The translations under genes were made by a program, and so were the position numbers. DNA of 62,562 nt from an uncultured Pseudomonadota bacterium. Its GTDB lineage: Bacteria > Myxococcota_A > UBA796 > SXON01. The DNA lies in the NCBI GenBank assembly GCA_903921785.1, contig CAIXRH010000292.1, forward strand, positions 1 through 62,562, written 5' to 3'. Below, in pieces: positions 1 to 62,562 of the stretch (positions are counted from its first letter, which is position 1; each line of letters opens with the position of its first letter). Under the pieces are notes generated by a model. It worked only from the letters and a program-made list of their open reading frames with translations. It had not been told where the DNA came from and did no database searches.

Positions 1-90
<90 letters not shown>

Positions 91-96
91 TCCCTT

Positions 97-140
97 ACCG
101 CCCCCGTCGAGTCCTCCGACTCCGGGGGCGGTTTCCTTTT
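97..140 (+). terminator. Intrinsic terminator of the rRNA operon
   Basis: ACCGCCCCCG (97-106) pairs with CGGGGGCGGT (123-132), and an inner GAGTC/GACTC pair closes a four-base loop. A T-rich run (TTTCCTTTTTGG) follows. It begins just after the 5S gene and is a textbook Rho-independent terminator. From 141 to 296 nothing gene-like is visible, only a short GCGGGCT triplication near 176-196. Confidence 0.9.
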
Positions 141-296
141 TGGCGTTTCGGGCCTTGCCGGGCACGCGCGGCCGGCGGGCTGCGGGCTGCGGGCTGCGCA
201 GCAGCGGCGGTCGTCCCATCGCCCCATTCTCGCCCCGGTGGTTCCTCGACCTCGGCGCGGGCGGGTGGGATGGGCCGTGGGGCGCCGCCAGCCCTT

Positions 297-812
297 CTAC
301 AGGCCCGACTTGTTCGCTGTCCAGCTCGCGCGGGCGAAGCAGTCGGCCACCTGGTCGTCGTTGGTGTCGATGCCGAGGTAGCCGCTGCCGTCGATCTTGG
401 TGCGACCGCTGCTGTCGGCGTGTACGAGGCCGGAGAAGTTGGCGTAGATGAGCCCGGCGTCGTGTTCGTGCTCGCCGCTCATGGTGAAGCCGCCGCGGCG
501 GTCCATGGCGGCGGCGAAGGTGTCGTCGGGGCTTTGGTGGAACGACGCGCTGAAGCTGTTGAAGGCGCCCTCCACCGTGAACGCGCCGATCCAGTCCTCG
601 GAGGTCTGATCGAAGTCGGTGACGGAGCAGTTGTCGTCCCAGAATGCGGCGGCCCAGCTCGACGTCCAGTCGCCGGCGATGGCCGGGATGTCCCCGGTGT
701 CGCCGCCGCTGCCGTCGGGGTCGCTGCAGTCGACGCCGTCCGTGCCGCCCGACTCGCCGTCGGTGCCGCAGGCGAGGAGGGAGAGCAGGGCGAGGGGGAA
801 GATGCGGCTCAT
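297..812 (-). CDS. Putative lipoprotein of unknown function
   Basis: This 171-residue protein has a type II signal peptide whose lipobox LLAC puts the lipidated Cys at residue 15. A Gly/Asp/Thr-rich linker follows, then a small Trp- and Asp-rich domain with no family I recognise. Its ATG overlaps the stop of the upstream OmpA-like gene (ATGA, 809-812), so it is the last gene of a three-gene operon. The coupling to an OmpA-type peptidoglycan-binding protein suggests an envelope role, but that is inference from position. Confidence 0.7.
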   Translation of the reverse strand: MSRIFPLALLSLLACGTDGESGGTDGVDCSDPDGSGGDTGDIPAIAGDWTSSWAAAFWDDNCSVTDFDQTSEDWIGAFTVEGAFNSFSASFHQSPDDTFAAAMDRRGGFTMSGEHEHDAGLIYANFSGLVHADSSGRTKIDGSGYLGIDTNDDQVADCFARASWTANKSGL

Positions 813-1408
813 GGGGAAACTCCGGGCTCGAAAGAGACGACGAGGCGGCGGTTGAGGTTGCGGCCTTCAGGGGTGTCGGCGGTGGCCACCGGGGCCTGAT
901 CGCCCCGACCCGCCGCAGTGAGCTGGGCGGGCGCCACCCCGAACTGCTCTACCAGCGTACGGGCTACGAGGGCCGCGCGCCAGCTGGTGAGCTCCCATGC
1001 GCCCACCCCGGCCTTCTTGAACAGGGTCGGGAGCGGTTCGCCGTCGCCGTACACGGCGAGGGTGATGGGGGACTCGGGGTGCCCCTTCATCGCGGTGGCG
1101 ATCAGGTCCAAGAGCGGCAGCGCCTCCTCACGCACTCGGGCCCCGTCGGAGGCGAACAGCTCGTCGAGCTGCACGGTGACCAGCGTGCGCGCACCGGCGC
1201 GGCTCACCACCGCGTGCTGGCCTTGCAGTACCGTCATCAGCTCGCCGTAGACGGGCGCGACGGCTTCTCCGCTGGCGCACGTGGCCAGGCGCTCGTTGAG
1301 CACCTCGATCTTCTGCTTGAGCGCGATCACCTCGCGGTCGAGCTGCCCGATGAGCTGCCGATCCTCCGCGGGCGTGGCGAACGCGGCGCAGAGGGTCAGG
1401 AGGATCAC
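809..1408 (-). CDS. OmpA/MotB-family peptidoglycan-associated protein
   Basis: The protein has 199 residues. The GTG start at 1408 overlaps the TGA of the exonuclease gene (GTGA) and yields a short hydrophobic signal sequence. A likely coiled coil follows at about residues 15-45 (QLIGQLDREVIALKQKIEVL). The C-terminal half has the OmpA-like fold pattern, with a Trp-Arg-Ala helix and the ending TPEGRNLNRRLVV, which matches the conserved GRxxNRRVE peptidoglycan-binding motif. It probably anchors a periplasmic or outer-membrane assembly to the cell wall. The usual His-Thr-Asp at the first motif is replaced by YGDGE, so diaminopimelate binding is not certain. Confidence 0.8.
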   Translation of the reverse strand: MILLTLCAAFATPAEDRQLIGQLDREVIALKQKIEVLNERLATCASGEAVAPVYGELMTVLQGQHAVVSRAGARTLVTVQLDELFASDGARVREEALPLLDLIATAMKGHPESPITLAVYGDGEPLPTLFKKAGVGAWELTSWRAALVARTLVEQFGVAPAQLTAAGRGDQAPVATADTPEGRNLNRRLVVSFEPGVSP

Positions 1409-2277
1409 GGGGCGCTCCCCAACGGCAGGTCGATGCCCCAGTCGAGCGGGCCGAACCCCTTCATGTGCTGGGCGAATCGCCCGGAAGCGCGGACCCGTAG
1501 CCAGCGCGCGGCCCAGCGCCGGAGCGTCTCGGGGTAACGGTGGTCCCAGGCGCCGTCCTTCCGCTCCCGCGCCATGGCCATCCACGCGAGGAGCTCGGGG
1601 TGGGCCTCCACTGGCTCGCCGGACTTCGGGCCCTCCTGGAACGTGAGGACGCCCTCGGCGTCCCGCTTGAGGTGGCCGGTGTCCGGGGGATCGAGGATGG
1701 CATCTCCCCAGTCGCCGAGGCTGTCGAGCTCGGAGGGCGCGCTGAACCGGTCGGCCATGGCGAGGAACGCCCGGCCGCAGGCCTCGGCGTCGTTGCCGGC
1801 GCGGTGCGCCTCCACCAGCGGGATGTCCAGCCGGTTGCACAGCTCGCCCAGCCGGTGGGACCGCGCTTCTTTGAAGTACAGGCGCGAGAGGTCGGACGTG
1901 TCGACCTCGGCGCCCGCGGCCGGCCAGCGCAGCCCGCACCTGCCGAACTCGGCAGTGAGAAATCGCTGGTCGAACGGGAGGTTGTGGGCGACGAGCAACG
2001 AGCCCTGCAAAAGCGCGTGCACCGCGCGGGCGTGCACCGCGAACTCGGGCTTGTCCGCCACGTCTTCGTCGCGGATGTGATTGACCTCGGTGACGTCCCG
2101 AGGGATCGGCGCCCCTGGGTTGAACATCCACTCGTGGCGCACCACCTCCGCCACGCGGCCGTCGGGGCCAAGCTTCAGCTCCACCCCGCCGAACTCGATG
2201 ACGCGGTGGCCCTCCTCGGGGTTGAGGCCGGTGGTCTCGGTGTCGAACGCGACGATTCGTAGCTCGCGCCAGCGCAT
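1405..2277 (-). CDS. DnaQ-like DEDDh 3'-5' exonuclease
   Basis: A 290-residue exonuclease of the DNA polymerase III epsilon superfamily. The catalytic acids are visible: Exo I in FDTETTG (D12, E14), Exo II in HNLPFDQRF (D103) and Exo III in HRAGNDAEACG (H158, D163), which makes it the DEDDh type. Such enzymes trim single-stranded DNA or RNA 3' ends with two metal ions. After the roughly 180-residue exonuclease core there is a 100-residue C-terminal extension rich in Trp and Arg that I do not recognise. It is the first gene of a coupled operon with an OmpA-like and a lipoprotein gene, an odd partnership that gives no clue to the substrate. Confidence 0.85.
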   Translation of the reverse strand: MRWRELRIVAFDTETTGLNPEEGHRVIEFGGVELKLGPDGRVAEVVRHEWMFNPGAPIPRDVTEVNHIRDEDVADKPEFAVHARAVHALLQGSLLVAHNLPFDQRFLTAEFGRCGLRWPAAGAEVDTSDLSRLYFKEARSHRLGELCNRLDIPLVEAHRAGNDAEACGRAFLAMADRFSAPSELDSLGDWGDAILDPPDTGHLKRDAEGVLTFQEGPKSGEPVEAHPELLAWMAMARERKDGAWDHRYPETLRRWAARWLRVRASGRFAQHMKGFGPLDWGIDLPLGSAP

Positions 2278-2286
2278 GGCGCGGGC

Positions 2287-3303
2287 CTAACTCCGACGGC
2301 GACGCCCCGCGGCCAGCGCCGCGAGGGCGAGCAGCCCCGCGCCGGCGGAAGCCGGGTCGGTGACGCCGCACGCGCAGGCGCCCGGCGCGGTGACGATCGG
2401 GCCGCCCGTGCCATCCAGGTTCCCGCCGCCACCACCGCCACCGCCACCACCACCGCCACCACCGGAGTCGTTGTTGCCGGTGTCGTTGCCCCCGCCGCCC
2501 TCGTCGTCGTCGCAGGCCGTGCCGAGGCCGTCACCGTCCGCGTCGGCCTGGTCGGGGTTCTTCACCTGCTCGCAGTTGTCGTCGTCGTCGACCACGCCGT
2601 CGGTGTCGTCGTCGTACCAGTACAGGACCGGGTTGTAGAAGTAGGCGGAGTCGCCATCGGCCTGACCGTTGTAGGTGTACCCGCCGATGTTGTAGCCGTA
2701 GAAACCAACGCCGTTGAGGGCGAATTTCTCGTCGGCGGGGACGGTGTACTCCACGCCGCGACCGTAGGAGACGGTGACCGTGCCATCCTGGCTGGCGATG
2801 GTCACGTCCTGGGCGTCGGCTTCGTCGTAGGAGTCTCCCGAGCTGTCGACCACGGTGACCTTGCTGCCGCGGACCTCCAGGAGCGCGGAGCCGGGGACAT
2901 CCATGTTGCCGAAGGGGCAGTCGGTGTTGTTGCCGCCGGAGTTCGGACCGCAGAACAAGAGGAGGTAGTACCGATCCTTGCTGCTGCCGAAGACCACACC
3001 CCAGGCGTCGTCGTCGTCCACGTACGTGCTGACGGTGAACTCACCCTGCACCACCGACTCAGCGTCGTTGACCAGCCAGTTGTCGTGGGCGCCGCCGTCG
3101 CCGAACGCACCGCCGTCGTTCTCGTCGTAGATCGGGCTGGCGTAGGCCTGACCCTGGTAGTTCAGGCCGTACCACTCGTCGTCCGACCAGCCGTTCTCCC
3201 AGCCATCGGTGCCCGCGAGGTGATCGCCATCGGGGAACTCATCGGGTACCCAGGCTTCCACGACACCGGCAAACGAGGACGAGACGACCAGGGCGAACAG
3301 CAT
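2287..3303 (-). CDS. MYXO-CTERM-like surface protein with thrombospondin type 3 repeats
   Basis: A 338-residue exported protein with a signal peptide at about residues 1-17. A Trp/Tyr/Asp-rich jelly-roll-like domain follows, then a calcium-binding thrombospondin type 3 segment (DDDTDGVVDDDDNC and DADGDGLGTACDDD). A run of 14 glycines comes next. The C-terminus is GACACG, then a hydrophobic helix and RRRRS, which fits the MYXO-CTERM sorting signal that retains proteins at the myxobacterial surface. The ATG at 3303 is preceded by GGAG eight bases away. Reading further upstream would run antisense through the activator gene. Its binding target is unknown. Confidence 0.8.
   Translation of the reverse strand: MLFALVVSSSFAGVVEAWVPDEFPDGDHLAGTDGWENGWSDDEWYGLNYQGQAYASPIYDENDGGAFGDGGAHDNWLVNDAESVVQGEFTVSTYVDDDDAWGVVFGSSKDRYYLLLFCGPNSGGNNTDCPFGNMDVPGSALLEVRGSKVTVVDSSGDSYDEADAQDVTIASQDGTVTVSYGRGVEYTVPADEKFALNGVGFYGYNIGGYTYNGQADGDSAYFYNPVLYWYDDDTDGVVDDDDNCEQVKNPDQADADGDGLGTACDDDEGGGGNDTGNNDSGGGGGGGGGGGGGGNLDGTGGPIVTAPGACACGVTDPASAGAGLLALAALAAGRRRRS
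2422..2463 (-). repeat. GGN codon run encoding polyglycine
   Basis: Fourteen consecutive glycine codons (CCN triplets on the + strand, mixed CCA, CCG and CCC) form a flexible spacer just before the sorting signal of the surface protein. The low complexity makes it a likely site of length variation. Confidence 0.8.
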
Positions 3304-3456
3304 GTGGGAGACTCCGCGCCCCCTACTATGGCTGATGGATGGCGCTCTGGCGCGCGAGGCCGTCAAGAATCTGTCGATCGGGACGGGTGGTTTCGCGATC
3401 GGAGCCCTTGCCGCCGGACCCGCGCCGTGCTCTATCGTCGTCAGGCTCACCGCCGC

Positions 3457-4890
3457 ATGGCGCTTCCCTCCCGCTCCGCCCCCGCCCCCCGTGCCCGCGA
3501 GCACGTGCTGGTCATCGACCCGACCGATCCGGCCGGGCGTACCTACCAGGTGGCCCTCGGCGCGCCGGACCGCGCCATCCACGTGTGCACGTCGGCGCAG
3601 GAAGGGCTCGCGTTGCTCGGCGAGGTGCGCCCCGACGTTGTCGTCGCTGCGCTGGACACCGCGGACCTCCCCGGGCTTCGGCTGCTCGAGGCGCTGCGTC
3701 ACCGGGCTCCCGGCACGGCAGTGATCGTCGTCGCGGCGCATCCCAACGTCGAGGGTGCGGTGCAGGCGCTCCGGGCCGGCGCTGTGGACTACCTCGGTCG
3801 TCCGATCTCCCCGGGGCTGCTGTCGGAGAAGGTCGTCCGCGCGCTCACCAGCGCCCGCACGGGGCGACAGCTCGCCCAGGCGCAGAAGGAGGCGGGCGAC
3901 AAGTGGGGGTTCACCCAGCTCCTCTCGCTGAGCCCCAAGATGATTCGGGTGTTCGACGCGATCCGCTCCGTGGCGGGCACGGACGCCACGGTGCTCATCC
4001 GCGGAGAGACCGGCACCGGCAAGGAGCTCGTCGCCCGGGCGATCCACGACCGGTCGCGGCGGCGCGACAAGAACCTCATCTCGATCAACTGCGGGGCCTT
4101 CACCGAGACCCTCTTGGAGAGCGAGCTCTTCGGCCACGAGAAGGGCAGCTTCACCGGCGCGGTCGGTCGGCGAGCCGGCGTCTTCGAGATGGCGGATGGC
4201 GGGAGCCTCTTCCTCGACGAGCTCGGTGAGACCTCGCTGAGCGTGCAGGTGAATCTCCTCCGGGTGCTGGAGGAGATGCGGTTCCGGCGGGTGGGCGGAA
4301 CGGAGCCGATCGACGTGGACGTTCGGATCATCGCCGCGACCAACGTGAACCTCGAGACGGCGGTGCACGAGCGGAAGTTCCGCGAGGACCTCTTCTACCG
4401 GCTCAACGTCTTCCCGATCACCCTCCCCCCGCTGCGGGAGCGACCCGAGGACATCCCCATCCTCACCCGGCACTTCCTGATGGACGCGGCGAAGGAATAC
4501 CAGCTCGACCCGCCGACCATGGTGCCCGAGGCGATGGAGCTGGTGCTCCGCTACGCCTGGCCAGGGAACGTCCGGCAGCTCCGCGCGCTCTGCGAACGCT
4601 GGGTGATCCAGTGCGCCGGCCGGGATCTACGGGTGGAAGACCTGCCAGGCGAGCTCCGCGCCGGTGGGAAACCCGATGAGCACGTCGGCGGGCTGTTCAT
4701 CGACGAGTCGGTGCCGCTCCCCCAGCTCACCGACCGCATCGTGAACCAGGTGGAGCGCGCCTACCTCCACAAGCAGCTCGTCCGACACAAGGGGCACCTC
4801 ACGGAGACGGCCGCGGCGTGCGGCGTCACCCGCCGCACCCTGTTCAACCGGATGAAGGCGCTGGGCCTCGACGTCACCGCCTACAAGTGA
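3457..4890 (+). CDS. NtrC-family sigma-54 activator with degenerate receiver domain
   Basis: This 477-residue activator has a receiver-like domain (about 14-128), an AAA+ domain (about 155-390) and a Fis-type helix-turn-helix at the C-terminus (LTETAAACGVTRRTLFNRMK). Walker A is GETGTGK (183-189), the sigma-54 contact loop is GSFTGA (230-235) and Walker B is SLFLDE (250-255), so it should remodel sigma-54 holoenzyme. The receiver has lost its switch. The phospho-acceptor position aligns with Ala65, the conserved Thr with Ala93 and the conserved Lys with Arg115. It is therefore probably controlled by something other than a histidine kinase, and no kinase gene is adjacent. The ATG at 3457 begins the recognisable domain. 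Longer readings overlap the divergent promoter region. Confidence 0.9.
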   Translation: MALPSRSAPAPRAREHVLVIDPTDPAGRTYQVALGAPDRAIHVCTSAQEGLALLGEVRPDVVVAALDTADLPGLRLLEALRHRAPGTAVIVVAAHPNVEGAVQALRAGAVDYLGRPISPGLLSEKVVRALTSARTGRQLAQAQKEAGDKWGFTQLLSLSPKMIRVFDAIRSVAGTDATVLIRGETGTGKELVARAIHDRSRRRDKNLISINCGAFTETLLESELFGHEKGSFTGAVGRRAGVFEMADGGSLFLDELGETSLSVQVNLLRVLEEMRFRRVGGTEPIDVDVRIIAATNVNLETAVHERKFREDLFYRLNVFPITLPPLRERPEDIPILTRHFLMDAAKEYQLDPPTMVPEAMELVLRYAWPGNVRQLRALCERWVIQCAGRDLRVEDLPGELRAGGKPDEHVGGLFIDESVPLPQLTDRIVNQVERAYLHKQLVRHKGHLTETAAACGVTRRTLFNRMKALGLDVTAYK

Positions 4891-4928
4891 AGCATGTCGG
4901 GATGCGCGGGATCTCCTCCGGCGTTCCG

Positions 4929-4958
4929 TTGCGACCTCCGCCCCGGCCGGGGTAGGGT
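4929..4958 (+). promoter_or_regulatory. Candidate vegetative promoter for the sulfatase-like gene
   Basis: TTGCGA (4929-4934), an 18-base spacer and TAGGGT (4953-4958) lie 26 bases before the start codon at 4985. The -10 context GGGTAGGGTCGC resembles elements before several other genes in this window. No start site data exist. Confidence 0.4.
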
Positions 4959-4984
4959 CGCCCAACCGCGCCCTCGGAGCCCCC

Positions 4985-6424
4985 ATGTCGCCTCGCTGGA
5001 CCCTCGCCCTGCCGCTCGCGGCCGCCCTCGTCGGGGCGGCCGCGCTGCTCCCCGGGTGTTTCGCGGAGGCGCCGGTCGCGCAGGCGGCCACCAAGCCCAA
5101 CGTGATCCTCATCCTGGTCGACACCTTCCGGGCCGACAAGATCGGCACCTACGGCTACACCAAGCGTAAGACCACCCCCAACCTCGACGCGTTCGCGAGC
5201 GGCGCGATGGTCTGGGACAACGCCTACTCTCAGGACGCGTGGACGGTGCCGAGCGTGGCGAGCCTGTTCACCGGCGTGGACCCCCAGGGGCACTTGTGCC
5301 TCAACTTCCGCCAAGGGGAGAAGCTCGCGACCGACACCATCAGCGACAGCCAGGACACCCTCGCGGAGTCGTTCAAGGCCGGCGGATACACCACCGCGGC
5401 CTTCATCAAGTCCACGGTGATCAGCACGAGCCACGGCTACTCCCAGGGCTTCGACCAGTTCAACATCGTCGGCGGTGCGGACCAGGCGTGGGGGCACTCG
5501 GCGAAGGACCTCAACGACGCTGCGATCCCCTGGCTCACCACGCAGGTGAAGTCCGGCAAGCCGTTCTACGCGTACCTCCACTTCATGGACCCGCACTCTC
5601 CCTACAAGGCGCCGGAGCCCTGGTACAGCAAGTACAAGGGGAGCTACACCGGTCCGATGGACGGCGCCCACGTGCAACTGGAGGACGCGTTCAAGGCCGG
5701 GAAGGTCACCGCAGCCGACTGGGAACGGGAGCTCTCACTCTACGACTCCGAGGTGGAGTACTGGGACACCGAGTTCGGTCGGCTCTGGGGGGAGCTGCAG
5801 AAGGCCGGCGCGGCCAGCAACACGGTCGTGGTGCTCGTGGCCGACCACGGCGAGGCGTTCGGCGAGCACAACAACGTGTTCCACGGCAACCTCTACGGGG
5901 AGAACATCCACATCCCGGTGATGGTGCGGGGGCCCGGCGTGAAGGCGGGCCGGATGAAAGCCTACGGCCAGCTCATCGACGTGCCCCCCACCCTCGCCGA
6001 GATGACCGGCCTTCAGAAGGGCAAGAACTGGCAGGGGAAGAGCATGGTCACCGCGATGGGCGGCGGCGCCGGCCACACCGACGTGATCTACAGCGAGTAC
6101 GCCGGGCAGCGGATGGTGATCGACCCCGCGAGCGGGCTGAAGCTCATCGTGGGCGACGGCGCGACGAAGCTCTTCGACATCAAGGCCGATCCGCTCGAGA
6201 AGACCAACCTCGCGGAGAGCCGGGCGAGCGACGTCACGCGGCTTCGGGCGGCGCTCGACGCCCGCCAGGCCGCCGGGGTGGCCATCGGCAAGGGCGCCGG
6301 CAAGGGCAAGGCCGAGGCGATGTCCGCGGACCAGTGCGAGATGCTCAAGAGCCTCGGCTACCTCGAGCCCGACGCGCCGTGCACCGGCGCGGTGAAGAAC
6401 GACGACGACGGAGACGGCAAGTGA
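4985..6424 (+). CDS. Sulfatase-like alkaline-phosphatase-superfamily lipoprotein with Thr nucleophile
   Basis: A 479-residue protein of the sulfatase / alkaline phosphatase superfamily. It has a signal peptide with a possible lipobox (LLPGC, Cys25), the metal-binding VDTFRAD motif (D46) and VADHGEAFGEH near residues 290-300. Classical sulfatases carry C-x-P-S-R, whose Cys becomes formylglycine. Here the aligned segment is WTVPSVASLFTG, with Thr87 in place of Cys and Val91 in place of Arg. A Thr nucleophile occurs in phosphoethanolamine transferases and other phospho-transfer relatives, so it may act on phosphodiesters rather than sulfate esters. The acidic tail NDDDGDGK is unusual. A GTG-started partner gene overlaps its stop. 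Confidence 0.8.
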   Translation: MSPRWTLALPLAAALVGAAALLPGCFAEAPVAQAATKPNVILILVDTFRADKIGTYGYTKRKTTPNLDAFASGAMVWDNAYSQDAWTVPSVASLFTGVDPQGHLCLNFRQGEKLATDTISDSQDTLAESFKAGGYTTAAFIKSTVISTSHGYSQGFDQFNIVGGADQAWGHSAKDLNDAAIPWLTTQVKSGKPFYAYLHFMDPHSPYKAPEPWYSKYKGSYTGPMDGAHVQLEDAFKAGKVTAADWERELSLYDSEVEYWDTEFGRLWGELQKAGAASNTVVVLVADHGEAFGEHNNVFHGNLYGENIHIPVMVRGPGVKAGRMKAYGQLIDVPPTLAEMTGLQKGKNWQGKSMVTAMGGGAGHTDVIYSEYAGQRMVIDPASGLKLIVGDGATKLFDIKADPLEKTNLAESRASDVTRLRAALDARQAAGVAIGKGAGKGKAEAMSADQCEMLKSLGYLEPDAPCTGAVKNDDDGDGK

Positions 6425-7560
6425 CGCGCGCGCGCAGGTTCCTGCCCCTCGCGGCTCTCTTCGCCGCGACGGCCTCCGCGGCGGAGTTCGCCGGCACGCT
6501 CAAGGAGCTGGAGCTCGACTCCCCGGGGGGCTACGGCGGCGCGCCGATGGGCATGGCGTTCATCGTCCCGCCGGGCTCGACCACCACCGCCACCTTCGGG
6601 GACCTCGGCGGGGGCGTGTCCGGCGTCCACTTCGAGGTGAAGCAGGCGGGGGACGCGCTGGTGTGCAGCCAGTTGGTCCCGCTCGGCCCGCAGGCGTACG
6701 TGAAAGCTCGCGTGCGGGTGCCGGCCATCACGCCGGGCGCGGGCGGCTGGATGGGGCTCAACTTCGAGCTTCGTGCACGCGATTCGGCGGGGGCGCTCGT
6801 CTCCCCGCCGGGCGGTCAGTACATCCTCATCAAGAACCTCCGCGAGCCGGGCGACTGGCAGGACGTGGACGGCAAGCTCACCGTGCCCGCGGGCGCCACG
6901 CAGGGCGAGTTCTGCTTCCGCTTCGTGCTCTCGACCGGCGCGATGGACCTCGACAAGCTCTCCATCGTGTCCCGGGACGCGGGGGGAGCGGCCGCAGCGC
7001 CCGCTCCCGCGCCGACGCCTGACCCCGCGCCGGTGGCGGCGCCGCCGCCGATGGTCGCCCCGGCGGTGGTGGCGGCGCCCGAGCCGAAGGGCAAGGACAA
7101 GGGGAAGAAGGCTGAGCCCGCCGCCGTGGCCACGGCGCCCGCCCCGGTGATGACCACCCCGGTCGCCACCGCGCCCACGGCGACGGTCGCCACCGCGGGG
7201 GACAGCGCCGCCAGCCGCGGCTTCACCCTGCGCCTCGATCAGCGCGCCAGCTCCGTCGCGTGCACCCGCTGGTTCCCGTCGCAGTCGTCGGTGACGGTCT
7301 TCGGCAGCGCGGACGTGTCGACGATCAACCCCGACGCGGTGGACTGGTCCGGCCTCGCGATCGAGGCCTACGCCCGGGACGCGGCGGACAAGCCGCTCGC
7401 CCCCGGCGGGGTGCCGTACTCGCCGATCTTCGTGACCACCCAGGCGGGGCTCGCCCAGCGGTTCTCCGTCGCGTGGACGCCGCCCGCCGGCGCGTCGCGG
7501 GTGCGCCTCTGCGCGCGGCTCTCCGACGCGGCGGGCAGCACCGTCTTCGACTGGAAGTAG
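6421..7560 (+). CDS. Secreted protein with two jelly-roll-like domains and a Pro/Ala linker
   Basis: A 379-residue protein with a GTG start that overlaps the sulfatase-like gene's TGA (GTGA), indicating translational coupling. A signal peptide ends near ASAAEF. Two similar beta-rich domains (about 20-190 and 262-379), each with Cys-Ser or Cys-Thr near the start and a final cysteine near the end, resemble carbohydrate-binding modules. They are joined by a long Ala/Pro/Thr/Lys linker (about 193-260). It is probably an extracytoplasmic binding partner of the upstream enzyme. I cannot assign a family. Confidence 0.65.
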   Translation: MTRARRFLPLAALFAATASAAEFAGTLKELELDSPGGYGGAPMGMAFIVPPGSTTTATFGDLGGGVSGVHFEVKQAGDALVCSQLVPLGPQAYVKARVRVPAITPGAGGWMGLNFELRARDSAGALVSPPGGQYILIKNLREPGDWQDVDGKLTVPAGATQGEFCFRFVLSTGAMDLDKLSIVSRDAGGAAAAPAPAPTPDPAPVAAPPPMVAPAVVAAPEPKGKDKGKKAEPAAVATAPAPVMTTPVATAPTATVATAGDSAASRGFTLRLDQRASSVACTRWFPSQSSVTVFGSADVSTINPDAVDWSGLAIEAYARDAADKPLAPGGVPYSPIFVTTQAGLAQRFSVAWTPPAGASRVRLCARLSDAAGSTVFDWK

Positions 7561-7574
7561 GCAGCGAGCGCCCC

Positions 7575-8465
7575 GTGCGCGTGCTGCACCTCTCCGACAC
7601 CCACCTCGGCCACGAGGCGTGGTTTCGTGGCGCGCCGAAGGGCTGGCGCCGCGCCGACGATCACCTCGCCGCGATGCGCCGCGTGCTCGCCCCCGCGCTC
7701 GCGGAGGAGGTGGACGTCGTGGTCCACACCGGCGACCTGTTCAACCGCAGCCGCCCGCCCGCGAAGGCGATCGCCGCCGCCGCGGCCGTCCTGGCCGATG
7801 TCGCCCGCGTCGTGCCCACCGTGGTGATGGCCGGGAACCACGATCGGCGCGGGGTTCGCGGGCACTTCCCCGACCCGCCGCCGGGGCTCACGGTCGTCGA
7901 CGCGCCGTGTACGCTGGCGGTGGCCGGGCTTCGCTTCGGCGTGGTGCCGTTCCTCCGTGAGCCGGCGGCGTGGCGCGCGGCGGCGGCCGTGGTGTGCGCC
8001 GCGGGGGTCGATGCGCTCCTCACCCATCAGGCCTTCGACGGGAGCCGGGTGCCGGGGTTCACGTTCCGGCCGTCGCCGGGGAGCGACACGCTGGGGGAGG
8101 CCGACCTCCCGGCGGGCGTGCGAGTGATCCTCAACGGCCACATCCACACCCGTCAGAACCTCCGCCTCGGCGGCGCGGTGGTGCATCACGTCGGCAGCAC
8201 CGAGCGCACCTCCTTCGTGGAGCGCGACGAGCCGAAGGCGGCGTCGGTGTGGGAGCCGGGCGCGGGCGTGCGAACGATCGACGCGGCGCCCCGGCCGATG
8301 GTCGTGGTGCGCGGGGCGGTGGACCTGCCCCTGGTCACCCCGGAGTGCCTGGTGGCGCTCGGGAGGGCCGCGCAGACGGAGGAGCTGGAGGCCGAAGCGC
8401 AGGCGCGTGGGGGGTGGGTGGCGGCGTGGGCCAGGCCCACCCGCCAGGTCGGGTTGTTCGGGTAG
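7575..8465 (+). CDS. SbcD/Mre11-like metallophosphoesterase
   Basis: A 296-residue calcineurin-like phosphoesterase. All metal-site motifs are present: LSDTHLG near the N-terminus, HTGDLFN, MAGNHD, LTHQAF and NGHIHTRQ. The overall order is that of SbcD/Mre11 DNA repair exonucleases, but the protein is shorter than typical SbcD and no SbcC ATPase gene adjoins it. The GTG at 7575 gives a protein beginning directly at the first beta strand. It follows the secreted-protein gene by 14 bases and may be cotranscribed. DNA end processing is plausible, and other phosphodiester substrates cannot be excluded. Confidence 0.8.
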   Translation: MRVLHLSDTHLGHEAWFRGAPKGWRRADDHLAAMRRVLAPALAEEVDVVVHTGDLFNRSRPPAKAIAAAAAVLADVARVVPTVVMAGNHDRRGVRGHFPDPPPGLTVVDAPCTLAVAGLRFGVVPFLREPAAWRAAAAVVCAAGVDALLTHQAFDGSRVPGFTFRPSPGSDTLGEADLPAGVRVILNGHIHTRQNLRLGGAVVHHVGSTERTSFVERDEPKAASVWEPGAGVRTIDAAPRPMVVVRGAVDLPLVTPECLVALGRAAQTEELEAEAQARGGWVAAWARPTRQVGLFG

Positions 8466-8539
8466 GCGGCGCGCCCGGGAGCGGTGACGGTCGTTGCGCC
8501 TGGGGCCATGCCGACCGGGATGAGCCGGGTATGGCGCCC

Positions 8540-9193
8540 CTATTTCCCCCAGTCCATCACGGGCCACCCTCGCTTCTGGGCCAACCGCCTCAGCCGCGGA
8601 TCGGGGTTGACCGCCACCGGCTTGCCCACCGCCTCCAGCATCGGGAGGTCGGACATGGAGTCGGTGTAGAACGTGGCCTCCGCCAGCGCGGCCCCTTGGG
8701 CCTCGGCGAACGCCTGGGCGTGGGTGACCTTCCCCGCGGCGTAGCAGAGCGGGCCCGCCGCCTTGCCGGTGAACACCCCTTCGACCACCTCAAAACGGTT
8801 GCAGAGCGCGTGTTCCAGGCCGAGATGGCGGAGGACTGGCGCGCAGAGGTAGGTGGACGAGGTGGTGAGGAGCGCCACGGTGTCCCCCGCCTCGCGGTGC
8901 CGCTGGATCGTCTCCAGCGCGCCCGGTCGGTACGTGGACGCGATGCGGCGGGTGTAGAACGCCTCCGTTCGCGCGCGCACGTCCTCCTCGCGGGCGCCAG
9001 CGAGGGTGGCGATCGCCTCCTCCACCAGCTTGTCCAGTCGGGTGAAGCCGGCGTGGTACGTGCCGATCCATGCCGCCGCGCGCATCGCCTGCCACCGGGT
9101 GATGAACCCGGCCTCCATCTCCGCGGTGATCCAGAGCTTCGCGGAGTTCACCGAGAGCACGGTGCGGTCGAGGTCGAAGAGAGCGAGCGCCAC
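8540..9193 (-). CDS. HAD-superfamily (IB, SerB-like) phosphatase
   Basis: A 217-residue HAD hydrolase. Motif I is FDLDRTVL at the N-terminus, motif II is LLTTSSTY and motif IV is YTDSMSDLPML. An all-helical cap sits between motifs I and II, the subfamily IB arrangement of phosphoserine phosphatase-like enzymes. It removes phosphate from a small metabolite, but the substrate cannot be read from the sequence. The start is GTG at 9193. The ATG four bases upstream is out of frame. It lies downstream of the MscS-like gene on the same strand and converges on the phosphoesterase gene. Confidence 0.8.
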   Translation of the reverse strand: MALALFDLDRTVLSVNSAKLWITAEMEAGFITRWQAMRAAAWIGTYHAGFTRLDKLVEEAIATLAGAREEDVRARTEAFYTRRIASTYRPGALETIQRHREAGDTVALLTTSSTYLCAPVLRHLGLEHALCNRFEVVEGVFTGKAAGPLCYAAGKVTHAQAFAEAQGAALAEATFYTDSMSDLPMLEAVGKPVAVNPDPRLRRLAQKRGWPVMDWGK

Positions 9194-9241
9194 ATGCCCC
9201 GGTAACCGGCGGCGGGCGCGTCCGCGGTCCGCCGTTGGGCC

Positions 9242-10780
9242 CTACCCGGCGAGGCCGAAGAACTCGCGCATCTTCGCCAGGATCCGAGCGGTCTCCCGGA
9301 GCTGCTCGGCGCCGCGGTCCGCCGCGTTGAGCCCCTCGCGCGCCGCCACCAGGGCGGTCTGCCGCGCTGCGGTGAACGACGCGAGCTCGGCGGCCACGTC
9401 GGCGCGGGCGCGGAGGATGCCCTCGAAGGACTCGCGGTCGAGCTGGAAACAGTCCACCGCGGTGGTGGCCACGATGTTCGCGGAGCGGGGCGCGCCGGTG
9501 AGCAGACCCATCTCGCCGAAGAAGTCGGGGGCGGTCAGCGAGGCGATGGTCTGCTCCCGCCCGTCGGGGCTGGTGAGCGTCACGTCCACCCGGCCGGCGG
9601 CGAGGAGGTACAGGTGGTGGGCCAGGGCGCCCTGGTGGGCGATGATCTCGCCAGAAGCGAACGGCCGGTAGGCCAACTGGGGCGCGAGGTGGTGGCACTC
9701 TTCGTCGGTGAGGGTCCGGAACAGGTCCACCGTGCGGATCACCTGGTAGGCGCGCGCGGTGCGGCGGGCGCGCTGCGCGTCGGCGCCGAGTTGGTCGATC
9801 TCGGCGTTGAACACGGTGTAGGCCGGGAGCGCGAGGGGAATCCCGGCGCGTTGGAGCACCACGTGCACCCGCTCACGGACCTCGGAGTCGGCGCGGGCGT
9901 CGGCCATGAGGTCGAGCAGCCAGTAGCGGGCGGCGAAGGTGGCCGTGCTGTCGCTCGGGTCCTTGCCGAGGTCGGTGCAGACCACGTCGGGCGGCAGGTT
10001 CGGAGCGCAGCCGGGAAGGGGCGAAGACTGAAGGGAATCTTCCACCATCCGGATCACGGTCTCGGGGGCGACGCGGTGGTCGACGCGGAAGTACACCCAT
10101 TGGCGGTGGGGGTGCAGCTGCCCGGCGCGGCGGCCGAGGAGGGTGATCGGGGTGCTCAGGAGGGTGGCGTTGGGGAGTACGATCGCGTCGCCATCGCGGG
10201 TCTCCACCAGGGTGTGGCGCCAGCGGATCGCTGAGACCCTGCCTTGCCGGCCCCCTTCGAGCTGAACCCAGTCGCCGACCTGGATGGAGCCGTCGAGCTG
10301 CAGGGCGAGGCCGCCGATGACGTTTCCCAGGGTGCTCTGGAGCGAGATCGTCAGCGCGGCCGCCACGACCGTGCCCCCTGCGAAGACAGAGGTGGCGTTG
10401 AGGCCAGCGCCGGTGGCGACGACGACCAGCACCGCGCCGTAGCCGAGGGCGCTGAGGAGATCGGCGGCGATGGCCGGCAGGCGGATGCGCGCGCGAGGCA
10501 GCAGCACATCCACGAACAACAGCGAGAACAGGTTCACGACGCAGAAGCCGCCGAGCAGCTTCGCCACGACGTCGATCCACGCGACCGCGACGGCGCCCCC
10601 GAATTCCCGCGCCAGCCCGAGCAGCAGCACCGTGAGGGCGTAGGAGATCCACAGGGTCAGCGGCGTACGGAGGTGAGCACGTTGAAGCGGGCTCACCCGG
10701 TTCACGAGCAGCGCGGTGATCACCAAGAGGGTGCCGACGATCAGGACGGCGAACGCGAGCTCGAGCGGCGTCTGGGGCAC
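9242..10780 (-). CDS. MscS-family channel with C-terminal cyclic-nucleotide-binding domain
   Basis: The protein has 512 residues. Four or so membrane segments occupy residues 8-150. The last, rich in Gly and Ala, leads into the MscS pore helix and beta domain (ISLQSTLGNVIGGLALQLDG, then VGDWV and VLPNATLL). A cNMP-binding domain follows at about 350-465, with the phosphate-binding cassette FGEMGLLTGAPRSA intact, including Glu and Arg. This is the bCNG-type architecture, in which a ligand rather than membrane tension may gate the channel. The GTG start at 10780 is only six bases from a possible -10 box (TAAGCT), so the mRNA may be leaderless. Confidence 0.88.
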   Translation of the reverse strand: MPQTPLELAFAVLIVGTLLVITALLVNRVSPLQRAHLRTPLTLWISYALTVLLLGLAREFGGAVAVAWIDVVAKLLGGFCVVNLFSLLFVDVLLPRARIRLPAIAADLLSALGYGAVLVVVATGAGLNATSVFAGGTVVAAALTISLQSTLGNVIGGLALQLDGSIQVGDWVQLEGGRQGRVSAIRWRHTLVETRDGDAIVLPNATLLSTPITLLGRRAGQLHPHRQWVYFRVDHRVAPETVIRMVEDSLQSSPLPGCAPNLPPDVVCTDLGKDPSDSTATFAARYWLLDLMADARADSEVRERVHVVLQRAGIPLALPAYTVFNAEIDQLGADAQRARRTARAYQVIRTVDLFRTLTDEECHHLAPQLAYRPFASGEIIAHQGALAHHLYLLAAGRVDVTLTSPDGREQTIASLTAPDFFGEMGLLTGAPRSANIVATTAVDCFQLDRESFEGILRARADVAAELASFTAARQTALVAAREGLNAADRGAEQLRETARILAKMREFFGLAG

Positions 10781-10799
10781 GGACGGAGCTTAGCGCGCT

Positions 10800-12122
10800 T
10801 CAGCGCACCCGGCTGACCCCGGGAAGGTCCGGCACGCGCACGACGTAGGGGATGACGGACGCGAATTCCGTCTCCAGCTGCCAGCGGATCTCTCCGTTCG
10901 GGTCGAGATCGACCACGACCCCGGAGGAGGAGAAGACCGCGAGGGTGCTGCCGTCCGCGGCGCGGTCGACATCGCCGAGGGTGATCACCTGCAGATGATC
11001 GGGGTGGTGCCACTCCCACGTCGGCGTGGCGGTGCCCGCCGCATCGTCGAGGGTGTACTGCATCAGCCGGCTCTCCTCCGCGGTCTTCGGGTCCCGGTCA
11101 TCGAAGACCAGAAGTTCGTCGCCGAAGAACTCGAACTGGTGCTGGAACTTGGTGGCGTCGGCGGGGTCGGCGATCGCCCAGGTCGGCTCCGTGCCCCCGA
11201 ACTGTGCGCCCTGGGTGCCATCGGGGAAAACCTGGACGATCTGGCTGAGCTCGCGGAGGCCGAGCCAATAGGATTGCCGGTCGGGGTCCCAGTCGATGGC
11301 GTTGGCGTGGGTCCAGACCTGCTGCTCCATGTCCGCGTCCACGGGGGGCGTCGCGTGGTCCCAGATCGACCAGATCGGCTCCCCGGGACCGTCCGCGGTC
11401 ACGGGCTCGATCGCGTCGCCAAGCACGTCCAGCTCGCCGCGCCCCTGCCGGATGTCGAGGACGATGCACATCGCATCGCCCTCGGGCGTGTCCACGAAGT
11501 CGTGGGTGAACCCGGGAATCTCCACTCGGGAGAGCTCCTCGCCCGACCAGCTCACGGTCACGAGCGCGGAGGTCTCGGGCTCGGGTACGGTCTCGATCTC
11601 GGCGTAGCGGAGGCCGCTCCGGTCGGGCAAAAGGCGCACCCGGAGGATGCGGTGGCCCTTCCGACCCTGGTGGTACCACACCACCCGCCCCAGCTCGTCG
11701 AAGATGACCAGCGTGCTGGCCTCGGTGTCTCCCCCGACGATGGCGGTGAGGACGAACCCTTCCCAGCCCGGCTCTCCGTCGATCGTCCAGCGGGGGAGGC
11801 TGGCCGGGATGTCCCCGGTCGCGAACGTGACGTAGGGGCTCGCGTCGCCGTCTTCGACCACCAGACGGGCCTGGTACGTCGTGTCCGCGAAGAGCCCGAG
11901 CAGGCCGACCTCGTGGCTGGCGGCGCCCTCCTGCCAGTCGGTGGTCAACCACGGGCCGTCGTCGTTGGTGACCTCGATGCGGGTGCGGCTGTCGGTGGCG
12001 AAGGTCCAGCTCGCGGTGGCGAAGGTGGTGATGTCCTCGCTCACGGTGATCTTGGGCTCGGGGACCCCACAAGCGACCAGCGCGAGCAGCCCTGCGCCCC
12101 CGATGGCGAGCCTAGGTGTCAT
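10800..12122 (-). CDS. Arylsulfotransferase-like beta-propeller lipoprotein (copy 1)
   Basis: A 440-residue lipoprotein with a signal peptide ending in the lipobox LVAC, a fibronectin-like N-terminal domain and a propeller. Repeats typical of the bacterial arylsulfotransferase family are visible, including LVIFDELGRVVWYHQG, THDFVDTPEGD, THANAIDWDP and QHQFEFFGDELLVFDD. The His residues of THDF, THAN and QHQF sit where the catalytic His of such sulfotransferases would be expected, but activity is unproven. The ATG at 12122, inside the end of the radical SAM gene (11-base overlap), gives the better signal peptide. An upstream start at 12140 is possible. A paralogue lies on the other side of the radical SAM gene. 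Confidence 0.75.
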   Translation of the reverse strand: MTPRLAIGGAGLLALVACGVPEPKITVSEDITTFATASWTFATDSRTRIEVTNDDGPWLTTDWQEGAASHEVGLLGLFADTTYQARLVVEDGDASPYVTFATGDIPASLPRWTIDGEPGWEGFVLTAIVGGDTEASTLVIFDELGRVVWYHQGRKGHRILRVRLLPDRSGLRYAEIETVPEPETSALVTVSWSGEELSRVEIPGFTHDFVDTPEGDAMCIVLDIRQGRGELDVLGDAIEPVTADGPGEPIWSIWDHATPPVDADMEQQVWTHANAIDWDPDRQSYWLGLRELSQIVQVFPDGTQGAQFGGTEPTWAIADPADATKFQHQFEFFGDELLVFDDRDPKTAEESRLMQYTLDDAAGTATPTWEWHHPDHLQVITLGDVDRAADGSTLAVFSSSGVVVDLDPNGEIRWQLETEFASVIPYVVRVPDLPGVSRVR

Positions 12123-13644
12123 ACCAGTCCGGCTGGACAAGCTGTTGGTAGTGCTCGACGTCGAGCGGGTTGATGCGCTTGCGGATCGCGTCCACCGCCA
12201 TCGCCGCCGAGACCTTCGCGAACCAGATGTACATGTCGCGCTTGTAGGGTACCCGGCTGGTGAGCCCGCGCAACATCCAGCGCTTGTTCACGAACTGCTT
12301 GTTCATGTCGTAGAGCGCCTGCCCGATCTCGTCCTTGGTCATGTACTTGCTGTCGAGGACGGGGCTGAGCCAGTCGAAGTTGTCGAAGTCGTCCTCGGTG
12401 ATCCAGCCTTCGCGCAGCGCTTCGTCGAAGATCGGGGTGCCCGGCACCGGGGTGATCGGGTGGAACGCGGGGAAGTCCACGTCGAGCTGCTTGGCCATCT
12501 CCACCTGCTTCTTCAGCGAGGCGTGGTTCTCTTCTTTCACGCCGACGATGAACGTGGCCTGCACGAAGACCTGCGGATACTTCCGCTTGAAGATCTCCAG
12601 GGCCTCCGCGGCGATCCCGCCGGTGTAGAAGCGTTTGTCGAGCGAAGAGAGCGAGTCGTCCTCCGCGCGCTCCACCCCGATGAGGATGTGGGCGAGGCCG
12701 GCGCGCACCAGCTTCTCCAGGATCCCCTTCTTCTCGTCGCGCACGATGCAGTCGGCGCGCATGAAGGCGAACCACTGCGTCTTCATGCCGCTCTTGATCA
12801 TCCGCTCGGCGAACTCGTCGTTGAAGCGGGCGTCGATGTTCCAGGACTCGTCGACCCACACGTAGGAGCGCTTGCCATAGCGGTGGTAGAGCTCCTCGAT
12901 CTCCTCCATCACCCGGTCGACCGACTTGCTCCGCCACCGGGGCGAGAGCTGCACGTTGCCGTCCTTGTCGTACTTGCGGTCGGCCATGACGGTCCACCAG
13001 GCGCAGAAGCTGCACGAGGAGACGCAGCCGCGGCTGTGGTGGATCGTCGTGCCGCCCGGGGAGAAGAGGTAGCGGCTCTTCCCGTAGAGGTGCATCGGGA
13101 GCATGTCGTACGCGGGCATCGGCAGGGTGTCGAGGTCGCGGATGAGCTTCCGGGTGTTCGTCCGCGCGGCCTTCTCGCCGTCCCAGTACATGAGCCCGTC
13201 GACCTTGGTGAGGTCGGCGTCCTTGTGGGCCCAGGCTTCGCACGCCTCGACGATGGTCTCCTCGCCCTCGCCGATGCAGATCGCGTCGATGTTCGAGGTG
13301 GGGTTGGCGTAGCGGTGGGCGAGGTTGGTGAAGTGCCCGCCGCCGGCGAGGGTCTTCGCGCGCGGGGCCACGTCCTTGCACAGCTGGAAGAACCGCAGCG
13401 CCTCGCTGGCGTACAGGGCGTGGTTCTCCCCGCAGGCGATCACGTCGGGGTCGAGCTCCTTGATCCGATCGGCCAGCGACCGCCAGCCCACGTGGAGCGG
13501 CATGCAGTCGAGGACATGCACGTCCATCCCGGCGTCGCGCAGGGGGGCGGCGAGCGCGGGGAGCGCTTGTTGAAGGAGGAAGTTGTCGCCCTCACTGGTG
13601 TAGGGCCAGTACTTCCGCGGCGGCTGAACGAGGAGTACGCGCAT
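12112..13644 (-). CDS. B12-binding-type radical SAM enzyme
   Basis: The protein has 510 residues. The N-terminal 150 residues have the Rossmann-like cobalamin-binding fold pattern (MRVLLVQPPRK and GGGHFTNLAH), without a clear DxHxxG cobalt ligand, as in BchE-type class B enzymes. The radical SAM cluster motif SRGCVSSCSFC has Cys207, Cys211 and Cys214 in CxxxCxxC spacing. The later GVERAEDDSL and FIVGVKEE segments are typical of this superfamily. Products of the family include methylated or cyclised unactivated carbons, and the substrate here is unknown. It lies between two arylsulfotransferase-like lipoprotein genes and downstream of a methyltransferase. A TAAGGT box lies eight bases before its ATG. 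Confidence 0.87.
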   Translation of the reverse strand: MRVLLVQPPRKYWPYTSEGDNFLLQQALPALAAPLRDAGMDVHVLDCMPLHVGWRSLADRIKELDPDVIACGENHALYASEALRFFQLCKDVAPRAKTLAGGGHFTNLAHRYANPTSNIDAICIGEGEETIVEACEAWAHKDADLTKVDGLMYWDGEKAARTNTRKLIRDLDTLPMPAYDMLPMHLYGKSRYLFSPGGTTIHHSRGCVSSCSFCAWWTVMADRKYDKDGNVQLSPRWRSKSVDRVMEEIEELYHRYGKRSYVWVDESWNIDARFNDEFAERMIKSGMKTQWFAFMRADCIVRDEKKGILEKLVRAGLAHILIGVERAEDDSLSSLDKRFYTGGIAAEALEIFKRKYPQVFVQATFIVGVKEENHASLKKQVEMAKQLDVDFPAFHPITPVPGTPIFDEALREGWITEDDFDNFDWLSPVLDSKYMTKDEIGQALYDMNKQFVNKRWMLRGLTSRVPYKRDMYIWFAKVSAAMAVDAIRKRINPLDVEHYQQLVQPDWYDT

Positions 13645-13732
13645 CGGGCGCGACCTTAGCCGAGCGCGCGCGGCGTCGCGCGGCGGATCGGAGCGTTCGG
13701 TAACGCCGGGCCCGCGCCGGCGGGTCCGCGAT

Positions 13733-15067
13733 TCATGGGAACGCCGGGGTGCTTCCCGGAAGCGCGGGAACTAACGCCGAGTACCCGAAGACGCGCCCGA
13801 GATCGAGGGTGAGCGCCCAGGGGCTCGACCCATCCAGATGGCGTTCGTCGAGCAGGCCGCTGGTGGACCAGTTCGCGAGGAGGGTGTCGTCGTCGACCCA
13901 GGTGGCGTCGCCGAGGACGTAGTCGAACAGCGCGGGATCGGGGAGGAACTCCCAAGCTTCTTGGACCGTGCCGCCTTCCCGATCGAGGTCGTACACCGCG
14001 ATGCGGGTGCCGTCCGCGGCGCTGCGGTTGTCGTGCAGGGCGACGCGGTTGCCCCGCACGTCGAAGCCGTGCTGCTCGTGGAACAGCTCACCCTCGCCGA
14101 TGAAGACGAGATCGGAGCGTTCGCTGCCGATGATGTGGACCGGCGCCCAGCTTTCCCCGTCAAGCTCGACCAGGGTGCTCAGCCCGCGGAGCCCCACGAA
14201 CGCGGTGCCGCTGTCGGCCGACCACCGGAGGGTGTTCGCGTGGGTCCACGTCGTGGGGTCGGCGAGGTCCGCGGCGGGGCTGAACGAATCCCAGGCGGAC
14301 CATAGTTTTTCCTCCCCGGCGCCGTCCACCGCCATGCGGAACACCGCATCGCCGACCACGGCGGTACCGTCGACCGTGCGCGTGTCGGTGCCGAGGAAGA
14401 GGAGGGTGTCGTCCGGGCGGGCGATGAAGTCGTGGGTGAGCCCTTCACCCGCGTTGCCGGCGGGGGTGAGATCGGCGAGCAGGCTGCCGTCCCAGGCGTA
14501 GGAGACGAGGCGGCCCGGAGCCTGGCCCACCTCGCCGCTCCACAGGAGCGCCCACATGCCCAGGCCGTCCGCGCGGGGGAGCACGCGGAGGATCGGCGCG
14601 CCGGGGATCTCCATGTTCCAGACGGCGCGGCCGTTCGGGGCGAGGAGCAGCGCCACGGAGATGCCCGGTTCGACGAGCGCGGTGGCGAGGTACCCGGTCC
14701 AGGTGGCGGCGCCCTCGGGGTGGAGCGCGCCGAGGGCGTCGACGCCGGCGCCGGTGGTCACCGCCTCGGTGGTGAGCACGTGGCCCGCCTCGTCGACGAG
14801 GGTGGCGGTGAACGTGTCGCCCGCCCAGAGACCGAGCACGGGGAGCGCGGTGGCCTCCGCCCCGTCCTGCCAGTCGGTGACCAGGACCGGGCCGTCCGGG
14901 GACGCGAGCTCCAGTCGGGTGCGGGTGTCGGCGTCCGACGTCCACGTCGCCTCGACGTAGCTGGGCATCTCGGCGCCGACGGCGAGGCTCAGCGTGCCGC
15001 TCGGCGCGTCGACGCTGGCGTCAGGCGCGCAGGCGGCGAGGAGCAGAACGGAGCCGACGGAGAACAC
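13733..15067 (-). CDS. Arylsulfotransferase-like beta-propeller lipoprotein (copy 2)
   Basis: A 444-residue paralogue of the 10800-12122 protein. It has the same order of features: lipobox LLAAC, a Trp-rich N-terminal beta domain with VTDWQDGAEA (compare TTDWQEGAAS in copy 1), THDFIARPDD, THANTLRWSAD and a late His-rich propeller blade with EQHGFDV and VALHDNRS. The GTG at 15067, eight bases after the methyltransferase stop, gives a very short signal peptide without positive charge. The start is therefore less secure than the rest. It is probably an outer-membrane or periplasmic propeller protein, and enzyme activity is inferred only from family resemblance. Confidence 0.7.
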   Translation of the reverse strand: MFSVGSVLLLAACAPDASVDAPSGTLSLAVGAEMPSYVEATWTSDADTRTRLELASPDGPVLVTDWQDGAEATALPVLGLWAGDTFTATLVDEAGHVLTTEAVTTGAGVDALGALHPEGAATWTGYLATALVEPGISVALLLAPNGRAVWNMEIPGAPILRVLPRADGLGMWALLWSGEVGQAPGRLVSYAWDGSLLADLTPAGNAGEGLTHDFIARPDDTLLFLGTDTRTVDGTAVVGDAVFRMAVDGAGEEKLWSAWDSFSPAADLADPTTWTHANTLRWSADSGTAFVGLRGLSTLVELDGESWAPVHIIGSERSDLVFIGEGELFHEQHGFDVRGNRVALHDNRSAADGTRIAVYDLDREGGTVQEAWEFLPDPALFDYVLGDATWVDDDTLLANWSTSGLLDERHLDGSSPWALTLDLGRVFGYSALVPALPGSTPAFP

Positions 15068-15075
15068 GGGCCCCG

Positions 15076-15780
15076 TTACCGCGCGACGACGATCCACGCG
15101 CGGTTCAGCGGCGCGAAAACGGGGTGCGTGGCCAGCTCGTCCTCGCGGGCGAAGAGCGCCTCGCGGGTGAGCTCGCCCGCGACCTGCTGGAGCGGGCCGC
15201 CCAGGGTGTAGTGGCTCGGGACGAGGCGCTCGATCGTCCAGCCAGCGAGCAGCTCGCGTAAGGACTCGGCGGTGAAGGTGCGGACGAAGCGGTCCCCGGG
15301 GACGTGCACGACCCCATCGCCGAGGAGGGCGGGGAGCTGGCCTTCGGGGGCGTCCACCGCGAGGGCCCAGCCGTAGCGGGCTTCGACGGAGAGCAGCAGC
15401 GGCGCGCCGGGGCGGAGATGGGCGCGCACGGCGCGCAGGGCCGCCGTGGGGTCGTTCACGTAGCAGAGCAGCTCCGCGGCGATCACGGCATCCGCGACGG
15501 GCAGGTCGGGGAGCGCTTCCACGGGGGCGACGTGCGCAAACAGGCGCCCCGCCCGGCCTTCCGCGTGCGCCACGGCGCGCGCCACGGACTCCGGGTCGGG
15601 GTCCACGAGGTGCACCGCGCACCCCCGGTCGAGGCACCAGGTCGCAAAACGGCCGACGCCGCCCCCGACGTCGAGGACGACGCTGCCGGGCGGAACGTGC
15701 TCCGCCCAGTGACGCAGGTACAGCTCACGCTCCAGGAGCTTGGCCTGGTGCGCGGGGCTCTCGGGGCTCAGGAAGTCCAT
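15076..15780 (-). CDS. Class I SAM-dependent methyltransferase
   Basis: A 234-residue methyltransferase core. Motif I is VLDVGGGVGRFATW (about 35-48), an acidic VDPDPE end of beta 2 follows, and AVIAAELLCYVNDP is the motif IV region. The substrate domain is small, as in Methyltransf_11/12-type enzymes. The ATG at 15780 is the first in frame, but no clear Shine-Dalgarno precedes it. The frame stays open upstream through the tandem repeat, where it would read Glu-Ala-Arg-Pro-Gln-Gly-Val-Ala-Pro. A well-placed ATG with SD at 15974 lies in another frame, so the true N-terminus is uncertain. It leads a same-strand cluster with the arylsulfotransferase-like and radical SAM genes. Confidence 0.75.
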   Translation of the reverse strand: MDFLSPESPAHQAKLLERELYLRHWAEHVPPGSVVLDVGGGVGRFATWCLDRGCAVHLVDPDPESVARAVAHAEGRAGRLFAHVAPVEALPDLPVADAVIAAELLCYVNDPTAALRAVRAHLRPGAPLLLSVEARYGWALAVDAPEGQLPALLGDGVVHVPGDRFVRTFTAESLRELLAGWTIERLVPSHYTLGGPLQQVAGELTREALFAREDELATHPVFAPLNRAWIVVAR

Positions 15781-15848
15781 CCACTCGGGGACGGACGCCC
15801 AGGCCGTTCGGGCGCCGACGAGGTTCGCCGACGCCCGTTGCTCGGAGC

Positions 15849-15974
15849 TCAGGCCTTGGGGCCGGGCTTCGGGCGGGGGGACGGGCGCCACGCCTTGGGG
15901 CCGGGCTTCGGGCGGGGGGACGGGCGCCACGCCTTGGGGCCGGGCTTCGGACGGGGGGAAGGACGCCAGTTCAT
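15849..15974 (-). CDS. Small basic proline-rich ORF (41 residues) upstream of the methyltransferase
   Basis: The ATG at 15974 is preceded by GGAGAG at good spacing. It opens a 41-residue reading frame made of three 13-residue units, Ala/Asn-Trp-Arg-Pro-Ser-Pro-Arg-Pro-Lys-Pro-Gly-Pro-Lys, ending in TGA at 15849. It has ten Arg/Lys and no acidic residue. It could be a leader peptide, a small basic protein, or the true start of the methyltransferase if a -1 frameshift (or a sequence error in the six-C runs) joins the frames. It is too short and repetitive for a family assignment. Confidence 0.4.
   Translation of the reverse strand: MNWRPSPRPKPGPKAWRPSPRPKPGPKAWRPSPRPKPGPKA
15854..15968 (-). 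repeat. Three tandem 39-bp repeats
   Basis: Units run 15854-15892, 15893-15931 and 15932-15968. The first two are identical and the third differs at a few positions and is slightly truncated. Because 39 is a multiple of 3, copy-number change would keep the frame of either overlapping reading. Confidence 0.9.
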
Positions 15975-16000
15975 GGGCTCTCCGTAACGTTGGGAAGGGG

Positions 16001-16032
16001 TGTATCGTCGCCCGAAGCGGGCCGGGTGTCAA
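16001..16032 (-). promoter_or_regulatory. Candidate promoter for the methyltransferase cluster
   Basis: A perfect -35 TTGACA (16032-16027) faces the cluster. The best -10 is GATACA (16006-16001) at a long 20-base spacing, with CGATAC or ACGATA as alternatives at 19 or 18. It lies in the divergent gap shared with the TRAP operon. Confidence 0.4.
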
Positions 16033-16060
16033 GCGAAAGCCGTCCGGGCGCGGGATGCGG

Positions 16061-16066
16061 TACACT
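16061..16066 (+). promoter_or_regulatory. Candidate -10 element of the TRAP operon
   Basis: TACACT is 20 bases before the TTG start at 16087 and fits the TANNNT pattern seen before other genes here. No good -35 is seen at 16-18 bases. Confidence 0.3.
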
Positions 16067-16086
16067 CCGCACGCCCCGGAGTGCTC

Positions 16087-16881
16087 TTGATCGACCTGCT
16101 CGAGCGTGTCGACGCGTGGATGTATCGCCAGGAACAGCGCGTCGTCGCCAGCATGCTGGCGGTGATGGGCCTCGTGGTCTTCCTCGACGTCGTGTACCGG
16201 GCGACCTGCCTCGCCGACAGCCCGCTGGTGCCCGACTTCCTGGAGCACGCGCTCGGCACCTGGGCCACGCCGGTGTGGGCGGGTTCGGTGGGCGGGCTCA
16301 TCGCCTGGCTCGCGTTCCGCACCCGCGGCGACGCGCAGCCGCTCGGGAAGGCGGCGATCGCGTCGGCGGCGCAGGCGGCGGCTGCCTGGGCGTACCCACT
16401 GCTCCTCCCGAACGGGCTCATCTGGTCGCAGACGCTCGCGCTCGCCCTCACCCTCTGGCTCGGCATGGCGGGCGCGGCGCTCGCCGCGCACCAACGGCGC
16501 CACCTCGCGCTCGACGTGGGCAGCAAGCTCTGGCCGGAGAAGCTCGCGCCGAAGATCGCGGCGATCGGCCACTTCGTCACCGCGGCCTTCTGCCTGCTCC
16601 TGCTCGTCCTCGGCTGGCGCTCCCTCTTCGGCTCCGGCAGCGGCGACGCCCGGATCCCCGGGCACTTCGACACCTGGGTGGACTCCGACCACGCCGCCGG
16701 CACGATGACCGGCACCATCATCCCCAAGTGGATCGTGATGGCGTCCATCCCCTTCGGCTCGATCGTCCTCGCCTTCCGGTTCACGCTGGAGGGGATGCGG
16801 GTGTGGACCGGGCGGGAGAAGCCGGGCGACGGCGACGACACCCTTCACCAGCTTGGCCTCGACGAAGAGGTGGCCTCGTGA
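16087..16881 (+). CDS. TRAP transporter small permease (DctQ-type)
   Basis: A 264-residue membrane protein with four main hydrophobic segments in the DctQ arrangement: a short cytoplasmic start, helix 1 (ASMLAVMGLVVFLDVVYR), a periplasmic stretch, two central helices including HQRRHLALDV (the conserved region after helix 2), and a last helix before a charged tail. At 264 residues it is longer than the usual 160-200, with an inserted hydrophobic segment near 75-105. TTG at 16087 has GGAG five bases upstream; GTG at 16081 is the alternative. The stop overlaps the large-permease start (GTGA). It partners the DctM-type subunit in sodium- or proton-driven uptake. Confidence 0.8.
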   Translation: MIDLLERVDAWMYRQEQRVVASMLAVMGLVVFLDVVYRATCLADSPLVPDFLEHALGTWATPVWAGSVGGLIAWLAFRTRGDAQPLGKAAIASAAQAAAAWAYPLLLPNGLIWSQTLALALTLWLGMAGAALAAHQRRHLALDVGSKLWPEKLAPKIAAIGHFVTAAFCLLLLVLGWRSLFGSGSGDARIPGHFDTWVDSDHAAGTMTGTIIPKWIVMASIPFGSIVLAFRFTLEGMRVWTGREKPGDGDDTLHQLGLDEEVAS

Positions 16882-18518
16882 GCGGCCTCCTCCTCTGCCT
16901 CGCGATCGTGGTGCTGGCGCTGCTCGGGAGCCGCCTCTTCGTGGTGGTCGGCGTCGCCACGGCGATGTGTTTCATGCTGTGGGTGGACGGCTCCGGCTCG
17001 GTGCTCGACCAGCTCGGCCGAATCGTGACCAAGATGGAGTCGCTGACCACCAAGAACGTGTTCCTCTCGATCCCGTTCTTCATCGCGGCCGGCAACATCA
17101 TGACCAAGGGCGGCATCGCGCGCCGCCTCACCGACCTCGCCCGAGCGCTCGTGGGCTGGCTCCCCGGTGGCCTCGCGGTGGCGAGCATCGTGGCCTGCAT
17201 CGTGTTCGCCGCCATCTCCGGGTCTTCCCCGGTCACGCTGGTGGCGGTGGGCGCGGTGATGTTCCCCGCCCTCCTGGACTCCGGCTACCCCAAGCGCTTC
17301 TCCATCGGGCTCATCACCTCGGCGGGCTCGCTCGGCTGCATGATCCCGCCTGCCATCTCCATGCTGGTCTACGCGATCAGCGTGCAGGGCTCCGCGGCGG
17401 TAGACCCGTCCAACCTGTTCTTCGCCGGCCTGGTGCCCGCGCTGTTCATCGCGGGGCTCCTCGCGATCTACGCGGTGTGGGTGGGGATGAAGGTGCCCGG
17501 CTCCCGGCAGCCGTTCGACGCGGCGTTCTTGTGGGCGAGCCTCAAGGGGGCGGGCTGGGCGCTCACCCTGCCGGTCATCGTGCTCGGAGGAATCTACGGT
17601 GGCGTGTTCACGCCGACCGAGGCGGGCGCGGTGGCGTTCGCGGCCGCGGTGCTCATCAGCACGCTCGTTCATCGCGACGTCCCGTTCGCGAAGCTCCCGG
17701 CGATCCTCGTGGAGTCTTCCACGCTGATGGGGAGCCTCATCCTCATCGTGATCCTCGCGTTCGGGCTCAACGACTTCCTCGCCGAGGTGGACGCGCCGGG
17801 GGTCATCCGCGGCTGGGTGGAGGCGGCGGACCTCAGCGCCTGGCAATTCATGCTCGTCACCAACCTCATCCTCATCGTGCTCGGCGCGCTGATGGACAGC
17901 ATCTCCGCGACGCTGGTTTTCGCGCCCATCCTCGCGCCGGTGGCGATCAACCACTACGGGATCGACCCGATCCACTTCGGCATCGTGTTCGTGGTGAACA
18001 TGGAGATCGGCTACCTCGCGCCGCCGGTGGCTACGAACCTCTTCGTGGCGGCGGCGATCTTCCGTCAGCCGTTCGTGGAGGTGGCCAAGGCGATCATGCC
18101 CACGCTGGCGATCATCTGCGGGGCGCTGGTGGTGCTGATGTACGTGCCGGGGCTGTCGCTCGGCCCGTTGGCGTTGCGTGACGGCGGCGATCCGTGGCCG
18201 GCGTTCCCGTGGCACGGAAAGGCCGCGGAGGTGGCGCCGGTGGAGCCCGGCGGGGAGCCTGCCGCCGGGAGCGGGGAGCCCGATCCCGGTCGCCCGCTGA
18301 CCATGGAGGAGATGATGAAGAAGGCCAAGGAGCGGGCTGCCAATCCGGGGACGGACGCCGCGCCCGCGGACGGGGCGCCCGATGGCGCTGCGAACCCTGC
18401 CGCCGCGCCGACCGACGCCGCGCCCACCCGCCCGCTCACCATGGAGGAGATGATGAAGAAGGCCAAGGAGAAGGTGGAGGCCGACAAGGCGACGGCTCCG
18501 GCCGCTGGCGGGCAGTAG
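16878..18518 (+). CDS. TRAP transporter large permease (DctM-type) with duplicated C-terminal helix
   Basis: A 546-residue transporter. Residues 1-440 form the usual 12 or so membrane segments of DctM, with family signatures such as SIPFFIAAGNIMTKGGIARR, GSLGCMIPPAISM, GVFTPTEAGAV and NMEIGYLAPPVATNLF. It imports an organic acid or similar solute handed over by a periplasmic DctP protein, but no dctP gene is in the window. Unlike normal DctM, it has a 100-residue hydrophilic Ala/Pro/Gly-rich tail. The tail carries RPLTMEEMMKKAKE twice (472-485 and 518-531), encoded by identical 33-base DNA repeats. The tail's role is unknown. Confidence 0.87.
   Translation: MSGLLLCLAIVVLALLGSRLFVVVGVATAMCFMLWVDGSGSVLDQLGRIVTKMESLTTKNVFLSIPFFIAAGNIMTKGGIARRLTDLARALVGWLPGGLAVASIVACIVFAAISGSSPVTLVAVGAVMFPALLDSGYPKRFSIGLITSAGSLGCMIPPAISMLVYAISVQGSAAVDPSNLFFAGLVPALFIAGLLAIYAVWVGMKVPGSRQPFDAAFLWASLKGAGWALTLPVIVLGGIYGGVFTPTEAGAVAFAAAVLISTLVHRDVPFAKLPAILVESSTLMGSLILIVILAFGLNDFLAEVDAPGVIRGWVEAADLSAWQFMLVTNLILIVLGALMDSISATLVFAPILAPVAINHYGIDPIHFGIVFVVNMEIGYLAPPVATNLFVAAAIFRQPFVEVAKAIMPTLAIICGALVVLMYVPGLSLGPLALRDGGDPWPAFPWHGKAAEVAPVEPGGEPAAGSGEPDPGRPLTMEEMMKKAKERAANPGTDAAPADGAPDGAANPAAAPTDAAPTRPLTMEEMMKKAKEKVEADKATAPAAGGQ
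18300..18470 (+). repeat. Direct 33-bp repeats within the TRAP permease tail
   Basis: Positions 18300-18332 and 18438-18470 are identical over 33 bases, 105 bases apart, and encode the duplicated TMEEMMKKAKE helix. Confidence 0.9.
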
Positions 18519-18608
18519 GACACAGGGGGCGCCAGACCGGCGTCGGCGCAGCGGAGAACCGCCTCAGGCGCCGGCGGGCGAAGCCCGCCGTGAACCGTCG
18601 CGCTTCGA
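18519..18608 (+). repeat. Dispersed intergenic repeat, copy A
   Basis: A 31-base block (18519-18549) and the blocks 18559-18575, 18587-18598 and 18602-18608 recur in the same order, on the opposite strand, at 28189-28307. Between the second and third block sits a perfect hairpin (GGCGGGC, loop GAA, GCCCGCC). The element begins one base after the TRAP stop codon and fills the gap between two convergent genes. A terminator or REP-like function is likely. Confidence 0.75.
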
Positions 18609-18625
18609 TCGACCGCTCGCCGCTG

Positions 18626-19639
18626 CTACGGGTACGCCTTCAACGTCAGGCCGTCGACCTCCGGCGCGGTGATGTCCTCGCCGATCGTGTGCAGGCAGTA
18701 GTCCTCTCCATCGGGGCAGCTCACACACTCTACGGCGAAGCCCGAGGCGAAGTCGCAGACGGCGTTGTCGGTGTCGGCGAGGCCGAAGAGCGGACCGAGG
18801 GTGCGGGTGTCCACCAGGGTGTCGATGTGCCCCATCAGGATCGACGAGCCGTCGGCGGAGAAGGTGCCGTCGAACTGGAAGTCGTGGAGCATGATGTCGG
18901 TGTCGGGGATGCCGTTGATCGGGTCGGAGTAGACGAACGTGAGGTCGTCGATCGCGATGGCGAAGTACGGCGCCTTCGAGAAGTCAGAGGCGGGGAAGTC
19001 CCACGTGGGCGCGTCCGTGACCTGGACGTAGTCGCCGCCCTGGATGGTGAGCAGCGCCCCGAGGAAGTCGATGCTGCTGGCGTCGGCGTTCTCCACCATG
19101 AACCCGAGCGGGCTGGTGAGCTTGGCGTCGTCGAACGCCTCGAGGATCGCGGGCTCGGTGATCTCGGCGTCCTTGAGCGCGAAGGTGTAGGTGCGGCCCA
19201 CCAGATCGCCCGGGGCGAAGTCCATCCCGCCGATCGACGAGGTGGTGAAGTGCGCCTCCTGGGTCACGCCGCACAGCTCCACGTGCACCGTGTACGCGGT
19301 CGCCGGCGCGAGGTCGGCCGTCAGGACCACGTGGAGGTTGCCCTCCTCCCAGGCCTCGGTGGTGGCGGCGGCGGTGCCGGCGGGATCGCGCACCTCGATG
19401 TCGGCGCCGCTCGCGTCGCCCGAGAAGTTCAGGGTGATCGGGGCGTGGAGGTAGACGCCCACCGCGCCTTCGGCGGGGTCGGTGGAGGTGAGCCGTACGT
19501 CGCAGTCGCCGCCGCCGGTGTCGTTGGAGTCGGGGTTGGCAGAGTCGTTTCCGGTGACGCCAGCGGTGTCGCCCGAGGCGGCGGTGTCGGTCGCGCAGGC
19601 CGCGAGGAGGGCCAGGAGCGGGAGGGGGCGCAGGGACAT
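18626..19639 (-). CDS. Lipoprotein with Ig-like (Big_5) N-terminal domain
   Basis: A 337-residue lipoprotein (lipobox LLAAC, Cys15) with a Gly/Asp/Ser/Thr linker. An Ig-like domain of the SbsA/Big_5 type follows, recognisable from STDPAEGAVGVYLHAPITLNFS and its Tyr-Thr-Val-His strand. The C-terminal 200 residues are a beta-rich domain of unknown family ending with paired cysteines (CVSCPDGEDYC). Its ATG abuts the stop of the upstream lipoprotein gene (19640), so the two form an operon. Surface attachment is likely and the function is unknown. Confidence 0.75.
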   Translation of the reverse strand: MSLRPLPLLALLAACATDTAASGDTAGVTGNDSANPDSNDTGGGDCDVRLTSTDPAEGAVGVYLHAPITLNFSGDASGADIEVRDPAGTAAATTEAWEEGNLHVVLTADLAPATAYTVHVELCGVTQEAHFTTSSIGGMDFAPGDLVGRTYTFALKDAEITEPAILEAFDDAKLTSPLGFMVENADASSIDFLGALLTIQGGDYVQVTDAPTWDFPASDFSKAPYFAIAIDDLTFVYSDPINGIPDTDIMLHDFQFDGTFSADGSSILMGHIDTLVDTRTLGPLFGLADTDNAVCDFASGFAVECVSCPDGEDYCLHTIGEDITAPEVDGLTLKAYP

Positions 19640-20683
19640 CTACTTCGTCTCCGAGGTCACGGAATAGTCGAACACATACCAGTGGAACATCGAACCAAAG
19701 GTCTCGCTCGCGTTGTAGACGCGAACCCGGAGCTCGGTGAAGTCGATCTCGTCGAGCGTACCGAGCTCGGGGTTCGACGCCACCTTGGCCTCCGTGGCCT
19801 CCCGCCGATCCTGGACGTTGAAGGTGCCCCCGGCGGAGTCGGTGGTCAGGTCGGCGGAGGCGCTGTCTGCGTAGACCTTCCGGAGGTCATCGGAGCCGGT
19901 GCCGCCCCAGTAGAACACGAGGTCGGTGTCGGTGGCGGAGCCGTAGGCGCTCGCGAACGTCCAGTAGTCGACGGAGAGGGTGCCTTCGGGGACGGGGATC
20001 GTGTACCAGTCGCCGTCGCCCGGGCGGCCGATGGTCCCGAAGTAGCCAACCCCGGGCTCCGTACGCATCCCCTGGGCCTGCGTGTCGTTCGGCTCGGACT
20101 CCGTCATCCCAAAGTCCACCGGCGCCTTGGCCATCGACGCCTTCAACCACCACCCATACGCATCGCCGTACCCGTGGGCCTGCTCGCTGAGCACCGCGAT
20201 GTAGGTGCCCCCCACGGGCGCATAGAACACCGCCAGCGGATCCGCGTTCTCGTTCCGCCCTTGCTTGGAGACGCCCTCGTCGCTGTCGAGGAGGGTGAGG
20301 TCGTCCTCCAGGTCGGCCGAGGTCCCGCGGGACTGCGCCTGCACGTCCACCTTCACCCAGCCGGGCTCGTTGGTGGTGAAGGTGAGGTAGTCGAGGTCGT
20401 CCGCCCGATCCATGTAGCCGCAGGCGAAGGTGTTCAGCGGCAGATCGAGCATGTCGAGGTAGTCGTGGTTGGGTTCGTCGCTCTCCACGAGCTCCACCTC
20501 ACAGCGCGGGACCACCAGGGAGCCGGAGTCGTCGCCCCCGGAGTCTCCGGCCGAGGTGTCCACCAAGCCGGTGTCCTGGATCGTGTGGAAGTTGTTGGAG
20601 TCGCGTGGCGTGGCGCTGTCTTCCCCTTCGTCAGGAAGCTTGAAGCAGCTCGCGCAGCCGGCCAGGGTCAGGAGCCACAACAT
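19640..20683 (-). CDS. Lipoprotein with pre-peptidase C-terminal-like domains
   Basis: A 347-residue lipoprotein with the very short signal MLWLLTLAGC (Cys10). After a Ser/Asp/Gly linker come two beta-sandwich domains of the bacterial pre-peptidase C-terminal (PPC) type. The second is introduced by ESEPNDTQAQ and continues to GDGDWYTIPV, the standard PPC opening; the first has the degenerate form ESDEPNHDYLD. PPC domains usually accompany secreted proteases, but none is fused here. A good promoter (CTGCCA, 17 bases, TATGGT) ends six bases before the ATG, and no Shine-Dalgarno fits between, suggesting a leaderless transcript. Confidence 0.78.
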   Translation of the reverse strand: MLWLLTLAGCASCFKLPDEGEDSATPRDSNNFHTIQDTGLVDTSAGDSGGDDSGSLVVPRCEVELVESDEPNHDYLDMLDLPLNTFACGYMDRADDLDYLTFTTNEPGWVKVDVQAQSRGTSADLEDDLTLLDSDEGVSKQGRNENADPLAVFYAPVGGTYIAVLSEQAHGYGDAYGWWLKASMAKAPVDFGMTESEPNDTQAQGMRTEPGVGYFGTIGRPGDGDWYTIPVPEGTLSVDYWTFASAYGSATDTDLVFYWGGTGSDDLRKVYADSASADLTTDSAGGTFNVQDRREATEAKVASNPELGTLDEIDFTELRVRVYNASETFGSMFHWYVFDYSVTSETK

Positions 20684-20689
20684 GCCCCC

Positions 20690-20718
20690 ACCATAGCCGG
20701 CCGACGCGCGTATGGCAG
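20690..20718 (-). promoter_or_regulatory. Promoter adjoining a start codon (leaderless candidate)
   Basis: On the minus strand CTGCCA (20718-20713), a 17-base spacer and TATGGT (20695-20690) are followed by GGGGGC and the ATG at 20683. The predicted start site coincides with the start codon. A divergent -10-like TAGAGT at 20742-20747 serves the plus-strand gene. Confidence 0.5.
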
Positions 20719-20763
20719 CGACGCCGCGAGGCTCGGTCGGGTAGAGTGCATGCGGAGACCGAG

Positions 20764-22284
20764 ATGACCGGACCGCTGGCCCTCACCGCCGTACTGCTCG
20801 CCGGCTGCGGCACGTCCGACACCAACATCACCCACGTCGATCCTCACCTCGTCGTGCTCCCCGAGTCGGTCGACTTCGGCGACGTGACCGTGGGCTACTC
20901 TGGGGCCGCCGAGGTGACTCTCCTCAATGTGGGCCTCGCCCCCCTCGAAGTGAGCTCGCTGAAGCTCTCCGGCGAGCAGGCATCCGCTTTCCACCTGGAC
21001 ATTGGCGGGCCGGGGACCCTCGATCCCGACGACTCCATCGTCGCCACGGTCACCTTCACCCCCGACACCTACCTCGCCTACGCGGCCACCCTCGACATCG
21101 CCAGCGACGACCCCGACGCCCCGGCCGTGAGCGTTCCGCTGACCGGCGTGGGCGCCTATGCGCCGACGCCCGAGATCGTGATCGATCCGCTCGCCCTCGA
21201 CTTCGGTACGGTTGCTGCCGGGAGCACTTCGGTGAAGGTGCTCAACGTGAGCAACGAGGGGCGGGCCAGCCTCACCCTCGGCGCGGTGACCCAGCACGGC
21301 AGCGGCGCCTTCTCCATCCTCGGAGAGGACCCCGGTGGATTTTCGATCCCGCCGGGCCAGTCGCAGCAGATCGTCTGGCAATACTCGCCCACGGCGAGCA
21401 CGGGGGACAACGGCACCTTCGTGATCCCCAGCGACGACCCGGACGAGCCCGAGCTCACCGTGACGCTCCTCGGCAACGGGGGCGGCGACTTCGAGTACCC
21501 CGAGGCGGTGATCGACTGCCCCGGTACGGTGGCCCCCCGCGAGCTGGTGACGCTCGACGGGCGCGCCAGCACCGATCCCCAGGGCCGTTCGCTCGACTAC
21601 CAGTGGACCCTGGATGGCATCCCCGCCGGCAGCGCGGTGAGCGACATCGTGGACGACGGGGAGTCCGTCGCCCAGATCACGACGGACATCGCCGGGGAAT
21701 ACACGATCGGCCTCGTGGTCACCAACCCCGATGGGGTCAGCTCCGCCAAGCGCGTCTGCAAGCTGGAAGCCGTCCCGAAAGAGCAGCTCCACGTGGAGCT
21801 GTCCTGGGACCTTGGCCATTCCGACCTCGATCTCCACCTGCTCGCCGACGGCGGGTCCTTCTTCAAGAAGCCGCTGGATTGCAACTACTGCAACCAGATC
21901 CCCGACTGGGGCGTGCCGATCGTCACCGACGACGACCCCTCCTTGGACCTCGACAACACGGTCGGGTACGGGCCGGAGAACATCAACATCGACGTGCCGG
22001 CGGACGGAACCTACACGATCCTCGTGCACTATTTTGATACCTCCACAGATGAGACCGCGAACGCCACCGTGCGGGTCTACTCCCAAGGGCTCCTCGTCGC
22101 CGAGGCGACCCGCGCGATGGACCTGGACATGATCTGGGAGGTCGGCGCCGTGAACTGGCCCGCCGGGACCGTCGGGATGATCGACGCGTACTACGACAAC
22201 CTCCAGTACGATGCCGATGGCAACCCAGTGCTGGATGAGGACGGGCACACCCAACAGGGCCCGTACGAGTGCTCCTCGTTGTAG
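20764..22284 (+). CDS. Multidomain lipoprotein with two ASH-type repeats and a PKD-like domain
   Basis: A 506-residue lipoprotein, MTGPLALTAVLLAGC with Cys15. Two tandem Ig-like ASPM/SPD-2/Hydin (ASH)-type domains follow (PESVDFGDVTVGYSG and then DPLALDFGTVAAGST). Next comes a PKD-like domain (VTLDGRASTDPQGRSLDYQW). The C-terminal domain includes LSWDLGHSDLDLHLL and YTILVHYFD, as found in VWA- and PPC-associated modules. The ATG at 20764 has GGAGA five bases upstream, better placed than the ATG at 20746. It is probably a surface adhesin or binding protein. Confidence 0.8.
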   Translation: MTGPLALTAVLLAGCGTSDTNITHVDPHLVVLPESVDFGDVTVGYSGAAEVTLLNVGLAPLEVSSLKLSGEQASAFHLDIGGPGTLDPDDSIVATVTFTPDTYLAYAATLDIASDDPDAPAVSVPLTGVGAYAPTPEIVIDPLALDFGTVAAGSTSVKVLNVSNEGRASLTLGAVTQHGSGAFSILGEDPGGFSIPPGQSQQIVWQYSPTASTGDNGTFVIPSDDPDEPELTVTLLGNGGGDFEYPEAVIDCPGTVAPRELVTLDGRASTDPQGRSLDYQWTLDGIPAGSAVSDIVDDGESVAQITTDIAGEYTIGLVVTNPDGVSSAKRVCKLEAVPKEQLHVELSWDLGHSDLDLHLLADGGSFFKKPLDCNYCNQIPDWGVPIVTDDDPSLDLDNTVGYGPENINIDVPADGTYTILVHYFDTSTDETANATVRVYSQGLLVAEATRAMDLDMIWEVGAVNWPAGTVGMIDAYYDNLQYDADGNPVLDEDGHTQQGPYECSSL

Positions 22285-22322
22285 AGGCTGGCCGCCGCTC
22301 GCGGGCCGGATAGCGGCCTGCC

Positions 22323-23333
22323 GTGTCCACCAAGCCTCGCGTCGTCCTCGTCTGTCCCGGCCGCGGCAGCTACAGCCGCGACCTCCTCGGCACCCTCCCC
22401 GCTGGGCCCTCGGTCGTCGCCGCGGACGCCCTGCGCGCCTCCCTCGGGCGCCCCGGCCCGACCGAGCTCGATCGGGCACCGCAGTACAGCTCCCGCCTGC
22501 ACGTGGCCGGGGAGAACGCCTCGATCCTCACCGCCGCCTACAGCCTCGCCGATCGCGATGCGCTGGGCGACGTGGACGTCGTCGCGGTCATCGGCAACTC
22601 GATGGGCTGGTACACCGCGCTCGCGGTGGCAGGCGCGCTCCCGATCGCGGACGGGCTGCGGCTGATCGAGACGATGGGGCAATACCAGGCGGGAAACGTC
22701 CTCGGCGGCCAGGTGCTCTACCCGCTGGTGGACGAGGAGTGGTGCGCCGCCCCAAGCCCCGAGGCGGAAGCGCTCCTCCGGGACACGCCCGGCCTCCACG
22801 TCAGCATCCACCTCGGCGGCCAGATCGTCTTCGGCGGCACGGACGCCGCGGTGGCCACGGCGATGGCGAAGCTCCCGCCGCGCAAGATCGGCGAGCGCGA
22901 CGCCCCGATGCAGCTCCCGCTGCACTCGGCCTTCCACACCCCGCTCCTCGCCGAGACCTCGCGGCGCGCCTTCGCGGACCTCGCGGACCTTGCCTGGCAG
23001 GCGCCCGTCGTCCCGATGGTGGACGGCCGCGGCGCGATCTTCCGGCCGCGCTCGGCCAGCCCGGCCGCGCTGCGCGACTACACGCTCGGCCATCAGGTCG
23101 TCGCGCCGTACGACTTCACCGCCAGCGTGCGGGTGGTGCTCCGGGAATACGCCCCCGATCACCTCGTTCTCCTCGGGCCCGGCGGCAACCTCGGCGGCCC
23201 GATCGCGCAGGCGATGATCGCCGAGGGCTGGCAGGGGCTCCGGAGCAAGACCAACTTCAGCGCGCGGCAGGCCGAACGGCCGCTGGTGCTGGCGATGAAC
23301 CGACCCGAGCAGCGCGCCCGGGTGGCTCGTTGA
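22323..23333 (+). CDS. FabD-like acyltransferase domain protein
   Basis: A 336-residue stand-alone protein of the malonyl-CoA:ACP transacylase fold. It has CPGRGSY where FabD has PGQGSQ, the nucleophile elbow GNSMGWY (Ser93) and a likely catalytic His in LPLHSAFHTPLL. These features suggest transfer of an acyl group from CoA to an acyl carrier protein. The PGRGSY and GNSMG variants and the lack of neighbouring fab genes argue against the housekeeping FabD and for a polyketide-type or specialised enzyme. The GTG start at 22323 begins the fold directly. An HD hydrolase gene overlaps its end. Confidence 0.78.
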   Translation: MSTKPRVVLVCPGRGSYSRDLLGTLPAGPSVVAADALRASLGRPGPTELDRAPQYSSRLHVAGENASILTAAYSLADRDALGDVDVVAVIGNSMGWYTALAVAGALPIADGLRLIETMGQYQAGNVLGGQVLYPLVDEEWCAAPSPEAEALLRDTPGLHVSIHLGGQIVFGGTDAAVATAMAKLPPRKIGERDAPMQLPLHSAFHTPLLAETSRRAFADLADLAWQAPVVPMVDGRGAIFRPRSASPAALRDYTLGHQVVAPYDFTASVRVVLREYAPDHLVLLGPGGNLGGPIAQAMIAEGWQGLRSKTNFSARQAERPLVLAMNRPEQRARVAR

Positions 23334-23833
23334 CCGACGTCGAGCTGCTCGCGGAGGCGCTCGGCCTCAAGGAGCTCCCGCGCGCGGGGTGGGCGCGGGT
23401 GGGCATAAGTCACGGCGAGAGCGTGGCCGACCACAGCTTCGGCGTCGCCTTTGCCGCGATGGTGCTCGCCCCCCCCGAGCTCGACCGCGCCCGCGTCCTC
23501 GAGCTCGCGCTGCTCCACGACCTCCCCGAGGTCCGCGTGGGCGACATCACCCCGTTCGACGGGGTGTCGCGCGAGGAGAAGAAGGCGCGCGAGGCCGAAG
23601 CGGCGGCCGCGCTCTTCGCGGATCACCCGCGTCTCGCCGCCCTCTGGGCCGAGCTGTTGGCCGCGGAGTCTCCCGAGGCCCGCTTCGTGAAGCGGCTCGA
23701 CCATGTGGACCTGCGCCTCCAGGCGCGGCGGTACGGAGCGCGGGGGTTCGCCGTGGCCGACTTCCTCGCCTCCACCGAGGAATTGGCGGCCGCCCTGGTG
23801 GACGACGCTGCGGGAACCGCAGAACCGGGGTAG
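23330..23833 (+). CDS. HD-domain hydrolase (YfbR-like)
   Basis: A 167-residue HD-superfamily phosphohydrolase. The metal ligands are visible in order: His in VADHSFGVAF, His-Asp in LLHDLPEVRVGD and Asp in VKRLDHVDL. This is the pattern of YfbR-type 5'-deoxynucleotidases and the HD_3 family. The reaction is probably removal of phosphate from a nucleotide. The TTG at 23330 overlaps the TGA of the acyltransferase gene (TTGA), consistent with coupling. A GTG nine bases earlier is out of frame. Confidence 0.78.
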   Translation: MTDVELLAEALGLKELPRAGWARVGISHGESVADHSFGVAFAAMVLAPPELDRARVLELALLHDLPEVRVGDITPFDGVSREEKKAREAEAAAALFADHPRLAALWAELLAAESPEARFVKRLDHVDLRLQARRYGARGFAVADFLASTEELAAALVDDAAGTAEPG

Positions 23834-23836
23834 AGT
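23831..23836 (+). promoter_or_regulatory. Candidate -10 element for the lipoprotein at 23859
   Basis: TAGAGT in the context GGGGTAGAGTCGCC lies 22 bases before the ATG. The same extended sequence occurs before other genes in the window. It sits at the very end of the HD hydrolase gene. No clear -35. Confidence 0.35.
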
Positions 23837-23858
23837 CGCCGCCTCTTCCGGGTGCTCC

Positions 23859-24719
23859 ATGCGCGTCTCCCCCGTCCCCGTGACCTTCGGTCTCGCCGTC
23901 GCCTTCATCCTCGGCTGCGTCGGCGCGCCCCCCTCGAGCACCGACACGTCCACGCCCAAGGACACCGGCCACGGCGGCGGCAACCACGACACCGACACCG
24001 GGAACGGGAACAACGACACGGGCGACACCCACATCGACACCGGCGACACCCAGGACCTCGACGGCGACAACGACGGCTACGATCGCCCCGACGACTGCGA
24101 CGATTCGAACCCCAAGATCCACCCCGGCGCCAAGGAAGTGTGCGACGACGGGGACGACAACAACTGCGACGGGGACGTGGATGAGGGCTGCGGCGGGGGG
24201 GACACCGCGGTGGCGATCGCCACCCTCGAGTGGCACCTCACCGGGACCTCGAAGGGCAGCGCCACGTGGGGAGCTGGCGCGTACGACGAGGACAACGGGA
24301 ACGAGTGGTTGTGCGAGCACTACGCGAAGCTCGTGTCCACGGGCAAGAACACCACCTGCCCCGACTGCGACTACGCCTTCAACACCAAGGTCAACGGTGG
24401 GGCCACCTCGGGCAGCAAGTGCGCCGACATCTACTATGGCGACATGAGCCCGGCGGCGTTCGGGGACTATACGTACACCGACTTCTCGCTCCTCACGGCC
24501 TACGACGGCTTCGGCTTTGCTTCGACGTACCTGTACGCCGGGAAGTACGAGCTCGAGGACGCGGCGTTCCTCTACGGGGGCGGCGGCTGGGTCCTGGTCG
24601 CGTTCAACTATCCTGCGGGGAGCATTTACTACGTCGACGCGACGTCGGGCGGGTTCGATGCCCGGTCCAAGATGAAGGACACCAACGGCGACGGCATCTA
24701 CTACTACTTCACGCTCTGA
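23859..24719 (+). CDS. Lipoprotein with MopE-like metal-binding repeat (paralogue 1)
   Basis: A 286-residue lipoprotein. The signal MRVSPVPVTFGLAVAFILGC leads to a linker with repeated Asp-Thr-Gly. A MopE-type putative metal-binding motif follows (DGYDRPDDCDDSNPKIHPGA, then EVCDDGDDNNCDGDVDEGC). The C-terminal 180 residues are a Tyr/Trp/Asp-rich domain ending YYYFTL. The adjacent gene at 24858 encodes a protein of the same architecture, so the pair arose by tandem duplication. MopE repeats bind copper or calcium in some proteins, and this one's ligand is unknown. Confidence 0.8.
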   Translation: MRVSPVPVTFGLAVAFILGCVGAPPSSTDTSTPKDTGHGGGNHDTDTGNGNNDTGDTHIDTGDTQDLDGDNDGYDRPDDCDDSNPKIHPGAKEVCDDGDDNNCDGDVDEGCGGGDTAVAIATLEWHLTGTSKGSATWGAGAYDEDNGNEWLCEHYAKLVSTGKNTTCPDCDYAFNTKVNGGATSGSKCADIYYGDMSPAAFGDYTYTDFSLLTAYDGFGFASTYLYAGKYELEDAAFLYGGGGWVLVAFNYPAGSIYYVDATSGGFDARSKMKDTNGDGIYYYFTL

Positions 24720-24807
24720 TCGCGGCCGCGCCTCCGAAGGCGCGACCGGGTTTGGCCGTGCAGGGTGCATGGTGACGGGCAGGTGACGGTTGAGGCGGGT
24801 CCGGTGG

Positions 24808-24835
24808 TTGACGCCGCGCGATTACCGGGTATGGT
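24808..24835 (+). promoter_or_regulatory. Vegetative-type promoter for the lipoprotein at 24858
   Basis: TTGACG (24808-24813), a 16-base spacer and TATGGT (24830-24835) are followed by a 22-base interval to the GTG at 24858. This is the most complete -35/-10 pair in the window and supports the GTG over the ATG at 24831, which would lie inside the -10 box. Confidence 0.6.
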
Positions 24836-24857
24836 GGCGCCACTCTTGGAGCGCACC

Positions 24858-25763
24858 GTGCGCCTGTTCGCCATCCTCCCCGTCCTCGCCCTCGCCGCGT
24901 GCGGCACCGCGTCCCCGACTTCCACCGACACCGGCGGCAACGACACGGTGGACACGGGCGACACCCAGGACACGAACGACACCGCGGACACCACCGACAC
25001 CGGGAAGGACACGTCCGACACCAGCACCGACACGGCGGATACCAGCGTCGACACGTCCGACACCGCGACCGATACCAGCGGCACGGACCCCAACGACGTC
25101 GATGACGACAAGGACGGGTACACCGAGAACGGCGGCGATTGTGACGACACCAAGCCGCGCGTGAACCCCGACGCGCCCGAACGCTGCGGCGATGCCATCG
25201 ACAACAACTGCGACGGTCAGGTCGATGAAGGCTGCCTCACCGGGGACACGGGGACGGCCCCGCTGGAGTGGCGCCTCAGCGTCACCAACACGGGCGACAC
25301 CCATTTCGGGTTGGGCGCGTACGACGAACACGGCTCCAAGGGTTGGCTCTGCGAGACCTACACCGAGCTCAGCGCGACGGGCGCGGGCGACTGCGCCGAC
25401 TGCGACTGGTCGTTCCAGGTCGCCAACGTCGGGGGCACCACGGAGGGGGACTACTGCGACTCGTTGTTCGTTCCGGGCACGGGGAAGCCGGCCACGTTCT
25501 TCGACTACGACTACACGTACTTCAGCACGTTCTCGTCGGCGTATTACGACGGGTTCGGCTTCGCCGCTACGTACGAATACAGCGGCGAGATGTGGGAAGA
25601 CGTCGCCTTCATCCACAGCGCGACCTACGACACTTGGTTCGCCTGGATCCACAACTACCCGGGCGACGGCACCTATGAAGTCACGAGCGACGCCTACGGC
25701 TTCGAGGGGCGCCGCTACGCCGGCAATTCGTCTGGGTATATCTACTATTACTTCCCGCTGTAA
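24858..25763 (+). CDS. Lipoprotein with MopE-like metal-binding repeat (paralogue 2)
   Basis: A 301-residue paralogue of the preceding gene product. The lipobox is LALAAC. About 45 residues of Asp-Thr repeats (TVDTGDTQDTNDTADTTD and on) are followed by the MopE-like block DDDKDGYTENGGDCDD, then DNNCDGQVDEGC. The C-terminal domain matches paralogue 1 (WLCETYTELS versus WLCEHYAKLV, and IYYYFPL versus IYYYFTL). The GTG at 24858 has GGAG seven bases upstream. The Asp-Thr linker is probably a stalk holding the domain away from the membrane. Confidence 0.8.
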   Translation: MRLFAILPVLALAACGTASPTSTDTGGNDTVDTGDTQDTNDTADTTDTGKDTSDTSTDTADTSVDTSDTATDTSGTDPNDVDDDKDGYTENGGDCDDTKPRVNPDAPERCGDAIDNNCDGQVDEGCLTGDTGTAPLEWRLSVTNTGDTHFGLGAYDEHGSKGWLCETYTELSATGAGDCADCDWSFQVANVGGTTEGDYCDSLFVPGTGKPATFFDYDYTYFSTFSSAYYDGFGFAATYEYSGEMWEDVAFIHSATYDTWFAWIHNYPGDGTYEVTSDAYGFEGRRYAGNSSGYIYYYFPL

Positions 25764-25779
25764 CCCTGACTATTTTGGG

Positions 25780-25800
25780 ACGGGGGGCTACGCCCCCCGT
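25780..25800. terminator. Hairpin between convergent genes
   Basis: ACGGGGGGC (25780-25788) pairs perfectly with GCCCCCCGT (25792-25800) around a three-base loop, 16 bases after the lipoprotein stop and in the gap before the convergent HIT gene. No strong U tract follows on either strand (TATTTTGGG flanks it on the left), so efficiency is uncertain. It may serve both directions. Confidence 0.5.
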
Positions 25801-25873
25801 AACGCCCCCCGCGCCCCGGGCCGCCGCGAGTGCGCGCTGGGGTTGGGCCTTGTGGCGTCCTCCTTCCGGCGGC

Positions 25874-26206
25874 TCAGCCCGGCGGCCAGCGCAGGTCGCG
25901 GCCCCCGAGGACGTGCAGGTGCAGATGGAAGACCGACTGCCCGGCGCCTTCGCCGTTGTTCACCACCACGCGGTAGTCGCTGAGGCCCTCCTGGGCGGCC
26001 ACCTTGTTGGCGGTGAGGAGCAGGCGCCCCAGGAGCTCGGTGTCGGCCTCGGTGGCGTCGGCCAGCTTGGGCAGCGGCTTGCGCGGCACCACCAGGATGT
26101 GGGTCGGCGCCTGGGGCGAGATGTCCCGGAAGGCGAGGGTGTCTTCGTCCTCCCACACGATGTTCGCGGGAATCTGTCGCTGGATGATCTTCTCGAACAG
26201 GGTCAT
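25874..26206 (-). CDS. HIT-family (HinT-like) nucleotide-binding hydrolase
   Basis: A 110-residue protein matching the PKCI/HinT branch in length and content. It begins TLFEKIIQRQIPANIVWEDE, has FRDISPQAPTHILVVPRK in the middle and ends with the histidine triad FHLHLHVLGGR. These enzymes hydrolyse purine nucleoside phosphoramidates or adenylated intermediates. The ATG at 26206 has GAGGGA upstream. It diverges from the msrA gene. Confidence 0.93.
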   Translation of the reverse strand: MTLFEKIIQRQIPANIVWEDEDTLAFRDISPQAPTHILVVPRKPLPKLADATEADTELLGRLLLTANKVAAQEGLSDYRVVVNNGEGAGQSVFHLHLHVLGGRDLRWPPG

Positions 26207-26319
26207 CGGGTCCCTCGGGGCGCGCCACGTAGCGCGCGCGCGGGCCCCCGGCTGGCGTGACGAATCGTGTGAAGCGCGGACCGGGCCGTCGGCATCGTCC
26301 GCCCGTACCCCGGAGACCC

Positions 26320-26946
26320 ATGCGTACCCTCGTCGCCCTCTTCGCCCTCGCCTGCGCCTCCCCTTCGTCCGCCGGGTCGCCCGACGACAACCGGCCCGCG
26401 CCGCTGCCGCCCGCCGGACCCGGCCAGGCGGTCGCCGTCTTCGCCGGCGGCTGCTTCTGGTGCATGGAGACCGACTTCGACGGCCTCACCGGCGTGGTCG
26501 CCACCACCTCCGGCTTCGCCGGCGGGCACACCAAGAACCCCACCTACATGGACGTGACCAGCGAGAGCACCGGCCACCAGGAGGCCGTGCGCGTGGTGTA
26601 CGACACGTCCAAGCTCAGCTACTCCGACCTCGTGAGCTACTACTTCCACCACGTGGACCCCACCGACGACGGCGGCCAGTTCTGCGACCGCGGCGACAGC
26701 TACCGTCCGGTGATCTTCGCCGCGGACGCCACCCAGCACGCGGCGGCCGAGGCGGTGAAGACGGAGGTCCAGATCAGCGGGGTGCTCGGCGCGCCGGTGG
26801 TCGTGCCGATCGTGGACGGCGCCACGTTCTACGCCGCGGAGCTCTACCACCAGGACTTCCACGAGAAGAATCCGAGCCGCTACCTGCCCTACCGCCTCGG
26901 CTGTGGGCGCGATGCGCGGGTGAAGGCGCTCTGGCATACGAAGTAG
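26320..26946 (+). CDS. msrA: Exported peptide methionine sulfoxide reductase A
   Basis: A 208-residue MsrA with the active-site segment GGCFWCMETDF (nucleophile Cys45), GFAGGHTKNPTYMDV, STGHQEAVRV and the ending YHQDFHEKNPSRY. It reduces methionine-S-sulfoxide in oxidised proteins, and a further Cys near the C-terminus (LGCGRD) may recycle the enzyme. Unlike cytoplasmic MsrA, it starts with a signal peptide (MRTLVALFALAC), so it probably repairs envelope proteins. The second Cys could be lipidated, although the lipobox is imperfect. CGGAGA precedes the ATG at 26320. Confidence 0.93.
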   Translation: MRTLVALFALACASPSSAGSPDDNRPAPLPPAGPGQAVAVFAGGCFWCMETDFDGLTGVVATTSGFAGGHTKNPTYMDVTSESTGHQEAVRVVYDTSKLSYSDLVSYYFHHVDPTDDGGQFCDRGDSYRPVIFAADATQHAAAEAVKTEVQISGVLGAPVVVPIVDGATFYAAELYHQDFHEKNPSRYLPYRLGCGRDARVKALWHTK

Positions 26947-26999
26947 CACGGAGCGGGTGCGGGTAGACCCGGGCGCGGCCGGGGTGATATCGTCGGGGC

Positions 27000-28130
27000 A
27001 TGGCCACCGTCGCGGAGGAGCTGAGCCTCCTCCCGTTCTTCTCGCGCATCGCCCGCCCCGATCTCGACCGCGCCGCCCCGCGCTTCCGCCGGGTGGAGCT
27101 CACTCCGGGGGAGGTGCTCTGGCAGCAGGGCGCCGCGGTGGACGAGCTCGCGATCGTACTCGTCGGCGAGCTGCGCGCCTCGGTCGGGGGCAACGAGGTC
27201 GGGCGGGTGCGCGCGCCGGACATCCTCGGCGAGGCCAGCGCGTTCGTGGCCGGGAGCGAACGTTCCGCCACCCTGGCCGCCGTCCTCCCTACCACCCTGC
27301 TCGCGCTTGACCTCCCCGAGCTCCGCACCCTCCGCTGGCAGCGGAGCCGCGTCTACGACGCGCTGCTCGACCTCGCTCAGCGCGCGCTGGTGAAGCGCGT
27401 CGCGGCCACCAACCAGAAGGTCGCCCAGCTCGCGGAGGGCGGGTTCGCCTCCCCGACCCGGCGGGAGCCTGGCGCCCTGGCCCGCCTCTGGCGCGCACTC
27501 CGCCCCGGCGGGCCCACCACGCCGTGCCCGCCCGCCGGGCCATTGCTCCGGGGTTTTCCGGGGCTGCGGGAGATGGAGGAGGAGGTGGAAGCGGAGCTCG
27601 TCGCCGGGCTCGTGGCCGAGCCGGTGTCGGAGGGGCAGGTCGTGGTGCTCGAGGGCGAGCCGGGCTCGTGCTTGTACATCGTGGCGGAGGGCACCATCGA
27701 GGTGCTCCGCAACGTACGCGGCGACCGGGCCGAGCTGTTGGTCAAGCTCGGGCCGGGGCAGCAGTTCGGGGCGAACACGCTGATCGAGTCGCTGCCTCGC
27801 ACCGCCTCGTGCGTGGCGGCTGGCCCGGGATGGCTCTACCGCATGGACCGGGAGGCCTTCGAGGCCCTGCGCGGCGACGCCCGGCGGCTCTGGCGGGAGA
27901 GCGTCCTCTCGACGCTGGCCACCCAGCTCCGCCACGCCAACCGTGCCCTGGAGCGCGCCGCGCGCGCGGTCGGTCCCGCTCGGGCTGGGGAGCGGGAGGG
28001 CGGCGGCTTCTCTGAGCTCCTCCGCGCCAGCGGCTACCTGGAGTCGCTGCCGGCGCACGAGGCCGAGCTCGAGGAGCTCTCCTTCGTGGTGGACGAAGAC
28101 GCACGGCGAAATCCGAAGAACCGGCGCTGA
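27000..28130 (+). CDS. Protein with two cyclic-nucleotide-binding-like domains
   Basis: A 376-residue soluble protein with two cNMP-binding-type beta barrels (about 10-125 and 190-305). The first has a cassette-like ILGEASAFVAGSERSATL with Glu and Arg. The second has FGANTLIESLPRTASC, which keeps the Arg but lacks the usual Glu. No helix-turn-helix follows. The C-terminus is helical and charged. It could be a cyclic-nucleotide sensor or regulatory subunit. A -10-like TATCGT ends six bases before the ATG with no Shine-Dalgarno between, so translation may be leaderless. Confidence 0.75.
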   Translation: MATVAEELSLLPFFSRIARPDLDRAAPRFRRVELTPGEVLWQQGAAVDELAIVLVGELRASVGGNEVGRVRAPDILGEASAFVAGSERSATLAAVLPTTLLALDLPELRTLRWQRSRVYDALLDLAQRALVKRVAATNQKVAQLAEGGFASPTRREPGALARLWRALRPGGPTTPCPPAGPLLRGFPGLREMEEEVEAELVAGLVAEPVSEGQVVVLEGEPGSCLYIVAEGTIEVLRNVRGDRAELLVKLGPGQQFGANTLIESLPRTASCVAAGPGWLYRMDREAFEALRGDARRLWRESVLSTLATQLRHANRALERAARAVGPARAGEREGGGFSELLRASGYLESLPAHEAELEELSFVVDEDARRNPKNRR

Positions 28131-28188
28131 CCGCGCGTGACCACTCCGCCGCTCGGCGGCGAGGACGTGGTGGTGCAGCGACCTGGGC

Positions 28189-28307
28189 TCGAAGCTCAAC
28201 GGTTCACGGCCGGGTCGCGTGGGCCGGCTCCGCCGGCCTGCGTGGCCCGGCCGGCGCCTGAGGCGGGTGGACCGGAGCGCCGACGCCGGTCTGGCGCCCC
28301 CTGTGTC
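28189..28307 (-). repeat. Dispersed intergenic repeat, copy B
   Basis: Read on the minus strand, it matches copy A at 18519-18608. The shared parts are an identical 31-base opening block, then CCGCCTCAGGCGCCGGC, then GCCGTGAACCGT and GCTTCGA. The hairpin between the second and third block is longer here and different in sequence (GGCCGGC, loop GGA, GCCGGCC, inside a CCGGGCC/GGCCCGG-type outer stem). It too lies between convergent genes, the cNMP-domain gene and rpsI. Confidence 0.75.
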
Positions 28308-28357
28308 GTCGCCCCATCCTGACGTTCGGCGTCGGCGTGCATCCCGCGCAGCAGGCC

Positions 28358-28388
28358 ACAAAAACGGCAAAGCCCGCCGAAGCGGGCT
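28358..28388 (-). terminator. Intrinsic terminator of rplM-rpsI
   Basis: On the minus strand AGCCCGC, a TTCG loop and GCGGGCT are followed by TTGCCGTTTTTG, 34 bases after the rpsI stop. Confidence 0.85.
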
Positions 28389-28421
28389 GTGCAGGCGAGA
28401 CGCGGCCGGAGCCGCGCGCGA

Positions 28422-28820
28422 CTAACGCTTGGAGAACTGGAAGCGACGGCGAGCGCCGGCGCGACCGTACTTCTTCCGCTCGACCTTACGGCCGTCGCGG
28501 GTGAGGAAGCCGGCCTTCTTCAGCTCGGGGCGGAGGTTCGGGTTGGCGAGCACGAGCGCGCGGGCGAGGCCCATGCGGATCGCTTCGGCCTGACCGGACT
28601 TGCCGCCGCCACGGACGTTCACCACCACATCCCAATCGGGCTGCTGGGTGATCACCATGGGCTGCCGCACCACCATCTCGAGCACGGCGCGGTGCATGTA
28701 CGCACCGGCATCGCGGCCGTTCACGGTGACCTTGCCGGCACCGGGGCGAAGGAAGATGCGGGCGGACGCCGTCTTGCGGCGGCCGGTGGCGCAGAACTGG
28801 ACGAGCTGCTTCGAGGCCAT
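28422..28820 (-). CDS. rpsI: Small-subunit ribosomal protein S9 (uS9)
   Basis: A 132-residue protein with the uS9 signatures [43 protein letters not shown] and the conserved terminal FQFSKR, whose Lys-Arg end reaches the ribosomal P site. Its ATG overlaps the rplM stop by one base (TGATG), giving the standard rplM-rpsI operon. A terminator follows. Confidence 0.98.
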
Positions 28821-29272
28821 CAGACGTACTCGGGGAAGGGCTTGGGCTGCTGGGCGGTGTGGGGGTGCTCGGACCCCGCGTACACCTTCAGCTTGGTGAG
28901 CATGGCGCGGCCGAGACGGTTGCGGGGGACCATGCCCTGCACCGCGGCCTCGATGATCCGCTCCGGGTGATCCTGGAGCTGGTTGCGGGCCGTGACGGAG
29001 TTGAGCCCGCCGAAGTAGCCGCTGTAGTGGTAGTACTTCTTCTGATCGAGCTTCTTGCCGGTGAGCACGATCTTGTCGGCGTTGAGCACGACCACGAAGT
29101 CGCCCGTGTCGGTGTGAGGCGTGTACGCAGGCTTGTGCTTGCCCTGGAGCACTTGAGAGATGCGCGTGGCGAGCCGACCGAGGGTCTGCCCGGCGGCATC
29201 GACGACGTACCAGTCGTGCTGCGCCTCTTGCGGCGACGTGGAATGCGTGGTCCAGGTGTGATGCGCGTGCAT
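28820..29272 (-). CDS. rplM: Large-subunit ribosomal protein L13 (uL13)
   Basis: A 150-residue protein. [38 protein letters not shown], the GYFGGL segment and [12 protein letters not shown] are hallmark uL13 sequences. The N-terminus carries an extra His/Thr-rich stretch of about 18 residues before the conserved start. The ATG at 29272 is chosen over 29305 because the latter would add residues from the leader hairpin. The hairpin just upstream could hide the ribosome-binding region, so autogenous control by L13 is possible. Confidence 0.97.
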
Positions 29273-29279
29273 GAAATTC

Positions 29280-29314
29280 CCGCGGAGGGGGAAAGGAACC
29301 CCCAAAGCCCGCGG
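29280..29314 (-). promoter_or_regulatory. Two-stem hairpin in the rplM leader
   Basis: CCGCGG at 29309-29314 can pair with CCGCGG at 29280-29285, and inside it GGGGG (29303-29299) pairs with CCCCC (29291-29287). The 3' arm ends seven bases before the ATG and covers the only SD-like GGGA. It may be an L13 autoregulatory leader or an attenuator of the gene upstream. Confidence 0.45.
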
Positions 29315-29316
29315 CG

Positions 29317-29343
29317 GTTATCTCTCACCTGGAGGGGCGTCAA
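29317..29343 (-). promoter_or_regulatory. Candidate promoter of rplM-rpsI
   Basis: TTGACG (29343-29338) and GATAAC (29322-29317) are 15 bases apart on the minus strand, overlapping the end of the upstream lipoprotein gene. The spacing is short, so shifted -10 choices are possible. Confidence 0.4.
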
Positions 29344-30613
29344 GGCGCGCGGACTCCACCCGGATCCGTGCGAGGCCTCGCAGCTCCGGATGATCCGCTT
29401 GCAGGGCGGAGAGTGCGGTTTCACGATCCTTTTCGGGAAGTTGCGCCGCTGCTCGCCAGGCTTCGCCCACGGGGTCCTTTCCGGCCATCGTGGAGAGCGG
29501 AGTGAGGGCGCCGAGGTCGCTCCAGGACCACGGGACGAGGGCCGTCCAAGGCGCTTCGCGGCGCCCGGGGGTGCCGCCGAGCTTCACGTGGTCGGGGTCG
29601 GCAGCGGCCACGGCCGCGAGGGCGGGCGCGAGGTCGAGCTTGCGGGTGGCGCGGATGCCGAGCTCGGCGCGGAGCAGCACGTCGCTGGTGGGGGCCTTGG
29701 CCAGCTCGGCGTCGAGCTTCGTCAGGTCGCCGGTGAGGCGGGCGTGGAGCACCAGCGGCTCCAGGCCGGGCTCGTCCGAGAGGGCCTTCACGGCGCTGGG
29801 TACGCCGGCGAGGGCGCGCAGCATCGTGGCCTCGGGCGTGTCGTCGAGGCCCTCCACGCTGATCGGGGTGTGGCGGAGCGCCGCCAGCCACCCGCGGTGG
29901 ATGGCAACGGGGGGCACGTCCTCGTCCATCCGCGCCAGCGCTTCCTCGTCGTGGTCGGCGTCGGTCTGGTAGAGCACCGCGGCGGCGTGCAGGGTGAGCC
30001 CTGCGGCGTCGTAGGCAGCCACGGCCTCGGCGGTGCGCCCGGCTTCGTCCAGGGCCTCCGCGCGCATCCGCGCGGCGTCTGCCGTGGAGACCGTGGGGCA
30101 GGTGTCGATCGCGGCCTGCAGCTCGCCGCGGTCGATGCGGTCGCGGAGGAGCACGGCGCAGGCGAAGGGGTCGGTGACGTCGACGGCGAGGACGGCGGCG
30201 GCGGCGGCCACGGCCTCGCCCTGGTCGGTGCCCCGGAGCGCGATGCGCAGGCGGGCGGGCGGGCTCAGCTTCGTGGGGTCAACGTACAGGCCTCGGGAGG
30301 CCTCCCACTCACCCACAGCGTCCGCCCAGCCGGCGCGGTCGTGGGCCCACGCGGCGAGCTCGTCTCCGAGCGCGGCATCGAGGCAGTTGGGGTCCCGCGC
30401 GGCGATCGTCAACAACCCCTGCCAGTCGGCGTCGGTGCCGCCGGTGCGGACGCGTTGTTTGAAGCCCACGCAGGCTTCGAAGGACCGTCCGGTGCGGAGC
30501 GCCTCCTCCGGCGCCAGGCGAACGGCGCGGGTCTCCGGGAGGGCCGCGGCGATGGCCGGCCGAGGATCGGCCGGACCCCGCGAGCAGGCCAGGAACAGCA
30601 GCGCGAGCAACAC
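29318..30613 (-). CDS. Helical-repeat (TPR-like) lipoprotein
   Basis: A 431-residue protein with a minimal signal [10 protein letters not shown] (Cys10). The rest is almost entirely alpha-helical and Ala/Leu/Asp-rich, with periodic TPR-like segments such as [20 protein letters not shown]. It suggests a protein-protein scaffold in the periplasm. The GTG at 30613 lies one base after the upstream gene's stop (30615-30617), so they are cotranscribed. No catalytic motif is seen. Confidence 0.7.
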
Positions 30614-30614
30614 C

Positions 30615-32054
30615 CTACTTGGCGGCCGGATCGGCCTCGGGCTCCTTGTAGACGCTCTGCTCTCCCACCGCGCGCCCGGCGGCGAAGATGTCGCTCGTGC
30701 CGAAGCGGCCGTCGGCCCACACGGTGAGCACCCGGTCCCCGATCACGTAGAAGGACTGATCTACGGCGTAGGAGCTGGCGGGGGCGATGCTGTTGATGCG
30801 CACGTCGCTGGTCTGCCACACCTCGCCGGCGGACGGCGAATAGTTGTAGAAGAGGTCGTTGAATCCGACGCCGCCCACGTCGTCGCGGTAGTCTTGCCAC
30901 GCGACGGCCCACACGTCTCCCGACAGGGAGATCACCGGGTTGTAGCTCTGGGCCTGGCCGTTGTCGTCGGTGTCCATCCGGGCTTCTTCGTCGGTCGCCC
31001 AGGAGACGCCCGCGTCGGTGGACCAGCGGGTGAAGATGTCGTAGCCGCCCGAGCGGTTGTCCTGGAAGGCGACGACCACGGTCTCGCCCTGGGCGGCCAC
31101 CGCCGGGTTCCGTGAGTCAGCGATGCCCTCGGCGTCGCTCTCCACCCGCAGCGCTTCCGACGACCAGTTGTTGCCGGATGCATCTACGGAATTGAAGAGA
31201 ATGTCGGCATTTTCGCCGAAACGTTCGTCCTGCCACACCGCGTAGCCGTGGCCGCCGGCCATCGCGATGCGGGGCTGGAAGCTGTTGCTGGCACCGGGGT
31301 CGTCGCCGCCGTCGACCCGGGAGTCGGAGGCGGAGAAGGTCTTGCCGCCGTCGCTGGAGCCGTTGGCGTAGATGTCGGAGTCGCCGTCGCGGCGATCTTC
31401 CCATGCCACCAGCACGTTCCCGTCCTTGTCCCCGGCGATGACCGGATTGGCCGAGAAGGCCGAGCCATCGGCGTCGGTGTCGATGCGCACGGGCTCCTTC
31501 GACCAGGAGTCGCCCTTGGTGCCGGTGCGGCTCAGGAAGATGTCGTAGGCGCCGTGGACCTGATCGGCCCACACCACCCAGGCGCTGTCGCCGGCGGCGG
31601 CGACGGCCGGGGAGATGCTCACGTAGTCGCCATCGGGATCGGCATCGAGCATGAGGTCGTCCTTCTGCCAGCTCCGACCGCCGTCGTTGGACCACTGCAC
31701 GTAGATGTTCTGGTAGCCGAGCTCGCCGTCGCGCTTGTCTTCCCAGGCGACGTACACGTTGTCGCCCGCGCAGGCGATGGACGGATTGGCCGCCTCCACC
31801 TTGCCCTTGCTGAGCTTGGTGTCGGTGCCGAGGAACGACTCCCCGCCGTCGTTGGACATGTTGAACCAGATCTGCTCGCTCTTGTCCCGACCGTCGACCC
31901 AGACCACGAACGCCTTGCCGTCCTCGTTCACACACGAATGCGGCAGGGTGGACTCCACTTTGTCGCTCGCGTGGTCCACCCGAACGTCCAGGGTGCCCTC
32001 GTCTGCTCCATCCGTACCGCAGCCGAACCCGACGATCAGCAAGCCGAGGACCAT
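30615..32054 (-). CDS. BNR-repeat beta-propeller lipoprotein
   Basis: A 479-residue lipoprotein ([12 protein letters not shown], Cys12). It carries a series of sialidase-type Asp-box/BNR repeats ([32 protein letters not shown]), each with VAWEDxRDG-type strands, which makes a six-bladed propeller likely. Catalytic Arg-triad residues of true sialidases cannot be identified, so a binding role is as likely as hydrolysis. The leader has a TAGCGT -10-like box (32082-32077) and GGGAG eight bases before the ATG. Confidence 0.8.
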
Positions 32055-32154
32055 GTACGACTCCCGCGAGGCCGCGACGCTAACCCAGCCCGTCCGTCAC
32101 GCCAGGGTTGCGTCCGCCCGCGGACTCGGTAAAGAGGGCGGTCCGCGAGGGACC

Positions 32155-32451
32155 ATGCAGGACAAGAGCAAGCTCGGCAAGCGCTACCAGTGCTTCGAGT
32201 GCGGATTGAAGTTCTACGATCTGAACCGCCCGGAGCCGCTGTGCCCCAAGTGCGGAGCCGATCAGCGTAACGACCCCAACCCCGATCCGCGCGATGCGAT
32301 CCTGGCGAAGTACCGGGGTAAGACCGGCGCCAAGCTGCGTGAGGACGAGCTCGCCGAAGAGGAAGAGGGCGAGGAAGAGGTCGACGTCGAAGACGACGAG
32401 CTCGACGACGACGAAGAGGAAGAGGGCGAGGAGACCCCCGAGGAGGACTGA
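32155..32451 (+). CDS. FYDLN-acid family zinc-ribbon protein
   Basis: A 98-residue protein. The N-terminal zinc ribbon contains [20 protein letters not shown], then PKCG, giving two CxxC pairs around the family-naming FYDLN. The C-terminal third is nearly all Glu and Asp. The family is widespread in proteobacteria, with no firmly established function. A role in nucleic-acid or ribosome binding through the ribbon is inference. AGGGA lies four bases upstream of the ATG. Confidence 0.88.
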
Positions 32452-32512
32452 GCTTCGCCGCGGTCGTCTGGCGCCGCCCGCGAGGGCGATCGCCACGGCC
32501 GGGGGGCCGCGC

Positions 32513-33241
32513 TCAGCGCGCGGTGCTCATCGTCTCCACCAAGATCGCCGCCAGTTCGTCGAGCAACCGCTCGCCGAGCTGGCGTGTGGCGGCCGCAGGC
32601 GCGCCGAAGTAGGCGCGCGGCCCGCCCGCCTCTTCGAAGGTGGTGGCACCCTGCTGGATGCCGTGCGCCAGCTCCGCCTCGACGGCCGGAAGCTTGGCGT
32701 GTCCCCGCACGAAGCTCGGCGCGATGGCGAGCATGAGCGAGGTCTCGTAGGTGCCGCTGTGGCCATCGAGCGCGGTGGCCGCGCGCGCCAGGCGTTCGCT
32801 GTGGCGGCGGCTCCCCACGTTGGGGAACGCCACGACCGCGCCGGTGACCTCCTTCACCCGGGCACACGCGGCGAAGAGCGCGTCGATGTTGGCGGGCTCA
32901 AGGTGGGCGTTCGCGATGGCGAGGCCCGACGCGCCGGCGTTGTGGGCGTCGATGAGCACCTCGGCGACCAGGGCCGTGAGCACCGCGGGGGGGATCGAGA
33001 GGGTCCCCGGGAAGTTCCGCGCGAAGCGGGTGACGCCGTAGGGGATGGCAGGGAGGACCAGCGCCTGCGTGCGCGACGCCGCTTTCTCCGCCATGGCCGT
33101 GGCGATGCGCACGTCGGTGTCCAGCGGGAGGTGCGGGCCGTGGGCTTCGCAGGCGCCGGTGGGGAGGATGACGGGGCGACCTGCGAGGCTCGCTTCTCCG
33201 AACCTACGGCCGCCCAGCGAGACGGAGAGGGGGGTGCTCAC
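32513..33241 (-). CDS. Creatininase-family amidohydrolase
   Basis: A 242-residue metal hydrolase with PTGACEAHGPHLPLDTD near the N-terminus (metal-binding Glu, His and Asp), NAHLEPANID and HSGTYETSL, matching the creatininase family. That family includes creatinine hydrolase, formamide deformylases and the mycofactocin peptidase MftE. The GTG start overlaps the CoA ligase stop (GTGA). Here it follows acyl-CoA genes, so hydrolysis of an amide or lactam intermediate in the same catabolic route is a reasonable guess. Confidence 0.85.
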   Translation of the reverse strand: MSTPLSVSLGGRRFGEASLAGRPVILPTGACEAHGPHLPLDTDVRIATAMAEKAASRTQALVLPAIPYGVTRFARNFPGTLSIPPAVLTALVAEVLIDAHNAGASGLAIANAHLEPANIDALFAACARVKEVTGAVVAFPNVGSRRHSERLARAATALDGHSGTYETSLMLAIAPSFVRGHAKLPAVEAELAHGIQQGATTFEEAGGPRAYFGAPAAATRQLGERLLDELAAILVETMSTAR

Positions 33242-34737
33242 GCGGTCCTCCGCTTGAGATCGGCGCGCGCCACCTTGCCGCGATCGGTGCGCGGCAGGGT
33301 GTCAAGGAAGCGGACCTGTCGGGGGTACTTGTGGGGTGCGAGCTGGGCTTTCACCCAGGCCTGGAGCTCCCCGGCGAGCTCACTCTCGGCCTCCCCGTGG
33401 GCGACGACCCAGGCCACCGTGGTGGTCAGCCCGCCCACCTCCGCGCCGACCACGGCCACTTCATGGACCCGTGGGTGGGCCAGGAGGCAGTTCTCGACCT
33501 CCACCGGGGAGACGTACACTCCGCCCACCTTCAGGAGGTCGTCCGCGCGGCCGCAGTAGCGGAAGCGGCCTTCGTCGTCGATGCAGAACTGGTCGCCGGT
33601 GACGGTCCAGGGGCCGCGGAAGGTCTGCCGGCTCTTTTCACGGTCGCCGTGGTACCAGATGGCGTTGCTCGGGCCCTTGATCCACAGCGTGCCGATGTCG
33701 CCGTGCGCGACATCCAGTCCGTCCTCGCCTACGATGCGCGCTTCGTACCCGGGCACGAGGCGACCGAGGGTGCCGACCTTCACGTCTCCCGGGAAGTTGG
33801 TGATGTAGATGTGGAACATCTCGGCGGAGCCGATGCCGTCGAGGATCTCCACGCCGGTGCGCTCAATCCACCGCTTGTAGAGCTCGCCCGGCAGCGCTTC
33901 GCCGGCGCTGAGCACGAGGCGCACGCTGGAGAGGTCGGTGGTCGCGCAGTCGGGATGCTCAAGCATCTTGTGGATCATCGTCGGGACATTGGTGACGATG
34001 GAGGGGCGGAAGTTGGCGATGTGCTTGAGCATCGCCTCGGGCGTGCTGCGCTCGGGGAAGAGGCAGGTCGTTGCGCCCACGGCCCACGGGAACATCAGGT
34101 TGGTGCCGGTGGCGTACCCGAAGAACAGCTTGGGCACGCCCAGGGTGACGTCGTCTTCCCGGATGCCGAGCACGCCCTTGGCGTACGCCTCGGTGTTGAA
34201 GACGAAGTCCCGGTTGACGTGTACGCAGCCCTTCGGCTTGCCGGTGCTGCCCGAGGAGAAGAGCCACACGCTGGGATCGTCCGGTCCGACATCACCATAG
34301 GCGCAGATCGGCGATGCTGCCGCGAGCTCCGCCTCGTCCCGATCTACGACCACGACCCGGGTGAGTGAGCTGCCGAGCGCGGCCGCGATCACCTCGCGGT
34401 TTGCGTCGTAGAACTTCTGCTCGGTGACCAGCACTCGCGCGCGGGTGTAGCGGAGGTAGTAGGCGTAGTCTTCGGGCGGGACGCCTGGGTTCATCATGGT
34501 GACGACCGCGCCGATGCGCACGATCCCGAACCAGGCCGCGGCGAACGGCTGCCCGTCGTTGAGCGCGAGGAGGATGCGGTCTTCTTCGCGCACGCCCGCC
34601 GCCCGGTAGACGTTGCCATAGCGGCAGGACGCCTCGTACATCTCCCGGAACGTCCACGATCCGGACTCGGTTCGGAGCGCCACCTTCTCGGCCCGGGCGG
34701 TGAGGTTGTGGTCGAGGAAGGCGGCGGCGAGGTTCAT
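33238..34737 (-). CDS. Benzoate-CoA-ligase-type acyl-CoA synthetase
   Basis: A 499-residue adenylate-forming enzyme. The ATP loop is FSSGSTGKPKG (A3 motif), the A5 region is GIGSAEMFHIYITN, the A8 region is FRYCGRADDLLKVGG and the catalytic Lys lies in RTDRGKVARADL near the C-terminus. The segments KLFFGYATGTNLMFPWAVGA and FPERSTPEAML are typical of benzoate/4-hydroxybenzoate-CoA ligases. It likely activates an aromatic or related carboxylic acid. Its ATG overlaps the acyl-CoA dehydrogenase stop (ATGA), in a three-gene coupled operon. Confidence 0.88.
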   Translation of the reverse strand: MNLAAAFLDHNLTARAEKVALRTESGSWTFREMYEASCRYGNVYRAAGVREEDRILLALNDGQPFAAAWFGIVRIGAVVTMMNPGVPPEDYAYYLRYTRARVLVTEQKFYDANREVIAAALGSSLTRVVVVDRDEAELAAASPICAYGDVGPDDPSVWLFSSGSTGKPKGCVHVNRDFVFNTEAYAKGVLGIREDDVTLGVPKLFFGYATGTNLMFPWAVGATTCLFPERSTPEAMLKHIANFRPSIVTNVPTMIHKMLEHPDCATTDLSSVRLVLSAGEALPGELYKRWIERTGVEILDGIGSAEMFHIYITNFPGDVKVGTLGRLVPGYEARIVGEDGLDVAHGDIGTLWIKGPSNAIWYHGDREKSRQTFRGPWTVTGDQFCIDDEGRFRYCGRADDLLKVGGVYVSPVEVENCLLAHPRVHEVAVVGAEVGGLTTTVAWVVAHGEAESELAGELQAWVKAQLAPHKYPRQVRFLDTLPRTDRGKVARADLKRRTA

Positions 34738-35822
34738 ACGGTCCCCAGGACGTGGTCGGCGATCACGGTATACAGGACGTCGGTGGCGCCTTCGTAGATT
34801 CGGAGCGGCCGCACCGCGCGGTAGAGCTGCTGCACCACGGAGCTCTCCTCCACGCCCACACCGCCGTGGAGCTGCACCGCGGTGTCGATGATGCGCTGGG
34901 CGGCTTCGGTGGCCACGATCTTGCCGACGGCCGAGGTGTAGCCGGTGCGCTCGCCGGGGGCGGCGGCGTCCCGCTTCCAGCAGGCGTGCAGCATGGCCAG
35001 CGTGGCGCTCTCCAGCTCCACGGCCATCTCGGCAACCCGGTGGCGGACCACCGGGAGCGCGGCGAGCGGGGCGCCGAATTGGCGACGAGTCTGGACGTAG
35101 GTGCGCGTCTCGTCGAGCGCGCGGGTGGCGAGACCGACCGCGGCGGCGGCCACGCTGGGCCGGCAACGCTCCAGGGTGGCGAAGGCCAGGGACAACCCGC
35201 GCTCGGCGACGAGCACGGCGGGAGTGTCGTCGAGCTCGAGGCGCCCGATGGAGTGCGCGGCGACGTTTTGGGCGGAGGTGGGCGGCTGTTCCACGAAGAA
35301 GCAGCCGACGTGCTCCCCGAGCCTGGCGAAGACCACCGCGCCATCGCAGTCCGGCGCGTTGCTGATGAAGTGTTTGGTGCCGGTGAGCCGGTAGCCGCCG
35401 CCGTGGGGCACGGCGCGGGTCTCGATGCCACGCACGTCGCTGCCGGCGTTGGGCTCGGTGAGCCCGAAGACGAGGACCCGGGCACCGCTTCGCGCCGAAG
35501 CCACCACCTCGGGCAGGGCGTTGGCCCGCTCCAGTGGCGTGCAGCCGAGCTCCTGGATGACGAAGGCGAGATCGTCGAGCGGGTCGCGCCACGCGAGCTG
35601 CCGACGCACCACGGCGAGCGAGCGGGTATCCCGACGCGCGAGCAGGCCAGCGGCGCCGAGGGCGGCGACCCGATCGCGGATGGTGCCCGTTCCGGCGAAC
35701 GCAGCCGCGCGCGCTTCGAGGGGAGCGTGTTCGGGATCGAAGACGTACGGGTAGGTGGCGGTGAGCAGGGGCCGGCCGGGGGTGGGTCGTGGGGAAGCTA
35801 TCCAGGAGCGCGGCCAGCGCAC
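34734..35822 (-). CDS. Acyl-CoA dehydrogenase family protein
   Basis: A 362-residue flavin enzyme. FGLTEPNAGSDVRGIETRA and YRLTGTKHFISNA are the FAD/substrate signatures. VQTRRQFGAPLAALPVV and QLHGGVGV follow, and RIYEGATDVLY holds the likely catalytic Glu. It probably oxidises the acyl-CoA made by the adjacent ligase. The N-terminal helical domain is shorter than usual and begins with an odd Trp/Arg/Pro-rich stretch from a GTG start at 35822. A start a little downstream cannot be excluded. Confidence 0.85.
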   Translation of the reverse strand: MRWPRSWIASPRPTPGRPLLTATYPYVFDPEHAPLEARAAAFAGTGTIRDRVAALGAAGLLARRDTRSLAVVRRQLAWRDPLDDLAFVIQELGCTPLERANALPEVVASARSGARVLVFGLTEPNAGSDVRGIETRAVPHGGGYRLTGTKHFISNAPDCDGAVVFARLGEHVGCFFVEQPPTSAQNVAAHSIGRLELDDTPAVLVAERGLSLAFATLERCRPSVAAAAVGLATRALDETRTYVQTRRQFGAPLAALPVVRHRVAEMAVELESATLAMLHACWKRDAAAPGERTGYTSAVGKIVATEAAQRIIDTAVQLHGGVGVEESSVVQQLYRAVRPLRIYEGATDVLYTVIADHVLGTV

Positions 35823-35852
35823 GTTTGTGGTGTCGTCGCCTCTTTCGCCAGC

Positions 35853-35881
35853 TTTCCATTCAGCCGGACTCGTTGTACACT
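35853..35881 (+). promoter_or_regulatory. Candidate promoter of the exported PHP-like gene
   Basis: TTTCCA (35853-35858), a 17-base spacer and TACACT (35876-35881), 20 bases before the GTG at 35902. GAGG at 35891-35894 provides the ribosome-binding site. Confidence 0.5.
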
Positions 35882-35901
35882 CCGACCAACGAGGATTGTA
35901 C

Positions 35902-37566
35902 GTGCGTCCGGCCTCTCGATCCCTGATCGTCGCCTCCGCCCTGGCCGCTGCGCCGGCGGCCGAGGCCGCGGACCACTTCGGGGGCTTCGGGTGGTACTAC
36001 GGTGAGCTGCACGTTCATACCGGCGAGTCCACCGACGGCGGCTCCGCCGACCTCCCAGGCACCTGTTCCGGCTCGTGCGGCGAGCACGCCAAGGTCTACA
36101 GCGACGCTCGCGACAACGGGCTGGACTTCGCGGCGATCACGGACCACGTGAACGGGGGGCATTCGGCCTCCCAAGACGGCTTCGCGGCCGACGTCGCGCT
36201 CGCGGTCGGGGCCCACGACCCCGATGCCGGCTTCATCTCCCTGGTCGCCGGCGAGGTGTGGTTCATCGGGCCAGACGGCGATTTTGGCCATAAGAATCTA
36301 TACTTCTTTGGCGACGATGCCACGATCGCGCCGGTCACCCTCGACGAGCTGCGACCGAACCCGGACGGCACCGCCGCGGTGTCCGACTGCGCGAGCATCG
36401 CCTCGTGGGTGTCCGGCTTGGAGGCCGTCTACGGCCCGGTGCTGCTCATCCCCCACCACACGGCCGCGCTGCTGCCGATGCCGACGGACTGGAGCTGCCA
36501 CGATCCCGCGCACGAGCTCGCCGCGGAGGTGTATTCCGAGCACGGCAGCAGCATGGGGGAGGGGAACGGGTACGACACGCTCTGGGGCGGGGAGGTCGAA
36601 TCCGGGACCGTGCTCAGCGCGTTGGACCCGGCCGGCTACGCGTTGGAGATGGGGTTTCTCGGCGGCAGCGACAAGCACAATTCCCGCGCGGGCGACGTCT
36701 GCTCGGAGGACACCCAGCTGGCCAGCCACCCCTATGGCGGGGGGATCACCATCGCGGCGCTGCCCGAGGGCGAGTCGCTGTCGCGCGAATCATTGTACGA
36801 GGCGATCGTCGCGCACCATACGCTGGCCTCCTCCGGTCCGCGGCTCCCGGTGAACATACGGTATTCCACTGGCGGGGTGGAGCTCGGCTCGGTGGGGGAT
36901 CGAATCGGGGTTCCCGCGGATCAGACGCTGCTCGTCGAGGTCGCGGTGCCGTTGGAGCTCGCCGGCTTCGTGGTCGGGGGTAGTGCGCGGTCGGTCGATC
37001 GGGTCACCCCGCTCACCCCGCTCGGCGTGGGGGCCTGGGGGGTCGAGCTCACTCCGGGGGAGCGCGGCGAATGGGTCTACGTGACGGTGGAGGTCGACGG
37101 CGCCGCCTGGTACGGCGCGGCCGGCTGCAACGACGGCGGCGATGACAGCCGCGAGTTCGTCTGGGCGAGCCCCTCCTGGATCGACGACGTCCCCGATGAC
37201 CTCGACGGCGACGGCGTGAGCTTTGTCGAGGGGGACTGTGCGGATGGCGACCCCGACACCCACCCCGGCGCCGTGGACCTCCCGGGCGACGGGCTCGACC
37301 AGGACTGCGACGGCGCGGACGCCATGCTCGGCGCGGGCGACAGCGGTGGGGAGACGGGGGCGCTCCCCGACGACAGCGCCGCCGACACGGCCGCGCCGGC
37401 GGACAGCGGGGCGGAGCCGCCCACCGCTTCAGCGCCCGAGGCCACGCTTCCGCACGGATGTGGGTGCGCGGCGGGCGAGGGGGTGCCTGGCGGCTTCGGT
37501 GTTTTGACGCTGGTTTTGGCGCTGCGACGGCGGGCGGGCACGGACCGGGCACGCGCGCCCGCGTAG
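35902..37566 (+). CDS. Exported PHP-like metallohydrolase with MopE repeat and MYXO-CTERM-like tail
   Basis: A 554-residue secreted protein with a signal peptide ending near AAEA. A PHP/DUF3604-like metal site is suggested by YYGELHVHTGESTDGG and DNGLDFAAITDHVNGGH, with further histidines in LIPHHTAAL and a GGSDKHNSRAGD segment. A beta domain follows, then a MopE-type repeat (DLDGDGVSFVEGDCADGD, DTHPG, DGLDQDCDG). A Ser/Ala/Asp stalk leads to the C-terminus HGCGCAAG, a hydrophobic helix and RRRAG, a MYXO-CTERM-like sorting signal. Surface phosphoesterase activity is plausible but unproven. The GTG is supported by GAGG at seven bases. Confidence 0.8.
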   Translation: MRPASRSLIVASALAAAPAAEAADHFGGFGWYYGELHVHTGESTDGGSADLPGTCSGSCGEHAKVYSDARDNGLDFAAITDHVNGGHSASQDGFAADVALAVGAHDPDAGFISLVAGEVWFIGPDGDFGHKNLYFFGDDATIAPVTLDELRPNPDGTAAVSDCASIASWVSGLEAVYGPVLLIPHHTAALLPMPTDWSCHDPAHELAAEVYSEHGSSMGEGNGYDTLWGGEVESGTVLSALDPAGYALEMGFLGGSDKHNSRAGDVCSEDTQLASHPYGGGITIAALPEGESLSRESLYEAIVAHHTLASSGPRLPVNIRYSTGGVELGSVGDRIGVPADQTLLVEVAVPLELAGFVVGGSARSVDRVTPLTPLGVGAWGVELTPGERGEWVYVTVEVDGAAWYGAAGCNDGGDDSREFVWASPSWIDDVPDDLDGDGVSFVEGDCADGDPDTHPGAVDLPGDGLDQDCDGADAMLGAGDSGGETGALPDDSAADTAAPADSGAEPPTASAPEATLPHGCGCAAGEGVPGGFGVLTLVLALRRRAGTDRARAPA

Positions 37567-37647
37567 GCTGGCTCGCCGCCATCGGCTCCTCTCGCGGGGC
37601 GCCGGCCGGTGGGCAGGGCGGCCCTCGACCTCCACCCCTTGGGCGGA

Positions 37648-38037
37648 TCAGTTGTCCTGCGCCCCGGCGTCGATCCAGTCGCGGACGAGCTGGATGCGAT
37701 CGGCGTCAAGCGGCGTCGAGGGCATCACGTCGCCGGTGATTCCGCTGGCATCCTCCAGCTTCATCACCAGGTAGCTGCCTTCGGCGTCCCCGGGGATCAC
37801 CCGGGTCTGCGTCGCGTCGCCGTCGGCGGCGATGCCGACGAGGTTGGCGTAGGCGACGCCTTGCTTCAGGCTGAGGTGCGCCGAACCCTTGCCGTCCCCG
37901 TGGCAGCCGGAGAAGGCGCACGAGGGACCGAAGACCTCCGCCTGCACGTTCGTGAGGGTCGGCTCCAGAGGCACCGCCGTGTCGGTGGGCGTCGGGTCGG
38001 TCGCGCAGGCCGTCAAAAGGACCAGCAGCATCGTCAC
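37648..38037 (-). CDS. Small lipoprotein with a cytochrome-like CX4CH motif
   Basis: A 129-residue lipoprotein (LLTAC). The core SCAFSGCHGDGKGSAHLSL resembles class I cytochrome domains, but the haem-type motif is CX4CH rather than CXXCH. YLVMKLEDA and DVMPSTPLDADRIQLVRDWI resemble the distal Met region of c-type cytochromes (VMP). Haem attachment through CX4CH is unusual, so it may be a haem-free relative. The GTG at 38037 overlaps the copper-protein stop (GTGA); an ATG at 38031 is an alternative. It is the last gene of a coupled three-gene operon. Confidence 0.7.
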   Translation of the reverse strand: MTMLLVLLTACATDPTPTDTAVPLEPTLTNVQAEVFGPSCAFSGCHGDGKGSAHLSLKQGVAYANLVGIAADGDATQTRVIPGDAEGSYLVMKLEDASGITGDVMPSTPLDADRIQLVRDWIDAGAQDN

Positions 38038-38996
38038 TGGGCGTCGCAGATGACGGTCGCCTTCTGCGGGTACACGATGTTCACGGTCACGCACATCTCG
38101 TACGGGAAGACCATCTCGGTGTCCGTGTCGTTGAACCAGTTGCAGGTGGTGCGATACGTGGTTCCCGCGGGCACGAAGAGGGAGTCGTCCGGGTAGTAGT
38201 CGATGATCGGGGCGTCGCGGTATACGGGGTCCCACTCGGGGATGGAGTAGAACGACGTGGTGCTCGCGTCGGCCTCCACGCGCTCCACCGAGAAGGCCGT
38301 TCCCCACTCGTGCATGTGGCCAAGCACGTAGAGGAAGTTCCAGTCGTGCTCGGTGGTGCAGTCGAAGGTGCTCGTGCCCGCGGAGCCCGCGGCGATCGAG
38401 AAGTTGCTGTCGTTGTAGACCAGCGGCGCCGCCCAGGTGGTGACGTCCGCTTCGGCCATGGTGGTGAGCACCGCGAGGTCGCGCACCGTGAACGTGTCCT
38501 GCGTGGTGTTGAGGTAGTGCGACTGCATGACGTACCGCTGGCCGGTCTTGAGCTCGAAGGCCATTCCCTCAGGAAGGGGCATCGAAATCTCGATCTCCTT
38601 GCCGTCGACGTTGCCGCCGTTGGTGATCCCGATCGGCTCGAGGTCGGCCATGTTGAACACGCCGCCGACGCTGGTGCAGTCGGCGAGGGTGCCGTCCGGC
38701 ACGTCGATCGCCGGGGTGGTGGTGCCCATGATCTGGAGGTGGTGGCCCCCCGCCCCCTGCCAGGTGTGCACGTCGTGCAGGCCGACGGTCGGCCCGGTGT
38801 ACGTGGCGAACAGGCACATCATCACGTCCTGCCCAGGCTGCACCGTGAATTCGGCGCCTTCGAGCAGCTGCTGGTTCTCGGTGAGGTTGCCCAGCATGTC
38901 TTCAGTGACGCGGTGGTCGCCGACGGCGACGCCCGTGTCTTGAGGCTCGGCCGTGTCGATCTCGGTGCCGCAGGCCAGGAGGAGGGAGAGGATCAT
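38034..38996 (-). CDS. Lipoprotein resembling copper type II ascorbate-dependent monooxygenases
   Basis: A 320-residue lipoprotein (MILSLLLAC). The pattern of copper ligands of peptidylglycine/dopamine-type monooxygenases is visible. GAGGHHLQIMG gives His85 and His86, and MQSHYLNTT gives His160 (the CuH-like site). LGHMHEWGTAF gives His227 and His229, and YEMCVTVNIVYP gives Met301 (the CuM-like site). Cysteines flank these as in the animal enzymes. It may hydroxylate a substrate in the periplasm, or bind copper only. It overlaps both neighbours (ATGA upstream, GTGA downstream), and a cytochrome-like protein follows that could be an electron partner. Confidence 0.78.
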   Translation of the reverse strand: MILSLLLACGTEIDTAEPQDTGVAVGDHRVTEDMLGNLTENQQLLEGAEFTVQPGQDVMMCLFATYTGPTVGLHDVHTWQGAGGHHLQIMGTTTPAIDVPDGTLADCTSVGGVFNMADLEPIGITNGGNVDGKEIEISMPLPEGMAFELKTGQRYVMQSHYLNTTQDTFTVRDLAVLTTMAEADVTTWAAPLVYNDSNFSIAAGSAGTSTFDCTTEHDWNFLYVLGHMHEWGTAFSVERVEADASTTSFYSIPEWDPVYRDAPIIDYYPDDSLFVPAGTTYRTTCNWFNDTDTEMVFPYEMCVTVNIVYPQKATVICDAQ

Positions 38997-39487
38997 GACG
39001 GGTTCAGCAGCTCCAGCGAGACGGTGACGTCGGTCTCCCCGCCGGGGGCGAGGAGGAACTTGTTGGAATTCGGGACGGTGATCGGGTCCTTCTTGTCGCA
39101 ATCGTTGGCATCGCTGTCGAGGCAGCCGAGCACCCAGAGCTTCTGGGAGGGCCAAGGATCGCTGGTCCACAAGACGCCGGTGGTGTCGGTGGTGGTGAAG
39201 AAGTCGAGGGGGACCTCGATGTCCACCAGGGCGACCGCGCCGTCGATCGGGCCGATCGCGGTGGCCTGATCCTCGGCGTAGATCGAGCCGCGGAAGTTGC
39301 CGATGGGTGCCTCCTCCATGTCCGGGATGAGGTCGAGGTCCAGCGAGAACATCAGCCCGAGCACTCCCGGCTCGTCGGAGGCGGAGTCGGCGCTGTCGGC
39401 GGTGTCGGCCGCGGTATCCCCGGCCGTATCGGCCGAATCGTTGGTTTGCGTGGCGCATCCGATCCACGCGAGCACGAACAGCGACAT
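38993..39487 (-). CDS. Lipoprotein with Asp/Thr/Ala linker, unknown domain
   Basis: A 164-residue lipoprotein (MSLFVLAWIGC). Repeated Asp-Thr-Ala residues form a linker, followed by a beta-rich domain with one Cys pair (GCLDSDANDC). The ATG at 39487 has GGAGG eight bases upstream, whereas the GTG at 39493 is too close to it. The stop overlaps the start of the copper-monooxygenase-like gene, and it heads that operon. No known family recognised. Confidence 0.68.
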   Translation of the reverse strand: MSLFVLAWIGCATQTNDSADTAGDTAADTADSADSASDEPGVLGLMFSLDLDLIPDMEEAPIGNFRGSIYAEDQATAIGPIDGAVALVDIEVPLDFFTTTDTTGVLWTSDPWPSQKLWVLGCLDSDANDCDKKDPITVPNSNKFLLAPGGETDVTVSLELLNPS

Positions 39488-39541
39488 CGTCACCCCCTCC
39501 GCGCGTCGGTATCTCGCCCGCTCCGCCGAGGAAAGGGAAGG

Positions 39542-39561
39542 GGTCGGTCTTGTGACCGACC
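39542..39561 (-). terminator. Intrinsic terminator downstream of rnhB
   Basis: On the minus strand GGTCGGTC, loop ACAA, GACCGACC, followed by CCCTTCCCTTTCC. It lies ten bases after the rnhB stop. The pyrimidine tract is not a pure U run, so strength is uncertain. Confidence 0.6.
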
Positions 39562-39571
39562 TCCCTGCGCC

Positions 39572-40183
39572 TCAGCCGAACAGCGCCTGCTGACGGAGGT
39601 TCTCGATCGTCCCCCAGCGTGCGCGCACCCAGGGCGGAAGCGGCTCGCCGGACGCGAGCAGCCGGCTGAGCAAGGCGCGCGTCACCGGGTCGGAGGGGTA
39701 GCCGCTGCCCACCTCTCCGAGCGCGTGGATGGCGGCGTCGCGTTCGAGCTTGGCGGCGATGCTCGCCGCACCCACGACCGGGTAGGTGGCGTCCGCTTTT
39801 GGCTCGATCACCCAGTCGTTCACCCCGCTCTCCCGAATCATCCGGGCCTTGAGCTTGGGGATGCCGCGCGGGTTCACCGGAGCGTCAAGGAAGACCCGAT
39901 CCGGGGCGAAGAACCGGACATGATCGAGGAAACGGGTGAACTCCAGCTCGTTGAGGTTGCCCTCGTCGATCTCCGCGGGCTCGACGCGGAGGGTGCGGAG
40001 TTGACCGAGGCTTTGCAGACGACGGAGCGCCGCCGCGCGTCGCGCGGCGGACAGCACCTTGCTGTCGTCAGCACCAGCCGCACGAAGCGGTGATTGATCC
40101 TCGCCCTCATAGAGGAATGCTCCGACCACCAACGGCCCGAGCACACAGCCCCGACCCGCTTCGTCCAGCCCCAGGATGCGCAT
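39572..40183 (-). CDS. rnhB: Ribonuclease HII
   Basis: A 203-residue RNase HII, which removes ribonucleotides from DNA and RNA primers. The N-terminal signature ILGLDEAGRGCVLGPLVVGA holds the catalytic Asp7-Glu8, DDSKVLSAARR and FLDAPVNPRGIP follow, and AASIAAKLERDAAIH is the characteristic helix. The ATG at 40183 begins the first strand. It diverges from nuoA with only 66 bases between the two starts. Confidence 0.95.
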   Translation of the reverse strand: MRILGLDEAGRGCVLGPLVVGAFLYEGEDQSPLRAAGADDSKVLSAARRAAALRRLQSLGQLRTLRVEPAEIDEGNLNELEFTRFLDHVRFFAPDRVFLDAPVNPRGIPKLKARMIRESGVNDWVIEPKADATYPVVGAASIAAKLERDAAIHALGEVGSGYPSDPVTRALLSRLLASGEPLPPWVRARWGTIENLRQQALFG

Positions 40184-40249
40184 GAGGTCCGCGGCTATCC
40201 TTGTGGCCCCCCCCGCGCCGGGATACCCGCGCCCTCCCTCGAGGTGCGC

Positions 40250-40621
40250 TTGGTCAATCCCTACGTGCCCGTGCTCGTCGCCCTCCTCATCGCGGTGGTC
40301 TTCTCCTTCGTGTTCGTCGGCGGCAGCCGGTTTCTCGGTCCCTTCCGCCCGAACGCCACCAAGACCTCGCTCTACGAGTGCGGGATGCCCGCGCGGTTCC
40401 CCACCAACCAGCGCTTCTCCGTGAAGTTCTACCTGGTGGCGGTGCTCTTCATCCTGTTCGACCTTGAAGCGGTCTTCCTCTACCCGTGGTCGGTGGTCTT
40501 CAAGTCCTTCGTCGAGCAGGGCCAGGCGGTGATGCTCTTCGGCGAGATGTTCACCTTCCTCGGCGTGCTGTTCCTGGGCTGGTTCTACTGCCTCAAGCGC
40601 GGAGCGTTCCAATGGGACTAG
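40250..40621 (+). CDS. nuoA: NADH-quinone oxidoreductase subunit A
   Basis: A 123-residue membrane subunit of complex I with three helices. The conserved loop is [20 protein letters not shown], and the second helix region is [18 protein letters not shown] at 40250 has GAGG five bases upstream and gives the family's usual N-terminus; a GTG at 40244 is possible. It opens a complete 14-gene nuo operon and overlaps nuoB by ten bases. Confidence 0.95.
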
Positions 40622-41094
40622 AGAACAACCTCGAGGGGATGCCGGTCCTGGCCACCCGGCTCGACGAGGTGCTCAGCTGGGGGCGGAAGTATTCGCTCTG
40701 GCCGATGCCGTTCGGCACGGCGTGCTGCGCGATCGAGTTCATGGGCGTGGTCTCGAGTCGGTTCGACGTGTCCCGGTTCGGCGCCGAGCTCGTGCGGTTC
40801 TCCCCCCGCCAGGCCGACCTGCTGCTCATCATGGGCACCATCACGCAGAAGCAGGCGCCGGTCCTCAAGCAGATCTACGACCAGATGCCGAACCCCAAGT
40901 GGGTCATCTCGATGGGCGCCTGCGCGTCCTCCGGCGGCTTCTACGACAACTACAGCGTGGTGCAGGGCGTCGACGAGCTCGTCCCGGTGGACGTGTACGT
41001 TGCCGGCTGTCCTCCGCGCCCCGAGAACGTGATCGGGGCAATCGTCAAGATCCAGGAGAAGATCTCCCGGGAAAACCTCCAGACCTGGCGGTAG
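40612..41094 (+). CDS. nuoB: NADH-quinone oxidoreductase subunit B
   Basis: A 160-residue complex I subunit carrying the terminal 4Fe-4S cluster N2, which passes electrons to quinone. The ligands are seen as the tandem Cys pair in [17 protein letters not shown] and [18 protein letters not shown] and [12 protein letters not shown] are diagnostic. The ATG at 40612 lies inside the end of nuoA. Confidence 0.97.
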
Positions 41095-41103
41095 GGGCGC
41101 ACG

Positions 41104-41634
41104 ATGACCGAACGCGAGATCATGGCCAAGGTGACGGGGCGCTTCGGAGCGAAGGTGCTCCAGAGCTACGAATTCCGCGGGCAGTGCGCGGTCACGGTGA
41201 AGGCGGGCGACCTCCGCGAGGTCCTCACCTTCCTCCGGGACGACGCCGACACCGCGACGGACTGGCTGATGGACCTGGCCGGGGTGGACTACCTCGGCTT
41301 CCCGGACGACGACGATCGGGAGTGGCGCTTCGAGGTCGCCTACCAGCTCTACTCTTCGAGCCAGAACCACCGCTTCCGGGTGAAGGTCGCGGTGCCCGAG
41401 GACAAGCTTCAGGTCCCCAGCATCTGGGACCTCTGGGCGATCGCGAACTGGATGGAGCGCGAGGTCTTCGACCTGTACGGCGTCTCGTTCACCGGTCATC
41501 CGAATCTCCGCCGGATCTTGTGCCACGACGAGTTCGAGGGTCACGCGCTCCGCAAGGACTACCCGATCAACAAGCGCCAGAAGCTCTCGTCTCCGGCCGA
41601 GAACCTCCTCTGCGCCAAGGTGGAGCTCGCATGA
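41104..41634 (+). CDS. nuoC: NADH-quinone oxidoreductase subunit C
   Basis: A 176-residue peripheral-arm subunit. The conserved blocks are DLAGVDYLGFPDDD, YQLYSSSQNHRFRVKV and the signature WMEREVFDLYGVSFTGHPNLRR (split by a central Glu-Arg-Glu) followed by DYPI. It is separate from NuoD, unlike the E. coli NuoCD fusion. It starts nine bases after nuoB, and its stop overlaps the nuoD start (ATGA). Confidence 0.96.
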   Translation: MTEREIMAKVTGRFGAKVLQSYEFRGQCAVTVKAGDLREVLTFLRDDADTATDWLMDLAGVDYLGFPDDDDREWRFEVAYQLYSSSQNHRFRVKVAVPEDKLQVPSIWDLWAIANWMEREVFDLYGVSFTGHPNLRRILCHDEFEGHALRKDYPINKRQKLSSPAENLLCAKVELA

Positions 41635-42827
41635 GCGACGGCACTCACGTCCGGCCCATCCCGTCGGACCTGCTCACCCTGAACATCGGTCCGGCCCATC
41701 CGGCCACGCATGGCACGCTCCGCGTCCAGGTGCAGCTCGACGGCGAGACCATCCGCAACGCCGCCTGCGAGATCGGCTACCTGCACCGCGGGTTTGAGAA
41801 GCAGTGCGAGACCGTGTATTACCAGTTCGTGATTCCCTATGCGGAACGCCTGAACTACATGGGCCCGGTCAACAACTCCAACGCGTGGTGCTACGCGATG
41901 GAGCAGTTCCTCGGCATCGAGGCGCCCGCCCGCGCGCAGGCGCTCCGCGTCATCACCAGCGAGCTCGGCCGGATCATCGACCACGCGGTGTGCATCGGCA
42001 CCAACCTGGTCGACCTCGGGGCGCTCACCAACTTCTGGTACATGTTCAACTACCGGGAGAAGGTCTACGACCTCTACGAGGAGCTGTGCGGCGCCCGTAT
42101 GATGGTGAACTATCCTCGGATCGGCGGCGTTTCTCTCGACGCGCCGGATGACTGGCTGGAGAAGTGCCTCCGGCTGGTGGACGAGATGGGCGAGGCGGTC
42201 TCCGAGGTGCAGGCGCTCATCTCGCGCAACCGCATCTTCATGGACCGTACGGTCGGCGCAGGCACGATCACCAAGGAGCTCGCCATCTCCCATGGCGTCA
42301 CGGGTCCGTGCCTCCGGGCGGCGGGAATCGGGTACGACGTGCGCAAGGCCCAGCCCTACTGGGGCTACGAAAAGTACCAGTTCGAGGTGCCGGTCGCCGA
42401 CGGCGGGGACACCTACGATCGCACCATCGTGCGCTTCCAGGAGATGTACGAGTCCTGCAAGATCATCCGGCAGGCCATCGCGAGCATCCCCGGCGGCCCG
42501 GTCCTCGCGAGCGACCACCTGGTGGTCCTGCCCGAGAAGGACAAGGTCTACAACACGATGGAAGGGCTCATCAACCACTTCAAGCTGGTGATGCACGGCA
42601 TCCAGCCCCCGAAGGGCGAGCTCTACAGCGCCACCGAGGGCGGCAACGGCGAGCTCGGCTTCTACATCGTCTCCGACGGCTCTGCGAAGCCCTGGCGCGT
42701 GCGCATCCGCCCGCCCTGCTTCGCGAACTTCAGCGTCTTCCCGAAGATCATCAAGGGCAAGATGGTGTCCGACGCCATCGCCGCCCTCGGCTCCATCAAC
42801 ATCATCGCCGGCGAGTTGGACCGATGA
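41631..42827 (+). CDS. nuoD: NADH-quinone oxidoreductase subunit D
   Basis: A 398-residue subunit that lines the quinone-binding cavity with NuoB. The signatures are NIGPAHPATHGTLRVQVQLD, EIGYLHRGFEK, NYMGPVNN, MFNYREKVYDLYE and the C-terminal ending SINIIAGELDR. The quinone-site His residues of PAHPATHG are present. Coupled by ATGA to both neighbours. Confidence 0.97.
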   Translation: MSDGTHVRPIPSDLLTLNIGPAHPATHGTLRVQVQLDGETIRNAACEIGYLHRGFEKQCETVYYQFVIPYAERLNYMGPVNNSNAWCYAMEQFLGIEAPARAQALRVITSELGRIIDHAVCIGTNLVDLGALTNFWYMFNYREKVYDLYEELCGARMMVNYPRIGGVSLDAPDDWLEKCLRLVDEMGEAVSEVQALISRNRIFMDRTVGAGTITKELAISHGVTGPCLRAAGIGYDVRKAQPYWGYEKYQFEVPVADGGDTYDRTIVRFQEMYESCKIIRQAIASIPGGPVLASDHLVVLPEKDKVYNTMEGLINHFKLVMHGIQPPKGELYSATEGGNGELGFYIVSDGSAKPWRVRIRPPCFANFSVFPKIIKGKMVSDAIAALGSINIIAGELDR

Positions 42828-43368
42828 GCCACAGCGCCCCCACGGCGGCGTCGCGCGGTCCGCGCGAGTGGTCGCCTGAACAGCGCGCGGAGATCGACAA
42901 GATCCTCGCCCGCTACCCTACGAAGAAGGCGGCCGTCATGCCGCTGCTCTGGATGGCGCAAGACGCCTGGGAATGGATCGACCTCGACGTGATGCGGCTC
43001 ATCGCCTCGACGCTCGAGCTGCCTCCCAGCCACGTCCACGCGGTCGCTTCGTTCTACACGATGTTCAAGAAGGCGCCGACCAACCGGTACTTCATCCAGG
43101 TGTGCCACACCCTGAGCTGCGCGCTCGTGGGCGCGGACAAGCTGGTGGAGCACATCGAGCGCCGCCTCGAGGTCGACGAGCACGGAAACAGCAAGGACGG
43201 CTTGTTCACCGTCCTGCGCGTGGAGTGCCTCGCGAGCTGTGGATCCGCGCCGATGGCGCAGATCAACGAGCACTACTACGAGCGGCTCTCCCCTGAGATC
43301 GTCGACCAGGTGATCGACGCCCTGCGTGCCGGCAAGCACATCCCCGAGCCCCGTCCGGAGGCGGATCA

Positions 43369-43390
<22 letters not shown>
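42824..43390 (+). CDS. nuoE: NADH-quinone oxidoreductase subunit E
   Basis: A 188-residue thioredoxin-fold subunit with the 2Fe-2S cluster N1a. The four ligands appear as CHTLSC and CLASC, and VASFYTMFKKAPTNRY is typical. The last 22 bases overlap nuoF in another frame, an unusually long overlap in an operon that otherwise uses 1-10 bases. Confidence 0.95.
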
Positions 43391-44648
<1,258 letters not shown>

Positions 44649-44649
<1 letters not shown>

Positions 44650-46205
44650 TGCCGAAGGTCAAGGTCAACGACGTCGAGGTCGAGGTCCCGGCCGGGGCCA
44701 ACATGATCGAGGCCGCGAAGCTCGCGGGCGTCGAGATTCCCCACTACTGCTACCACCCGAACCTCAGCGTGGCGGGCAACTGCCGCATGTGCATGTGCGA
44801 GACGGAGACCCCCCGTGGGCCCGTCCTCGAGATCGCGTGCAACATGCAGGCGCGGGAGGGGCTGGTGATCCGCACCGACACCGACAAGGTGAAGGCGGTC
44901 CGCACGTCGGTGATGGAGTTCCTGCTGGTGAACCATCCGCTGGACTGCCCCATCTGCGACCAGTCGGGCGAATGTCGGCTCCAGGACTACTACATGGAGC
45001 ACGGCGCCTACGACAGCCGTGGCAATGAGCCCAAGGTGGGCAAGCACAAGCGCCAGGACATCGGTGAGCACATCGTGCTCGACGCGGAGCGGTGTGTGGA
45101 GTGCAGCCGTTGCGTCCGCTTCGGGGACGAGGTCACCAAGACCGGTGATCTCCGCCTGATGAACCGCGGCAATCACACCGAGATCGGGCTGTTCCCGGGC
45201 GCTCGCCTGGAGCACGACTACCAGGGCAACCTCGCGGACATCTGCCCCGTCGGTGCGCTCACCAACAAGGACTTCCGGTTCCAGCGCCGCGTCTGGTACC
45301 TCCGCGAGACGGAGAGCATCTGCACGGGCTGCGCGACCGGCTGCAACACCCGGGTCTGCCATCAGGAAGGCCAGGTGTTCCGCTACCTCCCTCGCCGCAA
45401 CGACGACGTGAACAAGAGCTGGATGTGCGATCCGGGCCGCGGCGGCCACGAGGTCATCTCCAGCCTGTCTCGCATCCTCCGCCCCCGGGTGGAAGGAAAG
45501 TCCGTCGACAACGCCACCGCCGAGCTCGCCAAGCGCATCCGTGCGGCGGGCAACGGCAAGGTGGGCTTCGTCCTCGGCACCCGTGCATCGCTGGAAGCGA
45601 ACTGGGCGCTCTTGCAGATGGTCAAGGCCAACTGCGCCGACGCCAAGGTCTTCTGGGTCTCGGGCGCGGACCAGGGCGCCATCGCCAAGGCCGACAACTT
45701 CCTGATGGACGCGGACAAGAACCCCAACACCGCGGGCGTGAAGATGCTCGCGGCGTGGGCCGGCAATGTTGGGGACGCCGCGGCGCTCCAGTCGGCGGAC
45801 CTCGGGCTGCTTGTCGTGCTCGAAGACGATGTCGTCACCCGCATGGGCGGCGCGATCACCGCCCCGATCGCGTACTTCGGCTGGGAGGAGAACCCGACGG
45901 CGGCGAAGGCCGCGGTGGTCATCCCGGTCGCGCACACCGTGGAGATGGACGCGACCTACGTGAACCGGCAGGGCCGGGTACAGCGCGCACGCCGCGCCAC
46001 CAACCCGCTCGGCGAGTCGGTGCCCGCCTACCAGGCGCTCGACAAGCTTGGCGCCGCCCTCGGGCGCGCCCCCGGCACGATGATGCCGGTCGCGACGTTC
46101 CTCGCGATGGCCCGCGCCGTCCCGCGCATGGCCGGCATGGACTACAAGGGCCTCGGCATGAGCGGCAAGGTGCTCGCGCCCGAAGCCGTGGCGGAGGCCA
46201 AATGA
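44649..46205 (+). CDS. nuoG: NADH-quinone oxidoreductase subunit G (short form)
   Basis: A 518-residue iron-sulfur subunit. The N-terminal 2Fe-2S ligands are in YCYHP, GNCRMCMCE and IACNM. DCPICDQSGECRLQD carries N5/N4-type ligands, and RCVECSRCVRF and ICPVGALT follow. A further site, CTGCATGC with MCDPGRGG, corresponds to the N7-type cluster next to the molybdopterin-oxidoreductase-like domain. It is much shorter than the E. coli subunit (about 900 residues), because the C-terminal domain is reduced. Confidence 0.95.
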
Positions 46206-47638
46206 GCGAATTCTGGGACAGCTGGGGCGGCTGGATCGTCGTCCTGTTGCGCTGCGTGTTCTCCGTGGCGTTCGTCATGCAGATCGTGCCGGTGCTCATC
46301 TGGGGTGAGCGGAAGGGCGCGGCCTACGTCCAGGACCGTCCGGGTCCCAACCGGGCCCCGGTCGACATCCCCAACCCGCTCGACATCCCGCGCCTGCTCG
46401 GCGACGTGCTCGCGGGCCGTCCCCTGAAGTACAAGCCGGTGGTCTCGCTGCGCGCGGCGGGCCTCGTCCACACGCTCAACGACGTGGTGAAGCTCGCCTT
46501 CAAGGAGGACATCACCCCGAATCACGTCGAGAAGTTCTACTGGACGATCGCGCCGGTCATCGCGATGACCATCGCCCTCTGCACCTTCTCGGTGGTTCCG
46601 TTCGGCGACACGCTGCTCGGCTACAAGCTGCAGGTCAGCGACATGGACGGCGGCCTGCTGTTCGTGCTCGCGATGACGTCCCTGGGCGTCTACGGGATCA
46701 TGCTCGCAGGCTGGGCGTCGAACAACAAGTTCTCGCTGCTCGGCGGCCTCCGCTCCAGCGCCCAGATGGTCAGCTACGAGCTGGCGATGGGTCTCTCCGC
46801 GGTGGTGGTCTTCCTCCAGGCCGGCTCGGTGTCGCTCTCCGACATCGCCGCCATGCAGGCCCAGCCGCTCGACATCCTCGGCGTCGTGCAGATCCCGGCC
46901 CTCAACTGGACGGTGTTCTCTCCCTTCGGCTTCCTGGCCTTCGTGCTCTTCTTCGTGAGCGCGTTCGCCGAGACCAACCGCACGCCGTTCGACCTGCCGG
47001 AAGGCGAGGCTGAGCTCGTCGGCGGGTACCATACCGAGTACTCGAGCTTCCGTTTCGCGCTGTTCTTCATGGCCGAATACGCGAACATGGTGGTGGCCTC
47101 CTCGGTAACGGCCACGCTGTTCTTCGGCGGGTACGACGTGCCCTTCCTCAGCGGCGAGACCATCCGCGCCAACGCGGACCTCATCCTCGGCGTGCTCGGC
47201 GTCGCGGGGATCCCGGCGTTCCTCACCTTCGCGGTGATCGCCTGGAAGCGGCAGGGCCGTCCGTTCTACGCGGCCATCCCCAAGGACGATCCTCGGCAGA
47301 ACGAGCCGAAGTTCTTCACGGCGGTGTGGCTCGGCGCCGCCGGCGCCCACGCCGCGCTCGCCGCGGTCGGGTTCATGGGCGGGCTCACGGCCCTCTCCAC
47401 CTGGGCGGAGATGCCGGCCCTTGGCGGCGACCTGCTGGCCCTGGTGCTGCACGTCACCTGTCTCATCGTGAAAGTGCTCATGTTCTGCTGGGTCTTCATC
47501 TGGGTCCGGTGGACGCTCCCGCGCTTCCGCTACGACCAGCTGATGAACCTCGGTTGGCGGTACATGCTGCCCACCGCGTTGGTCAACGTGTTCCTTGCCG
47601 CGGGGTGGATCATCGTCCGCCACGAACTCTTCGCCTAG
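46202..47638 (+). CDS. nuoH: NADH-quinone oxidoreductase subunit H
   Basis: A 478-residue membrane subunit at the quinone-tunnel entrance. WGERKGAAYVQDRPGPNRA and FFVSAFAETNRTPFDLPEGE, followed by ELVGGYHTEYSS, are the hallmark cytoplasmic loops. It is longer than most NuoH proteins (about 320-430), with extra sequence around residues 60-105 and an added C-terminal membrane region. ATGA overlap with nuoG. Confidence 0.95.
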   Translation: MSEFWDSWGGWIVVLLRCVFSVAFVMQIVPVLIWGERKGAAYVQDRPGPNRAPVDIPNPLDIPRLLGDVLAGRPLKYKPVVSLRAAGLVHTLNDVVKLAFKEDITPNHVEKFYWTIAPVIAMTIALCTFSVVPFGDTLLGYKLQVSDMDGGLLFVLAMTSLGVYGIMLAGWASNNKFSLLGGLRSSAQMVSYELAMGLSAVVVFLQAGSVSLSDIAAMQAQPLDILGVVQIPALNWTVFSPFGFLAFVLFFVSAFAETNRTPFDLPEGEAELVGGYHTEYSSFRFALFFMAEYANMVVASSVTATLFFGGYDVPFLSGETIRANADLILGVLGVAGIPAFLTFAVIAWKRQGRPFYAAIPKDDPRQNEPKFFTAVWLGAAGAHAALAAVGFMGGLTALSTWAEMPALGGDLLALVLHVTCLIVKVLMFCWVFIWVRWTLPRFRYDQLMNLGWRYMLPTALVNVFLAAGWIIVRHELFA

Positions 47639-47650
47639 GAGATCGGTCGA

Positions 47651-48217
47651 ATGGCGCTCCCGAAGCCCGACAAGAAGCTGACCTTCTCCGAGTCGTCCTA
47701 CCTCATCGAGGTGGTCAAGGGCATGGCCCTGACCATGGGCCACGTCATCAAGAACATCCTCGACCAGGATCGGTTCCGCTGCGTGGAGTACCCGGACGTC
47801 CGCAAGGAGATGGCGCCGCGCTACCGCGGTGCGCACCGGCTGATGGTGCGTCCAGATGGCAAGGTGAAGTGTGTGGCGTGCATGTGCTGCCCCACCGTCT
47901 GCCCGGCCAAGTGCATCAACATCGTGGCCGCCGAGGACCCGAACGACCCGGCGGAGAAGTTCCCGCTCTCGTTCGACATCGACATGCTGCGGTGCATCTT
48001 CTGCGGCTTCTGCGTGGAAGCCTGCCCCAAGGACGCGATCCGGATGGACACCCGGATCTACGAAATCAACGCCTACAACCGCCAGGACATGATCCACAGC
48101 AAGACCTACATGGTCAACCTGATGGATGGGCAGAAGCCCGAGGCGCGACACGCGTACCGGGACAGCAGCGCTTCTGCGCCGGCTGGCTACTCCTCCGACG
48201 AACCGCCGGTCGCTTGA
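47651..48217 (+). CDS. nuoI: NADH-quinone oxidoreductase subunit I
   Basis: A 188-residue ferredoxin-like subunit with two 4Fe-4S clusters (N6a and N6b). The ligand motifs are CVACMCCPTVCPAKC and CIFCGFCVEACPKDA. It links NuoG to NuoB in the electron path. The C-terminal 30 residues, Ala/Ser/Pro-rich, are beyond the conserved fold. It begins 12 bases after nuoH and is followed by a 39-base gap to nuoJ. Confidence 0.96.
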   Translation: MALPKPDKKLTFSESSYLIEVVKGMALTMGHVIKNILDQDRFRCVEYPDVRKEMAPRYRGAHRLMVRPDGKVKCVACMCCPTVCPAKCINIVAAEDPNDPAEKFPLSFDIDMLRCIFCGFCVEACPKDAIRMDTRIYEINAYNRQDMIHSKTYMVNLMDGQKPEARHAYRDSSASAPAGYSSDEPPVA

Positions 48218-48256
48218 CCGGCCCCGAATGACCTCCCCACCCGAAGGACGTCCACG

Positions 48257-48757
48257 ATGACGGAATCGGTGCTCTTCTACCTCTTCAGCCTTCTCGCGGT
48301 CATCGCGGGCGTCAGCGTGATCACGCAGCGCTCTCCGATCGCGAGCGCGTTGTCGTTGGTTGTGTGTTTCTTCGCGCTCGCCGCCGACTACGTGATGCTT
48401 GACGCTCACTTCGTCGCCGTCGTGCAGGTGCTCGTGTACGCGGGCGCCATCATGGTGCTGTTCATCTTCGTGATCATGCTGCTCAACATCCGCGAGCCGA
48501 GCCCGGGCTTCACCCCGCTCTCTCCGCGCGGCATGTTCGGCATGGGCGCGGCGGGGCTGCTCGGCGTGGCCATCATCGCCATGCTCGACGGCCTGGTGCA
48601 CGCGCCGATGGCCACCCTCCCCGAGGGATACGGCAGGATCGCCGAGGTCGGGAAGGTCCTGTTCCAGGGCGCGTACCTCCTCCCCTTCGAGGCGGTCTCG
48701 CTGTTGCTCACCGTCGGGATGATCGGCGCGGTCGTCCTCGCCAAGCGGGAGGTCTGA
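48257..48757 (+). CDS. nuoJ: NADH-quinone oxidoreductase subunit J
   Basis: A 166-residue membrane subunit with five predicted helices. [22 protein letters not shown] (the third-helix region, listed here by its ends) and [20 protein letters not shown] are characteristic, the latter containing the pi-bulge helix. It helps transmit quinone chemistry to the proton pumps. Its TGA overlaps the nuoK ATG. Confidence 0.95.
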
Positions 48758-49065
48758 TGGAAACCGTCGGTCTCGCCCCCGTCCTGGCGCTCAGCGGCGT
48801 GTTGTTCACGCTGGGCGTCGTCGGGGTGCTCACCCGGAAGAACGCGCTCATCGTGTTCATGAGCGTGGAGCTCATGCTCAACGCGGTGAACCTGGCCTTC
48901 GTCGGGTTCTCCCGGCAGAACGCCGCCCTCGACGGGCAGGTGTTCGCCGTGTTCGTGATGGCCGTCGCCGCCGCCGAAGCGGCGGTGGGCCTCGCCCTGG
49001 TCATCCTCCTCTTCCGCAACCGGGTGACCGTGCAGCTCGATGACCTCGACCGGATGGGGGGCTGA
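48757..49065 (+). CDS. nuoK: NADH-quinone oxidoreductase subunit K
   Basis: A 102-residue, three-helix membrane subunit. The conserved Glu residues of proton transfer are in [15 protein letters not shown] and [12 protein letters not shown]. The standard length is about 100. Overlaps both neighbours by one base. Confidence 0.96.
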
Positions 49066-51122
49066 TGGACTCCCTGCTCATCTCCCTGGTTCCCGCGTTC
49101 CCCCTCTTCGGGGCGATCCTCAACGGGCTCCTGCTCCAGAAGCGGGCCTCGCGGGTCGTGGCCGGCTCGATCGCCACGTTGATGGTGGCGCTCTCGGCCG
49201 CGCTCTCCTTCCTCTTCCTCACCCAGCTCCTGGGCGGCGCCGCTCCGGGTGAAGCCCACCTGTGGACCTGGATGTCGGCGGGGCCGTTCACGGCGGACGT
49301 CGCGTTCCGTGTGGATCAGCTCACTGCCACGATGATGTGCGTCATCACCGGCATCGGCTCGCTCATCCACCTGTACTCCATCGGGTACATGGACGACGAG
49401 AAGGACAAGGACTCGGTCTGGCGGTTCTTCGCCTACCTCAACCTGTTCATCTTCGCGATGTTGCTGCTCGTCATGGGCGACAACTTCGTGCTCATGTTCG
49501 TGGGCTGGGAAGGCGTGGGCCTCTGCTCCTACCTGCTCATCGGGTTCTGGTACGAGAACAACGACTACGCGAGCGCCGGCAAGAAGGCGTTCATCACCAA
49601 CCGCGTGGGCGACTTCAGCTTCATCACCGGGCTGTTCCTCCTCTTCTGGACCCTCAACGGTCACGTCGAGGCGGGCCTCAACCCGATGCGCTTCGCGGAC
49701 CTCGCCGAGATCATCGGGAAGGACCCCGCGCTCGTCGGTGGGCTCGGTGGCGCGGTGGTCACGGCGGTGTGCTTGCTCTTCTTCGGCGGCGCCACGGGCA
49801 AGAGCGCGCAGATTCCGTTGTACGTCTGGCTCCCGGACGCGATGGCCGGCCCGACCCCGGTGTCCGCGCTCATCCACGCGGCCACGATGGTCACCTCCGG
49901 CGTCTACATGATCTGCCGGCTCAACTTCCTCTTCGTGCTGGCGCCCGCCGCGATGGCCACCATCGCCACCGTCGGCGCGCTCACCGCCTTCGTCGCCGCG
50001 ACGATCGCGATGACCCAGAACGACATCAAGAAGGTGCTGGCCTACTCCACGGTCTCCCAGCTCGGGTTCATGTTCCTCGGCGTCGGTGTCGGCGGCTTCG
50101 TGGCGGGCTTCTTCCACGTCGTCACCCACGCCTTCTTCAAGGCGCTCATGTTCCTCGGCTCCGGCTCCATCATCCACGCCCTGCACCACGAGCAGGACAT
50201 GCGGAAGATGGGCGGCCTGAGCAAACACATGAAGCTCACCTTCTTCACGTTCTTGATGGGCTACCTCGCCATCATCGGCGTGCCCGGGTTCTCCGGCTTC
50301 TTCTCGAAGGACGAGATTCTCTGGCTCACCTGGGACTCGCCGATGTTCGCGAGCCTGCCGCTCGGCGCGGTGATGCCGAAGGTGCTCTGGGCCCTCGCCA
50401 CCTGCACCGCGCTCCTCACCGCGTTCTACATGAGCCGGTTGATGTTCATGACCTTCGCGGGGACCTACCGCGGCGGTCAGGCGGACGCCCACGGCCACGA
50501 CGCCCACGGCCACGCGGCGCACGGCCACGACGCCCACGGTCACGACGCGCACGGTCACGGCCACACCCCGCACGAGTCGCCGATGGTGCTCGTGCTCCCG
50601 CTGGCGGTGCTCGCGTTCCTGTCGGTCATCGGCGGCGCGTTCAACCTGCCGCACTGGCTCCCGGGCGCGAACGGTCTCCACCACTTCATGGAGCCCGTGT
50701 TCGAGTACGGCAAGGTGGAGTTCCCGGAAGGGGGCGCCATGGAGTACGTGCTGATGGTGGTGACCCTCGTGGGGATCGCCGCCAGCGTCGGCACGGCGTG
50801 GCTCTTCTACGTGAAGGACCCGGCGCGGCCGAAGGCCATCGCCGACAAGTTCAAGGCCCTGTACGAGGGCAGCCTCAACAAGTGGTACGTGGATGAGCTG
50901 TATGAGCTCGTCCTCCTTACGCCGATCGTCACCGTGTCGCGGCAGGTGCTCTGGGCCATCGTGGATGCCCAGATCATCGACGGGCTGGTGAACGGGGCCG
51001 CCTCCGCGGCGCAGTCCGCCGGACGGTTCCACGGGCGCATCGGCAACGGGAAGGTCCAGGCCTACGCCATCTCCATCGCGGCCGGCGCCGCGATCCTCGC
51101 CACCGCCTACGCAATCGGGTGA
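49065..51122 (+). CDS. nuoL: NADH-quinone oxidoreductase subunit L
   Basis: A 685-residue antiporter-like proton pump at the distal end of the membrane arm. FVGWEGVGLCSYLLIGFW, ATGKSAQIPLYVWLPDAM and AGPTPVSALIHAATMVTSGV are diagnostic, and the discontinuous-helix Lys/His residues are present. A loop at residues 474-505 contains 12 histidines in Asp-Ala-His-Gly-His repeats before PHESP. The long lateral helix and a final membrane helix follow. Similar His-rich loops occur in other NuoL proteins. Confidence 0.97.
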   Translation: MDSLLISLVPAFPLFGAILNGLLLQKRASRVVAGSIATLMVALSAALSFLFLTQLLGGAAPGEAHLWTWMSAGPFTADVAFRVDQLTATMMCVITGIGSLIHLYSIGYMDDEKDKDSVWRFFAYLNLFIFAMLLLVMGDNFVLMFVGWEGVGLCSYLLIGFWYENNDYASAGKKAFITNRVGDFSFITGLFLLFWTLNGHVEAGLNPMRFADLAEIIGKDPALVGGLGGAVVTAVCLLFFGGATGKSAQIPLYVWLPDAMAGPTPVSALIHAATMVTSGVYMICRLNFLFVLAPAAMATIATVGALTAFVAATIAMTQNDIKKVLAYSTVSQLGFMFLGVGVGGFVAGFFHVVTHAFFKALMFLGSGSIIHALHHEQDMRKMGGLSKHMKLTFFTFLMGYLAIIGVPGFSGFFSKDEILWLTWDSPMFASLPLGAVMPKVLWALATCTALLTAFYMSRLMFMTFAGTYRGGQADAHGHDAHGHAAHGHDAHGHDAHGHGHTPHESPMVLVLPLAVLAFLSVIGGAFNLPHWLPGANGLHHFMEPVFEYGKVEFPEGGAMEYVLMVVTLVGIAASVGTAWLFYVKDPARPKAIADKFKALYEGSLNKWYVDELYELVLLTPIVTVSRQVLWAIVDAQIIDGLVNGAASAAQSAGRFHGRIGNGKVQAYAISIAAGAAILATAYAIG

Positions 51123-51126
51123 GCTG

Positions 51127-52689
51127 ATGCCGCTGCTTTCGCTCGTCACCCTCCTCCCGATCGCGCTGGGCCTCCTGGTCGCGGCCGCGCCGAAGAGCGC
51201 GTCCAAGGTCATGGCCCTCGGAGCGTCGGTGCTGGTGTTCTTCGCCTCCGTGCCGCTCTGGTTCGGCTACAAGCTCCCCGAGGCCGGCCAGCCGGCGCCC
51301 GACGTGTACCAGTTCGTCGAGGACGTCGTCTGCCTGCCCCAATGGGGCGTGCACTACCACCTCGGGATCGACGGGGTGAGCCTCCTGCTCATCCTGCTCA
51401 CCACGATCCTCACCCCGCTCATCCTCCTCGCTGGATTCAGCGGCGTAGAGAAGGACTACCGGGGCTACGCGGCGCTGATGCTGGTGCTCGAAGGCGCCAT
51501 GATCGGCACCTTCGTCGCGCTGGACACCTTCGTGTTCTACGTCTTCTGGGAGCTGGTGCTCCTGCCGATGTACTTCCTCATCGGCATCTGGGGCGGCGAG
51601 CGGCGCATCTACGCCGCGGTGAAGCTGTTCATCTACACGGTGGCCGGCTCGCTGTTCATGCTGGTCGCGCTCATCGGGCTCTACGCGGCCTACCACCAGC
51701 AGTACGGCGCCTGGTCCACCGACCTCGCCGACCTCCTCACCGTCACGCTCACCCCGGCCACCCAGAAGTGGATGTTCGCCTGCCTCGCGCTGGCGTTCGC
51801 CATCAAGGTGCCGATGTTCCCGCTCCACACCTGGTTGCCCGACGCCCACGTTGAGGCGCCCACGGGCGGCTCGGTCGTACTGGCCGGCGTGATGCTGAAG
51901 ATGGGCACCTACGGCTTCTACCGGTTCGCGATGCCGCTGTTCCCGGACGCGGTCACCGCGTACGGGCCGTTCCTCATCGGGCTCGCGGTGGTCGGCATCG
52001 TGTACGGTGCGCTGGTCGCGCTGGTGCAGGACGATGTGAAGAAGCTCGTCGCCTACAGCTCGGTGAGCCACCTCGGGTACGTGATGCTCGGGCTCTTCGC
52101 GCTCAACGCCCCGGGCGTGAGCGGCGGCATCTACCAGATGCTCAACCACGGCGTCTCCACCGGCGCGCTGTTCTTCCTCGTCGGCGTCCTCTACGAGCGG
52201 CGCCACACGCGGAAGATCGCCGACTACGGGGGCCTCACCAAGGTGGTGCCCAAGTTCGCGCTCATCTTCATGATCATCACCTTCAGCTCGATCGGCCTCC
52301 CGGGGCTCAACGGGTTCGTCGGAGAGTTCATGATCCTCCTCGGCGGCTTCCAGTTCGCCCGGTTCCCCACGATCATCGCCGCAAGCGGGGTCATCTTCGG
52401 CGCCGCCTACATGCTCTGGTGCTTCCAGCGCATGATGTTCGGCCCGCTGCAGAACGCCGCCAACAAGGACCTCAAGGATGTCAACGGGCGCGAGCTCGCG
52501 TACCTGATGCCCCTGGTGATCCTCGCTTTCGTCATGGGGCTGTTCCCCCAGACCTTCCTCTCGCGCATCGAGCCCTCGGTCAACGAGTTCGTCGCGCGGA
52601 TGGAGGAGCACTTCGACGGCAGCCCCTACTGCCCCTGCAACTGCCACGATTCGTGCCCGCCCGAGATGGCCGCTCGGGGAGGTGAGTGA
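51127..52689 (+). CDS. nuoM: NADH-quinone oxidoreductase subunit M
   Basis: A 520-residue antiporter-like proton pump. FYVFWELVLLPMYFLIGIWG, KVPMFPLHTWLPDAHVEAP and VAYSSVSHLGYVMLG are family hallmarks. The C-terminus departs from the family. After the last helix it ends in a hydrophilic tail with Cys502, Cys504, Cys506, His507 and Cys510 (YCPCNCHDSC), which looks like a metal site. It starts four bases after nuoL. Confidence 0.96.
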   Translation: MPLLSLVTLLPIALGLLVAAAPKSASKVMALGASVLVFFASVPLWFGYKLPEAGQPAPDVYQFVEDVVCLPQWGVHYHLGIDGVSLLLILLTTILTPLILLAGFSGVEKDYRGYAALMLVLEGAMIGTFVALDTFVFYVFWELVLLPMYFLIGIWGGERRIYAAVKLFIYTVAGSLFMLVALIGLYAAYHQQYGAWSTDLADLLTVTLTPATQKWMFACLALAFAIKVPMFPLHTWLPDAHVEAPTGGSVVLAGVMLKMGTYGFYRFAMPLFPDAVTAYGPFLIGLAVVGIVYGALVALVQDDVKKLVAYSSVSHLGYVMLGLFALNAPGVSGGIYQMLNHGVSTGALFFLVGVLYERRHTRKIADYGGLTKVVPKFALIFMIITFSSIGLPGLNGFVGEFMILLGGFQFARFPTIIAASGVIFGAAYMLWCFQRMMFGPLQNAANKDLKDVNGRELAYLMPLVILAFVMGLFPQTFLSRIEPSVNEFVARMEEHFDGSPYCPCNCHDSCPPEMAARGGE

Positions 52690-54155
52690 TGCCCGCGGTC
52701 TTCGAATCGATCCAGCTCGCTGCCCCGCTGGTCCTCCTGGCGGTGATGGGCACCGTGATGATGGTGGCCGCGGCGGTCTTCCGCCCCATGCCCCGGACCG
52801 CCTTCTGGGCGGTCTCCGCGGCGTCGCTCGCTGGCGCGCTCGTTCTGGTGGCGCTCGGCGCCAACCAGCCCGCCAGTGAGGCGTTCTCCGGCATGCTCCG
52901 GGTAGACGCCTACGGCAACTTCTTCGCCTGCGTGTCGCTGCTCGGCGGGCTCTTCGCCCTGCTCATCAGCGAGTCCTACATGGACCGCATCGGCGTGCGG
53001 GTCGGCGAATTCTACTCGTTGTTCCTCTTCGCCGTGACCGGCATGCTCGGCATGGCGTACAGCAACGACCTGATGATGGTCTTCATCTCGCTGGAGGTGA
53101 TGAGCATCTCGGTCTACGTGCTCTGCGCGATCAAGCGCTCGGACGAGCGCGCGGTCGAGTCCGGCTTCAAGTACTTCATCCTTGGCGCGTTCTCCTCGGG
53201 CATCCTGCTCTACGGCGTCGCGTTCGTGTACGGATCCACGCACAGCACCTCGCTCCCCTCGGTCGCGCATTCGCTCGCCGCGTCGGGCGGGATGCCGGAT
53301 GTGTACCTCGCCGTCGGCGTGGCCCTCATCTTCGTGGGCTTCGGCTTCAAGGTGGCGAGCGTGCCGTTCCACATGTGGGCGCCGGACGTCTACCAGGGCG
53401 CGCCGACCGCGATCACCGCGCTGATGGCTTCTGCGGTGAAGGCCGCGTCGTTCGCGGCGTTCGGTCGGCTCATCATCGGCGCCCTCGGCGACAACGCCGG
53501 CCACTGGGCCACGGCGCTGTGGTGGATGTCGGCGGCGACCATGCTGGTCGGCAACCTCGGCGCGCTGGTGCAGAACGATCTGAAGCGCATGTTCGCCTAC
53601 AGCTCGATCGCGCACGCCGGGTACCTGCTGATGGCGCTGGCCTCGGTCGGCGAAGCGGGCGCCACCGCGAACACCGGCCTGGGCAGCCTGGCGTTCTACA
53701 TGCTGGCCTACACCTTCATGAACGCAGGCGCCTTCGCGGTGCTCTCGCTGATGACCGACAAGGCGGGCGACGACGCCACCGACATCTCCCGGCTCTCTGG
53801 CCTCGGGAAGTCGAACCCCTGGCTCGCGGCGGGCTTGTCGATCTGCCTCGTCTCGCTGGCGGGCCTCCCGCCGACGATGGGCTTCATCGGGAAGTTCTAC
53901 CTGTTCGCCTCGGCCGTCGGCGCCGGCCAGATCGGCCTCGCCATGGTCGGCGCGGTCGGTGCTGCCGCCGGCGTCTACTACTACCTGCGGCCGATGGTCT
54001 ACATGTACATGAAGGACGGCGAGCCCGAGCTGGCCCCCGATGGCCGCGCGCGCCTCGCGCTCCTGGTCACCACGGTGCTCTTGATCGGCTTCGGGCTCCT
54101 GCCCGGCGCCGTGCTCGACTGGGCCGATGCTTCGGTTCGTGCTGTCATCGGCTGA
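52689..54155 (+). CDS. nuoN: NADH-quinone oxidoreductase subunit N
   Basis: A 488-residue antiporter-like subunit next to NuoK. FISLEVMSISVYVLCAIKR, KVASVPFHMWAPDVYQGAP and FAYSSIAHAGYLLMAL are diagnostic. The ATG at 52689 has GGAGG six bases upstream and overlaps the nuoM stop by one base, so it is preferred to the GTG at 52686. It closes the operon, and no obvious terminator is seen in the 73 bases that follow. Confidence 0.96.
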   Translation: MPAVFESIQLAAPLVLLAVMGTVMMVAAAVFRPMPRTAFWAVSAASLAGALVLVALGANQPASEAFSGMLRVDAYGNFFACVSLLGGLFALLISESYMDRIGVRVGEFYSLFLFAVTGMLGMAYSNDLMMVFISLEVMSISVYVLCAIKRSDERAVESGFKYFILGAFSSGILLYGVAFVYGSTHSTSLPSVAHSLAASGGMPDVYLAVGVALIFVGFGFKVASVPFHMWAPDVYQGAPTAITALMASAVKAASFAAFGRLIIGALGDNAGHWATALWWMSAATMLVGNLGALVQNDLKRMFAYSSIAHAGYLLMALASVGEAGATANTGLGSLAFYMLAYTFMNAGAFAVLSLMTDKAGDDATDISRLSGLGKSNPWLAAGLSICLVSLAGLPPTMGFIGKFYLFASAVGAGQIGLAMVGAVGAAAGVYYYLRPMVYMYMKDGEPELAPDGRARLALLVTTVLLIGFGLLPGAVLDWADASVRAVIG

Positions 54156-54196
54156 GAGTTGACTAGCGCCCCATCGCGGAGCGGCGCGCGTACAGG

Positions 54197-54202
54197 TATA
54201 CT
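54197..54202 (+). promoter_or_regulatory. Candidate -10 element of the five-lipoprotein operon
   Basis: TATACT, a near-consensus -10, lies 26 bases before the ATG at 54229. A TTGACT at 54159-54164 is 32 bases away and too far to pair with it. Confidence 0.45.
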
Positions 54203-54228
54203 CCCACGGCCATCCGTCCGGAGCGTCC

Positions 54229-56028
54229 ATGCGCTTTGTCTTCGCGGCCCTGCCGCTGCTCCTCCTCGCCGCCTGTGACTCCACCGGCGGGGACACGTCC
54301 TCCACGCAGACGCCCGATCAGGCGCTGACGTTCTGGCCCCCCGAAGCCGGTCGGGGCACCACGTTCGACGCGAAGATCACCAGCTCCAACTCCATCTTTG
54401 ACTTCCAGGGCAACGACCTGGACCTCGGTGGTGGCGTCACGGTGAACAGCTTCACGGTGCTCGACGGGTGGACGGCGACCGCCAACGTCACGGTGGACCC
54501 CGCCGCCACCCTCGGCAAGCGGGATGCGCACATCAACAGCCGCTCTGGGGACTTCACCATCAACGGCGCGCTGGACGTCGTGGACGACTCGTTCACCCTC
54601 GCGCCTTCCTCGGCGAAGATCGGGGAGCACGTGCAGGTGGAGATCATCGGCCAGAACACCGAATGGGTCTCCGGGAAGACCTGGGCCGGCTTCGGGGACG
54701 CCGTGGAGGTCAACGCGGTGGACGTGTTGAGCGAGACCTACATGCTCGCCGACGTGACCATCTCGCCCGAGGCCATCCCCGGCCTGCGCGACGTGTACGT
54801 GGAGAATGGCACCGACCTCACCACCGAGTACGACGCGTTCCTCGTCGACCGCGTGGGCATCTCGGCCAGCTTCGATCCGCCCGAGATCAGCCAGGGGCAG
54901 ACCTTCACCTTCACCATCCGCGGGAAGGACACCCACTTCGACGGCACGACCGACATCCGCTTCTTCCAGTATGGCGACGAGAAGCAGGACATCGTGGTCG
55001 ACAGCCTGACGGTGATCGACAGCGAGAACATGTACGGGCAGATGACCGCCTCCAACGCGGCGGAGCTCGGCACCCGCGACGTCTTGCTCACCACCGGTAC
55101 CGAAGGCGTCTTCATCGAGGACGGCACCAACGTCGTCGACGCCGAGATCGACCTTGGGGATGTCGGCATCTCCCGCTGGTTCTACGTGTCCCGCGGCATC
55201 GACAACGCGACCGGCGCGATCAGCGAGTACGTGTCGGTGGGGGTGATCTTCTACCTCCCGCTCGACCCGCCCTGCCCGCCGGACCCCGAGGCCTCCTGCA
55301 CCGACGGCGTGGACAACGACGCGGACGACTACACCGACTGCTACGACAGCGACTGCTCGCAGGACCCCGCGTGCGCCGGCGGCCCGATGCCGTACGACAG
55401 CAATGGTGTCTGGCAGACGTACAGCACCGGGGGCAGCGCGGACTGCCCGGCGAACGAGACGGTCAGCGCGGGCGACTACGTGTGGCTTGAGTCCGAGTGC
55501 AATGTCGTGACGCTCGACAAGCACGTCGACGGCGCCTCGGGCATGATCTACTACACCAAGGACGACGTCTCGCTGTCGGACTACTGCTTCGATCAGATGT
55601 ACGCGCTCCACACCCAGGGCGACCCCGACGGCATCCCCGAGGAGATCGTGGAGGATGCGCAGCCGACGGTGCCGGCCGACTTCCACATGATTGAGCCGGG
55701 CTGGTGGGGCAACTTCACCCACAACCGCGCCGAGGACCTCACCTACACGTGGTCGCCGGCCGAGACCTACCCCGACGCGATGTTCGGCACCCAGATCTCC
55801 GGGCAGCTGGTCGCGCCGGAGGGCGCGAGCGGGTACGCCGGCTCGCTGCCGTGGGACGACGGGGAGCACACCTACACCCCCGCCGAGCTCAGCCAGCTCA
55901 AGGAAGGTCCGGCCAGCTTCGGTGCTTCCTCCTCCATCGAGGGGCCGCCGGTGGGCTTCAGCTTCAGCACGGTGCAGACCAAGAGCAAGTCGTCCGTCTC
56001 CGTCGGTGGGAGCCTCGTCCTGGAATGA
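54229..56028 (+). CDS. Large lipoprotein with repeated Ig/IPT-like domains
   Basis: A 599-residue lipoprotein (LLLLAAC, Cys16). The N-terminal half has three similar beta-sandwich units of about 90 residues, each with the pattern of a PP-type opening and a GLRDVYVENG or GTRDVLLTTG strand, resembling IPT/TIG-like repeats. A Cys-rich joint (CTDGVDNDADDYTDCYDSDC) resembles MopE-like metal-binding repeats. The C-terminal 200 residues are of unknown family. GGAG precedes the ATG. It is the first of five genes joined by overlapping start and stop codons. Confidence 0.75.
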   Translation: MRFVFAALPLLLLAACDSTGGDTSSTQTPDQALTFWPPEAGRGTTFDAKITSSNSIFDFQGNDLDLGGGVTVNSFTVLDGWTATANVTVDPAATLGKRDAHINSRSGDFTINGALDVVDDSFTLAPSSAKIGEHVQVEIIGQNTEWVSGKTWAGFGDAVEVNAVDVLSETYMLADVTISPEAIPGLRDVYVENGTDLTTEYDAFLVDRVGISASFDPPEISQGQTFTFTIRGKDTHFDGTTDIRFFQYGDEKQDIVVDSLTVIDSENMYGQMTASNAAELGTRDVLLTTGTEGVFIEDGTNVVDAEIDLGDVGISRWFYVSRGIDNATGAISEYVSVGVIFYLPLDPPCPPDPEASCTDGVDNDADDYTDCYDSDCSQDPACAGGPMPYDSNGVWQTYSTGGSADCPANETVSAGDYVWLESECNVVTLDKHVDGASGMIYYTKDDVSLSDYCFDQMYALHTQGDPDGIPEEIVEDAQPTVPADFHMIEPGWWGNFTHNRAEDLTYTWSPAETYPDAMFGTQISGQLVAPEGASGYAGSLPWDDGEHTYTPAELSQLKEGPASFGASSSIEGPPVGFSFSTVQTKSKSSVSVGGSLVLE

Positions 56029-56945
56029 AGCCCGGCCTTGTCTCTCTCCTCTTCGTCGCGGCACTCGCGGGCTGCACCACCGACAATGGCCTGACCGCCG
56101 TGAAGCTGGACGCGATCGCTGTGGTCAATGGCGACTTCGACGACATCACCCCGACGCTCCTGCGCAACGAGATCGGGAGCGCCCCGTTCAACGGGTACAT
56201 CTCCCAGTCCACGACCTTCGTCGGCGACCCTGGGGACCCCGCGCCCAAGCGCGACGATCCGGGGCACACCGTGGAGGAGCTGTTCACGGCGCCTTCGGGC
56301 GATCAGCAGCACTTCGAAGTCGACATGTACAACGCCGTCTTCGTGAACAGCGGCACCCGGGGCCTCAACGCCTTCCAGTACAACTACACCCTCGACCCTG
56401 ACGACGCGCTGCTCACCGACGAGCTGGCGATGACCAACGCGTGCCACTTCCCGAAGGCGAACGGTTCATTGTTCGTGACCGACTGGTCGTACGACCTGGT
56501 GGAGGCCTGCTGGCCGGACGCGATCGAGTTCGCCAACGACGATCTCACGGTCGACGACGCCCAGGCGGGCGTGGTGGGTGAGGTGCTGGCGGACGTGACC
56601 GACCCTGACCTCGCCGAGACCCTCGGCACGTCCGTGGTCAACGTCGAGTTCAACTACTCGGCGTTCGCGGTGATGGAGGACGTGGGCGCCGACGTGGAGG
56701 TGCTCCTTCGCGGCGACGTCATGGTGCAGCCGCTCGATGGGGGCGAGCCCGTGGTCCAGAAGAACGCGCCGCTCATCGTGCGTATCCCCGGCGGCACGTA
56801 CGGGGTTGGCAAGAACGGCCAGGTGGTGTTCAGCAGCTTCCACTTCTACCCTCAGACCCCGGTCCTCACCGACGCGCTCTTGTTCCGTGGCCTCCAGGGC
56901 CTCGCAGCGGGGGATGGCGACAAGAGCACGGAGGCCATCCAGTGA
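56025..56945 (+). CDS. Lipoprotein of unknown family
   Basis: A 306-residue lipoprotein (MKPGLVSLLFVAALAGC, Cys17) with an Asp/Val/Phe-rich beta-type sequence and one probable disulfide (NACHF with EACW). I recognise no domain. The ATG overlaps the stop of the gene before (ATGA), and its own stop overlaps the next start (GTGA). Its position suggests it is part of one surface assembly with the neighbouring VWA and Cys-rich lipoproteins. Confidence 0.7.
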   Translation: MKPGLVSLLFVAALAGCTTDNGLTAVKLDAIAVVNGDFDDITPTLLRNEIGSAPFNGYISQSTTFVGDPGDPAPKRDDPGHTVEELFTAPSGDQQHFEVDMYNAVFVNSGTRGLNAFQYNYTLDPDDALLTDELAMTNACHFPKANGSLFVTDWSYDLVEACWPDAIEFANDDLTVDDAQAGVVGEVLADVTDPDLAETLGTSVVNVEFNYSAFAVMEDVGADVEVLLRGDVMVQPLDGGEPVVQKNAPLIVRIPGGTYGVGKNGQVVFSSFHFYPQTPVLTDALLFRGLQGLAAGDGDKSTEAIQ

Positions 56946-58426
56946 TCCGCCGACTCCCCCTCCTCGCGCTGATGCTGCTCGGCTGCAACCAAGAGAACGT
57001 GTTCACCCAGCTCGAGAAGGTCGACACCTTCCAGCAGAAGCGGAAGAACACCTTCGACCTGCTGCTCGTCGTGGACAACTCCTGCTCGATGATCGAAGAG
57101 CAGAAGAAGCTCGCCACGAACTTCAACAACTTCATTCAGTATTTCGACGGCACCGACGTCGACTGGCAGCTCGGCGTGGTCACGACCGACGTCGAGGACC
57201 CTGACTTCTCGGGGCACCTCGTGGGCGGGGACGACGAGATCGTGCTCACCAACGCCGACGGAAACGAGGTGGAGCGCGTGGCCTACACCCACGACTGGGC
57301 GGTCACCGAGGGTGAAGCCCTCGCGCTCGACCCTACGTGGACGAACACCGTCAGCGACGACAGCCTCACCCACTGGTGCCAGGCCGGCGCCGGCTCGCCC
57401 GGTGAAGTGAACCCGGCGTGTGGCTCCGGCGACGGCCCGGGGCCGAACTCGCTGCATGGCGACGTGGTGATCACCGAGTTCATGGCCGACCCCGCGGGGG
57501 TCGATGACGCGTTGGGCGAGTGGGTCGAGCTCTCCAACATCGGCGACGCCGACGTGGACCTCTCCGGCTGGCACCTCCGGGACGACGGCCGGAACGACTT
57601 CACCATCCCGGATGGCACCACCATCGCCCTCGGGGGAACGCTGGTGCTCGCCCGGTCCACCGACCCCGCGCTCAACGGCGATGTGGTGGCGGACGTGGCG
57701 GTCGGTGAGGACTTCTCGCTCAACAACGACGTGATGTTCCTCACGGCCACCACCCCGGGACCGGAGGAGATCTTCGCGGAGATGGTCTCCCAGGGCACCT
57801 CAGGGTCGGGCATCGAGGAGGGATTGGAGGCCGTTCGCCTCGCCACGAGCCCGGCGCTCGCCGACTACAACGCCGGCTTCGTTCGCGAAGAGGCGAACTT
57901 CAACGTGATGGTGGTCTCGGACGAGCAGGACAGCTCCCCCGACCCGGTGGACACCTACCTCCAGGACTTCGCGAAGCTCAAGGGCGACGCGGCGTTCCGC
58001 GACCACAGCATCATGAGCGTGTCGGCGGTCGTGGGGATGGACCCGCCGAAGTACGACGGCGAAGCGAGCTGCGAGACCATCAACGGCGCCGCGGTCTATG
58101 GCTCTCGATACGTCGACGCCGTCAGCCAGACGGGTGGGCTCATCGACTCGATCTGCGACGAGGACTTCTCGCCCATCGTCTCCGACCTCGGGCTGACCCT
58201 CTCCGGGCTCCAGGCGGAGTTCGAGCTCAGCCACTACCCCGACCTCGACTCGCTCGAGGTCGCGCTGTACAGCTCGGCTGATGCGGACAGCAAGATCCGC
58301 GACCTCACGCTGGACACCGACTACACCTACGTGGAAGAGCGGAACAGCATCCTCTTCGAGCTCGATCAGGTGCCCGAGAGTGAACAGTACATTCAGGCCG
58401 TCTACAAGGTCCGGAGCGGTGGATGA
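56942..58426 (+). CDS. VWA-domain lipoprotein with inserted lamin-tail-like domain
   Basis: A 494-residue lipoprotein (LMLLGC). A von Willebrand A domain starts at about residue 36 with FDLLLVVDNSCSM, the MIDAS DxSxS metal site. After the strand WQLGVVTTDV it is interrupted by about 170 residues. These contain a lamin-tail-type Ig fold (VVITEFMADPAG, GEWVELSNIG and SGWHLRDDG). The VWA fold resumes near GIEEGLEAVRLA and FNVMVVSDEQDSSP. VWA domains mediate metal-dependent protein binding. The GTG start overlaps the preceding stop (GTGA). Confidence 0.8.
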   Translation: MIRRLPLLALMLLGCNQENVFTQLEKVDTFQQKRKNTFDLLLVVDNSCSMIEEQKKLATNFNNFIQYFDGTDVDWQLGVVTTDVEDPDFSGHLVGGDDEIVLTNADGNEVERVAYTHDWAVTEGEALALDPTWTNTVSDDSLTHWCQAGAGSPGEVNPACGSGDGPGPNSLHGDVVITEFMADPAGVDDALGEWVELSNIGDADVDLSGWHLRDDGRNDFTIPDGTTIALGGTLVLARSTDPALNGDVVADVAVGEDFSLNNDVMFLTATTPGPEEIFAEMVSQGTSGSGIEEGLEAVRLATSPALADYNAGFVREEANFNVMVVSDEQDSSPDPVDTYLQDFAKLKGDAAFRDHSIMSVSAVVGMDPPKYDGEASCETINGAAVYGSRYVDAVSQTGGLIDSICDEDFSPIVSDLGLTLSGLQAEFELSHYPDLDSLEVALYSSADADSKIRDLTLDTDYTYVEERNSILFELDQVPESEQYIQAVYKVRSGG

Positions 58427-58938
58427 TTGCCCTTCTGCTGATGTTGCTCAGCTGTGCCACGAGCACCAAGGCGGAGTGCTCCGAGAGCGACCCGTGCGCG
58501 TTCGGGGAAGAGTGTGTCGAAGGGCAGTGTGTGGCCCAGACCTGCGCCACCTCCGACCAGTGCCCCATCGAGCAGTACTGCTCCGATGATCAGAAGTGTG
58601 TCGCCGGGTGTGAGGGGAACTCCGACTGCATGTACGGGGACCTCTGCAACACCGAGACGAACACCTGCGAGCTCGGGCAGTGCACCGACACCCACATCGA
58701 CTGCGGTTTTGGACAGTTCTGCTCCATCAATGGGGATTGTTACGATGCCGGTGGGTACTTCTGTGCCGACTGCGAAGACGAGGGCGACTGCGGGGGCAAC
58801 GGGAACAAGTGCTACGGCGGGTACTGCGGCGTGAAGTGCGACACGGACCGCGACTGTCCGGGCGGCTTCTCCTGCTTCCAGATCGATGAGGTCACCCACG
58901 TCTGCTACGCGCCCTGCTACCAAGAGGAGGGCAAGTAG
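58423..58938 (+). CDS. Small cysteine-rich lipoprotein with EGF/Dickkopf-like repeats
   Basis: A 171-residue protein with signal MIALLLMLLSC (Cys11) and roughly 27 further cysteines. Repeats are of the form CxxxDxCxxGxxCxxxxC, for example CATSDQCPIEQYC, GNSDCMYGDLC and DTDRDCPGGFSC. The pattern is typical of disulfide-rich extracellular modules in myxobacterial surface proteins. The ATG overlaps the VWA gene stop, and the TAG overlaps the next GTG. It is likely a compact ligand or structural spacer of the same complex. Confidence 0.75.
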   Translation: MIALLLMLLSCATSTKAECSESDPCAFGEECVEGQCVAQTCATSDQCPIEQYCSDDQKCVAGCEGNSDCMYGDLCNTETNTCELGQCTDTHIDCGFGQFCSINGDCYDAGGYFCADCEDEGDCGGNGNKCYGGYCGVKCDTDRDCPGGFSCFQIDEVTHVCYAPCYQEEGK

Positions 58939-61682
58939 TGCGCGCGAACCTCTGGGCCCTCGGGGCGCTCTCCCTCGCTGCGTGCGCCACCGCCACCGAC
59001 TCCGCTCCCGACGTGGTGTACGCCGGCCCCGAGCTGAGCCACGAGCCCCCCGCGAGCCCGCTGGAGGGGACGCCGGTCACGCTCTCCGTCACCGCTACGG
59101 ACGCGGATGGCGTGGCCCAGGTGCAGCTGTTCTACCGCACCAAGGGCTCCCCCACGTGGGCCTCGGTGGCGATGACCGCCGAGGGTGAGACCTACACGGC
59201 CGAGGTCCCCGCCGCGGGCGTCCTTTCGCCCGCGTTGGAGTACTACTTCAAGGCGGCAGACCTCGCGGATCCCTCCGCCACCAGCTACCTGCCCGAAGCG
59301 AGCACCAGCGCGCCCTTCTCGCTGGCCGTCGGCGTGGTGGGGCGCTCGTTCCCCTTCACCGAGACGTTTGAGCCCCCCGACCCCGAGCTGGCCACGATCA
59401 CCACGATCGACTGGCACAACGCCAGCCTGGGCTTCCGCGGCTATGGCTGGGATCTCGCGGGCAACACCGCCCACGGCGGCAGCTACTCCGCCTACCACGG
59501 GGTGATCTCCGAAGGCGCCACCCCTGCGCCCGACGATTGGCTCGTCTCCCCCGCCATCGACCTCACCACCGCGCCGACCGCCCAGGTCACCTGGTACGAG
59601 ACCTCGGCTTCTCCCGAAGGGGCCACCCACGGCCTCTACATCTCCACCGGCAGCTCGGTCCCCGACGACGGGGAGTACGTGCCGGTCGCCGAAGCGCTCC
59701 CGGCCGTCACCGAGGACGAGTGGCACCGCAGCGATGCGTACGATCTATCGGCCTACGTCGGGAAGGTCGTGTACCTGGCGTGGCGATACCAGGGCGCGGC
59801 GGCGGACGATTGGTACATCGACGACGTGAGCGTCACCGAGCTCCAGGCCGACTTGTCGGACACCCTGTCGGTCGACCCCGCTGAGCTCCACCCCGGCGAG
59901 ACCGGCACGCTGAGCATCACCGTCAACAACGTGGCGCCGGTGCCCGCTGAGGGGCTCACCGTGAGCGTCTCGTTCCCCGAGGGCGGCGCGTCCGTCACCC
60001 CGGAGGTCAACGATCTCGGCACGTTGGCGGCGGCCACCTCCACCGTCACCACGTTCCCGCTGACGATCGACGGCGCGACGCCCGACAACAGCTACCTTCC
60101 GGTGCGGGTCACGCTCACCAGCGGCGACGTGGTCGTCGTCGATGACGAGCGGCTGCTCGTGGGCCAGCAGAGCGTGGCGAACGTGGACTGGTTGTCGATC
60201 GACGACGGCTCCCTGAAGCTGACGGTGGGCGTCGGTGACCCAGAGAGCCCCGACTGGTCCACGCAGATGGTGAGCGGGACCGTGCTCGCCGGCGCCAACA
60301 GCTTTTCGGCGGACATCACGGATGCGTGGCCGTACCTCGCCCCGGCGGCCGGCGACCTCCGCTGGTGGGTCGTCGCGGAGAGCTCGTCCGGCGGCGCGAT
60401 CCAGGACTTCACCCTCGACTTCGACGGCACGTCCTACGCTTCCACCGAGGCCCCCGTCGCGGTGGATGCGGCCGGCTCCGGCGTCTGCTACCTGCCCGAG
60501 CCCCCGGACCCGGTGGTCAGCAAGACGACGACGAGCCCGACCACGCTCACCCCGGGCACGACCGACGCCACCGTGTCGATCACCGTGAAGAACAACGGTG
60601 CCGACACCTCGGGCCCCCTCACCGCGACCCTGGTGTCCACCGACGTCGATCTCACCGTCACGTCGGGCGGCCCCGTCGCCGTCGGCGGTGCGGTGCTCAG
60701 CGGCGGCGCGACCGCCGTGCTCTCCAGTGCCTTCACCTTCGACGTGGCCTCTACCCACATCGACTCCAGCCCGGTGACGGCCGATCTCGTGCTCGATGAT
60801 GGGGTGGAGAGCTGGTCGCTCCCCGTGTCCCTGGCGGTGCCGTTCCCGGTGCTCCGCATCACCGGCATCACCATCGACGACTCCGCCGGCAACGGCGACG
60901 GCATCCTCGACCCCGATGAGTACGCCGAGCTCGAATTCCGCGTGACCAACGTGGGCGACAGCGCCACGAGTGGCCTCGTCAAGGGCACGCTCTCGGTAGA
61001 GGCGACCTCGACCGCCACCGCCACCTCCGGCACGAACGACGAGATCGTCGGCAGCCTCGGCTCCGGCGACACCGAGCTGGTCGACAAGTTCACCGTGCAG
61101 GTCACCGGTGGCGCGGTCGGCGACACGGTGGACCTGCTCCTCAGTAGCGTCGACAACGTGCGTTCCTACGAGTCCCGGCAGCAGTTGGTGCTTGGGGAGG
61201 CCCCCTGGCAGCCGATGAACGATCTCGGCGACGACAACGGCGACGTGATCGAGGGCTACGACTTCGACTTCATCTCGGGCTGGTACCGCGTGGTCGGCGA
61301 CGAGCTGCAGATCCGCCTGGTGAGCAGCACTGTGTTCGACGGATCGCGTCTCTTCCTCGAAGCATGGGCCAACTCGTCGGCGTCGGACTACGGGCTCTAC
61401 CGCATCCTCGCCCAGTCGGGGAAGGGCGGGCTGCAGGGCTACGACTTCAGCTCCGGCACGTTCTACGACCTCGCCGAGCCGGTGGTGAGCTACCCCGACG
61501 CCTACACGGTGGAGCTCGACGTGCCGATCGCCCCGATGGGCCTCACGTTCGACGAGCTCTCGCTCGGCTGGGGCACCGGCTGGTGCGGCGAGCCCGAGTA
61601 CTACTGCGACCAGTACCCCGACGCCTGGGGCTACCCGTACGCCGGCTACTCCACCTACGACTGGTATACGCTGAGCTGGTAG
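58938..61682 (+). CDS. Very large multidomain surface lipoprotein
   Basis: A 914-residue lipoprotein (ALSLAAC, Cys16). The domains in order are a fibronectin/Ig-like domain (VTLSVTATDADGVAQVQLFY), a MAM- or choice-of-anchor-like jelly roll (about 140-300, ending DDWYIDDVSVTEL), several CARDB-like Ig repeats and a calcium-type GNGDGILDPDEYAELEF segment. The C-terminal domain is Tyr/Trp-rich (CGEPEYYCDQYPDAWGYPY). AGGAGG lies about nine bases before the GTG, the best Shine-Dalgarno in the operon, so this last gene may be translated strongly. An adhesin-like role is inferred. Confidence 0.78.
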   Translation: MRANLWALGALSLAACATATDSAPDVVYAGPELSHEPPASPLEGTPVTLSVTATDADGVAQVQLFYRTKGSPTWASVAMTAEGETYTAEVPAAGVLSPALEYYFKAADLADPSATSYLPEASTSAPFSLAVGVVGRSFPFTETFEPPDPELATITTIDWHNASLGFRGYGWDLAGNTAHGGSYSAYHGVISEGATPAPDDWLVSPAIDLTTAPTAQVTWYETSASPEGATHGLYISTGSSVPDDGEYVPVAEALPAVTEDEWHRSDAYDLSAYVGKVVYLAWRYQGAAADDWYIDDVSVTELQADLSDTLSVDPAELHPGETGTLSITVNNVAPVPAEGLTVSVSFPEGGASVTPEVNDLGTLAAATSTVTTFPLTIDGATPDNSYLPVRVTLTSGDVVVVDDERLLVGQQSVANVDWLSIDDGSLKLTVGVGDPESPDWSTQMVSGTVLAGANSFSADITDAWPYLAPAAGDLRWWVVAESSSGGAIQDFTLDFDGTSYASTEAPVAVDAAGSGVCYLPEPPDPVVSKTTTSPTTLTPGTTDATVSITVKNNGADTSGPLTATLVSTDVDLTVTSGGPVAVGGAVLSGGATAVLSSAFTFDVASTHIDSSPVTADLVLDDGVESWSLPVSLAVPFPVLRITGITIDDSAGNGDGILDPDEYAELEFRVTNVGDSATSGLVKGTLSVEATSTATATSGTNDEIVGSLGSGDTELVDKFTVQVTGGAVGDTVDLLLSSVDNVRSYESRQQLVLGEAPWQPMNDLGDDNGDVIEGYDFDFISGWYRVVGDELQIRLVSSTVFDGSRLFLEAWANSSASDYGLYRILAQSGKGGLQGYDFSSGTFYDLAEPVVSYPDAYTVELDVPIAPMGLTFDELSLGWGTGWCGEPEYYCDQYPDAWGYPYAGYSTYDWYTLSW

Positions 61683-61697
61683 CCGGCAGAGGCTCGC

Positions 61698-62372
61698 TCA
61701 GGTCGTGCGCCGCCAGTGGCGGAGGAAGCCCCGAAGGGCCGACTCCGTCTCCGGGAGCACGTCCACGAATTGCGTGCCGTAGATCCGCAGGTTCGCCTGG
61801 CGCGGAAAGTCGCGAGCGTGGCGAATCTGGAGGGTGACCTCGAGCGGCACTTCGCCTGGCAAGTGGAGCTGACCGACGATGCGCTCTTCGAAGTGGAAGA
61901 TGTGGCGGCGGGGATCGGCCACGATCGCCGCGCCCAGCTCCGACACATCGTAGAGCCCGAGGAGCGGCTGACCCGGCAGCGTGGTGAGGCGGAAGCAGAA
62001 CCCCGAGACCCCGACGACCACGTGGCGGGTGGTGGTCCGGCGGTCGCAGCGTTCGACAGCGAGCGGCGACTGGAGCACCCACCGGCCGTTCTCGTCCACG
62101 GAGACCAGCCGAGAGAAGAACGAAAACGCGTCGGTGCGGGCGAAGTACTCGGCCTTCACCGTGATCCCCACCCGAGGCAGCGGAACGCCGCGACTGGTGT
62201 CGGGGACAAACAGCGGGCCGGAGCGGTCGGGATGGGTGAACAAGCCATGCGCGGTCACACCGGCTCCCGACACGGTCACGGGGCGGCGCTCGGCCGCGGC
62301 GCAGGCGAGGTGGGTGGCAATGTCGCCAGGGCGGGTCAGCCAAAGGCTGCCAACATCGGGGGTCGAGCTCAT
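61698..62372 (-). CDS. PilZ-domain protein (YcgR-like)
   Basis: A 224-residue protein with an N-terminal beta domain of the YcgR-type (about 1-110) and a PilZ domain. The cyclic-di-GMP motif is recognisable as the Arg-rich CDRRTTTRH and the DxSxxG motif in LYDVSELGAAI. Its ATG is preceded by AGGAG. PilZ proteins relay cyclic-di-GMP to motility or surface functions, which suits a window rich in surface proteins. The spacing between the Arg motif and DVSELG is longer than usual, so binding should be tested. Confidence 0.7.
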   Translation of the reverse strand: MSSTPDVGSLWLTRPGDIATHLACAAAERRPVTVSGAGVTAHGLFTHPDRSGPLFVPDTSRGVPLPRVGITVKAEYFARTDAFSFFSRLVSVDENGRWVLQSPLAVERCDRRTTTRHVVVGVSGFCFRLTTLPGQPLLGLYDVSELGAAIVADPRRHIFHFEERIVGQLHLPGEVPLEVTLQIRHARDFPRQANLRIYGTQFVDVLPETESALRGFLRHWRRTT

Positions 62373-62444
62373 GGAGCAACTCCTGGCTCCCCCGATCGGA
62401 ACTCCTCTACGCCGACGTTAGCGGCTCATACGGTTCGGTAGTGA

Positions 62445-62562
62445 TCAGGCGGCGCATGGAGGCTCGGCCGGCCACCAATGGTAGCAGGTGCGATTCCGGA
62501 CCTCCTCACGGTGGCCTTGCAGGTGGGCGCACCGCGAGTCGATGGCGGTCATCAATTCGGGC
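62445..62562 (-). CDS. Partial ORF running off the right edge
   Basis: An open frame of at least 38 codons on the minus strand ends in TGA at 62445-62447. It includes MTAIDSRCAHLQGHREE and ends TCYHWWPAEPPCAA, Cys/His/Trp-rich. It could be the C-terminus of a gene lying to the right, or a tiny complete gene starting at its ATG. No family recognised. Confidence 0.35.
   Translation of the reverse strand, partial: PELMTAIDSRCAHLQGHREEVRNRTCYHWWPAEPPCAA

Follow-up and report, generated by a model that had tools for sequence, protein, structure and literature searches.

A nearly invariant 15-residue micropeptide gene beside a methyltransferase and a B12-fold radical SAM enzyme in an order of Myxococcota, and its sulfotransferase-type neighbors in one genus

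The closest described systems

PqqA/PqqE and mycofactocin are systems that combine a short peptide with a radical SAM enzyme. The locus described here, which lies in a 62,562-nucleotide stretch of DNA (the window), resembles them in that a very short precursor-like peptide is encoded near modifying enzymes. Unlike those systems, the peptide has 15 residues, is linked first of all to a methyltransferase, and is accompanied by no RRE or PqqD domain in the six window proteins that were searched with Pfam. Bac7, drosocin and oncocin are proline-rich antimicrobial peptides of insect or mammalian origin, and Bac7 contains repeats. The micropeptide is likewise short and rich in Arg-Pro and Lys-Pro, and its repeats are a feature shared with Bac7, but it is bacterial and no signal peptide was seen.

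The radical SAM enzyme of the locus has the entire two-domain architecture and the CX3CX2C motif of AprD4, CysS, OxsB, TsrM, MgmA and BchE, although it is only about 16-19% identical to the solved B12-fold enzymes and scores below every NCBIfam cut-off. Two further proteins share with Cpz4 and AssT the predicted propeller fold, an active-site set of His/His/Asn/Arg with probably another His as its fifth member, and an export signal. They differ from these in sequence (17-20% identity), in being predicted lipoproteins and in belonging to a large paralogous family within each genome.

Layout of the locus

The four genes named in the original prediction (for the methyltransferase, ASST-1, the radical SAM enzyme and ASST-2) are all present on the minus strand (Table 1). 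Their close packing is also real: 8 bases separate the methyltransferase stop from ASST-1, and ASST-2 shares its first 11 bases with the end of the radical SAM gene. The run continues past position 10800 with a same-strand gene for an MscS channel carrying a cyclic-nucleotide-binding (cNMP) domain and then with a HAD phosphatase gene, both closely spaced. A consensus scan of positions 8000-16300 gave no promoter-like site and no terminator on the minus strand; the single terminator-like site is on the plus strand, and shuffled sequences gave a mean of 1.7.

Table 1. Features of the locus, in window coordinates
Feature	Position	Strand	Basis and remarks
Micropeptide ORF, 41 codons	15849..15974	-	MN, three exact 13-residue repeats WRPSPRPKPGPKA and stop
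SAM-dependent methyltransferase, class I	15076..15850	-	Pfam Methyltransf_23, 62 bits; probable extent, by homology
ASST-1, arylsulfotransferase-like β-propeller lipoprotein	13733..15067	-	GTG start; genus-specific insert
Radical SAM enzyme, B12-fold, BchE/AprD4-like	12112..13644	-	Pfam; orthologs in 50/282 genomes
ASST-2, arylsulfotransferase-type lipoprotein	10800..12122	-	Pfam; active-site residues; model; genus-specific
MscS-type channel with cyclic-nucleotide-binding domain	9242..10780	-	PF00027, 84.5 bits; PF00924, 45.7 bits
HAD-IB phosphatase	8540..9193	-	TIGR01490, 145.9 bits (cut-off 98.3)

The order-wide unit at this locus consists of a micropeptide gene with the core WRPSPRPKPGPK, an adjoining SAM methyltransferase gene and, usually, a B12-fold radical SAM gene after it. 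In the window's genus, exported ASST lipoproteins of a large family and the MscS/cNMP channel now lie among the genes of the unit. The explanation proposed for the whole is a composite locus, in which genus-level ASST and MscS/cNMP additions are superimposed on an order-wide peptide/enzyme unit; the chance that it is correct in its entirety is put at about even. The channel gene is a neighbor specific to the window's genus. In the window's family the HAD phosphatase gene is conserved as the third gene following the radical SAM gene, and 15 of 29 loci have it close to the latter.

The micropeptide gene

Immediately upstream of the methyltransferase gene is an overlooked micro-ORF for a proline-rich peptide of 15 residues, MNWRPSPRPKPGPKA, which contains Trp, Arg-Pro and Lys-Pro and is tripled in the window's genus as 13-residue repeats. 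Genes of 15 residues are below the size that gene callers usually report. The peptide encoded by this one is kept with hardly any change throughout an entire order of Myxococcota.

Tandem repeats of 39 nt can be generated by slippage, and the repeat might be a DNA or RNA element (a VNTR, a leader or a structured RNA) that encodes no peptide. This reading is very improbable, because third-position changes prevail both between species and among the units of one genome. Among 46 distinct 12-codon units, taken from pattern matches and by a regular expression from loci fetched for other reasons, there are 88, 90 and 4957 differences at codon positions 1, 2 and 3, respectively, a contrast that is partly built in because the search pattern fixes most residues. 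The residues left free by the pattern provide a fairer test: position 4 is Ser in 46/46 units, encoded by three different codons, and position 8 is Lys in 44/46. Repeat units within one genome differ at 137 third positions and at 2 other positions in 33 comparisons. Furthermore, a GGAG-type ribosome-binding sequence precedes the ATG in most versions, the orientation of the gene varies among lineages, and an Rfam scan of the region gave no match.

Scans of the micropeptide against Pfam and PHROGs were also without matches, as was a scan of viral contigs. NCBIfam gave one chance match (TonB, E 0.42) and the PDB a single match with E 1.2. A literature search on the peptide letters and on proline-rich or RiPP peptides returned nothing of use. 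By these literature and database searches, the micropeptide appears to be undescribed.

Distribution and linkage

A strict DNA pattern for the micropeptide matches 28 of 282 genomes, at one place in each and always within the window's order; the reversed pattern, used as a control, has no match in any of the 282. In 27 of the 28 genomes the micropeptide is upstream of the methyltransferase, on the same contig and at most 176 nt away, an arrangement that has the RiPP-type feature of a conserved precursor-like gene next to potential modifying enzymes. The site in the 28th genome is at a contig end. In the window's genus the micropeptide touches or overlaps the methyltransferase match.

When relaxed variants, found by position, are added to the strict ones, the micropeptide is present in 32 of the 33 assessable genomes of the order that have the radical SAM enzyme (G122, where the contig ends, was left out of the count). 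It was not found in G193, which carries both enzymes. The sister family f2 has no radical SAM gene, and none of its 9 methyltransferase loci carries the micropeptide. Within the order the micropeptide therefore tracks the radical SAM gene and not the methyltransferase alone. In family f7, which has methyltransferase and radical SAM genes, none of the five loci has a recognizable micropeptide. The radical SAM gene is on a different contig from the methyltransferase in 5 of the 32 micropeptide genomes (G024, G068, G170, G203 and G269).

Micropeptide and methyltransferase share a strand in 18 cases and lie on opposite strands in 9, the difference being one between lineages; in family f3 all six pattern matches are on the methyltransferase strand. 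Since the strand differs between lineages, the micropeptide is no mere leader, and a leader-peptide role was dropped.

Possible roles of the micropeptide

Two roles are considered for the micropeptide: it may serve as a minimal substrate of RiPP type, or it may bind a partner in unmodified form. In the first reading the 15 residues would make up a leaderless precursor that gives rise to a new ribosomal peptide natural product or cofactor; the neighboring methyltransferase would methylate it, and the B12-fold radical SAM pair would modify it at a C-H position, perhaps in its single Trp. The core is tripled in the window's genus, where the three repeats would yield three equal cores per translation. 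This reading is tentative and rather unlikely in its full form. More loosely, the methyltransferase and the radical SAM pair might modify the micropeptide itself or a product that the micropeptide helps to make.

In the second reading the micropeptide would be an unmodified, trans-acting, proline-rich basic peptide that binds the ribosome or another partner and regulates translation or envelope assembly, its position beside the methyltransferase being a stable old neighborhood. The type of sequence, its tripling in one genus, the lack of an RRE domain in the scanned proteins and the location of the micropeptide between LpxC and the methyltransferase in several lineages are all consistent with such a peptide. 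However, the distribution, which follows the radical SAM gene and not the lone methyltransferase, argues against it, and this reading is a serious possibility with a somewhat less than even chance.

The genetic link to the methyltransferase and the phyletic link to the radical SAM pair make the micropeptide open to direct biochemical test. If modified, it would be, to our knowledge, among the shortest peptide substrates of radical SAM enzymes. If unmodified, it would be a bacterial proline-rich micropeptide with a partner to be sought.

The methyltransferase and the radical SAM enzyme

The methyltransferase ORF has its stop at 15076 and an ATG at 15780. Homology extends to 15882, so the gene probably begins farther upstream than 15780, at about 15850, where it would abut or overlap the stop codon of the micropeptide. 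Of the 42 genomes that have both the methyltransferase and the radical SAM enzyme, 34 encode them within 3.5 kb of each other. An obligate pairing of the two was dropped, as nine genomes (family f2) have the methyltransferase only.

The radical SAM protein matches Pfam B12-binding (PF02310) with 50.4 bits (cut-off 32.1) and Radical_SAM with 44.6 bits. It follows the two-domain architecture of B12-fold radical SAM enzymes throughout, and its best fold match is AprD4, which is not known to bind cobalamin. The classical cobalamin-binding motif, DxHxxG, was not seen in the protein by eye. Cys207, Cys211 and Cys214 of the CX3CX2C cluster motif are invariant across 32 aligned rows that are 49-91% identical, and the enzyme forms a family of its own, similar to BchE and AprD4. 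A second radical SAM enzyme is encoded elsewhere in the genome. Both enzymes are present in 47 of the 282 genomes, the first alone in 3, the second alone in 1 and neither in 231, giving a phi of 0.95 for co-inheritance, a measure that ignores shared descent.

The top NCBIfam match is BchE (TIGR02026), with 183.3 bits, and the protein could in principle be BchE or one of the hopanoid enzymes HpnJ and HpnR. This identity is scarcely credible: the scores are far under all the curated cut-offs (481.35 bits for TIGR02026, 578 and 650 bits for the others), and the C-terminal domain of BchB was not found in the window's genome. A role in photosynthesis was accordingly discarded. Squalene-hopene cyclase occurs in only 4 of the 50 genomes with the radical SAM enzyme and in none of 19 in the window's family, and hopanoid or sterol chemistry was given up because of this rarity. 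A link to chorismate, considered beside locus L072, was also abandoned: PF21168 is found in 8 of 282 genomes, two of which (G064 and G185) have the radical SAM enzyme. The synthases of membrane-spanning lipids (Tes/MSS) are not among the PDB profile matches (E 0.01) or the fold matches, a result that excludes nothing. A literature search on uncharacterized cobalamin radical SAM families gave nothing of use.

The sulfotransferase-type propellers

The proposal that two arylsulfotransferase-like lipoproteins are encoded here held up in the active-site residues of both and in the modeled fold of ASST-2. The ends of the two proteins, LLAAC and LALVAC, are lipobox-like as read by eye. ASST-2 scores over the Pfam Arylsulfotrans (PF05935) cut-off of 24.2 with 47.5 bits and ASST-1 under it with 20.5 bits; the two are 31% identical (5e-49). 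The fold was examined with a predicted model of ASST-2 only (pLDDT 88.9), which superimposes on Cpz4 (9kf6) with Z 34.8 and an rmsd of 2.9 over 333 aligned residues, and on AssT (3ets) with Z 25.5 and an rmsd of 3.5 over 402.

The catalytic His and Arg residues, whose presence in both propellers was in question, are there: five active-site residues are invariant in 14 of 14 aligned sequences, including ASST-1. His207, His272, Asn274 and Arg290 of ASST-2 align with His252, His356, Asn358 and Arg374 of AssT, the roles of which are described in PMC13426309. The invariant His328 aligns with a histidine of Cpz4, the AssT stretch around His436, the histidine that is sulfated in AssT, being outside the alignment. 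The propellers have the appearance of exported sulfotransferases capable of catalysis. They would be PAPS-independent, with a histidine (His328 in ASST-2) that carries the sulfuryl group as sulfo-histidine during transfer, presumably on the periplasmic or outer-membrane side and independently of the cytoplasmic unit. A literature search on ASST in myxobacteria or Myxococcota returned nothing of use.

The original prediction suggested that all four genes form one functional unit. Its part concerning the methyltransferase and the radical SAM enzyme is supported by a linkage that recurs well beyond this genome. The part concerning the propellers is not supported: within the genus, the radical SAM gene has an ASST gene directly next to it in 8 of 9 genomes, but the flanking DNA available for loci outside the genus contains none (0/19 in the first set and 0/15 among more distant orthologs), so that homologs of the radical SAM protein occur there without these neighbors, the outcome that the prediction itself had named as refuting. 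It is consequently very unlikely that the methyltransferase, the radical SAM enzyme and two lipoprotein sulfotransferases make and sulfate one exported compound, in spite of the tight same-strand packing in the window and the adjacency within the genus. The ASST clades in the slots differ by species, and the idea of a conserved ASST and radical SAM system was dropped on these grounds.

Most likely, the propellers are passengers here, derived from a large expanded family. There are 8-18 copies per genome in the window's genus and 15 loci in the window's genome, and the expansion of this family explains away the apparent four-gene 'system'. The ASST-1 slot holds an ASST in 3 of 9 same-genus genomes (L032, where the contig starts partway through the radical SAM gene, was left out), and in two relatives, L006 and L009, it is occupied by an unrelated ThrE or PilZ gene. 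In G184, ASST-2 stays with the MscS gene, apart from the radical SAM gene. A duplication around the radical SAM gene, also envisaged in the original prediction, is contradicted by a tree that includes the closest unlinked paralogs (calculated without L084, which gave no alignable ASST), and local duplication was rejected. ASST-1 and ASST-2 are not sisters: besides its own orthologs, ASST-2 is closest to an unlinked paralog (G000:C81), and ASST-1 groups with copies of another species, one of which (G189:C27) is unlinked.

Gene content of the run

The four same-strand genes of the original prediction (methyltransferase, ASST-1, radical SAM enzyme and ASST-2) are all present on the minus strand. 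The run also contains the genes listed below after ASST-2 and a short ORF absent from the original gene list, whose product is called here the micropeptide. The sulfatase beyond the run belongs to a genome with 15 sulfotransferase-like loci.

Features of the run and its surroundings in the window
Feature	Position	Strand	Remarks
Sulfatase	4985-6424	+	PF00884, 157 bits; ~2 kb past the HAD gene
HAD-IB phosphatase		-	After the MscS channel gene
MscS channel		-	Cyclic-nucleotide domain; after ASST-2
ASST-2	10800-12122	-	Arylsulfotransferase-like lipoprotein; start overlaps the stop of the radical SAM gene
Radical SAM enzyme	12112-13644	-	B12-binding domain at the N-terminus
ASST-1	13733-15067	-	Arylsulfotransferase-like lipoprotein
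Methyltransferase	15076-~15850	-	Class I, SAM
Micropeptide ORF	15974-15849	-	41 codons, upstream of the methyltransferase: MN, then WRPSPRPKPGPKA x3
TRAP transporter genes	15990-18518	+	DctQ; the end of the larger ORF is made of repeated RPLTMEEMMKKAKE segments
Complex I (nuo) genes	43369-54155	+	NuoF-like, NuoG-like, three antiporter-like subunits

The ASST propellers

The predicted structure of ASST-2 (pLDDT 88.9) is most similar to the PAPS-independent sulfotransferase Cpz4 (Z 34.8), followed by E. coli AssT (Z about 25); the remaining propellers match at Z 21.5 or less. Five residues, His207, His272, Asn274, Arg290 and His328, show no variation across the 14 aligned members of the family, including ASST-1. 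The first four are aligned with AssT His252, His356, Asn358 and Arg374, and His328 is paired with a histidine of Cpz4. The roles of these residues are taken from a review (PMC13426309). Both propellers look catalytically competent.

The propellers are not part of any conserved unit, contrary to the proposal that all four genes form one functional unit. Among nine genomes of the same genus, an ASST directly follows the radical SAM gene in eight and lies between this gene and the methyltransferase in three. Outside the genus, no ASST was seen beside the radical SAM gene within the flanking DNA examined (0/19 loci in the first set and 0/15 distant orthologue loci). A ThrE-type exporter takes the position preceding the radical SAM gene at one locus (L006), and a PilZ protein does so at another (L009). 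In genome G184, the ASST is on another contig (locus L103), together with MscS, HAD and the gene for the second radical SAM enzyme described below. Nor do the two propellers represent a duplication around the radical SAM gene: in a tree of 36 ASSTs they are not sisters. ASST-2 clusters with the ASST-2 of the neighboring species and an unlinked paralogue from its own genome; ASST-1 clusters with the copy at locus L010 and, from the same species (G189), an unlinked paralogue. In the window's genome 15 loci belong to the ASST family, and each of the nine same-genus genomes encodes 8-18 relatives of ASST-2. At the 12 unlinked ASST loci examined, queries with the radical SAM enzyme, the methyltransferase, HAD and MscS found nothing. 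The ASSTs would, with moderate confidence, be exported sulfotransferases working on their own.

Linkage of the methyltransferase and the radical SAM gene

What stands of the proposed unit is the pairing of the methyltransferase with the radical SAM gene, without the ASST neighbors. The methyltransferase (METHYLTRANSFERASE) was found in 51 of 282 genomes. The radical SAM gene is present in 42 of them and lies no more than 3.5 kb from the methyltransferase in 34 of the 42. Depending on the lineage, the pair is preceded by RuvAB-LpxC, FtsE-EnvC or neither; the two genes have therefore moved as a pair. The methyltransferase is nevertheless separable from the radical SAM gene: nine genomes of the sister family f2 have it alone, and in eight genomes the two genes are on separate contigs.

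The micropeptide

A strict DNA pattern encoding WRPxPRPxPGPK was found in 28 of the 282 genomes, all in the window's order, and at one place per genome, counting tripled forms as one array; the reversed pattern, used as a control, was found in none. In 27 genomes the micropeptide is upstream of a methyltransferase match, and the 28th occurrence is at a contig end. The gap to the methyltransferase is 82-176 nt outside the window's genus and ranges from an overlap to 48 nt inside it. The two are on the same strand in 18 genomes and on opposite strands in 9, which rules out a methyltransferase leader; the micropeptide is an independent gene.

Pairwise differences among 46 distinct 12-codon units number 88, 90 and 4957 at codon positions 1, 2 and 3, a contrast partly built in because the search pattern fixes most residues. 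Of the two residues left free, Ser is found in 46/46 units, encoded by three different codons, and Lys in 44/46. Over 33 comparisons, repeat units of the same genome differ 137 times at third positions and twice at others, and recent slippage therefore does not account for most of the units; the window itself has two identical units among its three. The ATG of most versions is preceded by a GGAG-type ribosome-binding sequence. The micropeptide is thus a predicted translated sequence under selection.

A positional search added diverged micropeptides in four genomes (G136, G198, G236 and G274). The micropeptide is consequently present in 32 of the 33 assessable genomes of the order that have the radical SAM gene (34 in all); none was found in the remaining one, G193. 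Five genomes (G024, G068, G170, G203 and G269) carry the radical SAM gene on a different contig, and in these the micropeptide is still next to the methyltransferase. Methyltransferase loci of families f2 (9/9), f7 (5/5) and f36 (3/3) lack it.

Beyond the observed gene content, linkage and coding conservation of the locus, we tentatively suggest that the methyltransferase and the two radical SAM enzymes might modify the micropeptide, or a product depending on it. The main argument for this is that the micropeptide, within the order, tracks the radical SAM gene and not the methyltransferase alone; the main argument against it comes from f7, where both enzymes are present but no micropeptide is recognizable. 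The leading alternative is an unmodified peptide, basic and rich in proline, with the ribosome or some other molecule as its binding partner; such a peptide would resemble proline-rich antimicrobial peptides. The enzymes of the locus are members of known superfamilies. Within the searches made, neither the micropeptide family nor its linkage appears to have been described: Pfam and PHROGs gave no match, NCBIfam one chance match (E 0.42) and Rfam no match to the region, and a literature search for the string PRPKPGPK found no paper.

The radical SAM enzyme and its partner

Of the 282 genomes, a sample of the phylum, 50 carry an orthologue of the radical SAM enzyme; all 19 of the window's family do, and none of the 15 of f2. 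The best-scoring match is BchE, far under the cut-off. The predicted structure (pLDDT 85.8) matches AprD4 (Z 29.8) and CysS, MgmA, OxsB and TsrM (Z 26-28), with both domains covered in each case. Hopanoid or bacteriochlorophyll chemistry is unlikely, because squalene-hopene cyclase is present in only 4 of the 50 genomes and no BchB C-terminal domain was found in the window's genome.

The second radical SAM enzyme, of the same superfamily, is co-inherited with the first: 47 genomes have both, 3 only the first, 1 only the second and 231 neither. Across much of the window's family the two genes are near each other and close to enolase; in several distant families they are adjacent. In the window's genome the second gene adjoins enolase on another contig (C69).

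At five loci of distant families (L070, L072, L073, L074 and L075) the orthologue belongs to a group of three to five genes for B12-fold radical SAM enzymes, which are consecutive or face each other, a putative multi-radical-SAM pathway; a chorismatase-like gene is also near the cluster at L072. Several of the same genomes encode members of a paralogous radical SAM family at 37-40% identity (L079, L080, L081, L082 and L083), with no methyltransferase or micropeptide match nearby. Four contigs whose records name Klebsiella pneumoniae or Bifidobacterium breve (L014, L017, L018 and L033) carry close radical SAM relatives at 79-87% identity and look like mislabelled metagenome bins.
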